Shown piece by piece: positions 1-64,000 of a stretch of 64,000 nt of DNA. Below the pieces are notes generated by a model. The model was given only the letters and a program-made list of their open reading frames with translations, was not told the origin of the DNA and searched no databases. The position numbers and the translations under genes are program-made. This stretch comes from Streptomyces sp. MMBL 11-1 (GTDB lineage Bacteria; Actinomycetota; Actinomycetes; Streptomycetales; Streptomycetaceae): the NCBI RefSeq assembly GCF_028622875.1, contig NZ_CP117709.1:7505001-7569000 (forward strand), written 5' to 3'. Position 1 is the first letter of the stretch. Each line of letters starts with the position of its first letter.

Positions 1-337
1 AGGAGCTGATCTCTCGGCCGTAGACGGGGAGGAAGAGGTAGTTCACCCAGTCGCTGAGTGCGGTGAGTTCGGCGGCGTACGCTTCCCCGCCCAGGGCGAG
101 GATGAACACCGAGGCGGGGCCCTCCCCCTGCGCGGCGTCGGCCGCCTCGGCTTCCGGAACGTCATCCGTGTGCTGGCTGGCAACGGGTACGGGGTCGGAG
201 CCGAGGCGGTCGAGGAGGGCGCCGTGCTGCCTGACCTCGGCCATGGTCTTGGCGAGGGTGCTGGCGAGGTCGTCGAGATTCCCGTCGGGGATGCGGAACG
301 GCTCGGGGCCGGGGGTGGTCGGGCTGGTGTCGGACAT
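1..337 (-). CDS. DUF4913-like protein, N-terminal part (runs off left edge)
   Basis: The N-terminal ~112 residues of a minus-strand gene are present and the C-terminus lies outside the window. After a polar, disordered-looking N-terminus there is a stretch reading FILALGGEAYAAEL...LSDWVNYLFLPVYGREIS, which resembles the DUF4913 domain of Streptomyces plasmids and integrated conjugative elements; its function is unknown. I chose the ATG at 337 because GGAG lies 8 bases upstream; an in-frame ATG at 352 has no good ribosome site. It is the last visible gene of the conjugation block, and a copy of the 38-bp repeat lies 40-75 bases upstream of the start. Confidence 0.7.
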   Translation of the reverse strand, partial: MSDTSPTTPGPEPFRIPDGNLDDLASTLAKTMAEVRQHGALLDRLGSDPVPVASQHTDDVPEAEAADAAQGEGPASVFILALGGEAYAAELTALSDWVNYLFLPVYGREISS

Positions 338-373
338 CGGGGCGTGCTCCATCTGTGAGACGGCGACATGCCC

Positions 374-412
374 GAGAGGATCCGGAGAATCCGCGGTTTG
401 GCGCGGCCGGAT
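374..412. repeat. 38-bp intergenic repeat, copy 1
   Basis: Begins GAGAGGATCCGGAGAATCCG and ends TTTGGCGCGGCCGGA. The same sequence recurs at 7792-7829 and 10485-10522. Each copy lies in a gap on the 5' side of a minus-strand gene, about 40-80 bases before the start codon. It may be an operator, promoter element or RNA signal of the mobile element; the function is inferred only from position. Confidence 0.7.
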
Positions 413-430
413 AGGCCCGGTAGTGGGGCG

Positions 431-1631
431 CTACCCGCCCGCGCAGCGAGGACAGCGAGGGAAGGGTGGTGCCAGCAACTGCATTGCCCGTGCCGCTTGT
501 TGAGGGACGACTCCGTTGCCGAGCGCGGTGAGCTGCGCCGGTCGTCCGAGTCCCGGCGTGGCGGTGACCCAGCCGTTGTCGAGGCCCTGCATCCATTCCA
601 CGAAGTCGGCACGGAGCCGACCGGCCGCATCGGTGGGCTCGGGGACGGGACGGGTGAGGATCTCCCATCGGGTGATCGCTGCTGCGTACGGCCCCCATCG
701 CCGGTCCGTTCCGCGGACTCCGTCGATTTCTCCGTCCAGAGCGGCAGGACCACCGCCGACAAGGGGGGACGCCACCCCTTCCCCGGGCGGCGGCCCGGAG
801 TCCCCGTGTCGCTGGCCCTCGGCGTGGGCAGCAGCGACGCTGCCGCACTGGGCAAGGTCATGTCCCCGTTGCCGTGCCGCTGGTTCGGCGAGCCCTTGAT
901 TCCGTCCGACGCCTTCGGGGTCGGCAGCAGCAGCCACTCGACCTCGTCGGCCAGGTTCGGACCGTGGCCCCCGCTCTTCCGCTTCGATGGATGCTGGCTG
1001 CCGCCGTTCTTGCCGATGTTGCTGGTCGGCGTCTTCAGCAGGGTCTCCGGTGGGCCATGCGGCGAGGAAGGTCCGCTCGCGACGGTGCGGGGCCCCGATG
1101 TCGGAGGCACGAAGGACGAGCCACTTCGCGTCGTACCCAAGGTCGGCCAGGGATCCGAGTACGGCACCGAGTGCCCGCAGAGCAGGCTGACCTGCGGTGT
1201 CTCCCAGACACCACGGGCAGAATTCCACGTCGCCAGGGGAACCGGCGGGGGAGGTGAGGAGGCCGCGCACATTCTCGATCACAACCAGGCAGGGTCGGAG
1301 GGCTTCGACCGCACGGGCCACGTGCAGCCAGAGCCCGGAGCGGGTCTGGGCGTTGAGACCGGCCCGACGGCCGGCGACCGAGACGTCTTTGACAGGGGAA
1401 ACCGGCCGTCAGGACACACACCCGGGGAACGAGGGACCAGTCGACGGCTGTGATGTCGCCCATGTTCGGGACGCCCGGCCAGTGGCGGGCCAGGATGCGC
1501 GAGGCGTTCGGATCAACCTCGGCGTGCCAGGCCAGCGTCCCGCCGAGGGCGGACTGCACGCCCAGGTCCAGCCCTCCGTACCCCGAGCAGAGCGAGCCGA
1601 TGAGCGGAGGGCGCACGATGGTGGTCCGCAT
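431..1631 (-). pseudogene. C5-cytosine DNA methyltransferase, frameshifted
   Basis: Two overlapping reading frames together encode a complete ~400-residue C5-cytosine methyltransferase. The N-terminal part, starting at the ATG at 1631, has motif I (SLCSGYGGLDLG) and the catalytic motif IV GFPCQ. The other frame has ENV (IENVRGLL), motif VIII (GAPHRRERTF) and a C-terminal motif X-like segment (LTALGNGVVPQQA). The frames join at a run of three bases (TTT at 1388-1390 on the plus strand). Removing one base gives GFPCQDVSVAGRRAGL, the expected sequence after PCQ. Either the gene is inactive or the assembly has an insertion. The start is one base after the upstream gene's stop, so it was the tail of an operon. 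It probably modified element DNA to avoid host restriction. Confidence 0.85.
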
Positions 1632-1632
1632 G

Positions 1633-2214
1633 TCACCGCCCCCGTGTGGTCCGGCTCGGGGCAGCAGCAGCCGGTGGAACGGTGGATGGCGCTGCGGCGG
1701 GAAGCGGGGCTGCGGTTGTGGACCGGCTGCGGGCGGCCCGGAGCTGCCGGGGCGGAGGCGACGCCGCTGCTGCTGCAGCGTAAAGGGAGTAGGAGGCGTC
1801 CCGGAGGGATGCGTCCGCCAGACCAAGCGCGTCACCTATCACCAGCGTGGCCGCTTCGCGCGCATCCATCGCGTCGGGCTGGTCGCGCAGGTGCTCGGTT
1901 CGCTCCAGGAAGGAGAGCTGGTGCGCCACCGAGCCGAGCGCGGAGGCCACCTCCCCGGCGGGCTCCACAGCGACGGCGAAGCCCATGACGACCCTGGCCG
2001 TGTGGTCGTCCAGGTCCGGAGATGCGGTGCGGAAGAGGATCTCGTCGCCCAGGGCGGTGATCCTCTTGCCGAGTTCCGAGATGTGCTTGGCGACCGTCAC
2101 GCTGTCCGGTCCGCGGTGAGGATCTCCGGGGAAGGGGAGCTTGCCGCGTAGAGCGTCGAAGTGCTCGGCTGCGGACCGCAGGGCTCGGGCGTCGGATACG
2201 GGAGTGGTGTTCAC
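1633..2214 (-). CDS. Hypothetical protein of the conjugative element
   Basis: A 193-residue protein with no family I recognise. It has a helical central region (about residues 10-130, rich in Leu, Ala, Glu and Asp) and an Ala/Pro/Ser/Arg-rich, probably disordered tail. The GTG at 2214 is preferred because it leaves a 40-base gap to the upstream gene; an earlier start at 2304 would overlap that gene by 50 bases. The stop codon is one base before the methyltransferase start, implying co-transcription. No catalytic or membrane features are visible. Confidence 0.6.
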   Translation of the reverse strand: MNTTPVSDARALRSAAEHFDALRGKLPFPGDPHRGPDSVTVAKHISELGKRITALGDEILFRTASPDLDDHTARVVMGFAVAVEPAGEVASALGSVAHQLSFLERTEHLRDQPDAMDAREAATLVIGDALGLADASLRDASYSLYAAAAAASPPPRQLRAARSRSTTAAPLPAAAPSTVPPAAAAPSRTTRGR

Positions 2215-2254
2215 GGTGAGTTCCAGTGGAGAGGAGTGATGTACGGGGGAGGCT

Positions 2255-3424
2255 TCAGCTGGGGCCGAGGGACCGTGGTCGTACGGCGGCTGACGCAGGG
2301 GCACCGCGGGATAGCGCGGAGAGTTTCGAGGGAGGGCTCGGTGAGCTGCGGGCGAGGGCGGCCTGCACCTGGGCGGGGCGAGGCACGTTGTCCGAAGAAG
2401 CTGGGGTCTTCGGCGCCGGAGGCGGGTCGCCGGTCGCCAACTGCCAGCGGGTGCGCACCTCGTCGAGCGGACCGAGTACGTAGAGCGCGTGGTTGATCAG
2501 TGGCCCGGGGCCCAGGGCCTCGTCCTGGGCCAAGGCTCGGACGGCGCGCGCGGAAGCGGCTGCGGTGCGGGTCACGGAGGACCGCATGACCCGTTCACCC
2601 AGCCATTCCGTGCTGCCGGGGCCTACGCCGTCGCAGATCGCGGTGAGCTGCTCGCCCGACATCGTGCCGTCCGCCAGGAGGCCCCGCCGCTGGGCTTCCC
2701 ACAGCAGGGTGATCCGGTCGATGGGCTCGCCCCGGTGGTGGAGGGCACCGAGACACCGGTAGAGCCGCCCGTGGCCCGGGTCGGCGAAGTCCCCCGGCCG
2801 CAACCAGCCCACCACCTCCTCCATGCTCTTCGGCTGCTCGGCGAGGACGGCGAGCAGGAAACGCTCGTCCTCGGCAACCTGGTCGGCCTGAACCGTCGGC
2901 GTGGTCGGAACGGTGGTCGGCGGGGCGGGCGGCGCGACCGGACGCGGTTCGGTACCCCAGCGCCGCGCGAGATCGGTGAGCACCCCGGCCAGGACATCCG
3001 CCGACCGCAGCGCACCCTCGACCTCTCCCCGCAGGACGTCGGCCCGAGCCGCCTGGTGGAGACGGATCGCGTGCTCGGCAACGGTCCGGTGGATCGCCCC
3101 CTCCAGCACCATGCGGCCGTACACCGGAGCATGCGCGGGACGCGGGCAGGCCGAGACCAGAGTGTGGGCGTACACCGCGGTCAGCCCTCGGACGTGACGG
3201 TCGGCCTCGATGACGGAGTCGGTCACCCACGACAGCGGCACCGGTCCATCAGCCGCTGCCGCCGGGTGACCGTCGTGTCGGAGCTTCCGCAGAGCGGTGA
3301 ACAAGGCCCGGTGAACCGGACGGTCGAAGTGATCGGGCGCGAGCCAGTCCAGGTGCGCGAGCTGGTTCGGGTCGAGCAGTACCGAGCCGAGGACTGCCTG
3401 CTCCGCCCGCAACAGCGGGTTCAT
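2255..3424 (-). CDS. Protein with two DnaB N-terminal-like domains and no helicase domain
   Basis: 389 residues. Residues ~6-130 (starting AEQAVLGSVLLDPNQL) resemble the helical N-terminal domain of replicative helicase DnaB, which mediates hexamer assembly and primase contact. Residues ~185-300 (EDERFLLAVLAEQPKSMEEV onward) look like a second copy. There is no Walker A or RecA-like ATPase domain; the remainder is a Pro/Ser-rich tail. The start codon overlaps the upstream stop (ATGA), so translation is coupled. It may load or divert host replication proteins during element replication or transfer, which is inference from the fold alone. Confidence 0.7.
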   Translation of the reverse strand: MNPLLRAEQAVLGSVLLDPNQLAHLDWLAPDHFDRPVHRALFTALRKLRHDGHPAAAADGPVPLSWVTDSVIEADRHVRGLTAVYAHTLVSACPRPAHAPVYGRMVLEGAIHRTVAEHAIRLHQAARADVLRGEVEGALRSADVLAGVLTDLARRWGTEPRPVAPPAPPTTVPTTPTVQADQVAEDERFLLAVLAEQPKSMEEVVGWLRPGDFADPGHGRLYRCLGALHHRGEPIDRITLLWEAQRRGLLADGTMSGEQLTAICDGVGPGSTEWLGERVMRSSVTRTAAASARAVRALAQDEALGPGPLINHALYVLGPLDEVRTRWQLATGDPPPAPKTPASSDNVPRPAQVQAALARSSPSPPSKLSALSRGAPASAAVRPRSLGPS

Positions 3425-3678
3425 CGTCGCCCTCGGCTACGAGAAGCCAGCGGATCGCCCTGCGCGGTGCGCAGAACGGCGACCGACTGGTCGGCGGCGG
3501 CCATCAACGCGGCGAAGCGGTCCAGCTCGCCGGTGAAGGCCGGATCGGTAGCGATGACCCAACCCGAACCGACGACTAGGCACCACTTGCCGTCACGCCG
3601 TACGGCCGGCGACCCGGCGAGCCGTCCGGAGCGAGGCACGGAGAAGGGCACGGAGGAGGAGTTACTGCGCGGGGACAC
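3421..3678 (-). CDS. Small hypothetical protein upstream of the DnaB-N protein
   Basis: 85 residues from a GTG at 3678, which has AGGAG 7-8 bases upstream. The core (RDGKWCLVVGSGWVIATDPAF) looks like a short beta-rich fold, but I do not recognise the family. Its stop overlaps the next gene's start. The same frame stays open up to an ATG at 3909 that overlaps the coupling-protein stop. In that upstream stretch the codon bias switches frame near 3780-3830, so a longer, frameshifted ancestral gene is possible. Confidence 0.5.
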   Translation of the reverse strand: MSPRSNSSSVPFSVPRSGRLAGSPAVRRDGKWCLVVGSGWVIATDPAFTGELDRFAALMAAADQSVAVLRTAQGDPLASRSRGRR

Positions 3679-3905
3679 GATGGGACTCCTGAACGCGGAG
3701 AGGTGGGGGCGCCCGACTGCCTGGACGAGGGCGCCGGATCGGCAGGGAACAGCGGTCCCGCTTGCCGTTCTCCGGGGTGGCGTCCGAGGCGGCGTCGAAG
3801 ACGTCGACCGTCGCCCCGACCGCTCGTGGACAGTGCCCCGGTCGATCGGTGCCTGATCCAGAGGCCGCCGGCTGCGATGCAGAAGCGTCTCGGGGACGGG
3901 GGCGA

Positions 3906-5691
3906 TCATGCCGACAGCTCGAAGTCGTCGTGGCCGATGGTCTTGGCGAGGGCTCGCTCGGTGATCGCCTTCGTGGCACGGGCGGAGGCCGGCCCGACGA
4001 CCTTGGCGGAGGGCTCCTTGTACCAGGGCCTGAGGTTGAGCATGGCGACCCGGATCCCGGTGGCCAGCAGTAGCACCTTGCCCTTCGGGAGGGCGCGGAT
4101 CGCGTCGGGCGGCAGGATCCGCTCGGTACGCATGCTCACCGAGGTGGACTTGCCACCCTCGCTGGTCGACACCGAGGTGGTCTGGACGTCGTGGTCACCG
4201 ACCTGCCGACTGAGACGGTCGGCGAAGTCGGCGTCATCAATGCCCGAACCGATGATCTTGACGGTGGCGGCGGAGTACAGGGCGTCCATCCCGGCCTCGC
4301 CCCAGCACCGCTGGCCCTGCCGATAACTCTGCAAGATCGTCATCGGGATCACGCCCCGGCTGCCCAAGTGGCTGTAGAGATCGGGTAGATCGGATATGCG
4401 GCAGACGTTCGCGGCCTCGTCGAGCACGCACAGAGCAGGCGGGTCGAGTCGCCCGCCGGAGCGCTCGGCGACGATGACCGCCGCGCGCATGACGGCGTCG
4501 GCCGCCGCCGCGATGATCGCGCTCGCGCTGCCGCCGCCGTCCTTGCTGAGGAGGTACAGCGTGTCGCGAGACGTGGCGAAGGCGAAGGGCTTGAACTCGG
4601 GGAGGTCCTTGTTCGGGGTGACCCAGGCGGCGACGTCGGGGTCGAGCAGGCAGCTCGCGTACTGCCTCGCGGTCTCAAAGATGCCATCGCGGGTTTCGGT
4701 TGCACCGGAGACGGTGCCCTGGAGCTGGGCGGCGACCGCGTCGTGGCCGGCGTCGGTGAGCAGGTCCACCGGGGTGCGGTCGGCCGGGGTGGCGAGCCAG
4801 GCCAGGACGTCGGTGATCGGCCGCCGGTGGCTGGCGGCGGCCAGGAACAGCGCGCCGAGGGTGTTGCTCGCGGCGGTGGACCAGAAGTCGGAGCCCGACG
4901 ACTCGTCCACGCTCGCGGAGACGAAGTGCCCGGCCAAGCGTTTCGCCCCGGCCAGGTCGCGGGCGTCGGCCAGGATGTCCCACCACATCTCGCGCGGGTG
5001 GTGCGCGATCTGCTGCGGATCGAGGGTCCAGACCGTGCCGACCTCGGCGCGGGCGTCCACCGTCGCGGTGAAGGCGTCGTTCGCGGCCTTGTTACTGGTG
5101 AGCAGGACCGGGCCGGGAGCCGAGAGAATCGCGGGGATCGCCAGTCCGGACGTCTTCCCGCTGCGCGGAGCCATGATCGCGACGATCACGTCCTCCCAGG
5201 AAGCCCGGACCTCGGCACGACCGGGGTCGAGGGTGCCGAGCAGGATGCCGCGGTCGGCGGGCGCGACCTCTTTTACGCTCCCGGTCGCTGAGGGAGGGGC
5301 GGAGGCTCTTCGCCTTCGCGGTGCTCTCCTTGTCCAGCAGGGGTGCCAGCTCGCCCTTCCGGGCGAGGCCGGTCCTGGAGCCGGAGCGCCAGCGCATCCA
5401 CAGCACGAGGCCGGTGGTGGCCAGGGCCAGAGTGATCAGGCCGGGGACGATGCGGGCGCCGACCAGTAGCGCGGTGGTGCTCAGGGTCGGCCACAGCATC
5501 TCGGGGTGCAGCAGGGCGTCCGTCGCGCGGAACGGGGTCCACGGTCCTTTGCCGACAAGGGAGTTGGTGAGGTTGCCTGTCAGCCAGGCGAGGGAGCCGA
5601 AGGATATAGCGGCGCCGAGGACACCGAAGAGGAGGTAGAGGAGCGCGTCCGACCCGGTGGTGGTCGAGGGCGCACTGGTACGTGGGGGCAC
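3906..5691 (-). pseudogene. VirD4/TraG-type conjugal coupling protein, frameshifted
   Basis: Two frames together give a ~595-residue type IV coupling protein, the ATPase that links the relaxosome to the transfer channel. The N-terminal part starts at GTG 5691 (AGGA six bases upstream) and has two membrane segments (about residues 15-40 and 75-105). The C-terminal frame has Walker A (APRSGKTSGLAIP), Walker B (LCVLDEAANV) and a TraG-like C-terminus. The frames meet at TTTT (5271-5274 on the plus strand): dropping one base gives ...SDRERKEVAPADRGILLGTL, a continuous reading into the ATPase domain. Unless corrected by slippage, or the base is an assembly error, transfer would be impaired. Confidence 0.85.
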
Positions 5692-5786
5692 GGCGGTTCC
5701 TTGAGGGTGCGAGGGAGCGACGGCGGGGCGCGCTCGGCTCTCGTGTCGTTCACGGGTCTGCTCCTCGACGGCCGGAGGGGAACGTT

Positions 5787-6385
5787 TCAGCGCTGGTGGC
5801 TGGCAGGCCGTGCCATGGGCGGGGGCGGCGTGGCGGGCGCCGGGGCACTGGTCTCGATGCCGGCCTTGGCCGCGACGGGCGAGACCTGGAGAGCGACTGC
5901 CTGCCGCCGGACCTCGGCATCGAGATTCCCCTCGGTGGTGCGAGCGGGCAGGTCCGGGGCGACCGAGCTGGCACCGAAGACGTCGTCGAGCAGTTCCCCG
6001 CTCCGCAGGGTGCGGACGTTCTCGTGATGCCGAAGGTCTGCCCGCTGGGCCGGGCACGCGGCGACCCCGTCCGCAGCGACCGTCAACTCCTCGTGGACGT
6101 CACGGAGCATCCCGTGTGCGGCGACCAGTACCTTCCAGGTCTCCCAAGTGGGGTAATAGACCTCGGGGTCGGCGGGAAACTCCAGGTGGCCACGGGTCCA
6201 GTCGGCGGCAGCGGCGACGAGTTCGGTCAGTTCGGGCAGAGGTACGGGTCGGCGGAAGCGCTGGGCAGGTGCCGGGCCTGCAGTGGGCTGTCGGAGCCGG
6301 GCGACTCGCTGCGCTGGGCGAGCCGGATGTTGTGCTGCATGGCAGCGCCGACGGCCTCGCCGATGCTGGAGTAATGCTCGGACAT
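5787..6385 (-). pseudogene. Hypothetical element protein, frameshifted
   Basis: The ATG at 6385 has a very good ribosome site (AGGAGG, 5 bases). The frame from it (MSEHYSSIGEAVGAA...) stops after 52 codons at 6227. A second frame continues with high-GC third positions: LPELTELVAAAADWTRGHLEF, then YYPTWETWKVLVAAHGML. Joining them needs a one-base change around 6241-6275, giving ~199 residues. I do not recognise the family; the second half is helical. It is the third frameshift within 6.5 kb. Confidence 0.6.
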
Positions 6386-6474
6386 GTTGCCCTCCTGGGT
6401 AGTGGTCATGGACGGCCGATTCGACGGCGGGCGCGCGACGAGCCGGCGGCTGGCGTCGGCCAGGACGACCTGAG

Positions 6475-7203
6475 TCACGGTCGGGGGCCTGGCGCGCGTG
6501 GCGGGAGGCCGGCCGCGCTGGGCTGCGTCGATCGAGAGTCGGGCGACGAGGAGACCTGAGCCTTGGCCGCTGCAGGCGAAGCGGCGAGGGCGGCGCCTCG
6601 GAATTGGGGTAGCCATCGAGAGCGCGTCTGCGCCTGGTCCGAGGGCTGTTGCGCACGGCCGACACCGAGCAACTCGTCTTCCGAATCGACGATTTCCGAC
6701 ATGGCCGAGTGGACGAAGTCCTCGGCGAAGCCGAACCGGTCTGCGAGCTGGAACGCCTCATCGTCGAGATCGGTGATCTGCTCGCTTGCCGCCTCCAGCG
6801 CCTCCCGGATGCGCTCCAGCGCGCCGTGCTCGGGATCGAGGAGGTGGTCGAGAGTCTGCTTCAGGTCGGCGCCGGTCTCGGCAGACCTGATCTGTTTGGT
6901 GAGCCGGAGGAGTTCCGCTCCGGCGGCGTAGGGCCCGAGGGGATTCGCCGTGGTGGTGTCGAGGGTGGGGTCGAGGTCGACACCGTAGCGAGCGGCGCGG
7001 AGCATCTCGGCAGCGTGGGTGGCGATGGCCGCCCGGTCGTCGGTTGGGGTAGTGGTGGGGAGGCGGTGACGTCGGCCGTACCAGTCGTCGATCTGCTGGA
7101 AGCCGGCGTGCTTGAGGAGCGTGGCGGACAGGTCGTCGCTGGCACCCTTGGCCGAGACGCTGCCGCTGGGCTCGGCGGTGATGGTGATGGAGGGAGAAGG
7201 CAT
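6475..7203 (-). CDS. Hypothetical element protein with a KGASDD-type repeat module
   Basis: 242 residues; ATG at 7203 with AGGAG six bases upstream. Residues ~17-85 contain a module (LLKHAGFQ...YGRRHRLP...ATHAAEMLRAARYGVDLDPTL) that is also found, diverged, in the two genes encoded at 8393-9160 and 9255-10406. The middle is acidic and helical, and the tail is Ala/Pro/Ser-rich. The module is typical of proteins on Streptomyces plasmids; its role is unknown. The relaxase fragment upstream is in the same frame, separated by one TAA and 27 codons, so the two may once have been one gene or may be a tight pair. Confidence 0.65.
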   Translation of the reverse strand: MPSPSITITAEPSGSVSAKGASDDLSATLLKHAGFQQIDDWYGRRHRLPTTTPTDDRAAIATHAAEMLRAARYGVDLDPTLDTTTANPLGPYAAGAELLRLTKQIRSAETGADLKQTLDHLLDPEHGALERIREALEAASEQITDLDDEAFQLADRFGFAEDFVHSAMSEIVDSEDELLGVGRAQQPSDQAQTRSRWLPQFRGAALAASPAAAKAQVSSSPDSRSTQPSAAGLPPRAPGPRP

Positions 7204-7284
7204 GCGGGTCTCCTGGGTGCGGGGCGTCGATTGCGGAGCGATGGGCAGGTGGCCCAGCTCGGCGGCGAGAAGATGGCACTCGGA

Positions 7285-7737
7285 TTACAGACGGAAGGCG
7301 TCGCGATAGCCGTTGTGGAGGCTTCCGTCCTCGCGAGCGATGGTGGCCACGACGTGCACCTGCCGTGGCCGGTTACGTGCGGCGATCCACCGGCAGGCGT
7401 CCGGATCGCCGTACGGGGCGATTCCAGTGGTGTCCACCAAGCGCCGGGCGACAGCGGCCCACTGCGGGTCGGTGAGGTCCGGCTGCCGAGGGTCGGAGTG
7501 GACCGAGCAGACCCATGTCGGCTGCGCGGGTGCACGTGTCCCGAGCCGTTCGACGGGTGCGTCGAGGGCGTGCGCCAAGTAGGGCAGCGAGTCGGGCTCG
7601 GCGAGTAGTTCGATCGGGGCTCCGTGACCCTCGCCCGCGATCAGTCGAGGGCTGACGTGGTCGCCACGTTCGCCGGGACCGTACAGGTACGAGAGCAGCC
7701 CCACGGTGTTGCTGGCACGCTGCAGGTGAGCGATCAC
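7285..7737 (-). CDS. Relaxase/mobilisation nuclease, N-terminal fragment
   Basis: 150 residues from GTG 7737 (GAGG upstream). The sequence from IAHLQRASNTVGLLSYLYGP to RQVHVVATIAREDG...YRDAFRL matches the N-terminal half of MobA/VirD2-like relaxases of Streptomyces plasmids, including the region with the candidate nicking Tyr and an H-rich strand. Full relaxases of this type are several hundred residues, so this one is cut short. After the TAA at 7285 the same frame continues with SECHLLAAELGHLPIA, which reads like the next helix of the family, so the TAA may be a nonsense mutation. As it stands, nicking activity is doubtful. Confidence 0.65.
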   Translation of the reverse strand: MIAHLQRASNTVGLLSYLYGPGERGDHVSPRLIAGEGHGAPIELLAEPDSLPYLAHALDAPVERLGTRAPAQPTWVCSVHSDPRQPDLTDPQWAAVARRLVDTTGIAPYGDPDACRWIAARNRPRQVHVVATIAREDGSLHNGYRDAFRL

Positions 7738-7791
7738 GGCGTCTACCTCGAAGGAGTAGCGGACACGAGCCCGGTGTTCGGGCCGTCACGG

Positions 7792-7829
7792 GAGAGGATC
7801 CGCGGAATCCGCGATTTGGCCCGGCCGGA
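7792..7829. repeat. 38-bp intergenic repeat, copy 2
   Basis: Begins GAGAGGATCCGCGGAATCCG and ends TTTGGCCCGGCCGGA. Relative to copy 1 it differs at only a few positions. Here its middle contains a perfect short palindrome (CGCGGAATTCCGCG-like: CGCGGA-T-TCCGCG on the minus strand). It lies 55 bases upstream of the relaxase start. Confidence 0.7.
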
Positions 7830-7868
7830 CTTTGCAGGTAGGTGTCGCCGCTTATACCGAGGCAGCCG

Positions 7869-8366
7869 TCAGAAGTGGGGGTTCTCCGTCGGCCGGTCGG
7901 CCTCGGTGGCGGCCTGGAGCAGCTCGGCGAGGTCTCCGGGCTCGGAGGAGCGCTGGTCGATCCACCAACCGGCGCGAGTGACGAAGCGCGCGGCCTCCTC
8001 GATCGCCTCCCACTCCCTCTCATCGGTTTCCCCTTCGAGTACCAGGGCGGTGTAGGCAGCGGCGAGGACCTGGTGACGACAGCGCACGCCCCAGGCGACG
8101 GCCCGCTCGGTCCCCTCCAGCGGAGGCATCCGGTACTGCTCCGACCAGGCTTCCGATTCGGTCTGCTCTTCGGCTCGCTTGGCCTCCAGCCAGGCCGCCT
8201 TGTCCTGCCCGTCCCCCTCCTTGGCGGCCCGCCAGCAGTCCGTGCACTCCTGCTTGGCGAGCCATTCGGCGAAGCCCGCGCGGCGATCGGCCGCCCGGCT
8301 GGACAGGTCGCGCTCGGTGTGGTGGCCGCATGAGTGGGTGATGGGCCAGATGGTCTTCACAGCCAT
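7869..8366 (-). CDS. Small zinc-finger-like hypothetical protein
   Basis: 165 residues; ATG at 8366 with AAGGAG about 8 bases upstream. The N-terminus carries SCGHH (residues ~12-16) and ECTDCW (~40-45), a C-x-H...C-x-x-C arrangement that likely binds zinc. The remainder is charged and helical. Proteins with this layout are common on Streptomyces plasmids but have no known function. It lies upstream of the relaxase fragment on the same strand, with repeat copy 2 between them. Confidence 0.65.
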   Translation of the reverse strand: MAVKTIWPITHSCGHHTERDLSSRAADRRAGFAEWLAKQECTDCWRAAKEGDGQDKAAWLEAKRAEEQTESEAWSEQYRMPPLEGTERAVAWGVRCRHQVLAAAYTALVLEGETDEREWEAIEEAARFVTRAGWWIDQRSSEPGDLAELLQAATEADRPTENPHF

Positions 8367-8392
8367 GAGAACTGCTCCTTACGGAAGGTGAG

Positions 8393-9160
8393 TTAGCGAT
8401 TTCGGGAGAACGCGATGCGCGGGTCGACGGGGCGACCCGAAGCTCCGGAGGCAGCGGAGGTGGGAGTCGGCGCCTTGTCCCGGAGGCCCGAGCGCGCTGG
8501 GCTCGCTGCGAGCGCGGCGGCGTTGCGAGATTTGTTGGGCGTGGTGCCCTGACCGGGCAGGCGGCGCTCGGCGCTCGTGGGCGCGGGAGCGCGGCGCAGC
8601 GCCGCGTCGTGGGCGAGGCGGGGATGAACAGCGACCTGGAGACCGGACCGCTGCATCGCCACCGTGGCGCTGGCGACCTTCTGCACGGACTCGGTGAGGT
8701 CGGCGGTGACGGGCAGCGTGTAGATGTCCAGATTCGGGTCCAGCCGCCAGCCGTGCTCCTCCAGGATGAGCTGGCCGCCGAGCGCCGAGGGGTGGTCGCT
8801 GGTGGCCGCTACGATGCCGAGCTGCGGATGCTCGGCGAACGCCACCTCGGGATCTGCGCGCGGGGCCCGGTCACGGGTGGAATTCGCACGGGAGGCCAGC
8901 GAGGGGTCGTACGCGGCGTCCACGTCGACCTGGTAGTCGGCCTCGCGCAGCAGCGCGACTGCCCGGGAGGTACGCCCCGGTCCGTCACGCTGCTGATCAG
9001 CCAATGCGTACAGCGTCGGCTGGTCCGGTACGGGGCGGAAGTCGAACCGAGCCAACATCCACGCGGTGGAGACGAGTTGCTTCGGGTTCGCGGCGACGAT
9101 GCCGTGGTCAGGGTGGTGACCGAAGGCGACATCGGGCAGTGATTGGTAATGGGTGGGCAT
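8393..9160 (-). CDS. Hypothetical element protein with two repeated modules
   Basis: 255 residues from the ATG at 9160. It contains two tandem copies of a ~75-residue module. The first begins PDVAFGHHPDHGIVAA and ends VALLREADYQVDVDAAYDP; the second begins PEVAFAEHPQLGIVAA and ends VAMQRSGLQVAVHPRLA. Each ends in the L-x-x-x-x-x-V-D-x-D/H-P signature shared with the proteins at 6475-7203 and 9255-10406. The C-terminal third is low complexity (Ala, Pro, Ser, Arg). Family and function are unknown; repetition suggests a binding or scaffold role. Confidence 0.65.
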   Translation of the reverse strand: MPTHYQSLPDVAFGHHPDHGIVAANPKQLVSTAWMLARFDFRPVPDQPTLYALADQQRDGPGRTSRAVALLREADYQVDVDAAYDPSLASRANSTRDRAPRADPEVAFAEHPQLGIVAATSDHPSALGGQLILEEHGWRLDPNLDIYTLPVTADLTESVQKVASATVAMQRSGLQVAVHPRLAHDAALRRAPAPTSAERRLPGQGTTPNKSRNAAALAASPARSGLRDKAPTPTSAASGASGRPVDPRIAFSRNR

Positions 9161-9254
9161 GGCTGATCCATCCGGTGTGGGCGTGCAGGGCAGGGGCCAG
9201 CTCCGGGATGGTTCTGGTGGTACGAGGCACGGAAGACTCCGAGAAGGGAGGCGA

Positions 9255-10406
9255 TCAGCGACCGGGGGCGGACGAGGGGCGGGCCGGCGGCACGGGACGG
9301 ACGGCCGCCGCCGTGGCAGGGAGCGCCGAGGCGGCACGGCGCTGCGCAGCCGTCGGCGAAGGCGCGAGAGCAGCACGTACCCGTGGTGGCGCAGGCGTCG
9401 ACGCAGCGACCTGGTTCTCGCGGAACCGGTTCTTCCCGGGGTGCACGGCGTGGCGGTCGGCCAGATCGCCGCGTATCGCGCGCAGCTCGATCGCGTAGGA
9501 GTCGAGGCTCTCAGCGATGGTCCGCAGACGCTGTGCGTAGCGGTGATCGGCTGGTTCGCCGAACCCTTCCCCCCACTCGGCCGTCGCGTCGAGGATCTCC
9601 ACGACCCGCTGAAGAACGCCGTCGCCCGGGGCGGTCACTTCGCTCAGGTTGGCGACCATGTCGCGCGTATGCGTCGACGCCTGGATGTGTTTGGCCAGAA
9701 ACCCGAGGCGGTCGCCGAGGCTCGTCTCCGGGATCCAGGGGGGAGGCACGTCGTGTTCCAGCAGGTCAGGGTCGCACGAGACATCGAAGCCGTCGGCCTG
9801 CAGCATGTCGAAGGCCCGGGTCACCACCAGCCGCTGCTCCTCCGGGTCGGTCATGGCCGAGGGCAGCCGGTGGTAGTGCTCACCGCCGAACTCGACGGCG
9901 GGGACAAAGCCTGCGCGGTGGAGAACTGCGTCGGCGGCGACGTCGTGAGCGAACCGTTTCGGCTCCGGTCGTGGAGGTACGCCGAGCTGATCCAGACGGG
10001 TGTCGACGGCGGCCAGCAACCTAGTGACGTCGCCGCGGTGCCGGGCGTGCGGGCCGTCCGGCTCCGAGTCGTAGATCACTTCGTAGGCTGCTGGCTCATC
10101 GCTGCGGAGGCGGGTGACGAGCCAGCTCTCGGGATACCCGGGTGGGTGCTCGCTGGACGGTTCCTGCGGCGGCGAGATGATCACGTCGCTGCCGTCGGGA
10201 AGCGAGGAATGGACGAAGTAGTCGCTGAGGCCGTACTCGACGGTGCAGACCAGGCCGCGTTGCCTAAGGGGGTAGGTGAGGTGCCCGTACCCGCGTTCCT
10301 GCTCCGGGTCGCTGTCCGGCGCCCGTGAGGCAGCGGGCCCGCTTGTACGCGCGGTGATACGCGCGCCCTCCCGTTGGAGGGTAACCAGGGGCTGATCGGG
10401 GGGCAT
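9255..10406 (-). CDS. Hypothetical element protein, repeat module plus low-complexity tail
   Basis: 383 residues; ATG at 10406 with CGGAG 8 bases upstream. The first ~130 residues form an unfamiliar domain rich in aromatic and Pro residues (LVCTVEYGLSDYFVHSSLP, VTRLRSDEPAAYEVIYDSEP). Residues ~155-215 carry the shared element module (VLHRAGFVPAVEF...YHRLP...FDMLQADGFDVSCDPDLL). A helical region follows, then an Ala/Pro tail. Repeat copy 3 lies 80-115 bases upstream of the start. No enzyme motif is visible. Confidence 0.65.
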   Translation of the reverse strand: MPPDQPLVTLQREGARITARTSGPAASRAPDSDPEQERGYGHLTYPLRQRGLVCTVEYGLSDYFVHSSLPDGSDVIISPPQEPSSEHPPGYPESWLVTRLRSDEPAAYEVIYDSEPDGPHARHRGDVTRLLAAVDTRLDQLGVPPRPEPKRFAHDVAADAVLHRAGFVPAVEFGGEHYHRLPSAMTDPEEQRLVVTRAFDMLQADGFDVSCDPDLLEHDVPPPWIPETSLGDRLGFLAKHIQASTHTRDMVANLSEVTAPGDGVLQRVVEILDATAEWGEGFGEPADHRYAQRLRTIAESLDSYAIELRAIRGDLADRHAVHPGKNRFRENQVAASTPAPPRVRAALAPSPTAAQRRAASALPATAAAVRPVPPARPSSAPGR

Positions 10407-10484
10407 CAATGGTCTCCGTGGCCGAGCGCCCCAGAGTCGACGACACGGGTCAACGTGAGGGGCGCGTGTATGGGTACCGGTGTT

Positions 10485-10522
10485 AAGAGGATCCGGGGAT
10501 CGGCAGGTTTGGCCGAGCCGGA
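10485..10522. repeat. 38-bp intergenic repeat, copy 3
   Basis: Begins AAGAGGATCCGGGGATCGGC and ends TTTGGCCGAGCCGGA. It is the most diverged copy but keeps the AGAGGATCC head and the TTTGGC...GCCGGA tail at the same spacing. It sits between the end of the gene at 10540-11235 and the start of the gene at 10406. Confidence 0.65.
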
Positions 10523-10539
10523 ATGCGGTGGTAATGGCG

Positions 10540-11235
10540 TCAGCGGGACCGATGGGGAGGCGTCGGCGACGCCGGAGGCACAGGGGGCGGGGTTGATGGA
10601 GCTGTGCTGGTGCCGGAGGCAGATCGCTTGAGAGCCACCCGCGCCCGCTCGGTCTGCGAGGGCTGCTCGGGTTCCGGCCGAGCGGTCACGTATTCAGCGG
10701 CCCGCACCAGCGCCGGACCGTGGAGCGACAGCTCGTGCGCGTCGTGCCAGCCCTCGGCGTTGCGGATTTCCTGGGCCCGGCTCTCGTAGAGCGCCCGGGT
10801 GCCGGGGAGGGAGCCGTCCATGATCGTCATGACGTCGTCCCACTCGTGCTGGATCTGTCCGGCTCGTTTCAGGGCGGCATCGATGCTGCTCAGGCGCCGG
10901 AGATCCTCGCTGATCGGCCCCCCGAGGTAATCGGCACCAGTGGCTGCGGCGCGGACCCCGGCCAATACCTCGGGGCCGTGAGCGAGGAAGACCTCGACGT
11001 GTTTCCACGCCTGGGCGTCGCGTACGACCTTGCCGTTCGCGTAGCCCTTCTCGTCCACCGGCCAACCGTCGTGGTCGCAGAAGTAGTCCGAGACGGCGTC
11101 CCAGGCGTCCTCTGCCTGCTTGATTCCGGCATAAGCGGAGGCCAGCGCCGGGACGTGTTGCCGCCACGCCATGTGGTCGGTGCCTGCCGGTGGCCGGTCT
11201 TCGTTGGGTGAGGGAGAGCTGGGCGAAGTGGGCAC
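10540..11235 (-). CDS. Hypothetical helical protein of the conjugative element
   Basis: 231 residues from GTG 11235, which has AGGA five bases upstream; in-frame ATGs at 11265 and 11361 lack such a site. The protein is mostly helical and charged, with Trp-containing segments (AEDAWDAVSDYFCDHDGW, AQAWKHVEVFLAHGPEVL, SLHGPALVRAAEYV), and ends in a Ser/Pro-rich tail. I do not recognise it. It is the first gene downstream of the VirB4-like operon's terminator hairpin. Confidence 0.6.
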   Translation of the reverse strand: MPTSPSSPSPNEDRPPAGTDHMAWRQHVPALASAYAGIKQAEDAWDAVSDYFCDHDGWPVDEKGYANGKVVRDAQAWKHVEVFLAHGPEVLAGVRAAATGADYLGGPISEDLRRLSSIDAALKRAGQIQHEWDDVMTIMDGSLPGTRALYESRAQEIRNAEGWHDAHELSLHGPALVRAAEYVTARPEPEQPSQTERARVALKRSASGTSTAPSTPPPVPPASPTPPHRSR

Positions 11236-11468
11236 GTTAGTCCTTGGTTCCTGTGGCGGCGCCATCGCGAGTACGGCAGTGAAGGGGGTTGGCGGCGGGA
11301 CGGTGCAGACGTGTTCCTCTGCGGGCCGGCGGAACCCGCGTCCGAACGTGGGCTTCGGCACGGCGGCCCGGTGGTGAGCTGGGATGGGGCGGCCACTCCA
11401 GGCGACCGGTGGTTCGCCGATCCTTGAGGATCGCCGCCGGGGTGCAGACGACCCACAGAGGCCATCAA

Positions 11469-11494
11469 CTCAACTGCGGATAGATGCAGTTGAG
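11469..11494 (-). terminator. Stem-loop directly after the VirB4-like gene
   Basis: CTCAACTGC and GCAGTTGAG form a perfect 9-bp stem with an 8-base loop, beginning immediately after the TAG stop of the VirB4-like gene on the minus strand. The stem is unusually AT-rich for this genome. Likely terminates the transfer-channel operon; there is no strong U tract, so it could also protect the mRNA 3' end. Confidence 0.65.
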
Positions 11495-13000
11495 CTAGCC
11501 CGACATTCGTGCGTCAGTGTCGAAGAGTTCGCGTTCTGAAGGGTGGAGGAGGTGTTGGGTGACGAAGCTCCGTCCTGCGACCTTCCACAGGCCCCTGCCC
11601 TTGGTAAGGGAAGAGACGGCCTGGGTCTCAACTCCGGTCAGCCCCAACAGCGATGCCGCTGCCGCCAGTTGATCGCTCTCCTGCCGGTAGATGATGCGTG
11701 TGCTGCAGTCCGCGAGGAGCCCCTCGGCCAGTACCCGGCCGCGCGATCCGGCGTCGCCCGCGCTGAGCAGGTCGGAAAGCCTGTGGATGACCAGCAAGTT
11801 CGCGATGCCGAGCCCTCGGCTGAGCTTCCACTGGCTCTGCATCCGTTCCAGCAGCGCGATGTGCTTCAGGACGCGCCATCCTTCGTCGTAGATCACCCAG
11901 CGTCGTCCGCCGGCAGGGTCTGCGAGTGCGGATTCCATCCATGCGCTGGCGCAGGTCATCGCCAGCACCAGGCCGGTGTCGTCGCCTGAGTTGCCGAGCC
12001 GGGAGAGGTCGATCGAGAGCATCGGCGTCGTCGGGTCGAAGGCGACGGTCGAGGGGGCGTCGAACATCCCGCTGAGGTCGCCGTGCACGAGCCGACGCAG
12101 GGCGTGGGCAAGGTCTTGAGCTGCGTGACCCATCCCGCCGGCGGGGCTGCCGAAGCCGCGGTCGAGGCGGTCCGGCGAGCCCATGACATCGGCGATGTCG
12201 CCGAGGAGCGGCACCGTGCCGCGATCCGTGGTCTCGGCGACGACCAGGTCCAGGCCGAGGTCGAGAGCCGTGTGCTCCATCGGCAGCAGATCGCGGTTCA
12301 GCACGGTGCGGGCAAGGCTGGCCAGCAGCGCGAGACGCCGTTTGCGTACTTCGGCGGACCAGTCCTCTTCGGTTACCGATGCGGGCCGCGCCGGGGCGTC
12401 CAGAGGATTGAGACGTCCGGGGAGCCCCGGTCCCAGGGCTATGGTGTGGCCGCCGAGAGCCTGTGCCACGTTCGACCATTCACCCTTCGGGTCGCTGGGC
12501 ACATAGATCTTGTACCCGTGGGCGATGGCCCGCGTCGCGATGGACTTCGCCAGCGCCGACTTACCCATGCCGATGATTCCCGCGAGCACGGCGTTGGGGT
12601 TGGTGAAGCCCTCGATCCGCCCGCTGTTGTACAGGGCGAAAGGGTCGTAGCAGAAGGCGGCCTCGGCGTGTACGTCCCTGCCGATGAAGATCCCGGACGA
12701 GCCGAGTCCGCCCTCGGCAAGGAACGGATAGGCCCCGCTGACCGTGGCGGTCGTCATCCGGTGAGCGGGTAGCCGCAGCTTGCTGCCGCGCGCCGAGGCA
12801 GGTCCGGGGCGTCCGGACGCCGGGTAGACCGGTCGCAGCTCCGGGTCGAGGGCGGCCTCCTTGCGGTGCTTGGGCGGTGCCCCGGCCAGTTGTGCCTGGC
12901 GGCGGGCGGCGGCGAACCCGGCGCGGGCTGCGCGCTGTTGGGCGCGCGACGCCTTGCGGGGGACGAACAGGTGGGAGGCGCTGGCGCGGATCCTGGGCAT
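11495..13000 (-). CDS. VirB4/TraC-like conjugation ATPase
   Basis: 501 residues. Walker A (GIIGMGKSA, residues ~141-149) and Walker B (RRWVIYDEGW, ~365-375) with the VirB4-type C-terminal block (GLGIANLLVIHRLSDL, then LADCSTRIIYRQ) identify an ATPase that would power a type IV secretion-like channel at the inner face of the membrane. The large N-terminal domain of full VirB4 proteins is missing here and is probably supplied by the SCO6880-type protein two genes upstream, a split seen in actinobacterial elements. The first 80 residues are basic and Ala/Arg-rich. A stem-loop follows the stop codon. Confidence 0.85.
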   Translation of the reverse strand: MPRIRASASHLFVPRKASRAQQRAARAGFAAARRQAQLAGAPPKHRKEAALDPELRPVYPASGRPGPASARGSKLRLPAHRMTTATVSGAYPFLAEGGLGSSGIFIGRDVHAEAAFCYDPFALYNSGRIEGFTNPNAVLAGIIGMGKSALAKSIATRAIAHGYKIYVPSDPKGEWSNVAQALGGHTIALGPGLPGRLNPLDAPARPASVTEEDWSAEVRKRRLALLASLARTVLNRDLLPMEHTALDLGLDLVVAETTDRGTVPLLGDIADVMGSPDRLDRGFGSPAGGMGHAAQDLAHALRRLVHGDLSGMFDAPSTVAFDPTTPMLSIDLSRLGNSGDDTGLVLAMTCASAWMESALADPAGGRRWVIYDEGWRVLKHIALLERMQSQWKLSRGLGIANLLVIHRLSDLLSAGDAGSRGRVLAEGLLADCSTRIIYRQESDQLAAAASLLGLTGVETQAVSSLTKGRGLWKVAGRSFVTQHLLHPSERELFDTDARMSG

Positions 13001-13025
13001 GAACGTTTCTCCAGAGGGTGAGTGG

Positions 13026-13478
13026 TCAGTGGCGGATCAGGCCGGTGAACGGCGCGCGCAGGTCAGTGGGGGTGGAATGGCGCCGTACCAGGCGGGCGGT
13101 GCGCTGGTGGCGCTGGCAGATGGTGAGTTCCGGAGCGCCTTCGGGCAGGCCGGGGCGGCATGCTTCCCGGGTGGGAAGGTCGCCGGTGCCGGGCCGGGGG
13201 GATGCGTGGTAGGCGCGGTGGATGTGGTCGGCGGCCTGCCAGATGCGGGTGCGCGCACCGTGGAGGTGATCGCCTTCGACCGGTACGAGGGGACCGGTGC
13301 GTGAGGTGTGCGCGTCGAGCAGCCCGTGCAGGGAGACGAGGTGGGCGTGCAGGGCGTCCAACTCCTCCCGGGACGCGACGAGCGGGCCGGCGGGGAGGTT
13401 GAGCGCTCGGTGGAAGTCGAGCGCGGCGGTCGCGAAGGGAACGAAGTCCTGCGCGGACGGGGAGGTGGTGCGGGACAT
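13026..13478 (-). CDS. Hypothetical protein between the two T4SS-like ATPase genes
   Basis: 150 residues from ATG 13478 (AAAGAG upstream). Helical core with ALDFHRALNLPAGPLVASRE and LDALHAHLVSLHGLLD, then a His/Arg-rich C-terminus. It has no transmembrane segment and no recognised family. Its fixed place between the SCO6880-type gene and the VirB4-like gene, with gaps of only 25-40 bases, implies an operon and a role in the transfer apparatus, which is inference. Confidence 0.6.
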   Translation of the reverse strand: MSRTTSPSAQDFVPFATAALDFHRALNLPAGPLVASREELDALHAHLVSLHGLLDAHTSRTGPLVPVEGDHLHGARTRIWQAADHIHRAYHASPRPGTGDLPTREACRPGLPEGAPELTICQRHQRTARLVRRHSTPTDLRAPFTGLIRH

Positions 13479-13515
13479 GAGGGTGCTCTTTCCGGACGCG
13501 GTGAAGGTGCGGGCG

Positions 13516-14988
13516 TCAGGCCGCGAGCGCGAGCGGCATCGCAGCAGCGGTGAAGGCGCTGGCCTGCTGCCAGGTGAGCGGACGCAGGTCGAGTCCGGCA
13601 CCGACCGCCGCGGTTTCCACCACCGCGCAGTCGGTACGCAGCTCCTCTTCGGAGTCGGCGGATACGGTCAGCAGACCTGTCAGAGCCACATCCGCGTGGC
13701 CAGCGATGAGCTGACGCTCACGCGCCTGGATGTCCTGGTACTCGATCGCGTCCGCCTCGGATTCCACCTGGCCACGCCGCGCGCGCTCGGCGGCGTCCGC
13801 GACCACGCTCGCCTTCTTGCGCTGGATATCGCGCAGGGCGGCGTCCACGCTCACCGGCTCGTAGGCGAGCGAGAGAGTGCGGCGAACGCCTGCCGTGAAC
13901 AGGAGCTGGTGGAGGAATCCGGCTCCGACCGTGGTGCGGGGCCAGTTCTCCACCCAGTAGGTGGAGTGGAACGCGGAGTCGGAGACGATGTGGTCGCCCT
14001 TCTCCACGACCACGACGGGGCCTGCGGCAGCGGGCTCGGCCTCGGGCCGGCCGGAGGCGGACCAGCGGTCCAGCGCGGGCAGGGCCTTGGGGTCGTAGGC
14101 CGTGCGCACGACGGCCGCTATCTCGCGAGCAGTGAGCCAGCCGGTGGGATTGAGACCGGCGGTCCGCGCGGCCTGTTCGAAGGTCGACGTCAGCTGGGCC
14201 AGGACGCTGAAGCTGCCGGTGAGGCCGCCGCCCGCCCGGTTGATCAGCCGTTGGGCGGCCTTGGCGTCCAGGCTGATGGCGACGTACGCCTCGTGCGGGG
14301 CGGCGGCGGGGCCCGCGCTCTGGATCAGCTCGGTGTAGATCGCGCCCGCGAGCTGGGTGTCGGGCAGGCCGTGTTCCTCCCAGTACCGGCGAAGGGCGTC
14401 ACCGCTGTCGGGGACCGTTCGCTCGACGACCTGGATGCGGGCGACGTGCCCGGTACGGGCGAGCGCGGCGAGCGCCCGGCCCCACCCGGCGACGTTCGCG
14501 TTCTGCGTGCCCGGGTCCAGGAGCGCGTAGGCGCGGGAGGAGACCTTGACGACGGCGGTCAGTGAACCGGTGTGGGGGTCGTGCACGGCGCCGTACCGCC
14601 GGTCGGGAGCGGTGACGACGCGCAGGCTGGCGGAGGTGCCCGGCAGATTGAGGTGCCCTTCGCGTACGGGACGTCGGGACGGGCGGGCGAGCCAGATCAA
14701 CTGGCCCCGCATCCGGCGCAGCGTATACCGGAGGACGATCGGAGTCCAGTCTGCCAGGGACCGTCCGCGGTTGCGGACGAAGACGAGCAGGGCGATGGCG
14801 CTCCACAGCGGGATGAGCTGGAGCGCGCCGACGACGCCACGGGTCATGATCACGGCGAGTAGCAGCAGCCCGGTGAACCCGGCGATGATGAGCTGGGGGA
14901 CGGTCAGGCCGAGCAGTACGCCTCGGCGACTGCGGTGCGGGAACTTGACGGTGGCCGTGGCGGATTCGGCCTGGGATCGGGCAGACAT
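13516..14988 (-). CDS. SCO6880-type conjugal transfer protein (PrgI/VirB4 N-terminal-like)
   Basis: 490 residues. Two adjacent membrane segments (about residues 27-46 and 50-70) resemble the PrgI-like inner-membrane part. A large soluble domain follows, with a second half resembling the N-terminal domain of VirB4/TraC ATPases (NWPRTTVGAGFLHQLL, then RTLSLAYEPVSVDAALRDIQ) but no Walker motifs. This matches the SCO6880 family of Streptomyces coelicolor conjugation-like clusters. It most likely anchors the separate ATPase encoded downstream to the membrane. Confidence 0.75.
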   Translation of the reverse strand: MSARSQAESATATVKFPHRSRRGVLLGLTVPQLIIAGFTGLLLLAVIMTRGVVGALQLIPLWSAIALLVFVRNRGRSLADWTPIVLRYTLRRMRGQLIWLARPSRRPVREGHLNLPGTSASLRVVTAPDRRYGAVHDPHTGSLTAVVKVSSRAYALLDPGTQNANVAGWGRALAALARTGHVARIQVVERTVPDSGDALRRYWEEHGLPDTQLAGAIYTELIQSAGPAAAPHEAYVAISLDAKAAQRLINRAGGGLTGSFSVLAQLTSTFEQAARTAGLNPTGWLTAREIAAVVRTAYDPKALPALDRWSASGRPEAEPAAAGPVVVVEKGDHIVSDSAFHSTYWVENWPRTTVGAGFLHQLLFTAGVRRTLSLAYEPVSVDAALRDIQRKKASVVADAAERARRGQVESEADAIEYQDIQARERQLIAGHADVALTGLLTVSADSEEELRTDCAVVETAAVGAGLDLRPLTWQQASAFTAAAMPLALAA

Positions 14989-15084
14989 GGCGGGTCCAGA
15001 CAGTGGGTGCGAGTGCGGCAGGGCGGAGGGCGCGGCGCTCTTCTGGAGGACATGGCAGAACTCCTTCGTCGGTGATCGGGGGAG

Positions 15085-15120
15085 GCGGGGGCGGACTGCT
15101 GGGTGGCAGCCCGCCCCCGC
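15085..15120 (-). terminator. GC-rich stem-loop after the VirB6-like gene
   Basis: GCGGGGGCGG and CCGCCCCCGC form a perfect 10-bp stem around a 16-base loop, 13 bases beyond the VirB6-like stop codon on the minus strand. It lies between two genes of the same operon, so it may attenuate or stabilise the message rather than end it. Confidence 0.55.
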
Positions 15121-15132
15121 ACTCGTGGTGGG

Positions 15133-16515
15133 TCAGGATCCGGACGGCGGACGGGTCGGGAAGACCCAGTTCGTCTCGGACCCGGTGGGCGACGGACCGG
15201 CGCCGGTCGGGGGCGGAGATCCGGGGCCGCCCGGGGAGGCCGAGCCGACGCGCGGCATCCTCCCGCTCGGAATCGGGACCGCAGCGGGCTGCGCTGCGGA
15301 GCCGTCCTCGCCTTCGGCGGCTTCGGTGCCTCCGGGCCGGTTGATCAGCGGTGGGATGCCGGGCCGCTGGATGAGGGCTCGTCCCTTGTCACCGGTGGCG
15401 TCCGGGTCTTCGCCGTACCGGAAGTTCGTCCGTGCCTTCGGCGGTCCGGAGTCGATGCCCTCCTTGCTCAGATTCCCGCCGGTGGGGTTGATGCCGGAGG
15501 TGACACCGTCGCTCCCCGCGCCGGGAACCTCGCTGGGCCCCTGCGGGGCGGGGGTGCCGGTGCCGGCCTGCATCGCGAGGGTGCCGGCCGTCTTCGCGGC
15601 GCCTGCGGCAACCGCCACTCCGGCGACGCCGGTGCGGTGCAGATCGTCGTTGCCGGCGCCGTCGCTGGCCCAGTGAATGAACTTGTACGTCGCGTAGGGG
15701 CAGAGCAACACCAAGATCATGACGACGAGTCCGGCCAGTGCGTCGGAGAGTGCGGCCATGCCGTCCTGGGAGTCGGCCTTGCCCATCGCCGAGACGCCGA
15801 TGAGGAAGACCACGGTCATCAGGAGCTTGGATACGACGAGCGTTGCGGTGGCCTCGATCCAGCCGCGACGCCAGCGCTTCGCGACCTCCCAGCCGCCGCC
15901 CGCCCCGGCGAAGACTGCCAGGGAGACGAGGATCAGCACGCCGACCTTCCGCGCGACCATCACGCACCAGTACATGAACGCGCCGATGGCACAGCCGAAG
16001 GCGACCAGAGACGGGACGCCCCAGCCCAGGCCGTACATCGCTCCGAGTTGCTGCACGTTGATGATGCGGCGGATGGCATCGTCCACCGAGGTGTTCGCGG
16101 CTTGGAACAGGCCGTCGGACAACACGTCGACGACCGTGATCGCGACGGACGTGAAGGCGACGGCGCAGAAGCTGAACAGGACCCCGGTCATCGTGCCGAC
16201 CGCAGCCTGCGCCAGCGCGCGCTCATCGCGCCTCCAGGCGGCGGACACCAAGGCGATGCAGAAGAAGCCGACGGTGAGCGCCAGGCCGATCGGAAGCAAT
16301 AGCTCGTAGTTGGTCCTAAACCACTGCGCGTTGAGGTCGATCGCGGTGGTCGAGTTCACGGCGTCGGCGGCGAGATCCGCAGCGCTCGCCGCGAGTTCAC
16401 CCGCGGACTTCGCGATCCACGCCCCGATGCCGTCGGTGACGGCCCCGGCCGGATTGCTGGCGAAATCGACCGCGCCGCAGACCTTGTCCATCAGCGGAAA
16501 GTCGCAGACTCCCAT
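15133..16515 (-). CDS. VirB6/TrbL-like polytopic membrane protein
   Basis: 460 residues. After a ~65-residue N-terminus come about six membrane segments between residues 70 and 285 (for example LLPIGLALTVGFFCIALVSA, ALAGLVVMILVLLCPY), then a long Pro/Gly/Ser-rich tail of ~170 residues expected to be disordered. Size, position and hydropathy match the VirB6/TrbL component of actinobacterial type IV secretion-like clusters (SCO6881 type), which forms the inner-membrane pore. It lies just downstream of the membrane-anchored transfer protein, 28 bases away. Confidence 0.75.
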   Translation of the reverse strand: MGVCDFPLMDKVCGAVDFASNPAGAVTDGIGAWIAKSAGELAASAADLAADAVNSTTAIDLNAQWFRTNYELLLPIGLALTVGFFCIALVSAAWRRDERALAQAAVGTMTGVLFSFCAVAFTSVAITVVDVLSDGLFQAANTSVDDAIRRIINVQQLGAMYGLGWGVPSLVAFGCAIGAFMYWCVMVARKVGVLILVSLAVFAGAGGGWEVAKRWRRGWIEATATLVVSKLLMTVVFLIGVSAMGKADSQDGMAALSDALAGLVVMILVLLCPYATYKFIHWASDGAGNDDLHRTGVAGVAVAAGAAKTAGTLAMQAGTGTPAPQGPSEVPGAGSDGVTSGINPTGGNLSKEGIDSGPPKARTNFRYGEDPDATGDKGRALIQRPGIPPLINRPGGTEAAEGEDGSAAQPAAVPIPSGRMPRVGSASPGGPGSPPPTGAGPSPTGSETNWVFPTRPPSGS

Positions 16516-16543
16516 GGCGATACCTCCTTTCTAGGTAAAGGGG

Positions 16544-17230
16544 TCAGGGCGCGACGGCCGGCAGAACACCGGCCAGCGTGCAAGGAGAGGAGGGGCGGCA
16601 CTGGACCGCGAGAGTGGTGACGCGGCTCTCCGCGCCTCCGGCCGGGGAGCCCATCCACGCGATCGACTGCTTGCCGGAGACCGTCACGGCGTACAGATAG
16701 GTCTGCGTGATCGCTCCGGGGTCGTCCTGGAGAGCCCGGGTGAACGAGTCGGGGAAGTGCCCCTCGTTCACGACCCCCTTGGCGCGCTGACCGTTGTCCG
16801 CCATCTGCTTCCAGAGCACGGGCGACGGGACGAGCTTGGCGACCGAGGCGGTATCGACGTACTTCTTCTCTCCGGTCATCCACTCGCGCAGCGCGGACAG
16901 CAGTGCCTGCTGGGAGTAGGCCCGGGTGTCGTACGACCACAGCGCCGCTGCCGCCGCCTTCCCGTAGGCGATCGGGTCGTGCGTCTTCGGCGGTCGAGGC
17001 AGAGCCCGGTGATTCGCGTGCGGAGGCGGCGATGCCGACGGCGCCGCGCCGGAATGACGCTGTGTCGCCGAACTGCTGTGTGGTGCGGGCGCGGAGGGGC
17101 CCCTGGCGTCGCGCGTGAGAACGGCGAGCAGGCCGGCGAGGGCGACGAGCACCACCAGGACGGCGGTGCCGAGCAGCGCCCGGCCGCGCACGCGAGATGC
17201 GCCGCCGGAGTTCGAGGAGTGGGCAGGCAT
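16544..17230 (-). CDS. Membrane-anchored conjugal transfer protein (SCO6882/VirB8-like place)
   Basis: 228 residues. A single membrane segment at residues ~18-40 (LLGTAVLVVLVALAGLLAVL) is followed by a Pro/Ser/His-rich linker and an extracytoplasmic domain (residues ~85-225) with aromatic-rich helices and a beta half. The topology matches VirB8/TcpC-like scaffold proteins, though I see no diagnostic motif. Its ATG overlaps the upstream stop (TGATG), so it is translated together with the small membrane protein before it. Confidence 0.65.
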   Translation of the reverse strand: MPAHSSNSGGASRVRGRALLGTAVLVVLVALAGLLAVLTRDARGPSAPAPHSSSATQRHSGAAPSASPPPHANHRALPRPPKTHDPIAYGKAAAAALWSYDTRAYSQQALLSALREWMTGEKKYVDTASVAKLVPSPVLWKQMADNGQRAKGVVNEGHFPDSFTRALQDDPGAITQTYLYAVTVSGKQSIAWMGSPAGGAESRVTTLAVQCRPSSPCTLAGVLPAVAP

Positions 17231-17538
17231 CAGCGGACCTGCGTTCCCAACGCGCTGAAGAAGGCAACGATCCCATTCGCCCCTCCGAGCAAGAGGGCCG
17301 CTCCGGAGCTGACCAGCACGCCCTTCTTCCCGGATGCCTCCGCCTGGTGTCCACCACTGTGATGGCCCCAGGCCCAGACACCCGCGCTGACGGCGAGCGC
17401 GCCGACGATGGCCACGAGGCCGAAGAGGTTGATGGAGCCCATCACCTGCTTGAGGACGGACAGGCCGGGAAGCCCGCCCTCGTTCGGCTTGATGCCGGGG
17501 TCGTAGGCGAGCTGGATGACCTTGTCGGCCAAGTACAT
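17230..17538 (-). CDS. Small two-helix membrane protein (DUF6112-like)
   Basis: 102 residues; ATG at 17538 with GGAG six bases upstream. Two hydrophobic helices (INLFGLVAIVGALAVSAGVW and GVLVSSGAALLLGGANGIVA) flank a basic loop, a pilin-like (VirB2) or DUF6112-type layout common in Streptomyces conjugation clusters. It has no classical signal-peptide cleavage site that I can point to. Its position directly after the cell-wall hydrolase gene and before the VirB8-like gene supports a structural part of the channel. Confidence 0.65.
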   Translation of the reverse strand: MYLADKVIQLAYDPGIKPNEGGLPGLSVLKQVMGSINLFGLVAIVGALAVSAGVWAWGHHSGGHQAEASGKKGVLVSSGAALLLGGANGIVAFFSALGTQVR

Positions 17539-17629
17539 AGCGAACTCCAGTTCGATTGAGTGCACGCCGAAGCCCGAGAGGTGAAGCGGCGACGCGAGAG
17601 GAGGAGAAGAGGTGAGGGGAGAGGCAGGG

Positions 17630-18763
17630 TCAGACGACGCGGCGGGCCGCGAGGATCTGCGGCTTCCAGGAGGCGAGGGTGGTGATGCGCACGACGTCAC
17701 CGGTCTTCGGCGCGTGGACGATCAGCCCGTGGCCGATCGCCATGCCGACGTGTTCCGGCGTGGCGGCGGACCCCTCGGTGAACAGGAGGTCCCCCGCCCG
17801 TACGGAGGCGACCGCTACCGGCTTGCCTTCCTTGACCTGCGTGTAGGTCGTACGCGTGAGGGAAACCCCGGCGGCCTTGTAGGCGCCCTGCATCAAGGAC
17901 GAGCAGTCGCACCGGCCCATCGGGTCCTTCCCGTGCGAGCCGGCGCAGCTCCCACCCCACTGGTACGGGGTGTCGAGCTGGCCCAGAGCCCAGCGGATCG
18001 CTGTCTGGACCTTGGCCGGAGCGTCCGCCGGGATCTGGTACTCGTCGGGAACCGATCCGGGCGGGATGGTGCCGAAGTCGGTCCCGTCCGCACCGGTCGT
18101 ACAGCCCCCCGCAGCGGCCGGGATCCCTCCGGGGCCGGAGGGAGAGGGGGTGGCCGACGCGCCGTCGCCCCTCGCGAGCAGCGGCTCGATCGCGCGCTGC
18201 AGAGCGGTCGCCAGCGGCTCCCACTTCGCATACGCCTCGGGGAAACCGCTCAGCTGCACTTCCTGGGCGGCCTGGGTCACGGACAGGGACTCCCAGCCCG
18301 AGACCTCCTTGAGCCCCTCGTAGAACTTGGTACTCGCGTGGACCGGGTCGAGGACCTCAGTCGCCGAGCCCCAGCCCTGGGACGGGCGCTGCTGGAAAAG
18401 CCCCAACGAATCACGGTCGCCGTAGTTCAAGTTCCGCAGGCCGCTCTCCTGCAGAGCGGTTGCCAGGGCCACAACCTGCCCTCGGGGAGGGATGTTCATC
18501 GCGACGCCGGTGGCCTGGATGGTCTTGGCGTGGGGGATCTGCTCGGCGGGCGCGTCCAGGCCCGGCACGGACACAGAGTCCTTTTCTCCCCCGTCCAGAA
18601 TCGCCTTCACCTGCTTGGCGACGGCCGCACTGTCCACCGACTGCTCACCGCCGACGGGGCAGGTGGCCGCCGATGCGTTACTGGCCGCGTAGCCGAGGAG
18701 CGGGAGGGCCAGCATGGATCCGGCGGCGCAGAGACCGGCGACGGCTCCGAGGGCCTTCTTCAT
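17630..18763 (-). CDS. Secreted peptidoglycan hydrolase: lytic domain plus NlpC/P60
   Basis: 377 residues with a signal peptide (MKKALGAVAGLCAAGSMLAL..., likely cut after ASA near residue 32). Residues ~95-200 carry a lysozyme/transglycosylase-like segment (ATALQESGLRNL, DRDSLGLFQQRPSQGWG). Residues ~250-377 form an NlpC/P60 domain with the catalytic Cys in GRCDCSSLMQGAYK and the His in EHVGMAIGHG. It corresponds to the VirB1 role, opening the cell wall for the transfer apparatus. It is the first gene of the channel operon, so the promoter should lie in the gap above 18763. Confidence 0.85.
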   Translation of the reverse strand: MKKALGAVAGLCAAGSMLALPLLGYAASNASAATCPVGGEQSVDSAAVAKQVKAILDGGEKDSVSVPGLDAPAEQIPHAKTIQATGVAMNIPPRGQVVALATALQESGLRNLNYGDRDSLGLFQQRPSQGWGSATEVLDPVHASTKFYEGLKEVSGWESLSVTQAAQEVQLSGFPEAYAKWEPLATALQRAIEPLLARGDGASATPSPSGPGGIPAAAGGCTTGADGTDFGTIPPGSVPDEYQIPADAPAKVQTAIRWALGQLDTPYQWGGSCAGSHGKDPMGRCDCSSLMQGAYKAAGVSLTRTTYTQVKEGKPVAVASVRAGDLLFTEGSAATPEHVGMAIGHGLIVHAPKTGDVVRITTLASWKPQILAARRVV

Positions 18764-19342
18764 CGCGGCCGCCGGTCAGCAGCGGGGCAAGGCTCGTCGT
18801 ACGACGTGGGCGTGGAGGGGTGTGGGCGTATCAGGGCATGCTGCATCGCAGCGGCTCCTCGTGTTCGTAGGAGGCGCGGTGCTGACTTCTCGTGCAAAGC
18901 CGCCAGCACCGCGCCGATGTGCGTCCGCCTCCCAGGGTGGGCCCGGGTCAAGGAGTTGGTAGCTCCCGGATCCCGGTTTCCGGTCAAGCGCGGCAGCCGG
19001 CCGCGCTCGTAATCTCAGGCGGTACACCTGGCCTCCTGACGGCGGGTGGAACGAGGGAAACGTGCTGCCGCGGGGTGCTCGATAGGACGAGCAACACGGA
19101 TAAGCACAGGTCAGCAGGGGTGAAGTGAGGCTTCGTCCCGGTGACACGGCGAGACAGTAGACCGGGAATCCGGTCGCACCAAACGACTTCCGGACCCGGG
19201 GCCACGGAACGGCACACCTCGTTGGGTCCGGCCGGAGATCACGGCTAACCTCCGGCACAACCCCGCCCGAGAAGAACGCTGTTGAGCGCAGCGCAGCGCG
19301 GAGCGGTATCGGCCCTGCTATGCCCTGAAAGAGGCCCTCCAC
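18764..19342. other. Gene-free region between divergent blocks
   Basis: 579 bases between the hydrolase start (minus) and the methyltransferase start (plus). I see no convincing gene. It should hold the promoter of the conjugation operon. GGCGAGACAGT-AG-ACCGGGAA at 19148-19168 reappears nearly unchanged at 23640-23660, and CGGTCAAGCG occurs upstream of both (18981 and 23616), so the region may be a recombination boundary. Confidence 0.5.
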
Positions 19343-20089
19343 ATGAGCTACACGCTGCACCGAGGCGACGCCCTGACCGTGATGAAGACCCTCCCCGACG
19401 AGAGCGTCGATGCCGTCATCACCGACCCCCCGTACAACAGCGGTGGCCGAACCAGCTCCGAGCGCACCGGTCGTACGGCGCGAGCCAAGTACGTCACCAG
19501 CAACTCGGCACACGACCTCGCCACCTTCCCCGGCGAGAACCGCGATCAGCGCTCGTACCGATCGTGGCTGACCGAGCTGATGACCGAGGCATACCGGGCA
19601 TCGACCGAGCACGCGGTCGCCGTCGTCTTCTCGGACTGGCGCCAGGAGCCGACGACGTCCGACGCCCTGCAGATGGCGGGCTGGACCTGGAGCGGCACGA
19701 TCCCGTGGATCAAGCCCGCCAGCCGGCCGCGCAAGGGCGGATTCAAGCAGTCCGCCGAATTCATCACCTGGGGAGTCAAGGGCAGCCTGGCCAAGGGCCG
19801 GGACCTCTACCTGCCTGGCCACTTCATCGCGTCCCAGCCCCGCAAGGGCAGGGTGCACATCACCCAGAAGCCGGTCGAGGTCATGCAGCAGCTCGTACAG
19901 ATCTGCCCCGAGGGAGGCGTCGTCCTCGACCCGTTCACCGGCAGCGGCTCCACGGGCGTCGCGGCCCTGCGTGAAGGACGTCGCTTCGTAGGCGTCGAAC
20001 TGTCCTCGCACTACGCCGACGTGGCCGAACAGCGGCTCCGCGCCGAGCTGACGCAGGACGACGTCGCCCTGGCCGGACCGGAGGCATGA
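19343..20089 (+). CDS. Beta-class DNA (N4-cytosine/N6-adenine) methyltransferase
   Basis: 248 residues. The catalytic motif TDPPY (residues 27-31) precedes the S-adenosylmethionine-binding motif DPFTGSGSTGVAA near residue 195, the order of beta-class amino-methyltransferases. TQKPVEVMQQLV just before it is the usual conserved segment. No separate target-recognition domain is obvious, so the site is unknown. It stands alone on the plus strand, convergent with a nuclease gene 85 bases away. Whether they are a restriction-modification pair or the methylase is an orphan from a mobile element cannot be settled from sequence. Confidence 0.85.
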   Translation: MSYTLHRGDALTVMKTLPDESVDAVITDPPYNSGGRTSSERTGRTARAKYVTSNSAHDLATFPGENRDQRSYRSWLTELMTEAYRASTEHAVAVVFSDWRQEPTTSDALQMAGWTWSGTIPWIKPASRPRKGGFKQSAEFITWGVKGSLAKGRDLYLPGHFIASQPRKGRVHITQKPVEVMQQLVQICPEGGVVLDPFTGSGSTGVAALREGRRFVGVELSSHYADVAEQRLRAELTQDDVALAGPEA

Positions 20090-20130
20090 TCATGAGAGCA
20101 AAGAGAGCCCGAGGTTGGGCCACAGGCGCC

Positions 20131-20176
20131 GAAGGGCGGCTGGAGCATCGAATAGCCGATGCTCCAGCCGCCCTTC
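20131..20176. terminator. Bidirectional terminator, perfect 20-bp inverted repeat
   Basis: GAAGGGCGGCTGGAGCATCG and its exact reverse complement are separated by a 6-base loop. It lies between the convergent methyltransferase and nuclease genes and overlaps the nuclease stop codon. This is the strongest stem-loop in the window. Confidence 0.85.
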
Positions 20177-21110
20177 AGGCCGCCTCGAAAGCCTGTCGGA
20201 TCAACGGTGTCGCCTTTTCCAGGTCGGCCGCCGAGACGAGGCGCACCTCCAGGTCTCCTGTTCCGAGGTGCCCGATGCCGCGCATGTCCCGGGTGAAGCC
20301 CTCCTCCAGCACGACCGAGTCCGGGTCGAGTCTGAGGTACACCAGGATTGCCTCGTGCATCGGACGAAAAAGCACCGACGCCACGTTCACCAGCCGCCGG
20401 TAGGCGATGTAATGCCGCAGCGCTGCCACCTCGACCTCGCCCCACGCCGTTAGAGCGTCGTCCAGTTCCGAGTACAGGTCCCGCAGGCACGTCGGGACGA
20501 GGCCGCCGCTTCCCGGCGCAGGACCCACCGGCACCACGGGCGCGCTGACCACTGCGGCCTCCCGCTCCCGGTGCCGCCGGGACGCAGCGAGGCTCGGGGA
20601 GCCGGGTGAGGAATCGACGAGCAGCAGGCTTAGCAGGCCGCCCTCGAAGACGCGATAGCGCACCAGGTCGATCCGCTCGGGCAGCCGCTGCACGGCCACG
20701 CGGTCGTGGTGGGAGAAGCCGGCAGCGATGCAGATCATTCGCGGCCGACGCCAGTCGACGGACTCGGCCGCCTCCGCGCCCAACACCTTCCGGACGAGCG
20801 CCTCGAACTCGTGGTGCGCCGAGTCCAGCCAGGACAGGTAAGACACGGCCTGCGACAGCACCCCGCTGTCGGAACCCTTCTTGAACTCGATCACCACCGG
20901 GCTGCCGTTCTCGTCCAGCCCCAGGGTGTCGATCCGCCCCCGGTGCCACGGACCGGTCGGGTACTCCGACGCCAGGAACCGGATGCCGAGCATCTCCTCC
21001 AGGCCGGCCTCGACCCGCCGCTGCAGCTCCACCTCCAGTGCCACCGTCGAACCAGACAACTCGACGTCACGCCCATCGGCGTCTAGCCGGAACAGCATCA
21101 GCTCGGCCAC
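20175..21110 (-). CDS. PD-(D/E)XK nuclease-like protein with DUF5655-type C-terminus
   Basis: 311 residues from GTG 21110 (GGGGAGGG upstream). The N-terminal half has a restriction-nuclease-like core: RIDTLGLDE with Asp61, then VVIEFKKG with Glu75 and Lys77, the D...ExK pattern of NucS/DUF91-like nucleases. The C-terminal ~110 residues (LYSELDDALTAWGEVEVA onward) resemble DUF5655, often attached to such nucleases. The substrate is unknown. The convergent methyltransferase next door suggests a defence or modification function, but orientation argues against a classical operon. Its stop codon lies inside the terminator stem. Confidence 0.75.
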   Translation of the reverse strand: MAELMLFRLDADGRDVELSGSTVALEVELQRRVEAGLEEMLGIRFLASEYPTGPWHRGRIDTLGLDENGSPVVIEFKKGSDSGVLSQAVSYLSWLDSAHHEFEALVRKVLGAEAAESVDWRRPRMICIAAGFSHHDRVAVQRLPERIDLVRYRVFEGGLLSLLLVDSSPGSPSLAASRRHREREAAVVSAPVVPVGPAPGSGGLVPTCLRDLYSELDDALTAWGEVEVAALRHYIAYRRLVNVASVLFRPMHEAILVYLRLDPDSVVLEEGFTRDMRGIGHLGTGDLEVRLVSAADLEKATPLIRQAFEAA

Positions 21111-21346
21111 CAGCACCCCTCCCCTGATCACTATAGGAGTAGCAATCAAAACCACCTGGCGGGTATTCCGGTGCTGGCCGAGAGCCTGTATCCCCAAGTG
21201 CACCTGGTAGCGCTCACCCACTCCGACGAGCAGAATGCGGCTGCTACTCGGCAGATCTACGGGCCTCGGGGCATATTCTGTCGACCACATCCCGGACGGC
21301 ACGGGACAGGCGGTCGTGGGTGCGGACTGTGGGTCCGGGGGCGATC

Positions 21347-23443
21347 TCAGCTGCGCCCCTTGTCGGCCCATACCGCGACCACCGACGGACGTGGGATGGA
21401 TCCCGGTCCGTCGGGCCAGATCGAGGCGGGCTTCTCCGCCGTGGCGCCGTCGGCTTCGCCGGGGTGCTGGGCGGCGACGAGGATGCGGTCTTCGGTGATG
21501 ATCGGTCCGCAGGTCTCCGCGGCTTTGGGGACGGTGAGGAACTGTTTGACGTAGCCGCGGTGCAGGCCCTTGACGGGGACGACGAATAGGCCGTCGTTGG
21601 AGCCGAGTGCGTTGCCGTCGGTGGCGAGCCACAAGTTGCCGTGCTCGTCGAAGGCGATGTTGTCCGGGCAGGAGATCGGGCTGACGTCGGACTTGTCGTA
21701 GCCGGCGAAGTACGTCGACGGGTCTGCCGGGTCGCCGCAGACCAGCATGAGCTGCCAGCGGAACGATGTCGCCCCGGCGTCGGAATGGCGTTCGTCCAGT
21801 TCCAGGATGTGTCCGTGCTTGTTCCCGGTGCGGGGGTTGGCCTCGTTGGGGCTGGCCTTGCCCGCCTTGCCTCGGTCGGAGTTGTTGGTGAGTGCGACGT
21901 AGAGTCGGCCCGTACGCGGGTGCGGCTCCACGTCTTCGGGGCGGTCCATCTTGGTGGCGCCCGCCTTGTCGGCGGCAAGGCGGGTGAAAACGTAGACCTC
22001 TTCCGCTGTCATGCCGGGAACGAAGGAACGGCTGCCCGTGGCGAGAGCGATCCACGCTCCGCCGCCGTCGAAGGCTCCGTCCTCGGGAAGCTTGCCCGTG
22101 CCGTCGATCTCGGCCGCCGGAGAGTCCCCACTGAACTTGGCGACGTACAACGTCCCCTCGTCGAGGAGCCGCATGTTGTGCTCACGCGCCGAGCGGCTGG
22201 TGCCTTTCTTGACCCGCTCCGTGGAGACGAACTTGTAGAGGTAGTCGAAGCGCTCGTCGTCACCCATATAGAGGGCGACCCGGCCGTCGCTGGTCAGGCG
22301 GGGCTCGGCGGCCTCGTGCTTGAACCGGCCAAGGGCCGTGCGCTTGCGCGGGACGGAATCAGGGTCGTACGGATCGATCTCGACGATCCAGCCGTGCCGG
22401 TTGGCCTCGTTCGGTTCCTTTCCGAGGTCGAAGCGGTCGTCGAAGCGTTCCCACTTGCGCTGGCTGGCCCCGGTCGGCAGGCCGTAGCGGGCCAGGCGCT
22501 GCTTGGCGGTCGGGTCGGTGACGGAGGCGGCGTTGGCGAAGTACTGGTTGAAGTTCTCCTCGCCGGACAGGACGGTGCCCCACGGTGTGACGCCGCCGCC
22601 GCAGTTGTTCAGCGTGCCGAGGACGGTGCGGCCGGTGGGGTCGGCGCTGGTCTTGAGGAGGTTGCTGCCGGCCGCCGGGCCGGTGAGCTCGAACGGAGTG
22701 GTGGCGGTGATGCGGCGGTTGAGGCTGTCGCCGGGGATCGGCCACAGTCGGCCGGAGCGTCGATCGGTGCGGACGCTGAGGACGGTCAGCCCGTGGGCGG
22801 CCCAAGCGATCTCGACCTGCTCGCGGGTCGGGTTGGCGGGGTCGTAGCCGAAGAACATGATCTCTTCGTTGGTGTACTCGTGGTTGACCACGAGCAGCTG
22901 GTCGCCGTGGCAGTGCCCCGGGAGGTCGAGCAGTGCCATGTAGTCGCAGTTGTAGCCGAACTGGCGAGACTGGGCCGCGACGCTCTGACGGCGGGCGTCG
23001 AAGCGGGGCGCACCCCGCAGTACGGGGTCGCCCCAGCGGATGACGACCTGCTGTGCGTAGCCGGCGGGGACGGTCACGGCGTCGGCGGTGTTCGGCGGAA
23101 CTGCCTCGAAGCGCAGACCGCGAGGCAGGCGGCCCGCACCTCGGTCCGGACCGAGGTGGGTGGAGGGAGCGGCGGCCGCGCTGGACGCCGCCGCGGGTGT
23201 GGCGACCGCTGCCCCGGCGGCTGCGGCGAGGGCGAGGACCGCGCCGCTCTTGAGCGCTCCGCGGCGGGACACCTGGTGGACGATGTCGCCGAAGTAGGTG
23301 TTGAGCGAGCGGTTCGGAGCGTCGTGGGAGCAGGCGTCGCCGCACCGGTAGCGACAGGTAAGAGCCGAGCGCGCTGTGTTGTGGCTGGGCAGCAAAGGCA
23401 GGTCCGCTGAGCGGTCTGTGCGGCTGTCGGGCTGTTCGAGCAC
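21347..23443 (-). CDS. phoX: PhoX-type secreted alkaline phosphatase (DUF839)
   Basis: 698 residues. I chose GTG 23443 because a perfect GGAGG lies five bases upstream. An N-terminal segment (TCRYRCGDACSH...YFGDIV) precedes a twin-arginine export signal SRRGALKSG and an Ala-rich hydrophobic stretch. The body has the conserved PhoX features GWIVEIDP, KHEAAEP, YMGDDERFDYLYKFVS, RPEDVEPHP and SCPDNIAFDEHGNLW. PhoX enzymes are Ca/Fe-dependent phosphomonoesterases that free phosphate from organic esters outside the cell. It is divergent from pstSCAB and shares the 400-base promoter region with PHO-box-like repeats, so phosphate-starvation control by PhoP is likely. Confidence 0.9.
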   Translation of the reverse strand: MLEQPDSRTDRSADLPLLPSHNTARSALTCRYRCGDACSHDAPNRSLNTYFGDIVHQVSRRGALKSGAVLALAAAAGAAVATPAAASSAAAAPSTHLGPDRGAGRLPRGLRFEAVPPNTADAVTVPAGYAQQVVIRWGDPVLRGAPRFDARRQSVAAQSRQFGYNCDYMALLDLPGHCHGDQLLVVNHEYTNEEIMFFGYDPANPTREQVEIAWAAHGLTVLSVRTDRRSGRLWPIPGDSLNRRITATTPFELTGPAAGSNLLKTSADPTGRTVLGTLNNCGGGVTPWGTVLSGEENFNQYFANAASVTDPTAKQRLARYGLPTGASQRKWERFDDRFDLGKEPNEANRHGWIVEIDPYDPDSVPRKRTALGRFKHEAAEPRLTSDGRVALYMGDDERFDYLYKFVSTERVKKGTSRSAREHNMRLLDEGTLYVAKFSGDSPAAEIDGTGKLPEDGAFDGGGAWIALATGSRSFVPGMTAEEVYVFTRLAADKAGATKMDRPEDVEPHPRTGRLYVALTNNSDRGKAGKASPNEANPRTGNKHGHILELDERHSDAGATSFRWQLMLVCGDPADPSTYFAGYDKSDVSPISCPDNIAFDEHGNLWLATDGNALGSNDGLFVVPVKGLHRGYVKQFLTVPKAAETCGPIITEDRILVAAQHPGEADGATAEKPASIWPDGPGSIPRPSVVAVWADKGRS

Positions 23444-23711
23444 GAGGTCCTCCACGCGATGGGATACGGAAGGCGGCCTCATATAGGCGGCCATCGATCA
23501 ATGACGCTAGGCGCAGCGCGGGCACCGAGGGGCGTCCGGAAGGTGAACGGGAGCCCAACTCTGCAGGGAAGGCGGAGCCGGAGGGGCCCTTGCGCCACGC
23601 CCGTGGCGCGCGTTTCGGTCAAGCGGCCGGGGCGACGAAGGCGAGACAGTGACCGGGAAATGGGCCCCGCACGTAAACATCATCATCCGTCTATAGAGAT
23701 GACTAGCTATC

Positions 23712-23755
23712 GTTCATACCCGATGGGCCCCTCGTACACCCCGTGTTCATATAGC
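23712..23755 (+). promoter_or_regulatory. Four tandem 11-bp PHO-box-like repeats
   Basis: GTTCATACCCG, ATGGGCCCCTC, GTACACCCCGT and GTTCATATAGC follow one another at exact 11-bp spacing. Streptomyces PhoP binds direct repeats of this length with a GTTCACC-like core; units 1, 3 and 4 fit best. The array lies 89-132 bases upstream of the pstS start. A single GTTCACC on the minus strand (23542-23548) faces phoX. Confidence 0.7.
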
Positions 23756-23843
23756 CAGACTTCGATGAAGGAGTCCGAACGGGGTGCGCTGCGCACCTGA
23801 TGCAGACAGCCGGGTGTACCGGCAGACACGAGGGTCGAGAGTC

Positions 23844-24818
23844 GTGAACATTTCCACTTCGTTGCGCCGGGCCAAGGCTCCTTTGGCTCTGACGGCTGCT
23901 GTGATGCTGGCCGCGAGTGCGTGCGGCGGCGCCGATGCCGGCTCCGGTGGTGAGGGTGGCGACAAGCTGTCCGGGACCGTCAAGGTGGACGGGTCGAGCA
24001 CGGTGGCCCCGCTGTCCACCGTGGCCGCCCAGCTCTTCCAGCAGGCGAACCCGGGCGTGAAGGTCACGGTCGGCACCTCCGGCACCGGCGGCGGCTTCGA
24101 GAAGTTCTGCGCCGGCGAGACCGACATCTCCAACGCCTCCCGGGAGATCAAGGACGAGGAGAAGGCGCTCTGCGAGAAGAAGGGCGTGAAGTTCGAGGAG
24201 TTCTCGGTCGCCAACGACGGCCTGTCGGTCGTGGTGAGCAAGGACAACGACTTCGTCGAGTGCCTGACTGTCGAGCAGCTCAAGAAGATCTGGGAGCCCG
24301 GCTCCAAGGTGAACAACTGGAACCAGGTCGACCCGAAGTTCCCGAACCAGAAGATGGAGCTGTTCGGCGCGGGCACCGACTCGGGCACCTTCGACTACTT
24401 CACCGACGCCATCAACGGTGAGGAGGGCGCCTCGCGCACCGACTACAACCCGAGCGAGGACGACAACGTCACCGTCCGCGGCGTGTCCGGCTCCAAGGGC
24501 GGCATCGGCTACTTCGGCCTGTCCTACTTCGAGGAGAACAAGGACAAGCTGAAGGCCCTCAAGATCGACGGCGGCAAGGGCTGCGTCGCCCCCGGCATCG
24601 AGACGGTACAGAACGGCACCTACACGCCGCTCGGACGGCAGCTGTTCATCTACCCGAAGGCGTCCTCCCTGGAGAAGCCCGAGGCCGAGGCGTTCGTCGA
24701 GTACTACGTCGAGAACAGTGCCGAGATCGCCGAGAAGGCGCAGTTCGTGCCGCTCAACGCCGAGCAGCAGAAGGAGCTGGAGAAGGACCTCGCGACTCTG
24801 CGGGAGCAGCACTCCTGA
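23844..24818 (+). CDS. pstS: Phosphate ABC transporter substrate-binding lipoprotein
   Basis: 324 residues from GTG 23844. A lipoprotein signal ends in LAASAC (Cys near residue 27), anchoring the protein outside the membrane. The phosphate-binding fold is clear: VDGSSTVAPLS, GTSGTGGGFEKFC, FGAGTDSGTFDYF and SGSKGGIGYFG carry the phosphate-contacting Ser/Thr/Gly loops. First gene of a pstSCAB operon under the PHO-box array. It groups with arsenic genes rather than with the housekeeping pst locus expected elsewhere in a Streptomyces genome. Confidence 0.93.
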   Translation: MNISTSLRRAKAPLALTAAVMLAASACGGADAGSGGEGGDKLSGTVKVDGSSTVAPLSTVAAQLFQQANPGVKVTVGTSGTGGGFEKFCAGETDISNASREIKDEEKALCEKKGVKFEEFSVANDGLSVVVSKDNDFVECLTVEQLKKIWEPGSKVNNWNQVDPKFPNQKMELFGAGTDSGTFDYFTDAINGEEGASRTDYNPSEDDNVTVRGVSGSKGGIGYFGLSYFEENKDKLKALKIDGGKGCVAPGIETVQNGTYTPLGRQLFIYPKASSLEKPEAEAFVEYYVENSAEIAEKAQFVPLNAEQQKELEKDLATLREQHS

Positions 24819-25768
24819 TGAGTTCCACCCTCTCTTCACGGCGGGCCGCTTCAGGAAGCCCCGGCTTCCTGAAGCGGTCCCAGCCGCGCTACGGCGAGAA
24901 GGTCATCAAGGTCCTCCTGGTGGCCGCCTCCATGGTCTCGGTGCTGACCACGATCGGCATCGTCATCGCCCTGATCCCCCCGGCCGGCGAGTTCTTCTCC
25001 AAGGTCGACTTCGGTGAGTTCCTCACCGGAACGAACTGGGCGCCCCTGTTCAAGCCCGCCTCCTTCGGCGTTCTGCCGCTGGTCGGCGGCACCCTGATGG
25101 TCACGTTTATCGCTCTGCTGGTGGCTGTTCCGCTGGGCCTGGGTGCGGCGGTGTACCTGAGCGAGTACGCGAACAAGCGCGTGCGGAAGATCTTCAAGCC
25201 GCTGCTTGAGGTTCTCGCGGGTATCCCCACGGTCGTGTACGGCTTCTTTGCGCTGAAGGCCATCACCCCGGTCCTGCAGAGCATCTGGCCCGCCGGTGAC
25301 GGGCCGCAGATCTTCAACGCGCTCGCCGCGGGCTTCGTCATGGGCATCATGATCATCCCGACGATCGCGTCGCTCGCCGAGGACTCGATGAGCGCGGTGC
25401 CCCGTGCGCTGCGCGACGGCGCGTTCGCCCTCGGCTCCTCCCGCATGCAGGTCTCCACCCGCGTGGTGTTCCCCGCCGCGCTGTCCGGCATCGTCGCCGC
25501 CGTCGTCCTCGGTATCTCCCGGGCGCTGGGCGAGACGATGATCGTGGCCATCGCGGCAGGCGGACAGCCGAACCTGTCCTTCAACCCGCTCGAAGGCATG
25601 CAGACGATGACCGCGTTCATCGCCGCAGCCGGCATCGGCGACCTGCCCACCGGCTCGACCGGCTACCAGACCATCTTCGCCGTGGGTGCCCTGCTGTTCG
25701 TGATGACGCTGGTGATGAACCTGCTGAGCATCCGTCTGGTGCGCAAGTACCGCGAGGTGTACGAATGA
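24818..25768 (+). CDS. pstC: Phosphate ABC transporter permease PstC
   Basis: 316 residues, six membrane segments. The EAA-type loop reads [28 protein letters not shown] followed by [11 protein letters not shown], the signature of PstC. The ATG overlaps the pstS stop (TGATG), so expression is coupled. Together with PstA it forms the phosphate channel energised by PstB. Confidence 0.93.
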
Positions 25769-26673
25769 GTTCCAAAGTCATCGACCGCGATGCAGCCCTC
25801 CACGACGACGCTCCCCGGCTCAAGGGCAAGGGGACACCCCTACGCGAGCGGTTCTTCCACCTGAGCCTGTTGCTCTCGCTCGCCGTCGCCGTCGTCTTCC
25901 TCGCCTCGCTGCTCGCCTACGTGCTCAGCGAGGGCTGGTCACGGCTGGACCCGCGGCTGTGGATGAACTTCCCCGACTACATCGACCCGACGCAGGGCGG
26001 AGCCCAGTCGGCGATCATGGGCACGGTCTGGGTCATCGGCTTCACCGCCGTCTACTGCCTCCCGACCGGCATCCTCACCGCCATCTACCTGGAGGAGTAC
26101 GCCGACCCGGACAAGTGGTGGAACCGCGCGATCGAGATCAACATCCAGAACCTGGCCGCCGTACCCTCGATCGTCTACGGCATCCTCGGCCTCGGCATCA
26201 TCTCCCGCGGCCTCGGTTTCGGACAGACCGTGCTGACCGCGTCCCTGACTCTGTCCCTGCTGGTCCTGCCGGTGGTGATCATCTCCTCCCGGGAGGCGAT
26301 CCGCGCGGTCCCGCAGTCCATCCGCCAGGCGTCGCTTGCCCTGGGGGCCACGCAGTGGCAGACCATCTGGCGCCAGGTCCTGCCCGCGGCCGTCCCCGGC
26401 ATGGCCACCGGGTCGATCCTGGCTCTGTCCCGCGCCATCGGCGAGGCGGCCCCGCTCTTGCTGCTCGGCGGTCTGACGTTCATCACGTTCAACCCAAGTG
26501 GCGTGCAGAGCCAGTTCACCGTCCTGCCGATCCAGATCTTCAACTGGATCAGCCAGTCCCGTTCGGAGTTCGTGTCGCTCGCCTCCGCCGCCATCGTGAT
26601 CCTGCTGGCGATCCTGCTGGCGATGAACTCCGTGGCGATCTGGCTCCGCAACCGCTACTCCCGCACCTGGTGA
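25765..26673 (+). CDS. pstA: Phosphate ABC transporter permease PstA
   Basis: 302 residues, six membrane segments. Conserved features include [13 protein letters not shown], the segment [18 protein letters not shown] and the ATPase-contact loop [20 protein letters not shown] followed by [15 protein letters not shown]. Its ATG overlaps the pstC stop (ATGA). It pairs with PstC in the inner membrane. Confidence 0.93.
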
Positions 26674-26744
26674 CCGCCATGACCTCCACACCCTCCGCGA
26701 CCCGACACCTCGACCCCGCCGCCGACTCTCCGCAGGAGACCGCC

Positions 26745-27593
26745 ATGACCCCTCCCTCCGACGCCACCGGCGGCACGAGGATTCCGCAGGTCGCCTTCCG
26801 CAGCGCCCCGTCGCTGGCCAGCCCCGTCTTCGAGGTCGGCAGCCTGTCCGTCTTCTACGGCGACCACGAGGCCGTACGCGACGTCAACATGACCATCGGA
26901 CACCGGCAGATCACCGCGATGATCGGCCCCTCCGGCTGCGGCAAGTCCACCGTGCTGCGCTGCTTCAACCGCATGAACGACCTCGTCCCCAGCGCCCGCG
27001 TGGCCGGCAAGGTCCACTACCACAACGAGGACCTGTACGGTCGGGACGTCGACCCGATCGAGGTCCGCCGCAGGATCGGCATGGTCTTCCAGAAGCCGAA
27101 CCCGTTCCCCAAGTCGATCTACGACAACATCGCCTACGGCCCCCGCGTCGGCGGGTTCCAGGGCAACCTGGACGACCTCGTCGAGGAGACCCTCACCCAC
27201 GCGGCCCTCTGGGACGAGGTCAAGGACAAGCTCAAGACCTCCGCGCTCGCCCTCTCCGGCGGTCAGCAGCAGCGACTGTGCATCGCCCGCACCATCGCGG
27301 TCAAGCCCGAGGTGATCCTCATGGACGAGCCCTGCTCGGCCCTCGACCCGATCGCCACCGCCAAGATCGAAGACCTCATGACGCACCTCGCCCGTGAGTT
27401 CACGATCATCGTCGTCACCCACAACATGCAGCAGGCCGCCCGCGTCTCCGACCGCACGGCCTTCTTCACCGCCGACGTCGACGACGCGGGAGTCCGCCAC
27501 GGACGCCTCGTCGAGTACGACGAGACGGAACGCATCTTCTCCAACCCCTCCGACCAGCGCACCGAGGACTACATCTCGGGCCGCTTCGGCTGA
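26745..27593 (+). CDS. pstB: Phosphate ABC transporter ATP-binding protein
   Basis: 282 residues. I chose ATG 26745 because AGGAG lies six bases upstream; an in-frame ATG at 26679 would add 22 residues. Walker [10 protein letters not shown], the PstB-typical [16 protein letters not shown], signature LSGGQQQRL and Walker [14 protein letters not shown] are all present and intact. The N-terminus has ~30 extra residues compared with typical PstB of ~255. It energises PstC/PstA. Confidence 0.92.
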
Positions 27594-27641
27594 TCCCGAA
27601 GCCAAGCTGCTCTTTGCGCCGCCACGTAAAGGAGTACCCGG

Positions 27642-28436
27642 GTGACCCCCGACGCACGACGACCACCGGAGACCACCGCACGGGTGTCTCCGGACGGCCC
27701 GGACGACAGCAGGACCCCGGCCCTGCTGATGGCCGAGCCCGACGGGGAGCTGGCTGAGCAGGCCATGGCACGCTTCTCGGCCGCCGGCGTGAGCGTGATC
27801 GCCTGCCACGACGGCGCCGAGGCCCTGCTCCAGGTCGGAGCACAGCACCCCGGCGCCGTACTGCTCGGCGCACCGCTTCCGGTGGTGAACGCTGTACAGG
27901 TCACCCGCCTGATCAACCGGCTCAGTCCCGTGCCCGTCATCGTCGGCGCCGGTCCGGACGGGACCGAGGAGGCGACCGCCGCCCTCACCGCGGGCGCCGT
28001 GGCCTTCGTGGCACGGCCCTACCGGATCGAAGAGATACTCCCGCTCCTGACGGCGGGACTCACACCGGACGACAGGACGGCCTCAACGCTGGTCGTCGGT
28101 GACATCGAGCTTGATCCGGTCGGGTTTCACGTCTACGTACGAGGACGCTCGCTCCAGTTGCCGGTACGTGAATTCATGCTGCTGCGCTACCTCATGGAGA
28201 ACGTCAACCGGCTCGTCTCCCGGCCAGAGCTGACCCAGGTCCTGTGGGGCACGAAGAGCCTGGACAGCAACACCCTCACCGTCCACGTCCGCCGCGTACG
28301 GCAACGCCTGCGGGAGGGTGCGGGAAGCTGCTGCACCATCGACGCGATCCGCGGCATGGGCTACCGCCTGGAATGCAGGCCCTCCGATTCCGTGCAGCCA
28401 CCGCTCTCCTCCTCCCGACCGGCTGCCCCGGCTTAG
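27642..28436 (+). CDS. OmpR/PhoB-family regulator with a degenerate receiver domain
   Basis: 264 residues; GTG 27642 with AGGAG seven bases upstream. Residues ~27-140 have the receiver fold, but the phosphoacceptor Asp at the end of beta-3 is replaced (AVLLGAPLPVVNAV where LLDxxLP is usual), the N-terminal acidic pair is altered (LLMAEPDG) and the conserved Lys is Arg (VARPYR). Residues ~150-250 are a winged-helix DNA-binding domain (FMLLRYLMENVNRLVSRPEL, LTVHVRRVRQRLR, IRGMGYRLE). It follows pstB by 48 bases in the same direction, so it probably belongs to the operon and works without a kinase. Likely targets are the neighbouring pst/ars genes (inference). Confidence 0.85.
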   Translation: MTPDARRPPETTARVSPDGPDDSRTPALLMAEPDGELAEQAMARFSAAGVSVIACHDGAEALLQVGAQHPGAVLLGAPLPVVNAVQVTRLINRLSPVPVIVGAGPDGTEEATAALTAGAVAFVARPYRIEEILPLLTAGLTPDDRTASTLVVGDIELDPVGFHVYVRGRSLQLPVREFMLLRYLMENVNRLVSRPELTQVLWGTKSLDSNTLTVHVRRVRQRLREGAGSCCTIDAIRGMGYRLECRPSDSVQPPLSSSRPAAPA

Positions 28437-28669
28437 CCGGCCACCCACCGTTCTCTCTCCACCTCGCCGACGTCGCCCCGCTGATGCGGCGCGTCGGCTT
28501 GGACTCCGGCCGGCGGGCTGCTTGGCGGTGCCCCGCCGGCCGGTTCACATCCTGCGAACTCCGAGGTGGCGATTCGCTTGGGTCGTTCGGTCGAGCGCTA
28601 ACCGGAGGGCGCCCCGGGCACTGGCGAAGCGCCGGTTTCCCGCCAGGCAGGCCCGTCGCATGCGGCAGC

Positions 28670-29341
28670 TCAAGCAGAGGACGGGGACGGCGCGTTCAGC
28701 TCTGCGAACAAGCGGTCGATGCGTGCCTGCAGACTGTTCCGCACGGCCCGTGCGCTTTCGATGTCGAGGCCCCGGAGGTCCGGCAGGTCCCAGTTGAAAT
28801 AGCGGCGGCCAGGTCGTACGGGACAGGCGTCGGCGCAGCCGAGCGTGATCACCAGGTCCGCCGCGTCGACGACCTCGATGGTGAGCGGCTTGGGAAAGTC
28901 CTCTCCGGTGTCGAGCCCCTGCTCCGCCAGTAGCTGGACCACGACGGGCGAGATGCCAGCTGCGGGGCCCGATCCTGCGGTCATGACCAGGACCGAGCCG
29001 AGCGCGCGCCGGCGCAGCAGCGCGCCGGCCAGCTGAGAGCGCCCGGCGTTCTCCGTGCAGACGAAGAGCACCGCAGGCGGGGATTCACCCGACAGCCCCC
29101 GGGCGCGGGCGAGGCCGCGCAGCCGCTCGTCGGCGAACCGCTCCACGAGGACCGGAAGGTGCTGGACGGCACGAGCCCGGTCGGCGAGGAGAGTGGCGCA
29201 CTCGTCCACGTAGCGGGCAACGGTGGCCTGCGAGAAGGCATGGCGGTGACGCAGGGCGAGCCGGGCGGTGATCCGCGCGAGTACCGCGCTGGCGCTCCGT
29301 AGGGGCGGGGTGGCCCGGCCGAGTGGTGGCTGCTCATCCAT
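28670..29341 (-). CDS. arsC: Arsenate reductase-like protein with N-terminal helical domain
   Basis: 223 residues from ATG 29341. Residues ~1-90 form an alpha-helical domain (VARYVDECATLLADRARAV...HLPVLVERFADERL) found fused to low-molecular-weight-phosphatase-like reductases in actinobacteria. Residues ~95-223 have the P-loop CTENAGRSQLAGALL, then ITLGCADACPV with the two Cys used in thioredoxin-coupled arsenate reduction. It reduces arsenate to arsenite or acts as a tyrosine phosphatase; the ars context favours the first. Divergent from an arsR gene with an operator-like inverted repeat between them. Confidence 0.8.
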   Translation of the reverse strand: MDEQPPLGRATPPLRSASAVLARITARLALRHRHAFSQATVARYVDECATLLADRARAVQHLPVLVERFADERLRGLARARGLSGESPPAVLFVCTENAGRSQLAGALLRRRALGSVLVMTAGSGPAAGISPVVVQLLAEQGLDTGEDFPKPLTIEVVDAADLVITLGCADACPVRPGRRYFNWDLPDLRGLDIESARAVRNSLQARIDRLFAELNAPSPSSA

Positions 29342-29373
29342 GACTGCGCCCCTTCCCGAAGCCGACCTCCAAC

Positions 29374-29391
29374 TATAGGTACACATCTATA
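29374..29391. promoter_or_regulatory. Candidate ArsR operator
   Basis: TATAG and CTATA form an inverted repeat with 8 bases between them, in the 152-base divergent gap between the arsC-like gene and arsR (29494). AT-rich dyads with this spacing in such gaps are typical ArsR sites. A second AATAGATG occurs at the arsR start itself. Confidence 0.5.
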
Positions 29392-29493
29392 TCTGAGTGG
29401 ATCGATACGGAAGAGGGTGAACGATAAGTGAATTCAAAGTGGCAACCGTCACAGGCGCCCTGGGAGCGGCCTTCGGGCCCATATGGTGAATAG

Positions 29494-29865
29494 ATGTCCA
29501 TCACTGCCTACGAGGCGACGAAGACGGTCGTGGACGATGAACCGGCCACATGCGTGTCACAGCTGTCCTGCCTGCTCATCGACCGCGAAGAGGCCGAGCG
29601 CATGGCCGGGGCCCTGAAGGCCATTGCCGACCCCACACGACTGCAGATACTGCGCCTGATCGAACGCTCTCCCGCCCGCGAGGCGTGCGTGTGCGACCTG
29701 ACCGACTGCCTCGGCCTGCGCCAGCCCACCGTGAGCCACCATCTGAAGGTCATGACGGACGCCGGGATCCTCACGCGGGAGCGGCGCGGAACGTGGGCCT
29801 GGTTCTCCGTCGACCCCGAAGGGCTTCGTCGGATCCGGGACATTCTGGAGCCGACGACCGGCTGA
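29494..29865 (+). CDS. arsR: ArsR-family metalloid-responsive repressor
   Basis: 123 residues. Winged helix-turn-helix: GALKAIADPTRLQILRLIE, then the metal-binding loop EACVCDLTDCLGL with the CVC pair and a further Cys, then QPTVSHHLKVMTDAGIL. Two more Cys lie near the N-terminus (residues ~20 and 26). The CVCDL motif at the recognition helix is the As(III) site of classical ArsR proteins. It probably controls itself and the divergent arsC-like gene. Confidence 0.88.
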   Translation: MSITAYEATKTVVDDEPATCVSQLSCLLIDREEAERMAGALKAIADPTRLQILRLIERSPAREACVCDLTDCLGLRQPTVSHHLKVMTDAGILTRERRGTWAWFSVDPEGLRRIRDILEPTTG

Positions 29866-29919
29866 CAGCCACCCGCCCCGGCCGCCTCGCAGTGTCGGTT
29901 CCCTACGGCCGGCCGCAAA

Positions 29920-31038
29920 TCAGGACAGCGTGCTCACCACGTGCCGCACCCGCGAGGCCACCTTCTCCGGCAGTGGGGCGTAGTGGATGCGCGCCAGCCC
30001 TGCCTGAACCTCCTCACTCGCGGTGTAGGTCAGGAAGGACTTCAGCGCGGGCAGCACGCCGGCCGGAGTGCCATCGGCGCACACGATTTCGTAGGTGACC
30101 AGCACGATCGGATACGCGCCGGGAGCCCTGGTGCGGTAATCGAACTCCAACGTCAAGTCCTGGCCACTGCCGGCGACCTTGGCGGCGGCGATGCCGGCGG
30201 ACGCGCTCTGCGCGGAGACCGCGACCGGGTCCGGGGCGCCCGTGTCCAGCTTCACGGTGGGCACGCCCTTGGCCTTGGCGAAGGACAGCTCGAAGTAGCC
30301 GATCGAGCCGTTCTGGCTGCTCACGGTCGAGACGACTCCGTCGGAACCGGGCGCTGCATGGCCGCCCCTGGCCTGCCATGCCTTCACCTTCTCGTACGGC
30401 CACTCCTCCAGTGCCGCATCCGCCAGGTAGGCGTTGAAGTTCTGCGTGGTGCCCGAGTTGTCGGAGCGGTGTACGGCGCTGATCTCGATCTCGGGTAGCT
30501 GTGCGCCGGGGTTGAGGCGCTGGATCTCGGGGTCGTTCCACATCGTGATCCGTGAGTCGAAGATCCGAGCGACGGTCGACGCGTCGAGGACGAGGCTGTC
30601 CACGCCGTCGACGTTGTAGCCGATGGCGACGGGGCCGGCGACCATCGGCAGGTCGATCGCCCTACTCCCGGGGCACGCGCGGCGGGAGAACTCGACATCC
30701 TCTTCCGACAGCGGGGTGTCGCTGCCGCCGAAATGCGTGGCTCCGCGAAGGAACTGGGCCACTCCACCGCCGGAGCCGATGGGGCTGTAGCGCAACTGCA
30801 CCCCGGGGCAAGCGCTCTGGTATTCCTGCAGCCAGTGCTTCATCGCGTTCTGCTGGGCGGTCGAGCCCGAGCCCGCCACCTTGCCCTCGTCGGCGCAGGC
30901 GATGTGGCTCGGCCGTGAGGGGGACGGGGCGGCTTCACCCCCGCCGCCCCGTCCGCAGGCCGAAAGGAGCAAGGTGCCAGCTGCCACTGCCGCGGCGCCT
31001 TTCAGTGGAATGCGTCGATTCGACCGTCGATGATGCAC
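29920..31038 (-). CDS. pstS: Second PstS-like phosphate-binding lipoprotein
   Basis: 372 residues from GTG 31038 (AAGGAAA upstream). Lipoprotein signal AAVAAGTLLLSAC. Phosphate-binding motifs AGSGSTAQQNAM, SPIGSGGGVAQF, HFGGSDTPLS, RSDNSGTTQNFNAYL and SQNGSIGYFELS are present. It has no transport genes of its own, so it probably serves the pstCAB permease encoded about 5 kb upstream. It differs strongly in sequence from the first PstS. Two PstS proteins of different affinity beside ars genes would fit discrimination of phosphate against arsenate (inference). Confidence 0.85.
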   Translation of the reverse strand: MHHRRSNRRIPLKGAAAVAAGTLLLSACGRGGGGEAAPSPSRPSHIACADEGKVAGSGSTAQQNAMKHWLQEYQSACPGVQLRYSPIGSGGGVAQFLRGATHFGGSDTPLSEEDVEFSRRACPGSRAIDLPMVAGPVAIGYNVDGVDSLVLDASTVARIFDSRITMWNDPEIQRLNPGAQLPEIEISAVHRSDNSGTTQNFNAYLADAALEEWPYEKVKAWQARGGHAAPGSDGVVSTVSSQNGSIGYFELSFAKAKGVPTVKLDTGAPDPVAVSAQSASAGIAAAKVAGSGQDLTLEFDYRTRAPGAYPIVLVTYEIVCADGTPAGVLPALKSFLTYTASEEVQAGLARIHYAPLPEKVASRVRHVVSTLS

Positions 31039-31296
31039 CAGTGTTTCCTTCCAGATGGCCAGCCAACTGGATAGATGCTCGCCGATGTAAACGCCATGGA
31101 GGCGACGCACCGACGAACATCGGCTGACGGAACACGACTGGATGGATGACCTGCGCGTGACATACGCGCGCCGCGACGAAGGCCCCGCGCAGCGCCTCGA
31201 CTCGGCAGGACGCAGCATAAGGTCAGCCTCGCGCCCTTCATCACCGCGAGGGAGACTCTCCCGAGGATCGCGGTCGGACTCGTTCCGCCGGATCGC

Positions 31297-32280
31297 TCAG
31301 ACGGCCGCCGGCGTCTTTTCGGGCTCCGCGACCGCTTTGGTGTCGGTGAGGGCCGCGAGGTAGCGTTCGGCGTCCAGGGCTGCCGCGCAGCCGGAGCCCG
31401 CGGCGGTGATCGCCTGGCGGTAGGTGTGGTCGACCACGTCTCCCGCACCGAACACGCCGGGGATGTTCGTGCGGGTCGAGGGGGCCTCGACCTTCAGATA
31501 GCCCTCGTCGTCCAAGTCCAGCTGGCCCGCAAAGAGCTCCGTGCGCGGGTCGTGGCCGATCGCGACGAACAGGCCGGTGGCATCGAGGTCGCGCGTCCGG
31601 CCACTGAACGTGTCGCGCAGGACGAGACCGGACAGCGCGCCGCCCTCCTCCTTGATCTCCGCGATCTCACTGTCGAAAGCGAAGGAGATCTTGTCGTCGG
31701 CAAACGCGCGGCTCTGCATGACCTGGGAGGCCCGAAGCGCGCTCCGGCGGTGGACGACCGTGACGGAACGGGCGAACCGGGTGAGGAAGGTGGCCTCCTC
31801 CATCGCGGTGTCGCCGCCGCCGACGACTACGATGTCGCGGTCCCGGAAGAAGAACCCGTCACAGGTCGCGCAGTAGGAGACACCGCGGCCCGACAGTTCG
31901 TCCTCGCGCTCCAGGTTCAGCTTGCGGTGCTGCGATCCGGTGGTCACGATCACGGCGCGGGCCCGGTGAACTGCTCCGCTGCTGTCGGTGACCGTCTTGA
32001 TGTCGCCCGTGAGGTCGACGGCGACGATGTCGTCCGGGACCAGTTCGGCTCCGAACCGCTCCGCCTGGGCCCGCATGTTGTCCATGAGGTCCGGGCCGAC
32101 GATGCCCTCGCGGAATCCGGGGAAGTTCTCGACCTCGGTGGTGTTCATCAGCGCGCCGCCCGCGGTCACGGAGCCTTCGAAGACCAGCGGCTGGAGGTCG
32201 GCCCGCGCCGTGTAGAGCGCAGCCGTGTATCCGGCGGGCCCGGAGCCGATGACGATGACGTTGCGGATGTCGGCGCTCAT
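31297..32280 (-). CDS. trxB: Thioredoxin reductase of the ars operon
   Basis: 327 residues. FAD-binding [17 protein letters not shown], redox-active CATC (Cys137 and Cys140), NADPH-binding [12 protein letters not shown] and the C-terminal [21 protein letters not shown] are intact. Its ATG overlaps the arsC stop (ATGA). In Streptomyces ars loci this gene (arsT) supplies reduced thioredoxin for arsenate reductase, which agrees with the Trx-type ArsC encoded just upstream. No thioredoxin gene is in the window. Confidence 0.92.
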
Positions 32281-32690
32281 GACGCGACCTCGGGTGCGAT
32301 CTCCTTGATGAGGCCCTCGACCATCACCTTGATCTCGTCGCGGATCGGGCGCACGGCGGCCACGCCCTGGCCGGCCGGGTCTTCGAGCTTCCAGTCCAGG
32401 TAGCGCTTGCCGGGGAAGACGGGGCAGGTGTCGCCGCAGCCCATGGTGATGCAGACGTCGGACTCCTTGACGGCGTCCACGGTCAGGATCTTCGGGGTCT
32501 CGGCGGAGATGTCGATACCGACCTCGGCCATCGCCTCGACGGCAGCGGGGTTTACCGCGTCGCCGGGGTTCGATCCCGCAGAGCGGACCTCGACGCGGTC
32601 CCCTGCCAGGTGGGTCAGCCAGGCAGCGGCCATCTGGGAACGGCCCGCGTTGTGAACGCAGACGAACAGGACGGAGGGCTTTTCGGCCAT
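32277..32690 (-). CDS. arsC: Thioredoxin-coupled arsenate reductase
   Basis: 137 residues from ATG 32690. P-loop [16 protein letters not shown] with catalytic Cys11, further Cys in [16 protein letters not shown] for the disulfide relay, and the usual [12 protein letters not shown] loop. It converts arsenate to arsenite using thioredoxin. It forms a two-gene operon with trxB and is divergent from arsR/acr3 across a 94-base promoter region with an operator dyad. Confidence 0.93.
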
Positions 32691-32751
32691 CGGGAGAACT
32701 CTCTCTCGTCTCGTAAAAAAATCAGGAGCTACTGACATCAGCCCCTAGTGG

Positions 32752-32769
32752 CATCAGCATCCACTGATG
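32752..32769. promoter_or_regulatory. Operator dyad CATCAG-N6-CTGATG
   Basis: A perfect inverted repeat in the short divergent gap between arsC and arsR, with ATCAG-type half sites repeated nearby (32736-32741 and 32776-32781). Likely bound by the ArsR encoded at 32785. Confidence 0.65.
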
Positions 32770-32784
32770 TGAGAGTATCAGTCC

Positions 32785-33093
32785 ATGATGACTTCAGTCG
32801 ACACTGACGTGATTCGGGTTCTGGGTGATCCGCTGCGCATGCAGGTGGTCACCCTGCTGGCCCGGGAGACGCTCTGTATGTCGCACCTGGTCGAGGAGAC
32901 CGGTGCCAAGCAGACGAATCTGTCCAACCACATGAAGGTCCTGCGCGAGGCGGGACTGGTGGAGACCGAGCCGTGCGGCAGGTTCACCTACTTCAAGCTG
33001 CGCCCCGAGGTCCTGGCCTCGGTGTCCGCACAGTTCGCCGAGCTCGCCGAATCCGCCCGTACCGCGATCGAGAACAAGAGGGCCTGCCCGTGA
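32785..33093 (+). CDS. arsR: ArsR-family repressor of the arsC/acr3 operons
   Basis: 102 residues. VIRVLGDPLRMQVVTLLARETLCMSHLVEETG and QTNLSNHMKVLREAGLVETEPCGRF give a winged-helix ArsR protein with a single Cys in the first helix region, one near the beta-hairpin (EPCGR) and one at the C-terminus (RACP). This arrangement differs from the CVC type at 29494, indicating a separately evolved metalloid site. Overlaps the acr3 start (GTGA). Confidence 0.88.
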   Translation: MMTSVDTDVIRVLGDPLRMQVVTLLARETLCMSHLVEETGAKQTNLSNHMKVLREAGLVETEPCGRFTYFKLRPEVLASVSAQFAELAESARTAIENKRACP

Positions 33094-34202
33094 CCTCCAC
33101 CGAACCGACCACCCGGGCCCCGCAGGCCGGCGGTGACGACTCGATCGTCAAGAAGCTCTCCACCCTCGACCGCTACCTCGCGGTGTGGATCCTGCTCGCC
33201 ATGGCCGTCGGCCTGAGCCTGGGCCGCCTCATCCCGGGCATGAACGACGCGCTCGCGAAGATCGAGGTCGGCGGGATCTCCCTGCCGATCGCCATCGGGC
33301 TGCTGGTCATGATGTACCCGGTGCTGGCCAAGGTCCGCTACGACCGGCTCGACACGGTCACCGGCGACCGCAAGCTGATGGTCTCCTCGCTCGTCATCAA
33401 CTGGATCATCGGCCCCGCGGTCATGTTCGCCCTGGCCTGGATCTTCCTGCCGGACCTGCCCGAATACCGCACCGGCCTGATCATCGTGGGCCTCGCCCGC
33501 TGCATCGCCATGGTCATCATCTGGAACGACCTCGCCTGCGGCGACCGCGAGGCCGCCGCCGTCCTTGTCGCCCTCAACTCCGTCTTCCAGGTCCTGGTCT
33601 TCGGCGTGCTGGGCTGGTTCTACCTCGACCTGCTGCCCCAGTGGCTCGGCCTCGGTGACGGACAGGGACTGGACGTCCCCGTCTGGCACATCGCCCTGAA
33701 CGTCGTCGTCTTCCTCGGAGTGCCCCTGCTCGCCGGGTTCCTCACCCGCCGCATCGGCGAGAAGAAGATGGGCCGCGAATCCTACGAGGAGAGGTTCCTG
33801 CCGAAGATCGGCCCCTGGGCTCTCTACGGCCTGCTGTTCACGATCATCATCCTGTTCGCCCTGCAGGGAAAGACGATCACCTCGCAGCCGCTGGACGTCG
33901 TACGCATCGCCCTGCCGCTTCTCGTCTACTTCGCGATCATGTTCTTCGGGAGCTTCCTCCTCGGGAAGAGCCTCGGACTCGCTTACGACCGCACGAGCAC
34001 TCTCGCCTTCACCGCCGCCGGCAACAACTTCGAGCTCGCCATCGCGGTCGCCATCGCGACGTTCGGCGTCACCTCCGGCCAGGCGCTGTCGGGCGTCGTC
34101 GGTCCGCTGATCGAGGTACCCGTCCTCATCGGCCTCGTCTACGTCGCGCTCGCCTGGCGAAAGAAGTTCGCCCCCGACGCCATCACCACACCCGGAAGGT
34201 AG
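33090..34202 (+). CDS. acr3: ACR3-family arsenite efflux permease
   Basis: 370 residues, about ten membrane segments. ARCIAMVIIWNDLACGD contains the essential Cys of ACR3 transporters, and FTAAGNNFELAIAVAIATFG is the conserved C-terminal signature. GTG 33090 overlaps the arsR stop, so the pump is translated with its regulator. It exports arsenite produced by the ArsC proteins. Confidence 0.95.
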   Translation: MTSTEPTTRAPQAGGDDSIVKKLSTLDRYLAVWILLAMAVGLSLGRLIPGMNDALAKIEVGGISLPIAIGLLVMMYPVLAKVRYDRLDTVTGDRKLMVSSLVINWIIGPAVMFALAWIFLPDLPEYRTGLIIVGLARCIAMVIIWNDLACGDREAAAVLVALNSVFQVLVFGVLGWFYLDLLPQWLGLGDGQGLDVPVWHIALNVVVFLGVPLLAGFLTRRIGEKKMGRESYEERFLPKIGPWALYGLLFTIIILFALQGKTITSQPLDVVRIALPLLVYFAIMFFGSFLLGKSLGLAYDRTSTLAFTAAGNNFELAIAVAIATFGVTSGQALSGVVGPLIEVPVLIGLVYVALAWRKKFAPDAITTPGR

Positions 34203-34207
34203 AGCTG

Positions 34208-34429
34208 ATGCACTGTCTGGAATGCCACACTGAAGGAAGGGACAGTCACGCCGTCGGCGTATGCCACAACTGTGGAGCCGCCGTCTGCGCCCACCACGCC
34301 CGCATGGCGACTCGCAGCGTCCGCCACGGCAGTCTCATCGGCACCCCCGGAGAACACCAGGAGCGCACCCTGCTGTGCCCGGTCTGCGCCGAAGCCCACG
34401 CCCCGGCCGCAGCGGCAAACACCCGGTGA
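34208..34429 (+). CDS. DUF2180-like small zinc-ribbon protein
   Basis: 73 residues. MHCLECHTEG, GVCHNCGAAVCAHHA and LLCPVCAEAH supply three CxxC pairs and several His, consistent with two zinc or metalloid sites. This family regularly accompanies actinobacterial ars genes; its role is unknown, possibly a metal or arsenite chaperone. It starts 5 bases after acr3 and overlaps arsO, so it is co-translated with both. Confidence 0.8.
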   Translation: MHCLECHTEGRDSHAVGVCHNCGAAVCAHHARMATRSVRHGSLIGTPGEHQERTLLCPVCAEAHAPAAAANTR

Positions 34430-35484
34430 CCAGCACCGATGTCGTGGTGATCGGCGGCGGGCAGGCAGGGCTCGCCGCCGGCTACCACCTGCGCCGCCAG
34501 AACCTCGACTTCGTGATCCTCGACGCCCAGACCACGGCGGGGGGCGCCTGGCAGCACACCTGGGACTCCCTGCACCTGTTCTCCCCGGCAGCCTTCTCCT
34601 CGCTGCCGGGGCGGCTCATGCCCGCCCAGCCCGGCCAGGAATACCCCGACGCCGCCCACGTGATCGACTATCTGAGCGACTACGAGCAGCGCTACAGCCT
34701 TCCCCTTCAACGCCCGGTCATGGTCCGCGCGGTCCACCGCGACGGGACACGGCTGCGGGTGGACACGGACGCAGGGCACTGGTCGGCGCGGGCGATCGTC
34801 TCGGCGACCGGCACCTGGTGGCGCCCCTTCCTGCCCACCGTCCCCGGCCAGGAGACGTTCACCGGGCGTCAGCTGCACACCACCGGCTACCGGCGGCCCT
34901 CCGACTTCGCCGGGCAGCACGTCATCGTCGTCGGCGGTGGCAACTCCGGCGCACAGATCGCCGCCGACCTCACCACCCACAAGGACGTGGGCCTGACCTG
35001 GGTCACCCAGCGCCCGCCCCGGTTCCTCGCGGACGACATCGACGGCCGCGCCCTGTTCGACGCCGCGACCGCTCGGCGCCGCGCCCTGGACGAAGGGCTC
35101 ACCGACACCGGCGGCGTCGCCTCACTGGGCGACATCGTCGCCGTCCCGCCGGTCCGCGCAGCACGGGACGCCGGCCTGCTCAAAGCCCAGCCGATGTTCA
35201 CCGCCCTCACCGAGGACGGTGTGCAGTGGGCGGACGGAACACGTGCCCAGGCTGCAACGGTGATCTGGTGCACCGGCTTCCGCCCCGCCCTCTCCCACCT
35301 CGCCCCGCTGGGCCTGCGGAGCCGACGCGGCGACATCGCCACCCACGGAACCCGGGCCGCCGACGAACCGCGCCTGCACCTTCTCGGCTACGGCGACTGG
35401 ACCGGACCCGCCTCGGCCACACTGATCGGCGTGGGCCGACCGGCCCGCGCAGCCGTCCGCGAGATCACCGCTCTGTTGGGCTGA
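34426..35484 (+). CDS. arsO: ArsO-type flavin-dependent monooxygenase
   Basis: 352 residues from GTG 34426, overlapping the DUF2180 stop (GTGA). FAD site VVIGGGQAGLAAGYHLRR, NADPH site VIVVGGGNSGAQIA and the C-terminal ATVIWCTGFRP (ATG-motif region) define a single-component flavoprotein monooxygenase like those in Streptomyces arsenic islands. Its substrate is unproven; oxidation of arsenite or a thiol/organic arsenical is likely. It ends 8 bases before the convergent gene at 35493. Confidence 0.8.
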   Translation: MTSTDVVVIGGGQAGLAAGYHLRRQNLDFVILDAQTTAGGAWQHTWDSLHLFSPAAFSSLPGRLMPAQPGQEYPDAAHVIDYLSDYEQRYSLPLQRPVMVRAVHRDGTRLRVDTDAGHWSARAIVSATGTWWRPFLPTVPGQETFTGRQLHTTGYRRPSDFAGQHVIVVGGGNSGAQIAADLTTHKDVGLTWVTQRPPRFLADDIDGRALFDAATARRRALDEGLTDTGGVASLGDIVAVPPVRAARDAGLLKAQPMFTALTEDGVQWADGTRAQAATVIWCTGFRPALSHLAPLGLRSRRGDIATHGTRAADEPRLHLLGYGDWTGPASATLIGVGRPARAAVREITALLG

Positions 35485-35492
35485 CGGCTTGC

Positions 35493-36236
35493 TTAGGCGT
35501 TGACGACGGTTGCGCTTTCCACCCAGCGCGCCAGGACGCTGAAGGCCGCGAGTTGCTCCAGGGCCTCGTGCTCCGGCAGCTCCGGCAGCCCGTCCTCGTG
35601 GCTGTTGGGGTTCCGGATGCCCGCGAAACAGCCCTCGGCGAAGGACATCGCGCCGCGGTGCACACTGCGGAAGGTGTCGCTGTTGTCGTCCGCCATCAGA
35701 CGAAGGCGAGGCTGACCGGGCTTTGCCGCGTCCTTGGAGAACACGCTCTGGAACAGGGCGGTTTCGCTTACGTCGCGTCGGGAGACCTTGTTCTGGGTCT
35801 CGGCGTTGACCTTCCGGGCTGCGGCGGTGACCGCTTCACGGAAGTGCTCGCTGCGCCAGAGGGACCTGGCCCCGTCCCACACCCACCGGTGCATTGCCGC
35901 CGCGCTGAGCTGGGGCGCATCGTCCCCGAGCCGCTCACGCACCTCCGCGTCCCGCAAAAGGACGGCATCGGCGCGCTGCACGGCTTCGCGGTGCTGGCAC
36001 CAGCGGTTGACGCGCTTGTTGCGGTCGTCGGGCACCTCCGTGCGCCACCGAGGCAGGACCCGGTCCAGGATCTGCTCCACAACCTGGGCGCTGGCCACGA
36101 TTTCCCGTTCCCCGCCGCGGTTGGACAGGTGGCTGCTGACCGTGAACACGCCAGGCGGGTCGGGTGGAGAGTACAGCTCGGTCAGCTTCAGGAAGCTGGC
36201 GAGTTCGGCGCGAGCCCAGGCGATATCAATACCCAT
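35493..36236 (-). CDS. TIGR02391 (Ymh)-like protein
   Basis: 247 residues from ATG 36236. The C-terminal ~120 residues hold the TIGR02391 core: VSRRDVSETALFQSVFSKD, then RLRLMADDNSD, then GAMSFAEGCFAGIRNPNSHE. The domain is widespread, often near restriction or phage-defence genes, but has no established activity. The N-terminal half is helical and basic. It interrupts the ars/mer series and may be an independent passenger. Confidence 0.65.
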   Translation of the reverse strand: MGIDIAWARAELASFLKLTELYSPPDPPGVFTVSSHLSNRGGEREIVASAQVVEQILDRVLPRWRTEVPDDRNKRVNRWCQHREAVQRADAVLLRDAEVRERLGDDAPQLSAAAMHRWVWDGARSLWRSEHFREAVTAAARKVNAETQNKVSRRDVSETALFQSVFSKDAAKPGQPRLRLMADDNSDTFRSVHRGAMSFAEGCFAGIRNPNSHEDGLPELPEHEALEQLAAFSVLARWVESATVVNA

Positions 36237-36366
36237 CGGAGCATCATCCCCGCAGCCACTGACATGGCACACCCTCTACCGACGGCATCGTGGCTTACCC
36301 ATGGCCTGGGTGCCGACGGCAGCCGCTTGCCCGGCCACGCACGGGAACCGCTGCTGGTAGGAGGGC

Positions 36367-36771
36367 TTATGTCGGTGATGGCTTGAGGATCGTGCAGATG
36401 TCGTCTGCGCCGCAGGCGGCGGGGTCGGCGGTTGCTGCGCGGGCGGCGAGGCCGCGAAGTGCTGCGCGGGTGGCGGCGAGCTCGGCCATACGTCGGTCGA
36501 TGTCGTCCAGGTGTTCGTGGATGAGGTCGGTGACGTGGGTGCACGGTGCTTGACCGTCGTCGCGCAGGGCGAGGATCGAGCGGATCTCGGCGAGGGTGAG
36601 GCCGGCCCGCTGGGCGTCCCGGATGAACGTGAGTCGGTTCACCGTGTGATCGGGGTAGTCCCGGTAGCCGCCCGAGGTGCGGGGCGGTGCGGGCAGCAGC
36701 CCGCTGTCCTCGTAGAAGCGGAGGGTCTTGGTCGTCAGCCCTGTGTGGGCGGCGAGCTCGCCGATGCGCAT
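36367..36771 (-). CDS. merR: MerR-family mercury-responsive regulator
   Basis: 134 residues. MRIGELAAHTGLTTKTLRFYEDSGLL is the MerR DNA-binding head. A long coiled helix follows, with Cys at APCTHV (residue ~77) and a C-terminal AACGADDIC loop, giving the three Cys expected for Hg(II) binding. Divergent from merB, sharing an 87-base gap with a MerR-type promoter. Confidence 0.85.
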   Translation of the reverse strand: MRIGELAAHTGLTTKTLRFYEDSGLLPAPPRTSGGYRDYPDHTVNRLTFIRDAQRAGLTLAEIRSILALRDDGQAPCTHVTDLIHEHLDDIDRRMAELAATRAALRGLAARAATADPAACGADDICTILKPSPT

Positions 36772-36787
36772 GTCTCCAGGCTAGCCC

Positions 36788-36819
36788 TTGACCTTCCAGC
36801 ACACTGGAAGGTCTACCTT
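36788..36819 (+). promoter_or_regulatory. MerR-type promoter with 20-bp spacer and operator
   Basis: TTGACC (36788-36793) and TACCTT (36814-36819) are separated by 20 bases, longer than the normal 17. A perfect dyad GACCTTCCAG-CACA-CTGGAAGGTC (36790-36813) fills the spacer. This is the classic layout on which MerR untwists DNA to activate transcription of merB. Confidence 0.85.
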
Positions 36820-36858
36820 CGGGCCAGACGACGGACGAGGTCCCGGAAGGACAGACGG

Positions 36859-37836
36859 ATGCACATCACGGTGCTGACGGTGGCGGATTGTCCGAACGCG
36901 CGGCCCGCGCTGGAGCGGGTGACCGCCGCGCTGGACGGACGGCAGGCCCAGGTGGAGCTGGTCGAGGTTGCCGATGAGCGCGATGCCGCCCGGCTGGGCA
37001 TGTCCGGGTCGCCGACGATCCTGATCGACGGCACCGACCCCTTCGCGCAGCCCGGGGCCGCACCGAGCATCTCGTGCCGCCTCTACAGGGACGCGGCCGG
37101 CACCGTGTCGGGTGTACCCGACGAGTCCGCCCTTCGGCGGGCACTCGCCGGGGCGGCCCCGCAAGCCCGTGATGCGGGGACCCTGGACTGCTGCCCCCCG
37201 CAGCCGCTGGACGTGGTGGGCCGGGGCGGCCGCGGGCGCCGTGCGCCCGCCGAGAACGGCCTGCGCGCGGTGCACCAGCGGATCCTGCGCCATTTCGCCG
37301 CCACGGGAGCCGCTCCCGACGCGCAGACGCTTCAGCCGTTGGCGGCCGTGGCCGGGAGGACCGCTGCGGAGGTGCTGACCGAGCTGGCCGACGAGGACTT
37401 CCTCACCCTGGACGAGACCGGGAACATCCGCGCCGCCTACCCGTTCTCCGCCGTACCCACCCGCCACAGGGTCCGTCTCGACAGCGGGGTGGAGGTCTGG
37501 TCGATGTGCGCCATCGACGCCCTGGGCATCCCTGCCATGCTGGGACAGGACGGCGTGATCTCCTCCGCCGACCCGGTCACCGGCGACCCCATCACCGTCA
37601 CTTCGACCACTGGCAGAGTGCGGTGGGATCCGCCCACAGCTGTGGTCTTCGTCGGGCAGCGCCCCGGAGGCGGGCCCGCCGCCTCAGCCTGCTGCGACGC
37701 GCTGAACTTCTTCACCGACACCGAGAACGCCCGCACGTGGACAAGCCAGCACCCCGAGGTCCCCGGACGGATAGTCGACCAGCCGACCGCCGAGCACATC
37801 GGCCGGCAGACGTTCGGCTTCCTGCTGGCCCCTTAA
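36859..37836 (+). CDS. merB: Alkylmercury lyase with N-terminal thioredoxin-like domain
   Basis: 325 residues; GGAAGG precedes ATG 36859. Residues ~1-95 resemble a thioredoxin-like domain (ITVLTVADCPNARPAL; GMSGSPTILIDGTDPF). Residues ~125-325 are organomercurial lyase with the catalytic set Cys217 and Asp220 (SMCAIDALG) and a Cys pair at 278-279 (SACCDALNF). MerB cleaves carbon-mercury bonds to Hg(II). Ordinary MerB is ~215 residues, so the fused domain is notable and may deliver thiols or accept Hg(II). No mercuric reductase (MerA) lies nearby, leaving the fate of Hg(II) open. Confidence 0.9.
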   Translation: MHITVLTVADCPNARPALERVTAALDGRQAQVELVEVADERDAARLGMSGSPTILIDGTDPFAQPGAAPSISCRLYRDAAGTVSGVPDESALRRALAGAAPQARDAGTLDCCPPQPLDVVGRGGRGRRAPAENGLRAVHQRILRHFAATGAAPDAQTLQPLAAVAGRTAAEVLTELADEDFLTLDETGNIRAAYPFSAVPTRHRVRLDSGVEVWSMCAIDALGIPAMLGQDGVISSADPVTGDPITVTSTTGRVRWDPPTAVVFVGQRPGGGPAASACCDALNFFTDTENARTWTSQHPEVPGRIVDQPTAEHIGRQTFGFLLAP

Positions 37837-37925
37837 GAGCCCCGCGGCATTCGTCGTAAGGATGCTGAACCCCGGCTACCGCACCTCCAACCGGAGAATC
37901 GAGTCCGAGGAACAGCACTCCAGCG

Positions 37926-38975
37926 TCAGCGGCGCGCCGCTGACAGGCGGTCAAGGAGCCATGCTGCGTCTCGGCCCACTCCGCGCAGGGTCTTCGAGGA
38001 GAAGCTCCGCTGGAACTCCATGCCGACGAAGCCGAGCCCCTTCACCGCGGTGGACAAGCCGCCGCGGTGAACGGGCGCTCCCTCCGCGTCGAGGGCTCCC
38101 GAGCCGGTCAGGTAGCCGAACACGGGCCGGTAGCCGGTGGCGAAGACGACCGCGTCGACGTCCTCCTTGGTCCCGTCGGCCCACAGGACCCCGTCGCTGG
38201 TGAACCGGCTGAACATGTCGCGGCGGTCGACGCCGTGCCGGTCGAGCGTGGCGCGGTAGTGGCCGTCGTCGATCACGGAGACGGGGACCTTCGCGAGCAG
38301 GCGGCGGATCGGTGCGATGTCGAGCCGGGTGTGCTTGAGCCACCAGTGCAGATCCCGGCCCAGCGGCTTCTGCGGTGTCCAGCCGACCGGGCGGCGGGTG
38401 GCGAGGGTGGTGTCGGCGACCGGGCCGAGTTCGGCGGCGATCTGGATCGCGGAGTTTCCTCCGCCGACCACGATCACCCGCTGCCCGGCAAACGGGCCGG
38501 GGCTGCGGTAGTCGGCGGCGTGCAGGACACGGCCGCCGAACCCCGCAGGGTCAGGGGACTTGGGGAGGAACGGTGTGCCGTAGTCGCCGGTCGCGGCGAT
38601 CACCGCATGGGCGGTGAACTCCCGACCCTCCTCGGACCGCACCCTCCACACGCCATCCTGGCGCATCACGGAGGCGACGGACGTGGAGGTGCGGATCGAG
38701 GCGGGCAGGCGCTCGGCGTAGGCGCGCAGGTAGTCCACGACTTCGTCGCGGCGCGGGTAGCGGTCCGGGTCGCCGGGGAACCGCATGCCGGGCAGGGAGG
38801 AGTACCGGGCGGGGGAGAAGAGGGTGAGGCTGTCGTAGTAGCGCGGCCAGGCACCACCGGGCTCTTCGGCGCTCTCCAGGACCAGCACGCGGGCGAAGCC
38901 GTGGCGCGCGGCGAGGGCGGCTGTGGCGAGACCGGACTGTCCGGCGCCGATGACGATGAGATCAGCGTGTTCCAT
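37926..38975 (-). CDS. Second ArsO-like flavoprotein monooxygenase
   Basis: 349 residues. FAD motif IVIGAGQSGLATAALAARHG, NADP motif VIVVGGGNSAIQIAAELG and AVVFATGYRPVFGYL near the C-terminus. It resembles the protein at 34426 but is clearly a separate gene with its own divergent ArsR (39041). Likely oxidises a metalloid or organometal compound; substrate unknown. Convergent with merB. Confidence 0.8.
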   Translation of the reverse strand: MEHADLIVIGAGQSGLATAALAARHGFARVLVLESAEEPGGAWPRYYDSLTLFSPARYSSLPGMRFPGDPDRYPRRDEVVDYLRAYAERLPASIRTSTSVASVMRQDGVWRVRSEEGREFTAHAVIAATGDYGTPFLPKSPDPAGFGGRVLHAADYRSPGPFAGQRVIVVGGGNSAIQIAAELGPVADTTLATRRPVGWTPQKPLGRDLHWWLKHTRLDIAPIRRLLAKVPVSVIDDGHYRATLDRHGVDRRDMFSRFTSDGVLWADGTKEDVDAVVFATGYRPVFGYLTGSGALDAEGAPVHRGGLSTAVKGLGFVGMEFQRSFSSKTLRGVGRDAAWLLDRLSAARR

Positions 38976-39006
38976 GAGAACGTGGACCTTTCACAATGAG
39001 TCGTTG

Positions 39007-39024
39007 TTTCGGGAAGTGACGAAA
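39007..39024. promoter_or_regulatory. Candidate operator TTTCG-N8-CGAAA
   Basis: A dyad in the 65-base gap between the divergent flavoprotein gene (38975) and arsR (39041). Position and AT content suit ArsR binding. Confidence 0.45.
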
Positions 39025-39040
39025 TGTTGGGTGTGGGGCG

Positions 39041-39367
39041 TTGACGGAGAACAGAGATGAGGGGGCCGTGCTCGATCCGGCGACGGCCGATTTCCTCAAG
39101 GCGCTGGCGAGCGAGACCCGCCAGCGGGTGATGTTCCAGTTCGCCGGGGGTGCCGAGCTGACGGTCGGTGAGGTCGCGGAACGGTGCGGACTGAAGGCGT
39201 CGACCGCCTCGGAGCACTTGAGCCTGCTGCGCCGGGGAGGGCTGGTCGTCGCCCGCAAGGAGGGCAGGCAGGTGTTCTACCGTGCCGACGGCGCGGCCAT
39301 GGCCGAGCGGCTCACCTCGCTCCAGGGGTACCTGGCGGTCTGTTGTCCGCCCGGAACCGGCTGCTGA
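39041..39367 (+). CDS. ArsR-family repressor with C-terminal Cys cluster
   Basis: 108 residues from TTG 39041; a GTG at 39068 is an alternative start. FLKALASETRQRVMFQFAGG, LTVGEVAERCGL and KASTASEHLSLLRRGGLVVARKEG form the winged helix. The tail VCCPPGTGC provides three Cys, a metal-binding element unlike the other three ArsR proteins here. It should control the divergent flavoprotein gene. Confidence 0.82.
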   Translation: MTENRDEGAVLDPATADFLKALASETRQRVMFQFAGGAELTVGEVAERCGLKASTASEHLSLLRRGGLVVARKEGRQVFYRADGAAMAERLTSLQGYLAVCCPPGTGC

Positions 39368-39392
39368 CGCCGGACGGGGTGAGGGCCGGAGG

Positions 39393-39773
39393 TCAGGTTC
39401 GGGCGGCGGCCGGGCGCAGGTCGAGCATGGCGGACATGGCGGCGACGACGGAGGGCGCGACCTGGTAGTAGACCCAGGTCCCGCGCCGCTCCGAAGTCAG
39501 GAGGCCGGCCTCGCGGAGCTTCTTGAGGTGGTGGGAGACGGTCGGCTGGGAGACGCCGACGTCCTGGATGTCGCACACGCACGCTTCTCCTCCCGGATGC
39601 GAGGCGACCTTGGAGAACAGGCGCAGGCGCACCGGGTCGGAGAGCGCCTTGAACATTGCGGCCATCCGCTCCGCGTCGGGCACGGACAGCTCCCCGGCGG
39701 TGATGGGCGGGCAGCACGGTGCGACCGCTTCCGGGTCCAGGACCGGCAGCTCGACAACCTCAGACTTCGACAT
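39393..39773 (-). CDS. arsR: ArsR-family repressor, CVCD type
   Basis: 126 residues. CCPPITAGEL near the N-terminus, then AAMFKALSDPVRLRLFSKV, the metal loop EACVCDIQDVGV and QPTVSHHLKKLREAGLL. The ATG at 39773 has no ribosome site and may begin a leaderless message. Divergent from the flavoprotein/MFS operon, with a long perfect inverted repeat in between. Confidence 0.85.
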   Translation of the reverse strand: MSKSEVVELPVLDPEAVAPCCPPITAGELSVPDAERMAAMFKALSDPVRLRLFSKVASHPGGEACVCDIQDVGVSQPTVSHHLKKLREAGLLTSERRGTWVYYQVAPSVVAAMSAMLDLRPAAART

Positions 39774-39774
39774 G

Positions 39775-39824
39775 TGTCTATGTTGACACTCGTCGATGCG
39801 AGTGGCAAGCTCCGAACATAGACA
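39775..39824. promoter_or_regulatory. Paired ArsR operator half sites TGTCTATGTT ... AACATAGACA
   Basis: Perfect 10-bp inverted repeat with 30 bases between the arms, spanning the start of the gap between arsR (39773) and the flavoprotein gene. The first arm lies 2 bases from the arsR start, so repressor bound there would block its transcription. Confidence 0.65.
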
Positions 39825-39877
39825 GCAATCGAAACAGCGGCCTGATCTGCCGCCTCTCCATGGAGGACATCACCGCC

Positions 39878-41284
39878 ATGACCACCACCACCGAGGGCCT
39901 GCCGGTCGTCGTGATCGGCGCGGGCCCGGCCGGCCTCGCCGCCGCCGCCCACCTCACCGAGCGCGGCCTCCTCCCGCTCGTCCTGGAAGCCGGCCCCGCC
40001 GCCGCGAGCGCCGTCCGGGAATGGGCGCACGTACGCCTCTTCTCCACCTGGAGTGAGCTCGTCGACCCGGCCGCCGAAAAGCTGCTGGCCCCCACCGGCT
40101 GGACCCACCCCGACCCGGCCACCTATCCCTCCGGCGGGGACTGGACCGAGCAGTACCTGCAGCCGCTCGCCGACGCGCTCGGCGACCGCGTCCGCCTCGG
40201 CGCCCGGGTCACCGGCGTCTCCCGCACCGGCCGCGACCGGATCGTCGACGCCGACCGCGACCAGCAGCCCTTCGTCGTCCACATCACCCACGCGGACGGC
40301 CGCGAGGAGCGGGTCTTCGCCCGCGCCGTCATCGACGCCTCCGGCACCTGGACCACCCCGAGCCCGGCCGGCGCATCCGGCCTGCCCGCCCTCGGCGAGA
40401 AGGCCGCCGCCGACCGCATCACCTACCGCGTCCCCGACCTCAAGGACCCGGCCGTCCGCGCCCGCTACGCGGGGCGCCGCACCGCCGTCATCGGCTCCGG
40501 GGCCTCCGCCTTCACCGCCCTCGCCTCCCTCGCCGACCTCGCCATGTCCGACGACGGTGCAGGCACGAAGGGGGTCTGGGTCCTGCGCCGGGGCATCTCC
40601 GGCTCCACCTTCGGCGGCGGCAGCGCTGACCAGCTTCCCGCCCGGGGCGCCCTCGGCCTCGCGGCGAAGGCCGCCGTCGACCAGGGACACGCGGAAGCGG
40701 TCACCGGATTCCGCACCGAAGCGATCGAACGCGACACCGACGGCCGCCTGGTCCTGGTGGGCGAAGACGGACGCCGCCTGGACCCGGTCGACGAAGTCAT
40801 CGTGCTGACCGGCCTCCGCCCCGACCTCGGCTTCCTCGACGAGCTCCGCCTCGGCCTCGACGAACGGCTCCAGGCCCCCACCGAGCTCGCCCCGCTGATC
40901 GACCCCAACCAGCACTCCTGCGGCACCGTCTACCCGCACGGCCACCGCGAGCTCTCCCACCCGGAGAAGGGCGTGTTCCTGGTCGGCATGAAGTCCTACG
41001 GCCGCGCCCCGACCTTCCTCGCCATGACCGGCTACGAGCAGGTCCGCTCCGTCGCCGCCGTCCTCGCCGGCGACCTCGAAGCCGCCGACCGCGTCGAACT
41101 CACCCTCCCCGAAACCGGAGTCTGCGGCGGGGCCGGACTCTTCGACGACCCGGCCGCCGCACCGGCCGACGCCGGAGGCTGCTGCACGACGCCCGAACCT
41201 GCCCTGATCCAGGTCGGCGCCGGAGCACTGGCCACTGCCGCAACGGTGGACGAAGCACCGGCGGGCGGCTGCTGCGGCTCGTGA
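39878..41284 (+). CDS. Flavoprotein oxidoreductase with Cys-rich C-terminal tail
   Basis: 468 residues from ATG 39878 (GGAGG 11 bases upstream; ATG 39860 is possible). FAD site VVIGAGPAGLAAAAHLTERG, second nucleotide site TAVIGSGASAFTALASLADL, and IVLTGLRPDLGFL. The last ~70 residues carry spaced Cys: GVCGGAG, GGCCTT and GGCCGS at the very end. A CC tail recalls thiol-to-metal transfer arms. Translationally coupled to an MFS exporter and divergent from a metalloid ArsR, so it likely modifies a metalloid-containing compound that the exporter removes. The exact substrate is unknown. Confidence 0.8.
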   Translation: MTTTTEGLPVVVIGAGPAGLAAAAHLTERGLLPLVLEAGPAAASAVREWAHVRLFSTWSELVDPAAEKLLAPTGWTHPDPATYPSGGDWTEQYLQPLADALGDRVRLGARVTGVSRTGRDRIVDADRDQQPFVVHITHADGREERVFARAVIDASGTWTTPSPAGASGLPALGEKAAADRITYRVPDLKDPAVRARYAGRRTAVIGSGASAFTALASLADLAMSDDGAGTKGVWVLRRGISGSTFGGGSADQLPARGALGLAAKAAVDQGHAEAVTGFRTEAIERDTDGRLVLVGEDGRRLDPVDEVIVLTGLRPDLGFLDELRLGLDERLQAPTELAPLIDPNQHSCGTVYPHGHRELSHPEKGVFLVGMKSYGRAPTFLAMTGYEQVRSVAAVLAGDLEAADRVELTLPETGVCGGAGLFDDPAAAPADAGGCCTTPEPALIQVGAGALATAATVDEAPAGGCCGS

Positions 41285-42519
41285 CCGACCTCAACGCCTC
41301 CGAGCGCGGGGCCGTGACCGGAACGGGGGTCCGGTCACGGCCCCGCGCCGCGCTGCCCGCGCTGTGCGCCACACAGATCACCAGCTGGGGCATCGTCTAC
41401 TACGCGTTCCCGGTCCTGAACCCGCAGATCACGGCTGCGACCGGCTGGCCCGCCGGGGTGACCGCCGCCGCGTTCTCCGCGGCCCTGCTGGTCTCCGCCG
41501 TGGCCGGGATCCGCGTCGGCCGGATCATCGACCGCCACGGCCCGCGCACCGTCATGACCACGGGCTCGGTCATCGGCGTTCTGAGCATCCTCATTGTTGC
41601 GCTTGCGCCCAACCTGCCTGTCTTCATCGTCGGCTGGCTGCTCGCCGGCCTCGCGATGGCCAGCACCTTCTACCAGCCTGCCTTCGCCGCCCTGACCCGC
41701 TGGTGGGCACCCGACCATGTCCGCGCGCTGACCATCGTCACCCTTGCAGGCGGCCTTGCCTCCACCGTCTTCGCCCCGCTCACCGCCGCACTCGCCGACC
41801 ACCTGTCCTGGCGTGCCACCTACGTGGTCCTCGCCCTCATCCTCGCCGCGGTGACCATTCCCGCCCACGCTCTCGCGCTCAAGGCGCCCTGGCCCGAGCC
41901 TTCGATCTCCACCACGCTCCACCCCGCCGGCGGTACGGACCAGGTCGCCCGTACCCGGCCCTTCTGGATGCTCGCCGTCACCCTCACGCTGTCCGCGTTC
42001 ACCGTCTCCGCCGCTGTCATCGCCCTCGTACCCCTCATGACCGAACGCGGTTACACCAGCACTGAAGCAGCTTGGGCACTCGGACTCGGCGGAGCTGGAC
42101 AGACTCTCGGCCGCACCCTCTACGCCACCCTTGCCCGCCGCACCAGCCCCACCACCCGCACCATCGCGCTCGTGGCGCTCGGTGCCGTCACCACTGCGGC
42201 CCTCGCCCTCACTCCGGGACCGTACGCGCTACTCGTCGCCCTCTCGGTCGTAGCGGGCACGGTCCGTGGCAACCTCACCCTTCTCCAAGCCACTGCCATC
42301 ACCGATCGCTGGGGTACCACCCACTACGGCCGCCTCTCCGGGCTCCTCGCCGCGCCCACCACCACGGCCGCCGCCATCGCCCCCTTCGCCGGAGCCGTCG
42401 TCGCCGCACCGCTCGGAGGCTATCCCCAGCTCTTCGTTGCGCTCGCCGCAGTCTCAGCAGCCGCCTGCATCACCGCCTTCAAGACATCACCCACCAAGGT
42501 CGCGAGCAGCCAAAGCTGA
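41281..42519 (+). CDS. MFS exporter coupled to the Cys-tailed flavoprotein
   Basis: 412 residues, twelve predicted membrane segments. GRIIDRHGPRTVMTTGSVIG is the MFS loop 2-3 motif. GTG 41281 overlaps the upstream stop (GTGA). The family is broad; context indicates export of a metalloid or of a product of the flavoprotein. Followed by a stem-loop at 42548-42583. Confidence 0.85.
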   Translation: MTDLNASERGAVTGTGVRSRPRAALPALCATQITSWGIVYYAFPVLNPQITAATGWPAGVTAAAFSAALLVSAVAGIRVGRIIDRHGPRTVMTTGSVIGVLSILIVALAPNLPVFIVGWLLAGLAMASTFYQPAFAALTRWWAPDHVRALTIVTLAGGLASTVFAPLTAALADHLSWRATYVVLALILAAVTIPAHALALKAPWPEPSISTTLHPAGGTDQVARTRPFWMLAVTLTLSAFTVSAAVIALVPLMTERGYTSTEAAWALGLGGAGQTLGRTLYATLARRTSPTTRTIALVALGAVTTAALALTPGPYALLVALSVVAGTVRGNLTLLQATAITDRWGTTHYGRLSGLLAAPTTTAAAIAPFAGAVVAAPLGGYPQLFVALAAVSAAACITAFKTSPTKVASSQS

Positions 42520-42547
42520 ACACGACGCAGCTTGAGCACCTGTTCAC

Positions 42548-42583
42548 TGCCTGCACTGCAGACCTGGGGGTGTAGTGCAGGCA
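42548..42583 (+). terminator. Stem-loop after the MFS gene
   Basis: TGCCTGCACT and AGTGCAGGCA form a perfect 10-bp stem with a 16-base loop, 29 bases after the stop. Likely terminator of the operon and the last element of the resistance island. Confidence 0.6.
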
Positions 42584-42753
42584 CTGGGTGTGACGGTGGG
42601 GGGCCAGGGCGCCGCCAGGAGCGAGGGTCGGCAGGGACATTTCAGGGACTTTCACGTCTGTCCCAGGGAGTTTTCAGGGATTTTCCGCCGCGTAAGCGGG
42701 GAAGGCCCTGGCAGCGCTGAAAGATGGAAACGCGCTGCTCAGAGCCTATTTGC

Positions 42754-42816
42754 CTAGCACTCGATGATGTTCACCGCGAGCCCGCCCCGCGCCGTCTCCT
42801 TGTACTTGACGTGCAT
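42754..42816 (-). pseudogene. 3' remnant of an L-serine dehydratase-like gene
   Basis: Twenty codons from ATG 42816 read MHVKYKETARGGLAVNIIEC and stop, the characteristic C-terminus of bacterial L-serine dehydratase (SdaA). The sequence upstream does not continue into that enzyme. It is therefore a scrap left by recombination or deletion at the edge of the resistance island. Confidence 0.6.
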
Positions 42817-42990
42817 GGGCACGGGCGTCTTAACCCAGGTAGTGGGGTCCTCCCGGCAGGCTTGGTCGCTTCCTCCCCGGGTGAGGTGAACTCTCATACG
42901 CGTAAGTCGACTTCGATGCATGCGTGCGAAGAGTGTCTGGCGTGGAGATCATTGGAGGGGTGTTGGCGAGCGCTGAGTAAGGCGAAGACG

Positions 42991-43248
42991 TTAATAGATT
43001 TTCTGCTGCTCCAGCCATTTGAAGACCTCGGCCCTTTTGTAAAGCACCTTGGCGTTCCTGCCTCGGCCGAGTTTGTAGCCCTTCAAGCCCAATTTAGACG
43101 CCTCCCTGTAGACCCAGCTCGTGGACATGCTGAGCATCGTGGCGACTTCGGCAGTGTCTATGAGGACAGGCTCCACAGACTGGTGCCTGCGCGATCGGCC
43201 GATGTCGGTGCGGCCTTCATCGGGGTGTGGCTGCGGTCCCACGGGCAC
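42991..43248 (-). CDS. Excisionase/AlpA-like helix-turn-helix protein
   Basis: 85 residues from GTG 43248 (AGGAG, 4 bases). LIDTAEVATMLSMSTSWVYR is the MerR/Xis-type helix-turn-helix head, followed by GYKLGRGRNAKVLYKRAEVFKWL. Such proteins direct excision by a partner integrase. No integrase gene is in the window, so this is probably the remains of an integrated element. Confidence 0.75.
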   Translation of the reverse strand: MPVGPQPHPDEGRTDIGRSRRHQSVEPVLIDTAEVATMLSMSTSWVYREASKLGLKGYKLGRGRNAKVLYKRAEVFKWLEQQKIY

Positions 43249-43493
43249 ATGGCTCCTTGAGGCTGGTTCGAGATCGATCGCTGTACCGGGTCGCGTTCAG
43301 GGCCAGCCGGATCTCGAAGGTTCATGGCGCCCGCTCCGTGCTGCTCCGAAGAGTCGGGCGGGTCGTGGCCATAGTCGTGGGAATCGGCGGCTTGGCTGCA
43401 CCGGGATTCGCTGCTAGGTTGCCGCGCCGCATTGAGCTTCCGTGCGCTCGCGACGCCCTTAGAACTCCTAGCGAAATGATCTTCGAGGTGGTT

Positions 43494-44365
43494 GGATCAC
43501 TCCGGGACCGTTGAACCGGGGGTGCGGGGTGGCTCGGCCGAAGCCATGGGATGTCGATGACGAACTGTGGGCGGTGGTTGAACCGCTGCTTCCCAAGGTC
43601 GAGCGACGGATGCGGCATCCAGGGCGGAAGAGGCATCCGGACCGGCTGGTCTTCCAGGGCATCCTGTTCGTACTGCACACCGGGATTGCCTGGGAACACC
43701 TGCCGCAGGAACTCGGCTTCGGCTCGGGCATGACCTGCTGGCGCCGCCTGGCCGAGAGGACCGAGGCTGGCGTGTGGCCCCAGCTGCACCATGTGCTCTT
43801 GGCGAAGCTACGCGGCGCAAACGCCTTGGACTTCTCCCGGGCGGCGGTCGACGGCTCCCACGTCCGGGCGCTAAAAGGGGGCCCAAGGCGGGACGAAGCC
43901 CTGTTGACCGGGGCAGAACCGGCAGCAAGCACCACCTGATCACCGACGCCACCGGCACCCCGCTCGCCACCACCCCGACCGGCGGCAACCGCAACGAGGT
44001 CACCCAGCTGATCCCGCTCCTCGAAGCCGTTCCACCGGTGCGCGGCAAGCGCGGCCGGCCCAGGCGCCGCCCGGACCTCGTGCTCGGTGACCGCGGCTAC
44101 GACCACGACAAGTACCGCCGCCTTGTCTGGGCACTCGGCGTGAAGCCAGCGATAGCCCGCCGCGGCACCGAGCACGGATCCGGCCTGGGCGCCCAACGCT
44201 GGGTCGTAGAGCACGCCTTCGCCCACCTGCACTGCTTCCGCCGCATGCGCATCCGCTGAGAGATCCGCGACGACATCCACAAAGCCTTCCCGACCCTCGG
44301 ATGCGTACTCATCTGCTGGCGGCGACTTGTCGCCCTACCCTGACAGCATCGGAACCCAGTGATCC
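43494..44365 (+). mobile_element. IS5-family insertion sequence, degenerate
   Basis: Imperfect terminal inverted repeats: GGATCACTCCGGGACCG at the left, and AGTGATCC preceded by related bases at the right, 872 bp apart, a normal IS5-family size. Inside is a broken DDE transposase gene. I see no clear target duplication. The right end lies within the C-terminal coding part of the DUF5959 gene. Confidence 0.7.
43529..44343 (+). pseudogene. IS5-family transposase, frameshifted and with a nonsense codon
   Basis: First frame from GTG 43529: RPKPWDVDDELWAVVEPLLP, HTGIAWEHLPQELGFGSGMT, AVDGSHVRALKGGP, where the first catalytic Asp lies. The reading must then move to the -1 frame: SPVDRGRTGSKHHLITDATG, DLVLGDRGYDHDKYR, TEHGSGLGAQRWVVEHAFAH. 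The shift point G_GGC_CCA (43879-43885) is a formal -1 slippery heptamer, but single-frame relatives have an extra C here, so a deletion is equally likely. TGA at 44257-44259 replaces the expected Trp codon in RIRWEIRDDIH; 27 further codons follow to 44343. Confidence 0.85.
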
Positions 44366-44763
44366 ATCACCTGGCGCAGACGCCGGCGATGGTCAGCAAC
44401 CCAGTCGTCCGGCGGGACGAGCGGGACCCGCACGGTGACCATGGACCAGGACTCGTCCTCCACGACCACCTCCGGGCAGTCACGCTCGCCCGTGAGCTGG
44501 ATGAAGATGGACGGCCCGCTGCTCATCTCCATCCAGGCCACGTCTTCCCCGGCGTCGAGCCGGTCCAGTGCGTCGGCCCAGCTCTCCAGCCTCGCAACGT
44601 ACAACGCCAGGTCAATACGACCGGACACGAAAGGAGTCTTGACGACAATCTCCGCGTCGAGCCCGGCGGTCCATCCGGGACTACGCCCCAGAACGTTGAC
44701 CGAGACGCTGTTGTCCTCGTCATCAGCGAGTGAGATGAGCTCCCTCGGGGGCCTGTCGCCCAT
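44335..44763 (-). CDS. DUF5959-like protein
   Basis: 142 residues from ATG 44763 (AAAGGG five bases upstream). LISLADDEDNSVSVNVLGRS, FVSGRIDLALYVARLESWADALDRLDAG and VVEDESWSMVTVRVPL match DUF5959 proteins of Streptomyces, which are uncharacterised. The last ~9 codons, including the stop, lie in the right end of the IS element, so the insertion may have replaced the original C-terminus. Confidence 0.65.
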   Translation of the reverse strand: MGDRPPRELISLADDEDNSVSVNVLGRSPGWTAGLDAEIVVKTPFVSGRIDLALYVARLESWADALDRLDAGEDVAWMEMSSGPSIFIQLTGERDCPEVVVEDESWSMVTVRVPLVPPDDWVADHRRRLRQVMDHWVPMLSG

Positions 44764-44823
44764 AGCTGCCCTTTCGTCGGCGAGTACCGAGCGATCCTCA
44801 CCCGACCCGAGGACATCCCTCAT

Positions 44824-45135
44824 CTCATTTTGCTAGGAGTTCTTATAGGGGCGTGGAGGCAGGCAACCACTGTCGGCTCGTCGAGGTGATGGTGATCACT
44901 GATACCCGCAGGGGAGAGCTGCGTAGGCTTGCGGAGTCGTTCCGGTGGAGTTCGGGAGAGTGAGTGGGCCCTCTCGACGTCACCTGACGAAGCGTCAGGA
45001 AAGTCAGCAAGTGGTCAGCATGAGTCCTGAAAAACCTGGGGAACGCTGCCTGAACATGCGACTCGTTATAGGGTGAGGAAACAGCCCTTGACCTGCAAAT
45101 ACGCAGGCAGGGAGCCTACGTCCAGGAGTACCTCG
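44824..45135. other. Intergenic region upstream of panD
   Basis: 312 bases with no convincing gene. TTGACC at 45089-45094 may be the -35 of the panD promoter, without a clear -10. The region marks the change from island to conserved chromosome. Confidence 0.4.
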
Positions 45136-45561
45136 ATGATACGTACAATATTCAAGTCCAAGATCCACCGGGCCACCGTCACCCAAGCCGACCTACACTA
45201 CGTCGGTTCCGTGACGATCGACGCCGCCCTGATGGAGGCCGCCGACCTGCTGCCCGGTGAGCTGGTCCATATCGTTGACATCGACAACGGCGCCCGGCTG
45301 GAGACGTACGTCATCGAGGGTGAGCGCGGCTCCGGTGTCATCGGGATCAACGGCGCGGCCGCACACCTCGTGCACCCCGGTGACCTGGTCATCCTGATCA
45401 GCTATGCGCAGGTCGATGACGCGGAGGCCCGTGCCCTCGTGCCGAGGGTCGTGCACGTGGACGCGGACAACCGGATCGTGGCGCTCGGCGCCGATCCCTC
45501 GGAGCCGGTTCCCGGGACCCGTACGGAGCGGAGCCCGCAGGCCGTCGTCGCGAACGGCTGA
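45136..45561 (+). CDS. panD: Aspartate 1-decarboxylase
   Basis: 141 residues; AGGAG seven bases before ATG 45136. [20 protein letters not shown] and [20 protein letters not shown] are diagnostic. The self-cleavage site Gly24-Ser25 creates the pyruvoyl cofactor. [20 protein letters not shown] is the conserved second half. It makes beta-alanine for pantothenate and coenzyme A. Here it is not next to panB/panC. Confidence 0.95.
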
Positions 45562-45621
45562 GGTCCCCGTCCGCGCGCTGGACGAGCGACGGCCACGTCC
45601 ACGTACGAGAGAGCGGGAGTC

Positions 45622-45975
45622 ATGACCGACAAGGCAGCTGTGGAGATCAGGGACGACCGGGAGAACGGCAGTCTCGTGGCGTACAGGGACGGCGAGCCGG
45701 CCGGCACCATCGCGTACTTCGCCATGGACCCGGCCCCCGGTGCCCTGGTGGCCGTGCACACCGTCGTCCGGCCCGAACACGAGGGCAAGGGCATCGCGGG
45801 GGCGCTCGTCCGGGAGTTCTTCGCCATGGCCGCCCGCGAGGGAGTTCCCGTCGTCCCGTTGTGCCCGTACGCGGCGCAGTGGGCGCGGCGTCACCCCGAC
45901 GAGGCGCCCGATGTGCCGGCCGAGCTCGTCCAGGAGGCGGAGCGGCAGCTCAGGGGCCACCCCGAGCTGTTCTGA
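45622..45975 (+). CDS. Small GNAT-type N-acetyltransferase
   Basis: 117 residues, matching the short GNAT subfamily with VAVHTVVRPEHEGKGIAGALV, the acetyl-CoA-binding loop, and VPLCPYAAQWARRHPD. Substrate unknown. It follows panD by 60 bases in the same direction and may be co-transcribed. Confidence 0.8.
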   Translation: MTDKAAVEIRDDRENGSLVAYRDGEPAGTIAYFAMDPAPGALVAVHTVVRPEHEGKGIAGALVREFFAMAAREGVPVVPLCPYAAQWARRHPDEAPDVPAELVQEAERQLRGHPELF

Positions 45976-46030
45976 CCTCACACGGGATCCCACCGGCCCG
46001 GCCCGTCCTCACGCCGGGCCCGGGAGCACC

Positions 46031-46804
46031 TCACGCGCTCAGCCCCGTGGCGGACCCGCCCCGGGGCGGCGTGAGGTCCCGGCGGATGTACCACTCGGTG
46101 CTCAGCACCTCACGCTGGACCGCCGGAGGCAGAGCGGCGATCCGGCCGGGCGCGGCGCCTCTCTCCACCTCGCTGCGGTGCGCGAGGATCGCGGCCAGCT
46201 TTCTCGGAAGCCAGGGGCCGACGTCCACGGTCGCGGTGATCCACGCGTCCTCCGAGCAGTACAGCACGTCGGCCGGGGTTCCCGGCCGGGCCAGCCGCCC
46301 GCCGACCGGAACGGCCGCCGAGCGGGGGTGCGTGGCGAGGTACAGGGCGCTCGGCTGCCAGGGATCACCGGAACCCGGACAGCAGCGGGGGAGGGCGGCG
46401 GCCCGGACCGCCAGCGCGGTGATCCGGTGGGCGTGGACATGGTCGGGGTGGCCGGTCATGCCTCCGTAGGCGTCCGCCGTGATCACGATCTCCGGCCGGA
46501 AATCACGGATGTGGCCGACCACGGCCTCCACGGCCTCCTCCAGCGGAGCGTCGAGGAACCGGGGCCGGCCGGGGGCCGACTCCGGCACGCGGGCGTCCGC
46601 GTAGCCGAGCAGCCGTGGGGCGCCCGTGCCCAGGGCATCGAGGGCATCGGCGAGTTCGGCGGCCCTGTGCGTGCCCTCCGCCCAGGTCGCCGTGACCACC
46701 GCGGTCCGGGCACCGGCGGCCGCGTGCTGGGCGAGGACTCCTCCGCAGAACAGGGACTCGTCGTCCGGATGGGCGTGAACGGCGAGAACGCTCGGCAGGG
46801 ACAC
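46031..46804 (-). CDS. PIG-L/LmbE-family deacetylase
   Basis: 257 residues from GTG 46804. AVHAHPDDESLFCGG carries the zinc-binding HPDD motif, and GMTGHPDHVHAH supplies the later His ligands. The family removes acetyl groups from GlcNAc-linked small molecules (MshB, Mca, PIG-L). The substrate is not evident. Convergent with the acetyltransferase gene. Confidence 0.85.
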   Translation of the reverse strand: MSLPSVLAVHAHPDDESLFCGGVLAQHAAAGARTAVVTATWAEGTHRAAELADALDALGTGAPRLLGYADARVPESAPGRPRFLDAPLEEAVEAVVGHIRDFRPEIVITADAYGGMTGHPDHVHAHRITALAVRAAALPRCCPGSGDPWQPSALYLATHPRSAAVPVGGRLARPGTPADVLYCSEDAWITATVDVGPWLPRKLAAILAHRSEVERGAAPGRIAALPPAVQREVLSTEWYIRRDLTPPRGGSATGLSA

Positions 46805-47016
46805 AGGGGGCGCCTTTCGCCTCGACGGTACCGGTCGCGGAGCCGTACGGGTCCGGGCACCTCGCCGGAGTCTGCCCCTCGGAAAGACCCGGCACGCGTC
46901 GCCCCGCGCTCCTGTCGCCGCGCGCACGTGTGGACTCGGCAGGCGCGGGCAGCCGCTCCGGGAGACGGTGGAGGAATGCTCCATCTGTCCCTGTCATGCC
47001 GTTGTGGAGGATCGCG

Positions 47017-47229
47017 ATGACCCACCCGTACCCCGACCCCGTACCGCCCTCGCCGACGCCTCCGCCCGTACCGGGCCCGCCCACTCCGGTGCCGAGCCCG
47101 CCGCCCGTACCGCCGGGCCCCGGGCCGGTGCCGCCCGGGCCCGCGCCGGACCCGATCCCGCAGCCGCCCGCGCCGGGCCCGGACCCCGTACCGGACCCGG
47201 AGCCCGAGCCGCAGCCCGCCGGGACCTGA
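47017..47229 (+). CDS. Proline-rich 70-residue protein
   Basis: ATG 47017 has GGAGG five bases upstream. About half of the residues are Pro in PxP/PPxP steps (MTHPYPDPVPPSPTPPPVPG onward), ending PEPEPQPAGT. No signal peptide. The strong ribosome site supports a real gene, though high-GC DNA can produce such frames by chance. It would form a stiff polyproline rod. Confidence 0.55.
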   Translation: MTHPYPDPVPPSPTPPPVPGPPTPVPSPPPVPPGPGPVPPGPAPDPIPQPPAPGPDPVPDPEPEPQPAGT

Positions 47230-47422
47230 CCGGCGGGCCGGGTCCGGTTCAGGCCGGCACCTGGCCCGGTCGGCCGGGGCGGGCAGCACCCGGGCGGTGA
47301 CGGACGGCCCGGCCCTCCGCCGGGAGGTCGGCGAAGGGCCGGGCCGACGAGGTCCGCGGTGTGATCGGCCCACCGGACCGCCCCGGTGCGGCCGTCGCGT
47401 CGGCCGGGGCGGCCCCGCCCGC

Positions 47423-48820
47423 TCAGTCGCCCGGCTCGACCAGCGCGTCCGCGTGGGCGAGACCGCTCTCCGCCGCGATGTTGTCCAGCGACTGCGCGTC
47501 CCGCACCGTCACGAACGCCACCGGGCCGTCGTGGTCCGATCGGCCCTTCCCCGAACCGTCCGCCGGCCGCGCCCCCGTCCGGAATCCGTACACCGCGGGA
47601 CGGGGCAGACTGTTGTAGGCCCACGGGGTGGAGAAGTAGTACGCCCCCGTGTCGTACAGCACGACCAGATCGTCCTCGGCCAGCTCCGGCAGCTCCCTGG
47701 CGTACGCCACGACGTCCCCCGCGAAGCAGCACGGCCCCGCGATGTCCTGCGCCAGCGGTGGCCCGCCCTTGGGAGTGCCGTCCGGGCCGAACGCCCCGAT
47801 CCGCAACGGCCAGGCGTCGGGCATGAGGACCGTACGGGTGGCCGTCTGGGCTCCCGCGTGGGTGAGTGCGATCCGACGGCCCCCGGCATCCTTCGTGTAC
47901 TCCACCCGGGCCCCGATGAACCCGTTCTTCGCCAGCAGCGACCGGCCGAACTCCGTGACCAGGGAGTAGCGGCCGGAGAAGAGGCCGGGCGCGGCCGCCG
48001 TCAGGGCCGCCACATAGTCCGCGTAGGTGGGGTGCACGGTCTCGTCGGTGAAGTTGACCGGAAGCCCGCCGCCGATGTCCAGGCTGGTGACCTGCCGGAC
48101 ACCCAGCGTCGCGTTGATCTCCTCGGCCAGTTCGTACGTCTGTGCCACACCGGCCGCGATCAGCTCCAACGGACATCCCTGGGAGCCCACATGGGCGTGC
48201 AGCCGCGTCAGCCACGGTCGCTCCCGGAAGGCTCCCACGATCGCCTCGCGGGCACCCGGGTCCCGGAGCGCGACCCCGAATTTCGAGGTGTCCGTCGCCG
48301 TGCTCATCGGCCCGATCGACCCACCGCCCACCTGAGGGTTGACCCGCAGTCCGAGGACCGATTCGGTGCCCGGGTCACGGAGGGCGTCGACGCGGCGCAG
48401 TTCGTCGAGGCTGTCGGCGTTGACGGCGACGCCGAGGGCGAGCGCCAGCCGGATCTCCTCGCGGGTCTTGGCGGGGGAGTCCAGCACGATACGGGACGCC
48501 GCGAACCCTGCCTCCACGGCCAGCCGCAGCTCACCGGGGCTCGCCACCTCGCACCCCATCCCGCACTCGGCCAGCAGCCGCAGCACCGGGACGAGGGAGC
48601 AGGCCTTGGCCGCGAAGGTGTGCAGTACCCCGGGCGTGGCGGCGAAGGCGTCGTGCAGGGCCCCGACGGAGGCGCGCACGCCCTCGGTGTCGATGAATCC
48701 GGCTACCTGGCTGCCCTCGCCCAGCAGCCCCTGCCCGACGGCCGCCCGGACGACGGCGTCGAAGCGGCCGGCCGGCGGTGCCGTGCCGTCCTCGTGGTGC
48801 GTGGAAGTCGTCTGCGTCAT
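47423..48820 (-). CDS. Fold type III PLP-dependent decarboxylase (LysA-like)
   Basis: 465 residues. FAAKACSLVPVLRLL holds the PLP Lys, and LHAHVGSQGCPLELI, LDIGGGLPV, VTEFGRSLLAK and LVVLYDTGAYYFST are the conserved blocks of diaminopimelate/ornithine decarboxylases. The amino acid substrate cannot be read. It lies 99 bases downstream of the encapsulin gene on the same strand and may be transcribed with it. Confidence 0.85.
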   Translation of the reverse strand: MTQTTSTHHEDGTAPPAGRFDAVVRAAVGQGLLGEGSQVAGFIDTEGVRASVGALHDAFAATPGVLHTFAAKACSLVPVLRLLAECGMGCEVASPGELRLAVEAGFAASRIVLDSPAKTREEIRLALALGVAVNADSLDELRRVDALRDPGTESVLGLRVNPQVGGGSIGPMSTATDTSKFGVALRDPGAREAIVGAFRERPWLTRLHAHVGSQGCPLELIAAGVAQTYELAEEINATLGVRQVTSLDIGGGLPVNFTDETVHPTYADYVAALTAAAPGLFSGRYSLVTEFGRSLLAKNGFIGARVEYTKDAGGRRIALTHAGAQTATRTVLMPDAWPLRIGAFGPDGTPKGGPPLAQDIAGPCCFAGDVVAYARELPELAEDDLVVLYDTGAYYFSTPWAYNSLPRPAVYGFRTGARPADGSGKGRSDHDGPVAFVTVRDAQSLDNIAAESGLAHADALVEPGD

Positions 48821-48919
48821 GAGGCCAGAGTCCCTGATGGCTGCCCCCGGGTCTTCGGCGGAACGGGGGCGCTCGGTCGCCCGGCCACGCGCCGGTGAGC
48901 GCCCCCGGGGCATGGGCGA

Positions 48920-49717
48920 TCAGGCGATCAGGCCGACCACGGCCTCCGGCGTCAGCATCCGGAAGGTGAAGGCCTGCTGAAAGTAGAGGTGGACGCTGGT
49001 GGCGTCGTGGTCCGCGTAGCCGATCGACAGGTCCTGGCCCAGGCAGAGCTCGAAGTCTCCGCCCCGGGCGGACAGCAGCACCCCGCCCCTGACCGCGGGC
49101 GCCCACAGGATCTCGTCGTCCACCAGGCGGCTCAGGTGGGTCTTGACCGGATACCCGTGGTCGGAGGTCTCGGCCGCCTCGGTGAACGCGTCCGCGCCGA
49201 GCATCAGCCGGTACGGGCCGTCGACACCGGCCAGCCGCAGCCGCGTCACCGCCTGGCTGACCGCCGCCGGATAGTCCCGCGCGTCGGCGGGCAGCGGGAG
49301 GGGATCGTGCGAGGAGCCGTCCCGCAGCCCGGTGATCCCGGCCGCCCCGTACCCGTCGATGATCGCCATGTCCTCGGCGAACGCACAGGTGCGCGCCGCG
49401 TCCTTGACGGGCTGCCAGTCGCTGTCGGCGGAGCCGCGCTCCACGTCGTCCACGGCCTGGCGGGAGACCGTGAACGGCACCCGCCACTCGATGACCGGCA
49501 TCGACGTGCGGGCCCGGGCCACCACATCCGGGGTGGGCGGATCGATGTCGGTCAGATGGCCGTCGCCGACGGCGGCCAGGGTCGGGCCGTCCGGATCGGA
49601 CACGTCGACGACACGGCGGCCGGCGACATGACGGCGGAAGGTGCGCCGGGCCTCCTCCTCGATCTCGTCCCAGGCGGACGGGGTGACCGGCGCGAGCTCG
49701 CGGTGCAGATTGTTCAT
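48920..49717 (-). CDS. enc: Encapsulin shell protein (family 1)
   Basis: 265 residues, the normal size. MNNLHRELAPVTPSAWDEIE is the typical N-terminus, with RRVVDVSDPDG, then GLRDGSSHDPLPLP and LGQDLSIGYADHDATSVHLYFQQAFTFR in the HK97-like fold. Sixty or more copies assemble into a protein compartment that encloses cargo enzymes. The ATG overlaps the stop of the peroxidase gene (TGATG), fitting a cargo-shell operon. Confidence 0.93.
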   Translation of the reverse strand: MNNLHRELAPVTPSAWDEIEEEARRTFRRHVAGRRVVDVSDPDGPTLAAVGDGHLTDIDPPTPDVVARARTSMPVIEWRVPFTVSRQAVDDVERGSADSDWQPVKDAARTCAFAEDMAIIDGYGAAGITGLRDGSSHDPLPLPADARDYPAAVSQAVTRLRLAGVDGPYRLMLGADAFTEAAETSDHGYPVKTHLSRLVDDEILWAPAVRGGVLLSARGGDFELCLGQDLSIGYADHDATSVHLYFQQAFTFRMLTPEAVVGLIA

Positions 49718-50787
49718 CACTGGGCGCTTTCTTGCAGGCTGCCGATGCGCAGCGAACCGTGGTCCGCCCCGGCCGCGGGCGGCTCGGGCCGGACCGGCGT
49801 GAACGTTGCTTCCGGCAGGTCCCCGGAGCGGGTCCGGACGGGTGGGGGCGGCGGAGCGTCGAGGAAGTCGGCGCGGGGGGCGAAGAAGAGGCAACCGGTG
49901 ACCGCTGTGGAGAAGTCGAGGATGCGGTCGTGTGTCCCGGGCGGATCGCCGAGGAACATGTTGCGGAGCATCCGTTCGGTCACGTCGGGATCGGCGGCGT
50001 ACCCGATGAAGTACGTACCGAACTCGCCCTTTCCGAAGCTCCCGAACGGCATGTTCGCCCGCAGGATGTCCCGTTCGGTGCCGTCCGGGTCGGTGATCGT
50101 GTTGAGCGAGAGGTGGGAGTCGGCGGGCTTCTCGGCGTCGGGGAACTCCACGTCGTCCAGCTTGGTGCGGCCGATGACGCGTTCCTGCTCCTCCACGGAG
50201 AGCGCGTTCCAGGACGTGAGGTCGTGCAGGTACTTCTGTACGACGACGTAGCTGCCACCCTCGAACTCCGGGTCGTCCGCCCCGACGAGCGCCGCCGCCC
50301 GGGCGTCGTCGCCCACCGGGTTCTCCGTACCGTCCACGAAGCCGAGCAGGTCCCGGTGGTCCAGGTAGCGGAAGCCGTGCGTCTCGTCCACGATCCGCAG
50401 GGTTCCGCCGAGCCTGTCGAGCAGCTGGGCCGCCCACGCGTAGCAGACGTCCATCCGCTCGGCCCGGATGTGCAGCAGGACGTCGCCGGGGGTCGCCGGG
50501 GCGTGGTGAAGAGGCCCCCGCAGTTCCGGGAACGGGTGGAGGTGAGCCGGGCGAGGCCCGGCGAACAGCCGGTCCCAGGCGTCGGCGCCGAAGCCCGCCA
50601 CACAGGCGAGACCGGAGTCCGGGTACCGGAAGCCGAGCGACCGGGCCACGGCTGCGAGGTCCGGCAGCACGTCCCGCACCGCGCTCTCGCCGCCCGGCTC
50701 GATCGTGCCGACCAGGAACAGCGCGGCGCTGGTCAACGGCGCCACGACGGGCTGGACGGAGACGGGATCAGGGACGGCGTCGGGCAT
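49717..50787 (-). CDS. DyP-type peroxidase, encapsulin cargo
   Basis: 356 residues; GGAG precedes ATG 50787. GFVDGTENP (residues 149-157) is the DyP hallmark with the catalytic Asp. The C-terminal ~15 residues include DHGSLRIGSLQES, matching the encapsulin targeting peptide (SLxIGSL), after a Pro-rich linker. The haem peroxidase should therefore be packed inside the shell encoded immediately downstream. Upstream 463 bases hold its promoter. Confidence 0.93.
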   Translation of the reverse strand: MPDAVPDPVSVQPVVAPLTSAALFLVGTIEPGGESAVRDVLPDLAAVARSLGFRYPDSGLACVAGFGADAWDRLFAGPRPAHLHPFPELRGPLHHAPATPGDVLLHIRAERMDVCYAWAAQLLDRLGGTLRIVDETHGFRYLDHRDLLGFVDGTENPVGDDARAAALVGADDPEFEGGSYVVVQKYLHDLTSWNALSVEEQERVIGRTKLDDVEFPDAEKPADSHLSLNTITDPDGTERDILRANMPFGSFGKGEFGTYFIGYAADPDVTERMLRNMFLGDPPGTHDRILDFSTAVTGCLFFAPRADFLDAPPPPPVRTRSGDLPEATFTPVRPEPPAAGADHGSLRIGSLQESAQ

Positions 50788-51250
50788 GCGCGCACTCCAC
50801 TACGACGGTGTACGGACGGCGGCGAACGGATGGCGGGGGACGGTCGGCGGCGAACGGTCGGCGGTCTACGGACGGCGGCGAAGAGTCTGCCGCGGACAGT
50901 CGGCGGTGAAGGGGCAGCGGCGAACAGTCGGCGGCCGGGGGACCGTGACGAGCAGGGCTCGCACCCACTAACCCATCTCCCGCCGCCGGCCGCACGCCGG
51001 GAGCATCCGGCCGGGGGAGCGGAGGGGCGGGCACCTCGCGAAGGTCGCGGCGGCCGTCCGTCGAGCGCGGCTTCGGGGAAGATCCTGCGAGGCCGCGGGC
51101 CGCCTCCCGCAGATCGGGTGGGCGCGTTCGGTGCCGTGTGACGCGTTCGGCGGTGCGTGAGGGGCTGCGGTGCGTGAGGGGCTTCGGTCAGGGGGGTGTA
51201 CGGGCCCGGGGACGGACGCGCTCACGGGCAGGCGCTCGCCGACAGCCCGC
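50788..51250. repeat. Gene-free region with degenerate GGCGGCGAACGG repeats
   Basis: About 50814-50937 is made of imperfect repeats of (A)CGGTCGGCGGCGAACGG. No gene is convincing in 463 bases. The encapsulin-operon promoter must lie here, so the repeats may affect its regulation or be neutral expansion. Confidence 0.5.
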
Positions 51251-51784
51251 TCAGGGCGAGGGCGGGGCGGCCGTGCCCCCGGTGGCCGCACCGGTTCCGG
51301 GGGCCGGGCCGGCCTTCAGGAGCGCGTTGTCGTCCCCCGGCTCGGGGATCACATGCATCGCGGCCTCCTCGGCCGACGCCGCCGCCCCGTCGATGCCCAC
51401 GTCGCTGGCGGTGAGGGCGGCCGGGACACTGCCGTCCGCCTGCTGGGTCAGCCGTCCGGCGCGGGCGACTCCGACCTCGTCGTCCCACGGCTCGCCGTCG
51501 CCGCCCACCAGATCGCCCACGCCGTCGCCGATGGAACCGTCCGGCTCGGGTACTTCCCTGGTCAGCCGGGCTTCGAGGGACTCGCCGGTGTGCCGCTCGT
51601 TGGCCGTGGTGCCGAGGCCGTCGACCGCCCAGGGACGGTCCGGCGGTGCGTAGCCCTCGTCCAGCGGGTCGCCGGTGCCGGACGGATCCATGAGCGTGTC
51701 CCCGGCGTCGAGCTGTTCGGCGGGGTCGGAAGCCTCGGGTTCCTGGGGCTGGTAGACGTCATCCCCCCAGTCGGTGTCGCTCAT
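51251..51784 (-). CDS. DUF5709-like acidic protein
   Basis: 177 residues; AAGGA before ATG 51784. MSDTDWGDDVYQPQEPEASD and RPWAVDGLGTTANERHTGESLEARL match the DUF5709 family of Streptomyces. Very acidic, no membrane segment, function unknown. Confidence 0.75.
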   Translation of the reverse strand: MSDTDWGDDVYQPQEPEASDPAEQLDAGDTLMDPSGTGDPLDEGYAPPDRPWAVDGLGTTANERHTGESLEARLTREVPEPDGSIGDGVGDLVGGDGEPWDDEVGVARAGRLTQQADGSVPAALTASDVGIDGAAASAEEAAMHVIPEPGDDNALLKAGPAPGTGAATGGTAAPPSP

Positions 51785-52019
51785 GGCGCGTCCTTTCCTC
51801 CGGGAGTACCGGATACCCCGGATACCACTGTCCCCTGTACGCAATTCCACTCCGGTCCCGCTCCCGCCGCAAAGGGAAGATCGGATCTCGGTGTCCGGGG
51901 CAGGCGTCCTGGACCGGTCGGTACGCAGGTCGCGGCCTGTTCCGAGAAGCGGTGCGTCGGCGTCCGGGGGGTCGACGACGAGGTTCCGGAACCGACCGTG
52001 CCGCCGCCCCTCCCTCGGC

Positions 52020-52043
52020 ACCGACCGACCGACCGACCGACCG
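52020..52043. repeat. (ACCG)6 microsatellite
   Basis: Six perfect tandem ACCG units within an 813-base stretch (51785-52597) that otherwise has no clear gene apart from the possible small frame at 52197. It may vary in length among strains. Confidence 0.85.
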
Positions 52044-52196
52044 GCCGCCAGCACACCCTGACGCCCGGCCTCTGTCCAGGGCCCCCGCTCTCGGCCCGGC
52101 CCCGGCCCGGCCCGGGACTCCGTTCCGGGCGTTCGCCCCGGTCGGAGCGGCCCGTGGGCGGCTCGCTGCCCTTCCCACCGCACGTACACTCGGTTC

Positions 52197-52340
52197 ATGG
52201 GACGCAGCGCCGAACTGAGGACATGCCCGCACCGGGCCGCCTCCGCGCTGCCCCCGGCCGCGACCCGCGCGGCTGTGCCCCCGGCGCCCGCGGACGCGGC
52301 GCCCGGAACGGGCCGTACCGCTCTGCACGGCCACGGCTAG
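52197..52340 (+). CDS. Possible leaderless small protein
   Basis: 47 residues (MGRSAELRTCPHRAASALPP...), Ala/Pro/Arg-rich. TACACT (52185-52190) lies six bases before the ATG, a spacing typical of leaderless Streptomyces genes. Composition is not persuasive, and the TACACT could equally start the murE-like transcript. Confidence 0.25.
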   Translation: MGRSAELRTCPHRAASALPPAATRAAVPPAPADAAPGTGRTALHGHG

Positions 52341-52597
52341 CGGTCCCAGCGGCGGTTCCCGACAGCGGCATCCGGCGTAGCCGGCCCCCGGCCTCACCGC
52401 CCCCGGCCCGCCGTCCCCTCACCCACACCACCACTCCGGCCCGCTGAGCGCCGGAGCTCACCGTCGCCTCCGGCGCTCGCCGGACGCGACCGTCACGATC
52501 GGCTCCACAGCACCACGCGGCCCACGGCGCACCCGCCCGTGCCGCTTCCCGGCCACGGCCGCACCAGCCGGCCCGCGCCGCACTCGAAGGGATCATC

Positions 52598-54073
52598 GTG
52601 AAGCTGAGCGACCTCATGGCCGGGCAGGACCACCACGTGCTGCGGGGAATCCCCGCCCGCACGGACGTCACCGCCGGAGCGACGTTCGACGCGGACCGGG
52701 TCACCCCCGGATCCGTCTTCGCCGCGGTGCCCGGCCACGCCGCCGGCGGGCCCGAAGCCGTCGCCCCGGCGGTCGCCCGCGGCGCTGTCGCCGTACTCGT
52801 CGACGAGCAGGCGCCGCCGCTGCCCGAGGCGCTGGGCGACGTGTGCGCCGTACGCGTCCCCGACGTGCGCAGGGCCGCGGCGGTCCTCGCCTCGCGCTAC
52901 TTCGGTGAACCGGGCCGGGCGATGGACCTGATCGCCATCACCGGCACCAACGGCAAGACGTCCGTCTCGTACATGACCGAGTCGGTGCTGCGGCTCGCCG
53001 AGGGGACCCGGGTCGGGGTGATCGGCACGGCGGGCAGCCGCATCGGGGACGAGCCCATCCCGATGCCCCCCTCGGTGCTCACCACCCCGGAATCGCCCGA
53101 TCTCCAGTATCTGCTGGGGCACATGCGTGACCGCGCCACCGGCAGCGTCGTCCTGGAGGCCACCTCGATGGGGCTGCTGACGCACCGTCTGGACCGTACG
53201 TTCATCGATGTCGGCGTCTTCACCAACCTCACCCAGGACCACCTCGACGACCACGGCACCATGGAGAACTACCGGGACGCCAAACTCCGTCTCTTCCAGG
53301 GGCTGTGCCGCCGAGCCGTGGTCAACGCCGATGACCCGGTGGGCGCCGGGATCCGGGAACTGATGCCCGACGCCGTGACCACGTACGCCCTGGACGGCGA
53401 CGCCGACTACCGCGCGAGCGATCTCACCGTGGACGCCTCGGGTACCCGGTTCACGCTGCACCACGACGGCCGCAAGTACCCGGCGGCGATCCCCTCGCCG
53501 GGCCGGTTCTCGGTCTCCAACGCGCTGGCCGCGGTGGCGGCCTGTCACCTCCTCGGCCACGGGCTGGCCGGGCTGGTCGACGCGCTGCAGCGCATGCCGC
53601 AGATCCCCGGCCGCTTCGAACGCCTCCACACCTCCGGCGGCACCTCGGTGATCGTGGACTACGCCCACTCGCCGGACTCCCTCAGCAAGGTCCTCACCAC
53701 GATCCGGGGCTTCGCCAAGGGCCGGGTCATCACCGTCTTCGGCTGCGGCGGCGACCGCGACACCACCAAGCGGGCCGAGATGGGCGCCATCGCGGGCGCC
53801 CACTCCGACCTGTGCGTCCTCACCTCCGACAATCCCCGCTTCGAGGATCCCGAGGCCATCCTCGACGAGATCGCGCCCGGTATCGCGTCGGCCGGAACGC
53901 CGTTCGAGCGGATCACCGACCGTCGCCTGGCCATCGCCGCCGCGCTGGCGGAGGCCGGGCCGGCCGACATCGTCCTCATCGCGGGCAAGGGCAGCGAACC
54001 GCACCAGGCAGTCCGGGGCGAGCTGCTGCCGTTCAGCGACATGGCCACCGTGCGCGAACTGATCGGCGGATAG
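52598..54073 (+). CDS. murE: MurE-type UDP-MurNAc-tripeptide ligase
   Basis: 491 residues from GTG 52598. ATP site AITGTNGKTSVSYMTE, LTTPESPDLQ, and the DAP-selecting motif TSDNPRFEDP. It adds diaminopimelate to UDP-MurNAc-dipeptide. It is outside a division/cell-wall cluster, so it is probably a second, specialised MurE. Its role here is not evident from the neighbours. Confidence 0.85.
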   Translation: MKLSDLMAGQDHHVLRGIPARTDVTAGATFDADRVTPGSVFAAVPGHAAGGPEAVAPAVARGAVAVLVDEQAPPLPEALGDVCAVRVPDVRRAAAVLASRYFGEPGRAMDLIAITGTNGKTSVSYMTESVLRLAEGTRVGVIGTAGSRIGDEPIPMPPSVLTTPESPDLQYLLGHMRDRATGSVVLEATSMGLLTHRLDRTFIDVGVFTNLTQDHLDDHGTMENYRDAKLRLFQGLCRRAVVNADDPVGAGIRELMPDAVTTYALDGDADYRASDLTVDASGTRFTLHHDGRKYPAAIPSPGRFSVSNALAAVAACHLLGHGLAGLVDALQRMPQIPGRFERLHTSGGTSVIVDYAHSPDSLSKVLTTIRGFAKGRVITVFGCGGDRDTTKRAEMGAIAGAHSDLCVLTSDNPRFEDPEAILDEIAPGIASAGTPFERITDRRLAIAAALAEAGPADIVLIAGKGSEPHQAVRGELLPFSDMATVRELIGG

Positions 54074-54219
54074 GCGGGAGGGGCGCGCACGCGGGCGGAA
54101 CCGCAGACGGGCGGAACCGCAGACGGGCCGACGCGTACGCGGGCAGAGGCGGCGCACACGTACGGACGGCCGGAGAGCGGAGACCGGCAGACCGGCAGAG
54201 CGGGCAGCCGGTGGACCGG

Positions 54220-54283
54220 AAGGCCCGAAGGCCCGAAGGCCCGAAGGCCCGAAGGCCCGAAGGCCGGAAGGCCGGGAGACCGG
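54220..54283. repeat. 8-bp tandem repeat (AAGGCCCG)
   Basis: Six exact AAGGCCCG units followed by two AAGGCCGG units, in the 306-base gap before the esterase gene. A 16-bp direct duplication (GGGCGGAACCGCAGAC) lies just upstream at 54093-54124. Slippage-prone and likely variable between strains. Confidence 0.9.
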
Positions 54284-54379
54284 GGCAAGATCAATCCGGT
54301 GGCGGTGGCGCCGGAGGTCCGGCATGCTGGCCCGGCCGCGCCGAGCGCCGGACGGGGCGGGACGAGGGGAGTGGCAGCC

Positions 54380-55933
54380 GTGGACGTCTTCACGACGAAG
54401 TCCGGGAGCGTACGGGGGCGACGTGCCACCCGGGACCGCGGCGTCGTCGCCGTACGCGGAATCCCTTACGCGGCACCGCCGTTCGGCCGCCTCCGGTTCC
54501 GGGAGCCGCATCCGGTGGAACCCTGGGACGGTGTGCGGGACTGCACCGCCTTCGGGCCGGTGGCCCCGCAGTCGGCCGAACTGCCGGGCGCGCCGAGCTG
54601 GTCGCCCGGTGACGAGGACATCCTCACCCTGAACGTCTGGTCGCCCGCCGACGGGCCCGGTGACCTGCCCGTGCTGGTCTGGCTCCACGGCGGCGCGTAC
54701 GTCTTCGGCTCCTCGGCCCAGCCCGACTTCGACGGCACCGCACTGGCGGGCCGGGGACTCGTCGTCGTCACCCTCAACAGCCGCCTCGGCTTCGAGGGGT
54801 TCGGCCACGTGCCCGACGCCGACAGCGGCGCGCCCGTGCCCGACGCCGACAGCGGTGCCACGGCCTTCCCCGACAACCGGGGCCTCCTCGACCAGATCGC
54901 CGCCCTGGAATGGGTCCGCGACAACATCTCCGCGTTCGGCGGCTCGCCCGACCGGGTCACGCTGGCCGGACAGTCGTCGGGCGCCACTGCCGCGGCCTGC
55001 CTGGCAGTGGCCGGCCGGGCACGGGGACTGTTCCGCCGGGCCGTCCTGCACAGCGCCGTCAACGCCTTCGCCACGGTGGAGCAGGCGGCCCGCACCACCG
55101 CCGAGGTCGCGGCGGCGGCCGGGGTGCCCGCCACCCGCGCCGGGCTGCTCGCCGCCCCGCCCGAGGCCCTCGTGGCCGCGACGGACCGGGTCTGCGAGCG
55201 GTACGCACAGGACCCCGGCTCGGGGCAGCGCCACTACGACCCGGCGATCTACGGCCCGGTCGCCGACGGCGTACTCCTGACCGCCGACCCGCTGGAAGCA
55301 CTGGCGGCCGGAGCGGGTGGCACGGTGGAGCTGCTGGTCTGCCACACCACGGAGGAATACTGGCTCCTGGACGCGGTCGGCAGCAGCGCGAAGATCACGT
55401 CGGAGGCGCAACTGGCCGCCTTCGCGGCCGACTTCGGGCTGTCGGAACCGCTCGTCGAGGGCCACCGCGAGCGCCTGCCGGGCTCACCGGTCCTCGATGT
55501 CTATCTGTCCCTCTGCTCCGGCCTTCTGTTCGCCGAATACAGCACTCGCCTCGCCGAGGCCCACGCCCTGGCGGGCGGCCGGGTCTTCCTCGCCCGCTTC
55601 GACCGCCGCCGGGACCGTGCGGGGCAGCGGGTGCGCGCCTGGCACTGCGCGGACATCCCGTTCGCCTTCGGCAACCTCCACGAGGAGAGCGTCCACTTCC
55701 TCGTCGGCGGCCCGCCCGGCGCGGCCGACCAGGAACTGTCGCGGCGCATGACCCGTGCCTGGGCCGGGTTCGCCGCCCACGGGGACCCGGGCTGGGCGCC
55801 CCTCGACGGGCCCGCCGGGAGCGGGGCGACGGTACGGGACTGGCGTACGGCTGCGGAAGAACCCGCCGGGGCGGCGGGGCACGGCTTCCGTGACCTGTGG
55901 CGTACGGCCGGACTGCCCTCGCTGGCGCCCTGA
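54380..55933 (+). CDS. Type B carboxylesterase
   Basis: 517 residues from GTG 54380 (GGGGAG upstream). GIPYAAPPFGRLRF, LPVLVWLHGGAYVFGS and the nucleophile elbow AGQSSGA define the family. DEDILTLNVWSP is the usual Cys/Leu region. An 8-residue unit VPDADSGA occurs twice in succession, an in-frame 24-bp duplication in a surface loop. No signal peptide. Substrate unknown. Confidence 0.85.
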   Translation: MDVFTTKSGSVRGRRATRDRGVVAVRGIPYAAPPFGRLRFREPHPVEPWDGVRDCTAFGPVAPQSAELPGAPSWSPGDEDILTLNVWSPADGPGDLPVLVWLHGGAYVFGSSAQPDFDGTALAGRGLVVVTLNSRLGFEGFGHVPDADSGAPVPDADSGATAFPDNRGLLDQIAALEWVRDNISAFGGSPDRVTLAGQSSGATAAACLAVAGRARGLFRRAVLHSAVNAFATVEQAARTTAEVAAAAGVPATRAGLLAAPPEALVAATDRVCERYAQDPGSGQRHYDPAIYGPVADGVLLTADPLEALAAGAGGTVELLVCHTTEEYWLLDAVGSSAKITSEAQLAAFAADFGLSEPLVEGHRERLPGSPVLDVYLSLCSGLLFAEYSTRLAEAHALAGGRVFLARFDRRRDRAGQRVRAWHCADIPFAFGNLHEESVHFLVGGPPGAADQELSRRMTRAWAGFAAHGDPGWAPLDGPAGSGATVRDWRTAAEEPAGAAGHGFRDLWRTAGLPSLAP

Positions 55934-56090
55934 GGCTCCTGCCCCCAGCGGCCCGGCCCCCTCCGCCCTCGACCGGCTGGGCAGCCCGACGCCCGGGCCC
56001 GCGTGCGACAGCCATTCCGGCAGTGGCGGGCCCCGCCGGCGTGGACCCGGGGCCGGACTCACACGTGCACGGAGTCAGGACGGGACCCGG

Positions 56091-56909
56091 CTACCCGAAG
56101 CCGCCCGAGCGGGCCAGCCAGCGGCCCGCGTGCCGTGACACCTCGATGGGACGGCCGAAGCAGGCGGTCATGCGCTCCTGCGTGAGGACGTCCTCGACCG
56201 CCCCCGCCGCGAGGACACGCCCCTCACGCAGGAGCAGGGCGTGACCGATCGCCGGGGAGAGCTCCTCCACGTGGTGCGTGACCGTCACCGTTGACAACTC
56301 CGTACGGTTCACGGCGAGATGACGCATGGTGTCGACGAGGTCCTCGCGCGAGGGCAGATCGAGTGCGTTGAACGGCTCGTCCAGCAGCAACAGGGCCGGA
56401 TCCGCCATGAGGGCGCGGGCGATGAGGATCCGGGCGCGCTGGCCGCCCGAGCAGACGCCGTACGGACGGTCGGCGAGCTCCTTGACGTGAAGCTCGGCGA
56501 GCAGTCCGTGGGCACGCTCGCGCACTTCGTCGTCGTACGACTTCCACAGCGGCTGGACGGTGCCGGAGTGGCCGGTGAGGACGATGGTGTGGCCGGTGAG
56601 ATCCCCCGGGACGCGCTGGGAGGTGGAGACATGGCCGATGCGGGTGCGCAGCTCCCGCACGTCGACGCGGCCGAGCCGGTGGCCGAGGACGTCGACCGTG
56701 CCGGTGGTGGGGAAGGCGGTGGCGCCGACGAGACGCAGGACGCTGGTCTTGCCCGCCCCGTTGGGGCCGAGCAGCGCCCAGTGCTCACCCGCCCGGACGG
56801 TCCAGCCGACGTCGTCGAGGATGACCTGGCCCGTCGTGTGGCGGCGCATGCTCACGCCGTCGAGGGCGGCGACGACACGCCCGAGGCTGTTGCCGGTGTT
56901 TCCGTCCAT
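56091..56909 (-). CDS. ABC transporter ATP-binding protein
   Basis: 272 residues from ATG 56909 (AGGAG about ten bases upstream; ATG 56978 possible). Walker A LLGPNGAGKTSVL, signature CSGGQRARI, Walker B ALLLLDEPFNALDL and the switch His in VTVTHHVEEL. It resembles YlmA/ModF-type ATPases. No permease gene is adjacent, so the partner is unknown. Confidence 0.85.
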   Translation of the reverse strand: MDGNTGNSLGRVVAALDGVSMRRHTTGQVILDDVGWTVRAGEHWALLGPNGAGKTSVLRLVGATAFPTTGTVDVLGHRLGRVDVRELRTRIGHVSTSQRVPGDLTGHTIVLTGHSGTVQPLWKSYDDEVRERAHGLLAELHVKELADRPYGVCSGGQRARILIARALMADPALLLLDEPFNALDLPSREDLVDTMRHLAVNRTELSTVTVTHHVEELSPAIGHALLLREGRVLAAGAVEDVLTQERMTACFGRPIEVSRHAGRWLARSGGFG

Positions 56910-57054
56910 GCCGTCGTCCGGCTCCTTCGCCTCGATGCGTACCGCGTCTGCCGCACGGAGGGTAGCTGCAGTCGGCATCTATCCGCCGGGGTGACTGCAT
57001 CGCGGACACGGACCGGACCCGGCCGCATCTGCCCGTGCCTCGCGGCGGTGGGCC

Positions 57055-57417
57055 TCAGCGCCTGGCCAGGGCGAGCAGGCTCAGCCCGAACATCAGGACT
57101 CCCAGGGGGAGATGGACCGACGGAAGGTGCGCGATGCCGACCGCTACCTGGACGGAGGCCAGGACCAGGAAGCCCGACGCGTGCAGGACGGGCCGGGGCG
57201 AGCCACCGCCCGGCTTCCAGGCCAGTACCGCGGCGAGTACGTACAGCATCGACGCCCCGTACATCACGCGCGCACCGACGCTGTGCAGCATCTCCCCGTA
57301 GGACGAGGTCATCAGCAGTCCGGAGGAGACCGCTTGAAGGAAGATCGTCAGAGTCTGCAGGGCGATCGCGATCCGAAGGAACGAGAACGCGCGCCGTGCC
57401 GGCACCGGAGTGGCCAT
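57055..57417 (-). CDS. Four-helix integral membrane protein
   Basis: 120 residues with four hydrophobic helices (FLRIAIALQTLTIFLQAV, MYGASMLYVLAAVLAW, ASGFLVLASVQVAVGI, GVLMFGLSLLAL). No recognised function. Divergent from the sigma factor gene, with a 96-base gap, so it may be a target or partner of it. Confidence 0.7.
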   Translation of the reverse strand: MATPVPARRAFSFLRIAIALQTLTIFLQAVSSGLLMTSSYGEMLHSVGARVMYGASMLYVLAAVLAWKPGGGSPRPVLHASGFLVLASVQVAVGIAHLPSVHLPLGVLMFGLSLLALARR

Positions 57418-57513
57418 GCCATGCCCCTTTTCCGCCCGTGGGCAGTCGATCGGTAAGGTCTCACCAACCCGACGACACGGGCCGGCGAAAGGTCAGGCGA
57501 AGGGGGCCGGAGG

Positions 57514-58413
57514 ATGGGGGCGGCGGGGGCGGGCGCCGAGGCGACGGCCGGTGAGCGCGGCCGACTGATCAATGTGGCCTACCGGTTGCTCGGATCGCTC
57601 GCGGAGTCCGAGGACGCCGTGCAGGAGGCCTTCGCGCGCTGGTACGCACTGCCGCGGAGCCGGCGGGACGAGATCGTGTCGCCCGGCGCCTGGCTGACGA
57701 CCGTGACCGGCCGCATCTGCCTGGACGTGCTCGGCTCGGCGCGGGTCCGGCGCGAACGCTACGTCGGCGCGTGGCTGCCCGACCCCCTGCCCGACCCCGT
57801 CGAGCGCGGCGGCGGCCGGGGATCCGACCCCGCGGACCGGATGGTCCTGGACGAGTCGGTGACCATGGCCTTCCTCGTGGTCCTGGAGACGATGACCCCC
57901 GCCGAGCGTGTCTCGTTCGTTCTGCACGATGTCTTCCGCTACCCCTTCGCGGAGATCGCCGGCGTACTCGGCCGGACCCCCGCCGCCTGCAAGCAGCTCG
58001 CGTCCTCCGCCCGGCGACGGGTGCCCGACGCCCGGACCCCGGTGGCGGCGGACGCGCGGCCCGAGGTGGTGCGGCGAGTCAAGGAGGCTTGGGAGAACAA
58101 GGACATCGCGGCCCTCGTCGACCTCCTCGACCCGTCCGCCGTCATGACCGCCGACGGCGGCGGTCTGGTCGGTGCCGCCCTGCGCCCGGTCGAAGGAGAC
58201 GCGCGCATCGCCTCGTACATGGTCGCCATCGCCGACCGGGCCCCGGGGCTGGAACTCCTGGAACGGTCGGTCAACGGTGCGCCGGGCCTGGTGGCGCTGC
58301 GGGGCGGTGTCGTCCTGACCGTGGCCTCGTTCGACGTGACCGACGGCCGCGTCGCCCGGATCTGGGTGGTCCGCAACCCGGAGAAGCTGCGGCCGTGGAT
58401 GCCGCCGGGGTGA
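57514..58413 (+). CDS. ECF41/SigJ-type sigma factor with SnoaL-like C-terminus
   Basis: 299 residues. Region 2 (LINVAYRLLGSLAESEDAVQEAF), region 4 (YPFAEIAGVLGRTPAACKQLASSARRR), then a C-terminal domain with SAVMTADGGGLVGAAL, close to the DGGGK motif of ECF41 sigma factors, which tunes activity in place of an anti-sigma factor. The motif Lys is replaced here by Leu. The usual carboxymuconolactone-decarboxylase-like partner is not next to it. Confidence 0.85.
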   Translation: MGAAGAGAEATAGERGRLINVAYRLLGSLAESEDAVQEAFARWYALPRSRRDEIVSPGAWLTTVTGRICLDVLGSARVRRERYVGAWLPDPLPDPVERGGGRGSDPADRMVLDESVTMAFLVVLETMTPAERVSFVLHDVFRYPFAEIAGVLGRTPAACKQLASSARRRVPDARTPVAADARPEVVRRVKEAWENKDIAALVDLLDPSAVMTADGGGLVGAALRPVEGDARIASYMVAIADRAPGLELLERSVNGAPGLVALRGGVVLTVASFDVTDGRVARIWVVRNPEKLRPWMPPG

Positions 58414-58422
58414 GGGTCGCCG

Positions 58423-58998
58423 CTATCCGCGCAGGTCGAGCCGCATCAGGACGCGGGGATGCCCGGCCAGTACCGAGGTGGTGTCGGCGGCGTGGACGAA
58501 CCCGGCGCGCTCGAAGTTCCTCCGGATGCCGGGGTAGGCCATCGTCGGATCGACCTTGGCGTCACCGCTGTCGAGCGGGTACGCCTCGACCGTCGGCGCA
58601 CCGTGGGCGCGGGCGAACCCGGCCGCACCGGCGATCAGCTCGTGCGAGATCCCCTTGCCGCGGTGACCGGGGCGGACCCGGATGCACCACAGGGACCAGA
58701 CCGGGAGGCCGTCGACGTACGGGATCTTCCGGCTGCGGGCGAAGGCGGTGTCCGAGCGCGGCGCCACGGCGGCCCAGCCCACCGGCTCGTCGCCGTCGTA
58801 GGCGAGCACCCCCGGCGGAGGCTCCGCACGGCACAGCCGGGCGGCGTACTCACCGCGCGCCGGACCTCGGAGCTCGGTGTTGAGCTTGGACGGAATCCGG
58901 TAGCTCAGGCACCAACAGACGTTGGCCTTCGGTGACTTCGGGCCGACCAGGGTGCGAACGTCCTCGAACACCGAGGCCGGGCGAACGACGATGGTCAT
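58423..58998 (-). CDS. GNAT-family N-acetyltransferase
   Basis: 191 residues from ATG 58998. LWCIRVRPGHRGKGISHELI is the acetyl-CoA motif, and NVCWCLSYRI near the N-terminus is typical of a Streptomyces GNAT subgroup. Convergent with the sigma factor gene. Substrate unknown. Confidence 0.82.
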   Translation of the reverse strand: MTIVVRPASVFEDVRTLVGPKSPKANVCWCLSYRIPSKLNTELRGPARGEYAARLCRAEPPPGVLAYDGDEPVGWAAVAPRSDTAFARSRKIPYVDGLPVWSLWCIRVRPGHRGKGISHELIAGAAGFARAHGAPTVEAYPLDSGDAKVDPTMAYPGIRRNFERAGFVHAADTTSVLAGHPRVLMRLDLRG

Positions 58999-59094
58999 GG
59001 TGCCACGATCCCACGACATACCCGCCGACGCCCGCGGGGAACCGCCCTCGACCGCACCGGGAGCGAACAGCCAGGGGGGCCGGGGCGCCCGTCC

Positions 59095-60135
59095 TCAGTA
59101 CGGCGGCAGCCGCAGCATCCCGGTGCCCTCGCGTACATCGTGCACGAGCCGGATCTCCCCCACCGGCCTGCCGTGCTCGTCCGTGGTCACCAGGGCCGCG
59201 TCGTCGCTGTTGACGCACTGCCCGCGCGCGTCCGGCTCGGGGCAGAACAGGACGTAGCCGGTCTGCCGGTCGACGCGGCCCGGCTCCAGCCGCCAGATCC
59301 ACTGATAGGTGCTCATGACCACCCGGGGGTAGGTGGCACGCAGTTGCTCCTGCACCGCCGCCTGCACGGTGTCGGCGAACTTCTGGCGCTCCCGGAGCGG
59401 GCGCACCGCCCGGGCGCTGCCCGTCGTGTCGACCCGGCCCGCCTCGATCTCGTAACTCGCCGAGAAGTAGGCCTGCTCGGTGAGCGAGGCGCGGAGGCCC
59501 GACCGGGTCAGCCGCATCACGGTGGGCCAGGACTCCTCGCCCTGGTCACGCCGGTCGGCGACGGACGGGGAGATCACGTTCACGTACGCCCCCTGAGCCT
59601 TCGCCAACGCGCTGTCGGCCTCGCTCGCCGTGACCCAGCGCTGGACGCACTCCCCGATCTCGCCGAGCACCTTCGCGACGGTGGCGTTCGTCAGCTCGGC
59701 CACGACGTAGGGCGGGGTGCCGGTCGGGCCCAGGGCGACGACCTCGTAACCGCAGGCGTCGAAGGCGCCCTTGAGCACCCGGAAGTCCTCGGCCTGCTGC
59801 CGTCCGCGCTTCATGGCCTCGGCCAGCGCGCCCGCGCAGTCCTTGCGGTCGCACGTGCCCTCGTCCGCCCTGTCCGTGTCGATGCGGAGCCGGACCACGG
59901 CGTCGCGGTCGTCGGTCACCGCGAACGTGACCTCCGAGCCGCCGGAGCCCGGGAAGAGCGTGCGCGCTCCGATCGCCGTGAGCTGTCCCGGGAAGTGCTT
60001 CTCGGCCAGTTCCTCCGCCGCCCGGCGGTCGTCGTCGGTGTCGACAACTCCGCACGCGCCCAACAGCATGACCAGCGAACCCGTCAGCGCGCCGGTCAGC
60101 GCGGCTCTCCACCGTCTGCGGCGTGATCCGGTCAT
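59095..60135 (-). CDS. SCO7460-type lipoprotein
   Basis: 346 residues; GGAGGAG six bases before ATG 60135. Signal with lipobox LLGAC (Cys near residue 28). The mature part is acidic and mixed alpha/beta, with Cys pairs (CDRKDC, LFCPEPDARGQC) that may be disulfide-bonded outside the cell. Function unknown. Confidence 0.75.
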   Translation of the reverse strand: MTGSRRRRWRAALTGALTGSLVMLLGACGVVDTDDDRRAAEELAEKHFPGQLTAIGARTLFPGSGGSEVTFAVTDDRDAVVRLRIDTDRADEGTCDRKDCAGALAEAMKRGRQQAEDFRVLKGAFDACGYEVVALGPTGTPPYVVAELTNATVAKVLGEIGECVQRWVTASEADSALAKAQGAYVNVISPSVADRRDQGEESWPTVMRLTRSGLRASLTEQAYFSASYEIEAGRVDTTGSARAVRPLRERQKFADTVQAAVQEQLRATYPRVVMSTYQWIWRLEPGRVDRQTGYVLFCPEPDARGQCVNSDDAALVTTDEHGRPVGEIRLVHDVREGTGMLRLPPY

Positions 60136-60314
60136 GGTCTGCTCCTCCGCCTGGCCCTGTCCGCTGTTCCTGTGACAGTAGGACGAGCGCCTGCGGGCCG
60201 GATGAGTACGCCTACTCAACCCGGTGCGCGGCACTCCGCGCACCTTTCCGACCTGACGTCGACATTGGCATGGACCTGACCATCGAACTCCGCTACAGTC
60301 CGGGACGGCATACC

Positions 60315-60328
60315 TGAGAGCGCTCTCA
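60315..60328. promoter_or_regulatory. LacI-type operator palindrome TGAGAGCGCTCTCA
   Basis: Perfect 14-bp palindrome with CpG centre, like CebR/LacI-family operators. It lies 15 bases after a TACAGT -10 (60294-60299; -35 TGGACC at 60271, 17-bp spacer) and 79 bases before the protease start. Its position downstream of the promoter suits repression. Confidence 0.75.
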
Positions 60329-60406
60329 AGCGGCACGATCGGCATGCGCTCCCGGGTGCCTCCCGTTCCACCCCACGTCGCTGGAACAACAGGAAGGGTC
60401 ACTCCC

Positions 60407-61552
60407 TTGAGACACGCAACCGTGCTGCGGACCGGTCTGTCCGCACTCCTGCTCCTCGGTGCCTGGGCCGCCGCCGGCCCGTCGTCCGCCTCCGCCGCCC
60501 CCGTCGGCTCCGCCGAGGCCCCCGCCTCCGCGGCCCTGCTCACCGCGATGCAGCGCGACCTCGGTCTCACCGAGGACGAAGCCGTCGAGAGGCTCGCCGA
60601 CGAGAAGGCGGCCACCGCCCTGGAGCCGAAGGCGCAGCGCGCCGCGGGCTCCGCCTTCGGCGGTTCCTGGTTCGACGCGAAGACCGGCAAGCTGGTCGTC
60701 GCCGTCACGAACGCCGAGAAGGCCGAGGCCGTCCGGGCCGCCGGCGCCGACGCCCGGCTCGTCGAGCACTCGGCGAAGCGGCTCGACGCGGCGAAGGCGC
60801 GGATCGACGCCCTGCCGGCGCCGTCCGGCGTGAGCAGCTGGCACGTCGACCCGGCGACCAGTAGCGTCGTCGTGAACGTCGTCGCCTCCGAGCGGCGTGA
60901 CAACGATGTCCGGTCCTTCGTCGCCAAGGCGCGCGAGGCCGGGCCCGTGACCGTCGAGACGACCGCCGAAGCGCCGCAGACCTTCGCCGCGGGAACGGTC
61001 GGAGGCGACCCGTACTACACGGGCAACGTGCGCTGTTCGATCGGCTTCTCCGTCCACGGAGGCTTCGTCACCGCCGGGCACTGCGGCGGCGCCGGCCAGT
61101 CCGTGCGCGGCTGGGACGGCTCGGCCATCGGCAACTTCCAGGGCTCGTCCTTCCCCGGCAACGACTACGCCTGGGTGAACGTGGCCAACGGCTGGTGGAC
61201 CGTGCCGGTCGTCCTTGGTTGGGGCACCGTCTCCGACCAGCTGGTCCGGGGCTCGAACGAGGCGCCGATCGGCGCTTCCATCTGCCGCTCCGGCTCCACC
61301 ACGCGCTGGCACTGCGGCAGGGTCCTCGCCAAGAACGAGACCGTCAACTACAGCCAGGGCGCCGTGCATCAGATGACCAAGACGAGCGTCTGCGCCGAGG
61401 GCGGCGACTCCGGCGGCTCGTTCATCAGCGGCGACCAGGCCCAGGGCGTCACCTCCGGCGGCTGGGGCAACTGCTCCGGCGGCGGGGAGACCTGGCACCA
61501 GCCGGTCAACGAGATCCTCAACCGGTACGGGCTGACCCTGCACACCGCGTGA
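60407..61552 (+). CDS. Secreted streptogrisin-type serine protease precursor
   Basis: 381 residues from TTG 60407, with GGAAGGG about eight bases upstream. Signal peptide (LSALLLLGAWAAAGPSSASA), then an alpha-lytic-protease-type prodomain (residues ~45-190). The mature S1 protease starts near a QTFAAGTVGG-like site. Triad: His in TAGHCGG (~225), Asp in GNDYAW (~253) and Ser in GGDSGGS (~335). The prodomain folds and is then cut off outside the cell. Controlled by a LacI-type operator; ended by a strong terminator. Confidence 0.92.
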   Translation: MRHATVLRTGLSALLLLGAWAAAGPSSASAAPVGSAEAPASAALLTAMQRDLGLTEDEAVERLADEKAATALEPKAQRAAGSAFGGSWFDAKTGKLVVAVTNAEKAEAVRAAGADARLVEHSAKRLDAAKARIDALPAPSGVSSWHVDPATSSVVVNVVASERRDNDVRSFVAKAREAGPVTVETTAEAPQTFAAGTVGGDPYYTGNVRCSIGFSVHGGFVTAGHCGGAGQSVRGWDGSAIGNFQGSSFPGNDYAWVNVANGWWTVPVVLGWGTVSDQLVRGSNEAPIGASICRSGSTTRWHCGRVLAKNETVNYSQGAVHQMTKTSVCAEGGDSGGSFISGDQAQGVTSGGWGNCSGGGETWHQPVNEILNRYGLTLHTA

Positions 61553-61669
61553 CCCGGGGGAGCCGCACCGTCGGCGTCCCCGGCGGAGCGGCCCCCGCCG
61601 GCGGGTGAGGCCCCGGGCTGCGAGCGGTCCGGGGCGGCCGGAACCCATTGGCCCGGCGAAAGCACGGTG

Positions 61670-61697
61670 AGCGGCCCCGCGAGAGCGCGGGGCCGCT
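61670..61697 (+). terminator. Strong stem-loop terminator of the protease gene
   Basis: AGCGGCCCCGCG and CGCGGGGCCGCT form a perfect 12-bp stem with an AGAG loop, followed by TCCTTGTGT. 118 bases after the stop codon. Confidence 0.9.
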
Positions 61698-61775
61698 TCC
61701 TTGTGTGGGGCCCCGGAGGGGGGCGACCCCCCTGGCGGCCCAACAGCTCCCGCGCAGCGCGTTGTTCACGCGCTA

Positions 61776-61805
61776 TTGACACCCTCTCCGCACCGGCGCA
61801 ACACT
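61776..61805 (+). promoter_or_regulatory. Promoter of the DUF1996 gene
   Basis: TTGACA (61776-61781), 18-bp spacer, AACACT (61800-61805). The -35 is a perfect match to the housekeeping consensus, and the operator palindrome begins 11 bases further on, about where transcription should start. Confidence 0.75.
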
Positions 61806-61816
61806 GACACCGCCTT

Positions 61817-61830
61817 GGAGAGCGCTCTCC
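61817..61830. promoter_or_regulatory. LacI-type operator palindrome GGAGAGCGCTCTCC
   Basis: Perfect 14-bp palindrome just downstream of the DUF1996 promoter, sharing the 12-bp core GAGAGCGCTCTC with the sites at 60315 and 63132. Confidence 0.75.
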
Positions 61831-61971
61831 CGAAGGGTCCCGCGGCCCCTCGCGGTCCGTCGGCCTCGTGACACGCAGGGCGGAATCTCTCCCCGGCCGC
61901 ACCGCCCAGCTCACCCTTTCCCCCCACCGTGCACCCGATGTGCAGGGATGAAGAGCGGCATGGAGGTCCCC

Positions 61972-63087
61972 ATGGTGACAAGACTCAACAGAACGACCCT
62001 GGTGTCCGCCCTGATCGTGGCGACCGCCCTGGCGCTGGTCGCGCTCGGGCTCACCACGATCACGTACGCCGGGACGACCGCCGCCGAGGCGGCCCCGCCC
62101 GCGGCCGGCAAACCCGCGGCGGCCTCGCACGTCATGCGGGGCCACGAGATGGCGCCGGCGAAGCCCGTCGCTTTCGGGGACGACCCCGACGGCGACGGCT
62201 ACATACCGGCAAACCCGCCGGTCACAGGAGTGGAGCCGTCCGACGAGATCCCGCCGCACCGCTACTTCCACGAGTTCCAGGCCAACTGCTCGGTCAGCCA
62301 CACCGCCCCGGACGACCCGATCGTCTACCCGGGCCGGGCCGGCGCGTCGCACGACCACACGTTCATGGGCAACGACACCACGAACGCGAACAGCACCACC
62401 GCGTCCCTGAGCGCGGGCGGAACCGCCTGCCTCGCGCCCGGCGACCTGTCCGCCTACTGGATGCCGACCCTCTACAACGGGAACGAGGAGATCCGCCCGG
62501 TCGGCCCCCAGACCATCTACTACAAGGCCGGAGTCACCGACTACCGCACCGTACGGCCCTTCCCCAAGGGTCTGCGGTTCGTCGTCGGCAGCCCCACGCA
62601 GACCGCCCAGGAGTTCCGCGACCACCCCGGCATGGTCGAGGGGTACGAGTGCGGTGAGAGCTACCACAACTACGACTTCCCGGCCGCCTGCCCGACCAGC
62701 CGGGACACCCAGCTCAACCTGCGTATGCAGGCGCCCAGTTGCTGGGACGGCAAGCACCTGGACACCCCGGACCACAAGGCCCACATGGCCTATCCGATCG
62801 TGATGGGGGCCAACCAGGACGTCTGCCCGACGAGCCACCCGGTCGCCCTGCCGATGATCGAGTTCAAGATGGCGTGGCCGGTCAACGGTGACATGTCGCA
62901 GGTGAGACTGGCCAGCGGCACCGGTCACTCGTTCCACTACGACTTCTTCAACGCCTGGGACGACGCCACGCTCGACGCCCTGGTCGACCACTGCATCGTC
63001 GGTGCTCTCCAGTGCAACGCCCGTGGCTACGACGAGAACAACCCGGGAGAGGGAGCGGTTCTGGACGAGAACTACGAACTGCCCTGA
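61972..63087 (+). CDS. Secreted DUF1996 protein
   Basis: 371 residues from ATG 61972 (GGAGG five bases upstream). Signal anchor LIVATALALVALGLTTITYA, then the DUF1996 domain: YFHEFQANCSVSHTAPDDP, ASHDHTFMGN, YWMPTLYNG, then AHMAYPIVMGANQDVCPTSH and FHYDFFNAWDD. His-, Asp- and Cys-rich, found in fungi and actinobacteria; reported in secreted, possibly carbohydrate-related proteins, but the activity is unknown. Shares its operator type with the protease gene. Confidence 0.88.
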   Translation: MVTRLNRTTLVSALIVATALALVALGLTTITYAGTTAAEAAPPAAGKPAAASHVMRGHEMAPAKPVAFGDDPDGDGYIPANPPVTGVEPSDEIPPHRYFHEFQANCSVSHTAPDDPIVYPGRAGASHDHTFMGNDTTNANSTTASLSAGGTACLAPGDLSAYWMPTLYNGNEEIRPVGPQTIYYKAGVTDYRTVRPFPKGLRFVVGSPTQTAQEFRDHPGMVEGYECGESYHNYDFPAACPTSRDTQLNLRMQAPSCWDGKHLDTPDHKAHMAYPIVMGANQDVCPTSHPVALPMIEFKMAWPVNGDMSQVRLASGTGHSFHYDFFNAWDDATLDALVDHCIVGALQCNARGYDENNPGEGAVLDENYELP

Positions 63088-63131
63088 CCCTGCCCGTCGC
63101 TTCTCCCTCACGGGTGCACCCCGCCCGCGAG

Positions 63132-63145
63132 GGAGAGCGCTCTCC
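63132..63145. promoter_or_regulatory. LacI-type operator palindrome GGAGAGCGCTCTCC, third copy
   Basis: Identical 14-bp palindrome to 61817-61830, 45 bases after the DUF1996 stop and 202 bases before the ICL/PEPM gene. No clear promoter hexamers adjoin it. Confidence 0.65.
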
Positions 63146-63346
63146 GGCTCTCGTCGGCCCCCCCGCCCGCTCCTGAATGCCCTGCCTTCTCTTCCCCGTT
63201 TCCCGTCCCACCAGCCGCGTCCCGGGAGGAGGTTACGTCCGCCACGTCCGCGTGAGCGCCTTCGTTCGCGGCACCCCGTGGGGCTGGTCGCGTTCGTGCC
63301 CCGGTGGCGCCCCGTCGGCACACCGCGGGGGGGTAGCGTGATCGGC

Positions 63347-64000
63347 ATGGACCTTCGTACCACCGTTGAGCGCGCTCAACGACTCAAGCAACTGCACGCC
63401 GAGCACAGGCCCCTCGTGCTGCCTACCGTCTGGGACGTCTGGTCCGCGCGGACAGCAGCCGACGCCGGGTTCCCCGCTCTGACGGTCGGCAGCCACCCGC
63501 TCGCCGACTCCCGGGGGGCCGCGGACCAGGAGGGGCAGACCTTCGAGGAGGTGCTCGCCGCCGTCCGCCCGATCATCGCGGCGGTCGACGTCCCCGTCTC
63601 CGTGGACCTGGAGGCCGGCTACGGACAGAAGCCCGCGGATCTCGTCGCCGGTCTCGTCGATGTCGGCGGCGTGGGTCTCAACATCGAGGACACCGTCCAC
63701 TCGGAGGGCGGACGCGTGCGCAGCACGCAGGAGCACGCGAACTACGTCGCCGGCCTGCGCGCGGCGGCCGACGACGTGGGGGTCCCGGTCTGGATCAACG
63801 GGCGCACCGACCTGTTCCTGTACGCGGAAGACGCTTCCGCCGTTCTCGAAGAGGCGATCGAGCGACTGCGGGCCCTGGAGCAGGCGGGCGCCGACAGCGT
63901 CTACCCGGTGCGTATCCAGGACAACGACGAGCTGCTCGCGGCAGTGACGGCCGCCGTCTCCGTACCGGTGAACTCCACGGCCCACCCGGTCAAGCACGAT
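63347..64000 (+). CDS. Isocitrate lyase/PEP mutase-family protein (runs off right edge)
   Basis: 218 codons from ATG 63347, open to the window end. LVLPTVWDVWSARTAADAGF, ALTVGSHPLADSRG, VPVSVDLEAGYG (metal-binding DxEAGYG), VGGVGLNIEDTVHSEGG and WINGRTDLFL match the ICL/PEPM superfamily group of oxaloacetate decarboxylase/methylisocitrate lyase-like enzymes. Substrate uncertain. GTG 63338 is an alternative start. Confidence 0.85.
   Translation, partial: MDLRTTVERAQRLKQLHAEHRPLVLPTVWDVWSARTAADAGFPALTVGSHPLADSRGAADQEGQTFEEVLAAVRPIIAAVDVPVSVDLEAGYGQKPADLVAGLVDVGGVGLNIEDTVHSEGGRVRSTQEHANYVAGLRAAADDVGVPVWINGRTDLFLYAEDASAVLEEAIERLRALEQAGADSVYPVRIQDNDELLAAVTAAVSVPVNSTAHPVKHD

Follow-up and report, generated by a model that had tools for sequence, protein, structure and literature searches.

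Arsenate enters the cell as a mimic of phosphate, which makes the acquisition of phosphate in arsenate-rich places a real question. It is raised here by a stretch of Streptomyces DNA of 64,000 nucleotides (the window, in what follows). According to the original prediction, phoX, pstSCAB, an atypical regulator and a second pstS lie there together with arsC and arsR genes, as an arsenic island equipped with a phosphatase and a PHO-box-type Pst system of its own. All these genes are intact open frames at that place (Table 1), and the island so described is borne out as a unit conserved in Streptomyces.

Table 1. Genes, PHO-type repeats and putative operators of the island (window positions)
Feature	Position	Strand	Basis
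phoX, alkaline phosphatase PhoX	21347..23494	-	PF05787 543 bits, 1.7e-162
pstS1, substrate-binding lipoprotein, TIGR02136 subfamily	23844..24818	+	TIGR02136 297 bits, cut-off 206.6
pstC, permease	24818..25768	+	PF00528
pstA, permease	25765..26673	+	PF00528
pstB, ATPase	26670..27593	+	TIGR00972 388 bits, cut-off 343.2
Degenerate PhoP/RegX3-like (OmpR-type) regulator	27684..28436	+	phospho-acceptor Asp missing
arsC2, arsenate reductase with N-terminal three-helix domain	28670..29341	-	PF21234 + PF01451
arsR2, ArsR/SmtB repressor, 5 cysteines	29494..29865	+	HTH_5
pstS2, second phosphate-binding protein, TIGR00975 subfamily	29920..31038	-	TIGR00975 261 bits, cut-off 205
trxR / arsT, thioredoxin reductase	31297..32280	-	Pyr_redox_2
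arsC1, thioredoxin-type arsenate reductase	32277..32690	-	profile matches
arsR1, repressor	32785..33093	+	profile match
ACR3, arsenite efflux transporter	33090..34202	+	TIGR00832 446 bits
arsO, flavin monooxygenase	34426..35484	+	NF040505 562 bits, cut-off 425
PHO-like direct-repeat units of phoX: GTTGGGC, GTTCACC, GGACGCC, 11-nt step	23531..23559	-	cross-locus conservation
PHO-like units of pstS1: 23712 GTTCATA, 23734 GTACACC, 23745 GTTCATA, 11-nt register	23712..23751	+	cross-locus conservation
PHO box of arsC2, ATTCACT-N4-GTTCACC	29416..29433	-	12/14 here
Putative ArsR2-type operator at phoX start, ATAGGCGGCCATCGAT	23483..23498		19.7 bits; conserved in other islands
Upstream putative ArsR2-type operator of pstS1, imperfect in the window, AGAGATGACTAGCTAT	23695..23710		15.2 bits
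Second putative ArsR2-type operator of pstS1, ATAGCCAGACTTCGAT	23751..23766		17.7 bits
Putative ArsR2-type operator between arsC2 and arsR2, ATAGGTACACATCTAT	29375..29390		24.0 bits, the window's best
Putative ArsR2-type operator of pstS2, ATAGATGCTCGCCGAT	31071..31086		21.8 bits; conserved in other loci
Different conserved inverted repeat, arsC1/arsR1 promoter, CATCAGCATCCACTGATG	32752..32769		conserved across loci

Gene content and conservation of the island

The Pst system is a full S, C, A and B set, with S and B scoring above the curated cut-offs and two permeases of the BPD_transp_1 type. It is a second system, as claimed, since the genome holds another pstB at C1:3442861 (62% identity) and another pstS at C1:3439579. 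ArsC2 matches PDB 3t38 across residues 8-213 of its 223. The start of phoX is the ATG at 23494, with an alternative GTG at 23455, and a GTG at 27642 is also a possible start of the regulator. The arsenic core (trxR, arsC1, arsR1, ACR3 and arsO) extends past position 31038, where the earlier description ended, so that a complete arsRBOCT-type set of ArsR, efflux pump, ArsO, ArsC and thioredoxin reductase adjoins the phosphate genes. No arsenite oxidase was found among the 40 proteins put through Pfam, which represent part of the window's genes, and neither Rfam nor tRNA scanning produced a match in the window.

Chance co-location of phosphate and arsenic genes can be ruled out because the gene set recurs elsewhere in Streptomyces. 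With the regulator gene as anchor, 22 other loci were compared: arsR2 and pstCAB are each present in 20 of these, arsC2 in 16, and trxR with arsC1 likewise in 16. Among these loci, the identity to PstC of the island is 66-99%.

Putative operators and PHO-type repeats

A layer of control absent from the original prediction is found in the promoters of phoX, pstS1 (two copies), arsC2/arsR2 and pstS2, where a 16-bp near-palindrome, ATAG-N8-C[T/G]AT, stands beside PHO-type repeats. A position matrix made from 47 sites of 14 other loci has its top five sites in the 64-kb window all at these promoters (15.2-24.0 bits). Single sites are not significant alone, since a site of at least 15 bits turns up in 21 of 200 simulated windows (0.115 such sites are expected per window; the best simulated site reached 22.3 bits). 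A strict form of the pattern, drawn up after the window sites had been seen, occurs at four places in the 8.5-Mb genome, three of them in this island (including the phoX start), and its reversed control at none; the strict site at C1:1933210 was inspected and judged unrelated.

An operator of at least 10 bits is present in the pstS1 promoter of 17 of the 18 loci with arsR2 and in none of the 14 without it, 12 of the 18 being loci that trained the matrix, from a pattern picked by eye. The single miss, L049, is scored as such because its match to pstS1 begins within the gene; its site, ATAGGCTGGATTCGAT, sits just beyond the scanned stretch. L053, L058 and L071, with no scorable pstS1, were dropped from this table, and one arsR2-less locus (L100, 8.9 bits) passes when the cut-off is lowered to 8 bits. 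No operator match whatever was found in L053, L056 and L057. Sites are predicted at phoX, pstS1 and arsC2/arsR2 in two plasmid islands outside the training set, and the two pstS1 operators are spaced by 56 bp in the 11 loci where both fit the pattern. Footprinting of 14 phoX-pstS1 and 17 arsC2-arsR2 sequences revealed blocks fixed in sequence and position between divergent flanks; the phoX block is missing in L045 and the arsC2-arsR2 block in L049. These conserved sites, which track arsR2 in phosphate promoters, make it probable that expression of the phosphate genes is gated by an arsenic repressor.

The PHO boxes that had been predicted are present, but the window alone provides weak evidence for them. 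Simulated sequence gives 5.75 PHO pairs of 11/14 or better and the window 19, more than half of which (11) fall within called genes; significance from the window was rejected. The support comes from conservation across loci. In 13 other islands (L043, L045 and L049 are not among them) the arsC2 pair reaches 11-13/14, compared with 13/14 for the pair of the strain's own housekeeping pstS; among 500 simulated segments, a score of 11 was reached in 11 and a score of 12 in none. At pstS1, phoX and pstS2 the repeats score modestly, for the most part 9-12/14, and 9 in the arsR-only loci L054, L069 and L099. Judged as a Pho-regulon sequence, with two or more 11-nt direct repeats close to GTTCACC, the arsC2 promoter qualifies, while the agreement is moderate at pstS1 and phoX and weak at pstS2. 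The arsC1 and arsR1 promoters score 8-9, and PHO-pair scoring detects no PHO box there.

The repressor and the orphan regulator

By its sequence, ArsR2 has the features of an arsenic-responsive ArsR, a winged helix and cysteines (C20, C26, C65, C67 and C72) that could serve as As(III) ligands. All five are kept in each of the 16 other arsC2 loci and in L053. In the four loci in which ars genes were not found, the ArsR proteins have two to three of them. As these Cys-poor proteins form a single clade (96/93), the association of cysteines with ars genes may reflect one event, and it was downgraded. Since the Cys-poor loci keep the pst operator without arsenic genes, the ArsR-pst coupling may not always concern arsenic.

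The regulator is by comparison a relative of RegX3 and PhoP. Like these response regulators (PDB 2oqr), it has a receiver and a winged helix with a similar recognition region, which reads DSNTLTVHVRRVRQRLR compared with DTKTLDVHVKRLRAKIE in the strain's own PhoP candidate, L102. It differs from them in its receiver: the phospho-acceptor Asp, retained in L102, is replaced by Gly, Ala or Ser in all 22 aligned proteins of the clade (the truncated copy of L071 was left out), and likewise by one of these three in all nine aligned proteins of a distant clade, 31 relatives altogether. The regulator thus lacks the phosphorylatable Asp of a two-component receiver, and no histidine kinase gene was noticed beside it. 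It adjoins pst in all but two of the 22 other loci, namely L071, which has lost pst, and L053, which starts at a contig end; a clade 38-41% identical to it adjoins pst genes in 12 further genomes.

In a structure model (mean pLDDT 71), which served only to place the strands of the C-terminal hairpin, residues 217-222 and 226-231 form the two strands, and Cys216-Cys217 and Cys231 are predicted at both open ends of this DNA-binding hairpin. Cys217 is constant throughout the clade, whereas Cys216 is Arg in some members (L049, L050). Cys231 occurs in all 16 aligned proteins from arsC2 loci and in two of six from loci without arsC2 (present in L069 and L072, absent in L053, L054, L056 and L057).

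A proposed circuit and its alternatives

The explanation that we favour, and consider fairly likely, is that the island is a mobile arsenic determinant of Streptomyces and comprises two regulons. ArsR2 would repress the phosphate-arsenate module, comprising phoX, pstSCAB with the orphan regulator, arsC2/arsR2 and pstS2, through the ATAG-N8-C[T/G]AT operators that overlie or adjoin the PHO-type repeats, while ArsR1 would control the classical arsC-trxR and acr3-arsO genes through its own operator. The module would stay off without an arsenic signal, until As(III) derived from incoming arsenate lifts the repression; phosphate limitation would drive it via PhoP, or via PHO-box-like binding by the orphan regulator. 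The extra Pst/PhoX set would then gather scarce phosphate with the extra arsenate reductase made in the same response, and arsenate entering alongside phosphate would be reduced and exported. Gene content, conserved synteny, conserved PHO-type repeats and operators tracking arsR2 argue for this circuit; we infer the protein-DNA binding, As(III) as ligand, the AND-type logic and the benefit under arsenate. Since the promoters join PHO boxes and repressor-like sites, arsenic probably induces phosphate uptake together with one arsenate reductase.

Which protein binds the PHO-like repeats could be seen differently. They might be recognized by the phosphorylation-dead regulator in place of PhoP, making the module independent of PhoR-PhoP, a possibility worth keeping though not one we lean towards: the kinship and recognition region of this regulator and its place beside pst, in the distant clade as well, speak for it, but the repeats also fit the published PhoP consensus GTTCACC and the strain's own housekeeping pstS promoter. 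A bolder version, which we think unlikely, is that of a second, arsenic-gated Pho regulon in which a dedicated arsenic repressor captured PHO-box promoters, an arsenate reductase joined the response to phosphate starvation, and the regulator became a thiol-sensing As(III) co-sensor in replacement of phosphorylation. Functional coupling might also be absent altogether, the phosphate and arsenic genes simply sharing a mobile element. The module is indeed found on linear plasmids, with Tn7-like genes adjoining it in pFRL6, and pst genes of this type also occur without ars (L093-L098, L100). However, conserved putative operators at phoX, pst, pstS2 and arsC2 go with the islands that have arsR2 and are absent from arsR2-less loci, which renders mere hitch-hiking improbable.

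The original prediction also held that the island may defend by out-competing arsenate, a hypothesis already published for aio-type islands (Li et al. 2013, PMC3834237). A phosphate-selective island Pst excluding arsenate appears doubtful here. In PstS2 the canonical motif is kept, as GGSDTPLS in an alignment with E. coli-type PstS, and a discrimination of 500-4500-fold is given for PstS-type proteins in a review (PMC7866108, citing Elias 2012). But PstS1, the binding protein encoded in the operon itself, has NASREIKDEE in place of the GGSDTPLS-like motif of PstS2 and canonical PstS; the discriminating Asp is replaced by Arg, as in 4gd5, and is found only in the orphan PstS2. We take this Asp to be Asp56 in E. 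coli numbering, and 4gd5 to be the PstS of Clostridium perfringens type. The same review describes a C. perfringens PstS without the low-barrier bond and with a higher affinity for arsenate (PMC7866108), and in Halomonas GFAJ-1, which likewise has pst in an arsenic island, arsenic resistance is reported unchanged after deletion of either pst operon (PMC5930303). An Arg-type PstS1 and an arsenate reductase wired as the importer is would also suit a deliberate import of arsenate by Pst, with reduction by the PHO-driven ArsC2 and export of As(III) as an inhibitor of competitors. This is very improbable, as PhoX would have no part in it and phosphate limitation explains the wiring more simply.

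Relation to known systems

The presence of pst in arsenic islands and its control by ArsR are already known in Proteobacteria; our literature searches found no description of either in Streptomyces. The proteobacterial islands with pst/pho/phn genes (PMC3834237; Agrobacterium tumefaciens 5A/GW4, Herminiimonas; Halomonas GFAJ-1, PMC5930303) likewise combine ars with a second pst, for which the same purpose has been proposed. An arsenic island in the sense of Li et al. (2013) carries aioBA, ars and pst/phn/pho, whereas the 40 proteins scanned here include ars and pst but no arsenite oxidase. The present island differs further in having a PstS1 of the TIGR02136 subfamily, phoX, the degenerate regulator, a second pstS, and a putative ArsR operator also on an arsenate reductase gene. 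In A. tumefaciens 5A, ArsR1 represses pstS1/phoB1 of the arsenic island, a precedent for the proposed circuit, and the ArsR response is described as phosphate-insensitive (PMC7965956), whereas here putative ArsR operators stand beside PHO-type repeats. The predicted circuit suggests separate origins of ArsR-Pst coupling in Actinomycetota and Proteobacteria.

The adjoining core has the same kinds of genes as arsRBOCT of pHZ227, a linear plasmid of Streptomyces (Wang et al. 2006, as cited in PMC6514093). To such a core the phosphate module of the island adds a repressor and a reductase of its own. In Rhodococcus BCP1, pst is reported not to be induced by arsenate (PMC6514093), which weighs against the proposed circuit. 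To our knowledge, no pst module is known from pHZ227. As in the Streptomyces PhoR-PhoP regulon (GTTCACC, 11-nt direct repeats), PHO-type repeats precede pstS1, phoX and arsC2; what sets the island apart is an arsenate reductase under a PHO box with neighbouring putative arsenic-repressor sites, an arrangement for which literature searches found no report.

Variants of the locus

A defined circuit, with two operator types, PHO-type repeats and one phosphate-side arsenate reductase, is predicted from sequence alone, both for soil bacteria that are tractable and for linear plasmids. Together with natural variants in which arsR, arsC or pst has been lost, it makes the role of phosphate uptake in arsenic defence directly testable. 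L071, for instance, has lost pstSCAB and retained the rest, which also weighs against the proposed circuit. In the PstS1 tree, the arsR2-less loci form three groups within the ars-linked part, of which one stands next to L066 (95/96), and L100 lies outside. The set of loci leaves out L101, which overlaps L066. In one further island, L092, pst is found together with a different arsR.

A second phosphate-acquisition system in an arsenic island

The 8.5-Mb genome (the window corresponds to C1:7505001-7569000) carries an island with the gene order phoX (-), pstS1-pstC-pstA-pstB and an OmpR-type regulator gene (+), arsC2 (-), arsR2 (+), pstS2 (-), trxR-arsC1 (-) and arsR1-acr3-arsO (+). The phoX, pstSCAB, regulator, second pstS, arsC and arsR genes of the original prediction were all found as open frames, and the second half of the island, an arsRBOCT-type core, lies beyond the end that had been assigned to it. 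Housekeeping pst genes are located elsewhere (PstB at C1:3442861, 62% identical to the island PstB; PstS at C1:3439579), so that the island does encode a second phosphate system, as had been claimed. Its two PstS proteins are of different kinds, PstS1 scoring above the TIGR02136 cut-off and PstS2 above that of TIGR00975. PstS1 has an arginine at the place of the canonical discriminating aspartate, a contact residue in E. coli PstS. The same is seen in PDB 4gd5, a Clostridium perfringens protein; PstS2 has the canonical motif.

Distribution and mobility

The regulator gene, located 3' of pstB, served as anchor for locus comparison. Among 295 genomes of the genus Streptomyces it was found at 55% identity or more in nine, including this one (nine loci besides its own), and a relative at 38-41% in 12 more; among named genomes, a further scan retrieved 17 Streptomyces loci with at least 68% identity. 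Merging these sets left 22 other loci to compare, no two of them near-identical (97% over 3 kb). They contain arsR2 (20/22), arsC2 (16/22), trxR and arsC1 (16/22), pstC, pstA and pstB (20/22), phoX (13/22), pstS2 (10/22) and acr3 (11/22), some contigs ending early. With arsC2 as a control anchor, seven loci at 64% or more were retrieved from 6 of the 295 genomes, own included; the regulator gene adjoins in all seven (a truncated copy in locus L071) and pst in six. A PstS1 query matched in 21 of the 295 genomes. Nine further loci of the island pst type (L092-L100) were mapped: seven (L093-L098 and L100) contain neither arsR2 nor the regulator within the stretch mapped, L092 has ars genes with an arsR of another kind, and L099, whose sequence ends early, has arsR2.

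The regulator is also found, at about 80%, on four Streptomyces linear plasmids. The islands of two of these plasmids, pFRL6 and pFRL5, comprise phoX, pstSCAB, the regulator, arsC2, arsR2 and the ars core; pstS2 is not annotated on either. The arsenic-phosphate unit is thus both recurrent and mobile. On pFRL6, phoX is directly adjoined by genes whose annotation is that of Tn7-like transposition proteins, and hence a Tn7-like element may carry the island there.

Two classes of conserved promoter element

Alignment of two intergenic regions, phoX-pstS1 from 14 sequences and arsC2-arsR2 from 17, revealed, among the aligned sequences listed, conserved blocks within divergent flanks, except that the arsC2-arsR2 block is absent from locus L049 and the phoX block from L045. 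One class of block consists of PHO-type direct repeats in an 11-nt register, which were scored against the consensus GTTCACC-N4-GTTCACC (excerpts of PMC7244524 and PMC4415409). Across the 13 islands evaluated, the arsC2 promoter pair scores 11-13 out of 14; the window's pair scores 12, and the genome's own housekeeping pstS promoter 13; the promoter of a distant arsC2 homolog (47%, L092) scores 8, and those of arsC1 and arsR1 8-9. Simulated 330-nt segments reached 11 in 11 cases out of 500 and 12 in none, and none of 48 other window genes scores 12 or more. Scores at pstS1, phoX and pstS2 are lower than at arsC2, mostly 9-12, a strength unremarkable within the window alone (19 pairs seen vs 5.75 expected).

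The second class is a 16-bp near-palindrome, ATAG-N8-C[T/G]AT, found at the phoX, arsC2/arsR2 and pstS2 promoters and in two copies at that of pstS1; where both copies match (11 loci), they are spaced 56 bp apart. We infer that it is bound by ArsR2, as a putative operator. At the arsC1/arsR1 promoter the conserved inverted repeat is of another kind, and there is no PHO box. A matrix built on 47 sites drawn from 14 other loci ranked five island promoter sites highest in the 64-kb window (24.0, 21.8, 19.7, 17.7 and 15.2 bits). Simulation of 200 windows gave an expectation of 0.115 sites of at least 15 bits per window; 21 of the 200 had one or more, and the best simulated site reached 22.3 bits. 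Single high sites thus arise in simulated windows, and the evidence for an operator is the fall of five sites at island promoters, not any one site. A strict pattern, defined after the window sites had been seen, occurs at four places genome-wide, three of them in the window. The next-best window matches, at the arsR4/flavoprotein promoter, are related to the ArsR2-type sites but distinct; this gene pair also stands beside several such islands.

Association of the sites with arsR2

The pstS1 promoter could be scored in 32 loci. It holds a site of 10 bits or higher in 17 of the 18 that have arsR2 and in none of the 14 that lack it (Fisher, 3e-8); at an 8-bit cut-off the counts are 17/18 vs 1/14. 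Twelve of the 18 had served as training loci for the matrix; the other six yielded five sites, the sixth (L049) being a mislocated start. The 14 arsR2-less loci include four distant ones (L073-L076, PstS1 54-55%). Of the rest, L100 falls outside the ars-linked part of the PstS1 tree and the others form three groups inside it, one next to L066 (95/96), the other two at a fork that the tree does not resolve. From this placement, the co-occurrence of site and arsR2 would need at least two separate losses and is not one inherited event. In loci L056 and L057, which keep pst and the regulator and lack arsR2, the PHO pairs score 13 and 12 out of 14 and there is no operator.

The held-out plasmid islands have sites at phoX, at pstS1 (one strong copy each) and at arsC2/arsR2. 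pFRL6 has an additional one between arsR2 and trxA, and pFRL5 has three in the gap that separates an inorganic-phosphate transporter gene from a divergent third arsR; these, from their position, may serve either gene. Over 32 scanned loci, sites of at least 14 bits lie mostly at the phoX, pstS1, arsC2/arsR2 and pstS2 promoters; the exceptions are at arsR4/flavoprotein promoters (L046, L050, L064) and, in L071, at a second arsR, in L051 at a second pstC and in L072 at an unlabelled frame. That scan found none in L053, L056, L057 and 10 housekeeping-type pst loci.

The regulator and neighbouring proteins

The orphan regulator is a relative of RegX3/PhoP (PDB 2oqr match). Its phospho-acceptor aspartate is replaced by glycine, alanine or serine in every aligned protein both of its clade (22) and of a distant clade (nine); the genome's own PhoP candidate keeps it. 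In loci of other species (L073-L082), a relative at 38-41% adjoins pst genes and also lacks this aspartate. The C-terminal end reads SCC...LEC, and in the predicted structure strands 217-222 and 226-231 pair as a hairpin whose open end carries Cys217 and Cys231. All 16 aligned proteins from loci with arsC2 have Cys231, as do those of L069 and L072 (both without arsC2); it is missing in L053, L054, L056 and L057; Cys216 is replaced by arginine in L049, L050, L053, L054 and L069.

The nearest PDB entry to ArsR2 is the arsenic-responsive ArsR 6j0e, and the arsC2 product matches a full-length arsenate reductase, 3t38. Five ArsR2 cysteines are conserved in the 16 other arsC2-bearing loci, L053 and both plasmid islands. 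ArsR2 proteins with two or three cysteines form one clade (L054, L069, L072, L099), from arsR2 and pst loci in which no ars genes were found by tblastn maps of the stretches compared, five neighbour proteins of L069 and L072 being also checked by Pfam.

Proposed mechanism and known systems

Most likely, arsenate would enter through phosphate transporters and be reduced to As(III), which would release ArsR2, while phosphate limitation would drive the PHO boxes; the cell would then make extra phosphatase, Pst and arsenate reductase together. The island would thus provide phosphate acquisition under arsenate, with disposal of leaked-in arsenate built in.

Li et al. (2013; PMC3834237) described 21 islands anchored on aio that contain ars and pst, and already proposed the same benefit; the words Actinobacteria and Gram-positive are absent from its main text, as is, judging from the matches listed, Streptomyces. 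According to the respective papers, ArsR1 of A. tumefaciens 5A represses island pstS1/phoB1 in a response described as phosphate-insensitive (PMC7965956), deletion of either pst operon leaves arsenic resistance of Halomonas GFAJ-1 unaffected (PMC5930303), arsenate does not induce pst in Rhodococcus BCP1 (PMC6514093), and pst mutants of lactobacilli point to arsenate entry via Pst (PMC11084836). By title and abstract start, the open-licence matches listed contain no description of such a Streptomyces island. New here are an actinomycete form of the arsenic island with pst and, as predicted from sequence, composite promoters on four transcription units (PHO-type repeats with putative arsenic operators), a putative PHO box on an arsenate reductase gene, and an apparently phosphorylation-dead regulator in the island.

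Features of the window and of compared loci
Sequence	Position	Feature
Window	1-19000	Left border of island: conjugative or plasmid-like element genes (TraG/VirD4-type coupling protein, DnaB N-terminal domain, EccE-like, NlpC/P60)
Window	27684-28436 (+)	Orphan regulator gene
Window	36367-37836	Adjoining arsenic core: MerR regulator; alkylmercury lyase (MerB) domain at C-terminal end of longer protein
Window	39393-42519	Divergent arsR4 / flavoprotein-MFS pair
Window	39766	Near-palindrome, 12.3 bits
Window	39818	Near-palindrome, 10.3 bits
Window	48920-50787	Encapsulin and DyP-type peroxidase pair
L051	14658-17430	Second pstCAB, canonical type, between arsR2 and trxR; operator-like site (14.4 bits) ~290 nt upstream of pstC
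L066	13457-14245	Aquaporin-like protein (by eye) in place of ACR3, between arsR1 and arsO
L071	14323-15045	As in L066
pFRL6 (L107)	1170-7505	TnsA-, transposase-, AAA- and TniQ-type genes beside phoX
pFRL5 (L108)	18413-20364	Inorganic phosphate transporter gene in island; strong ArsR2-type sites at 19451, 19736 and 19978
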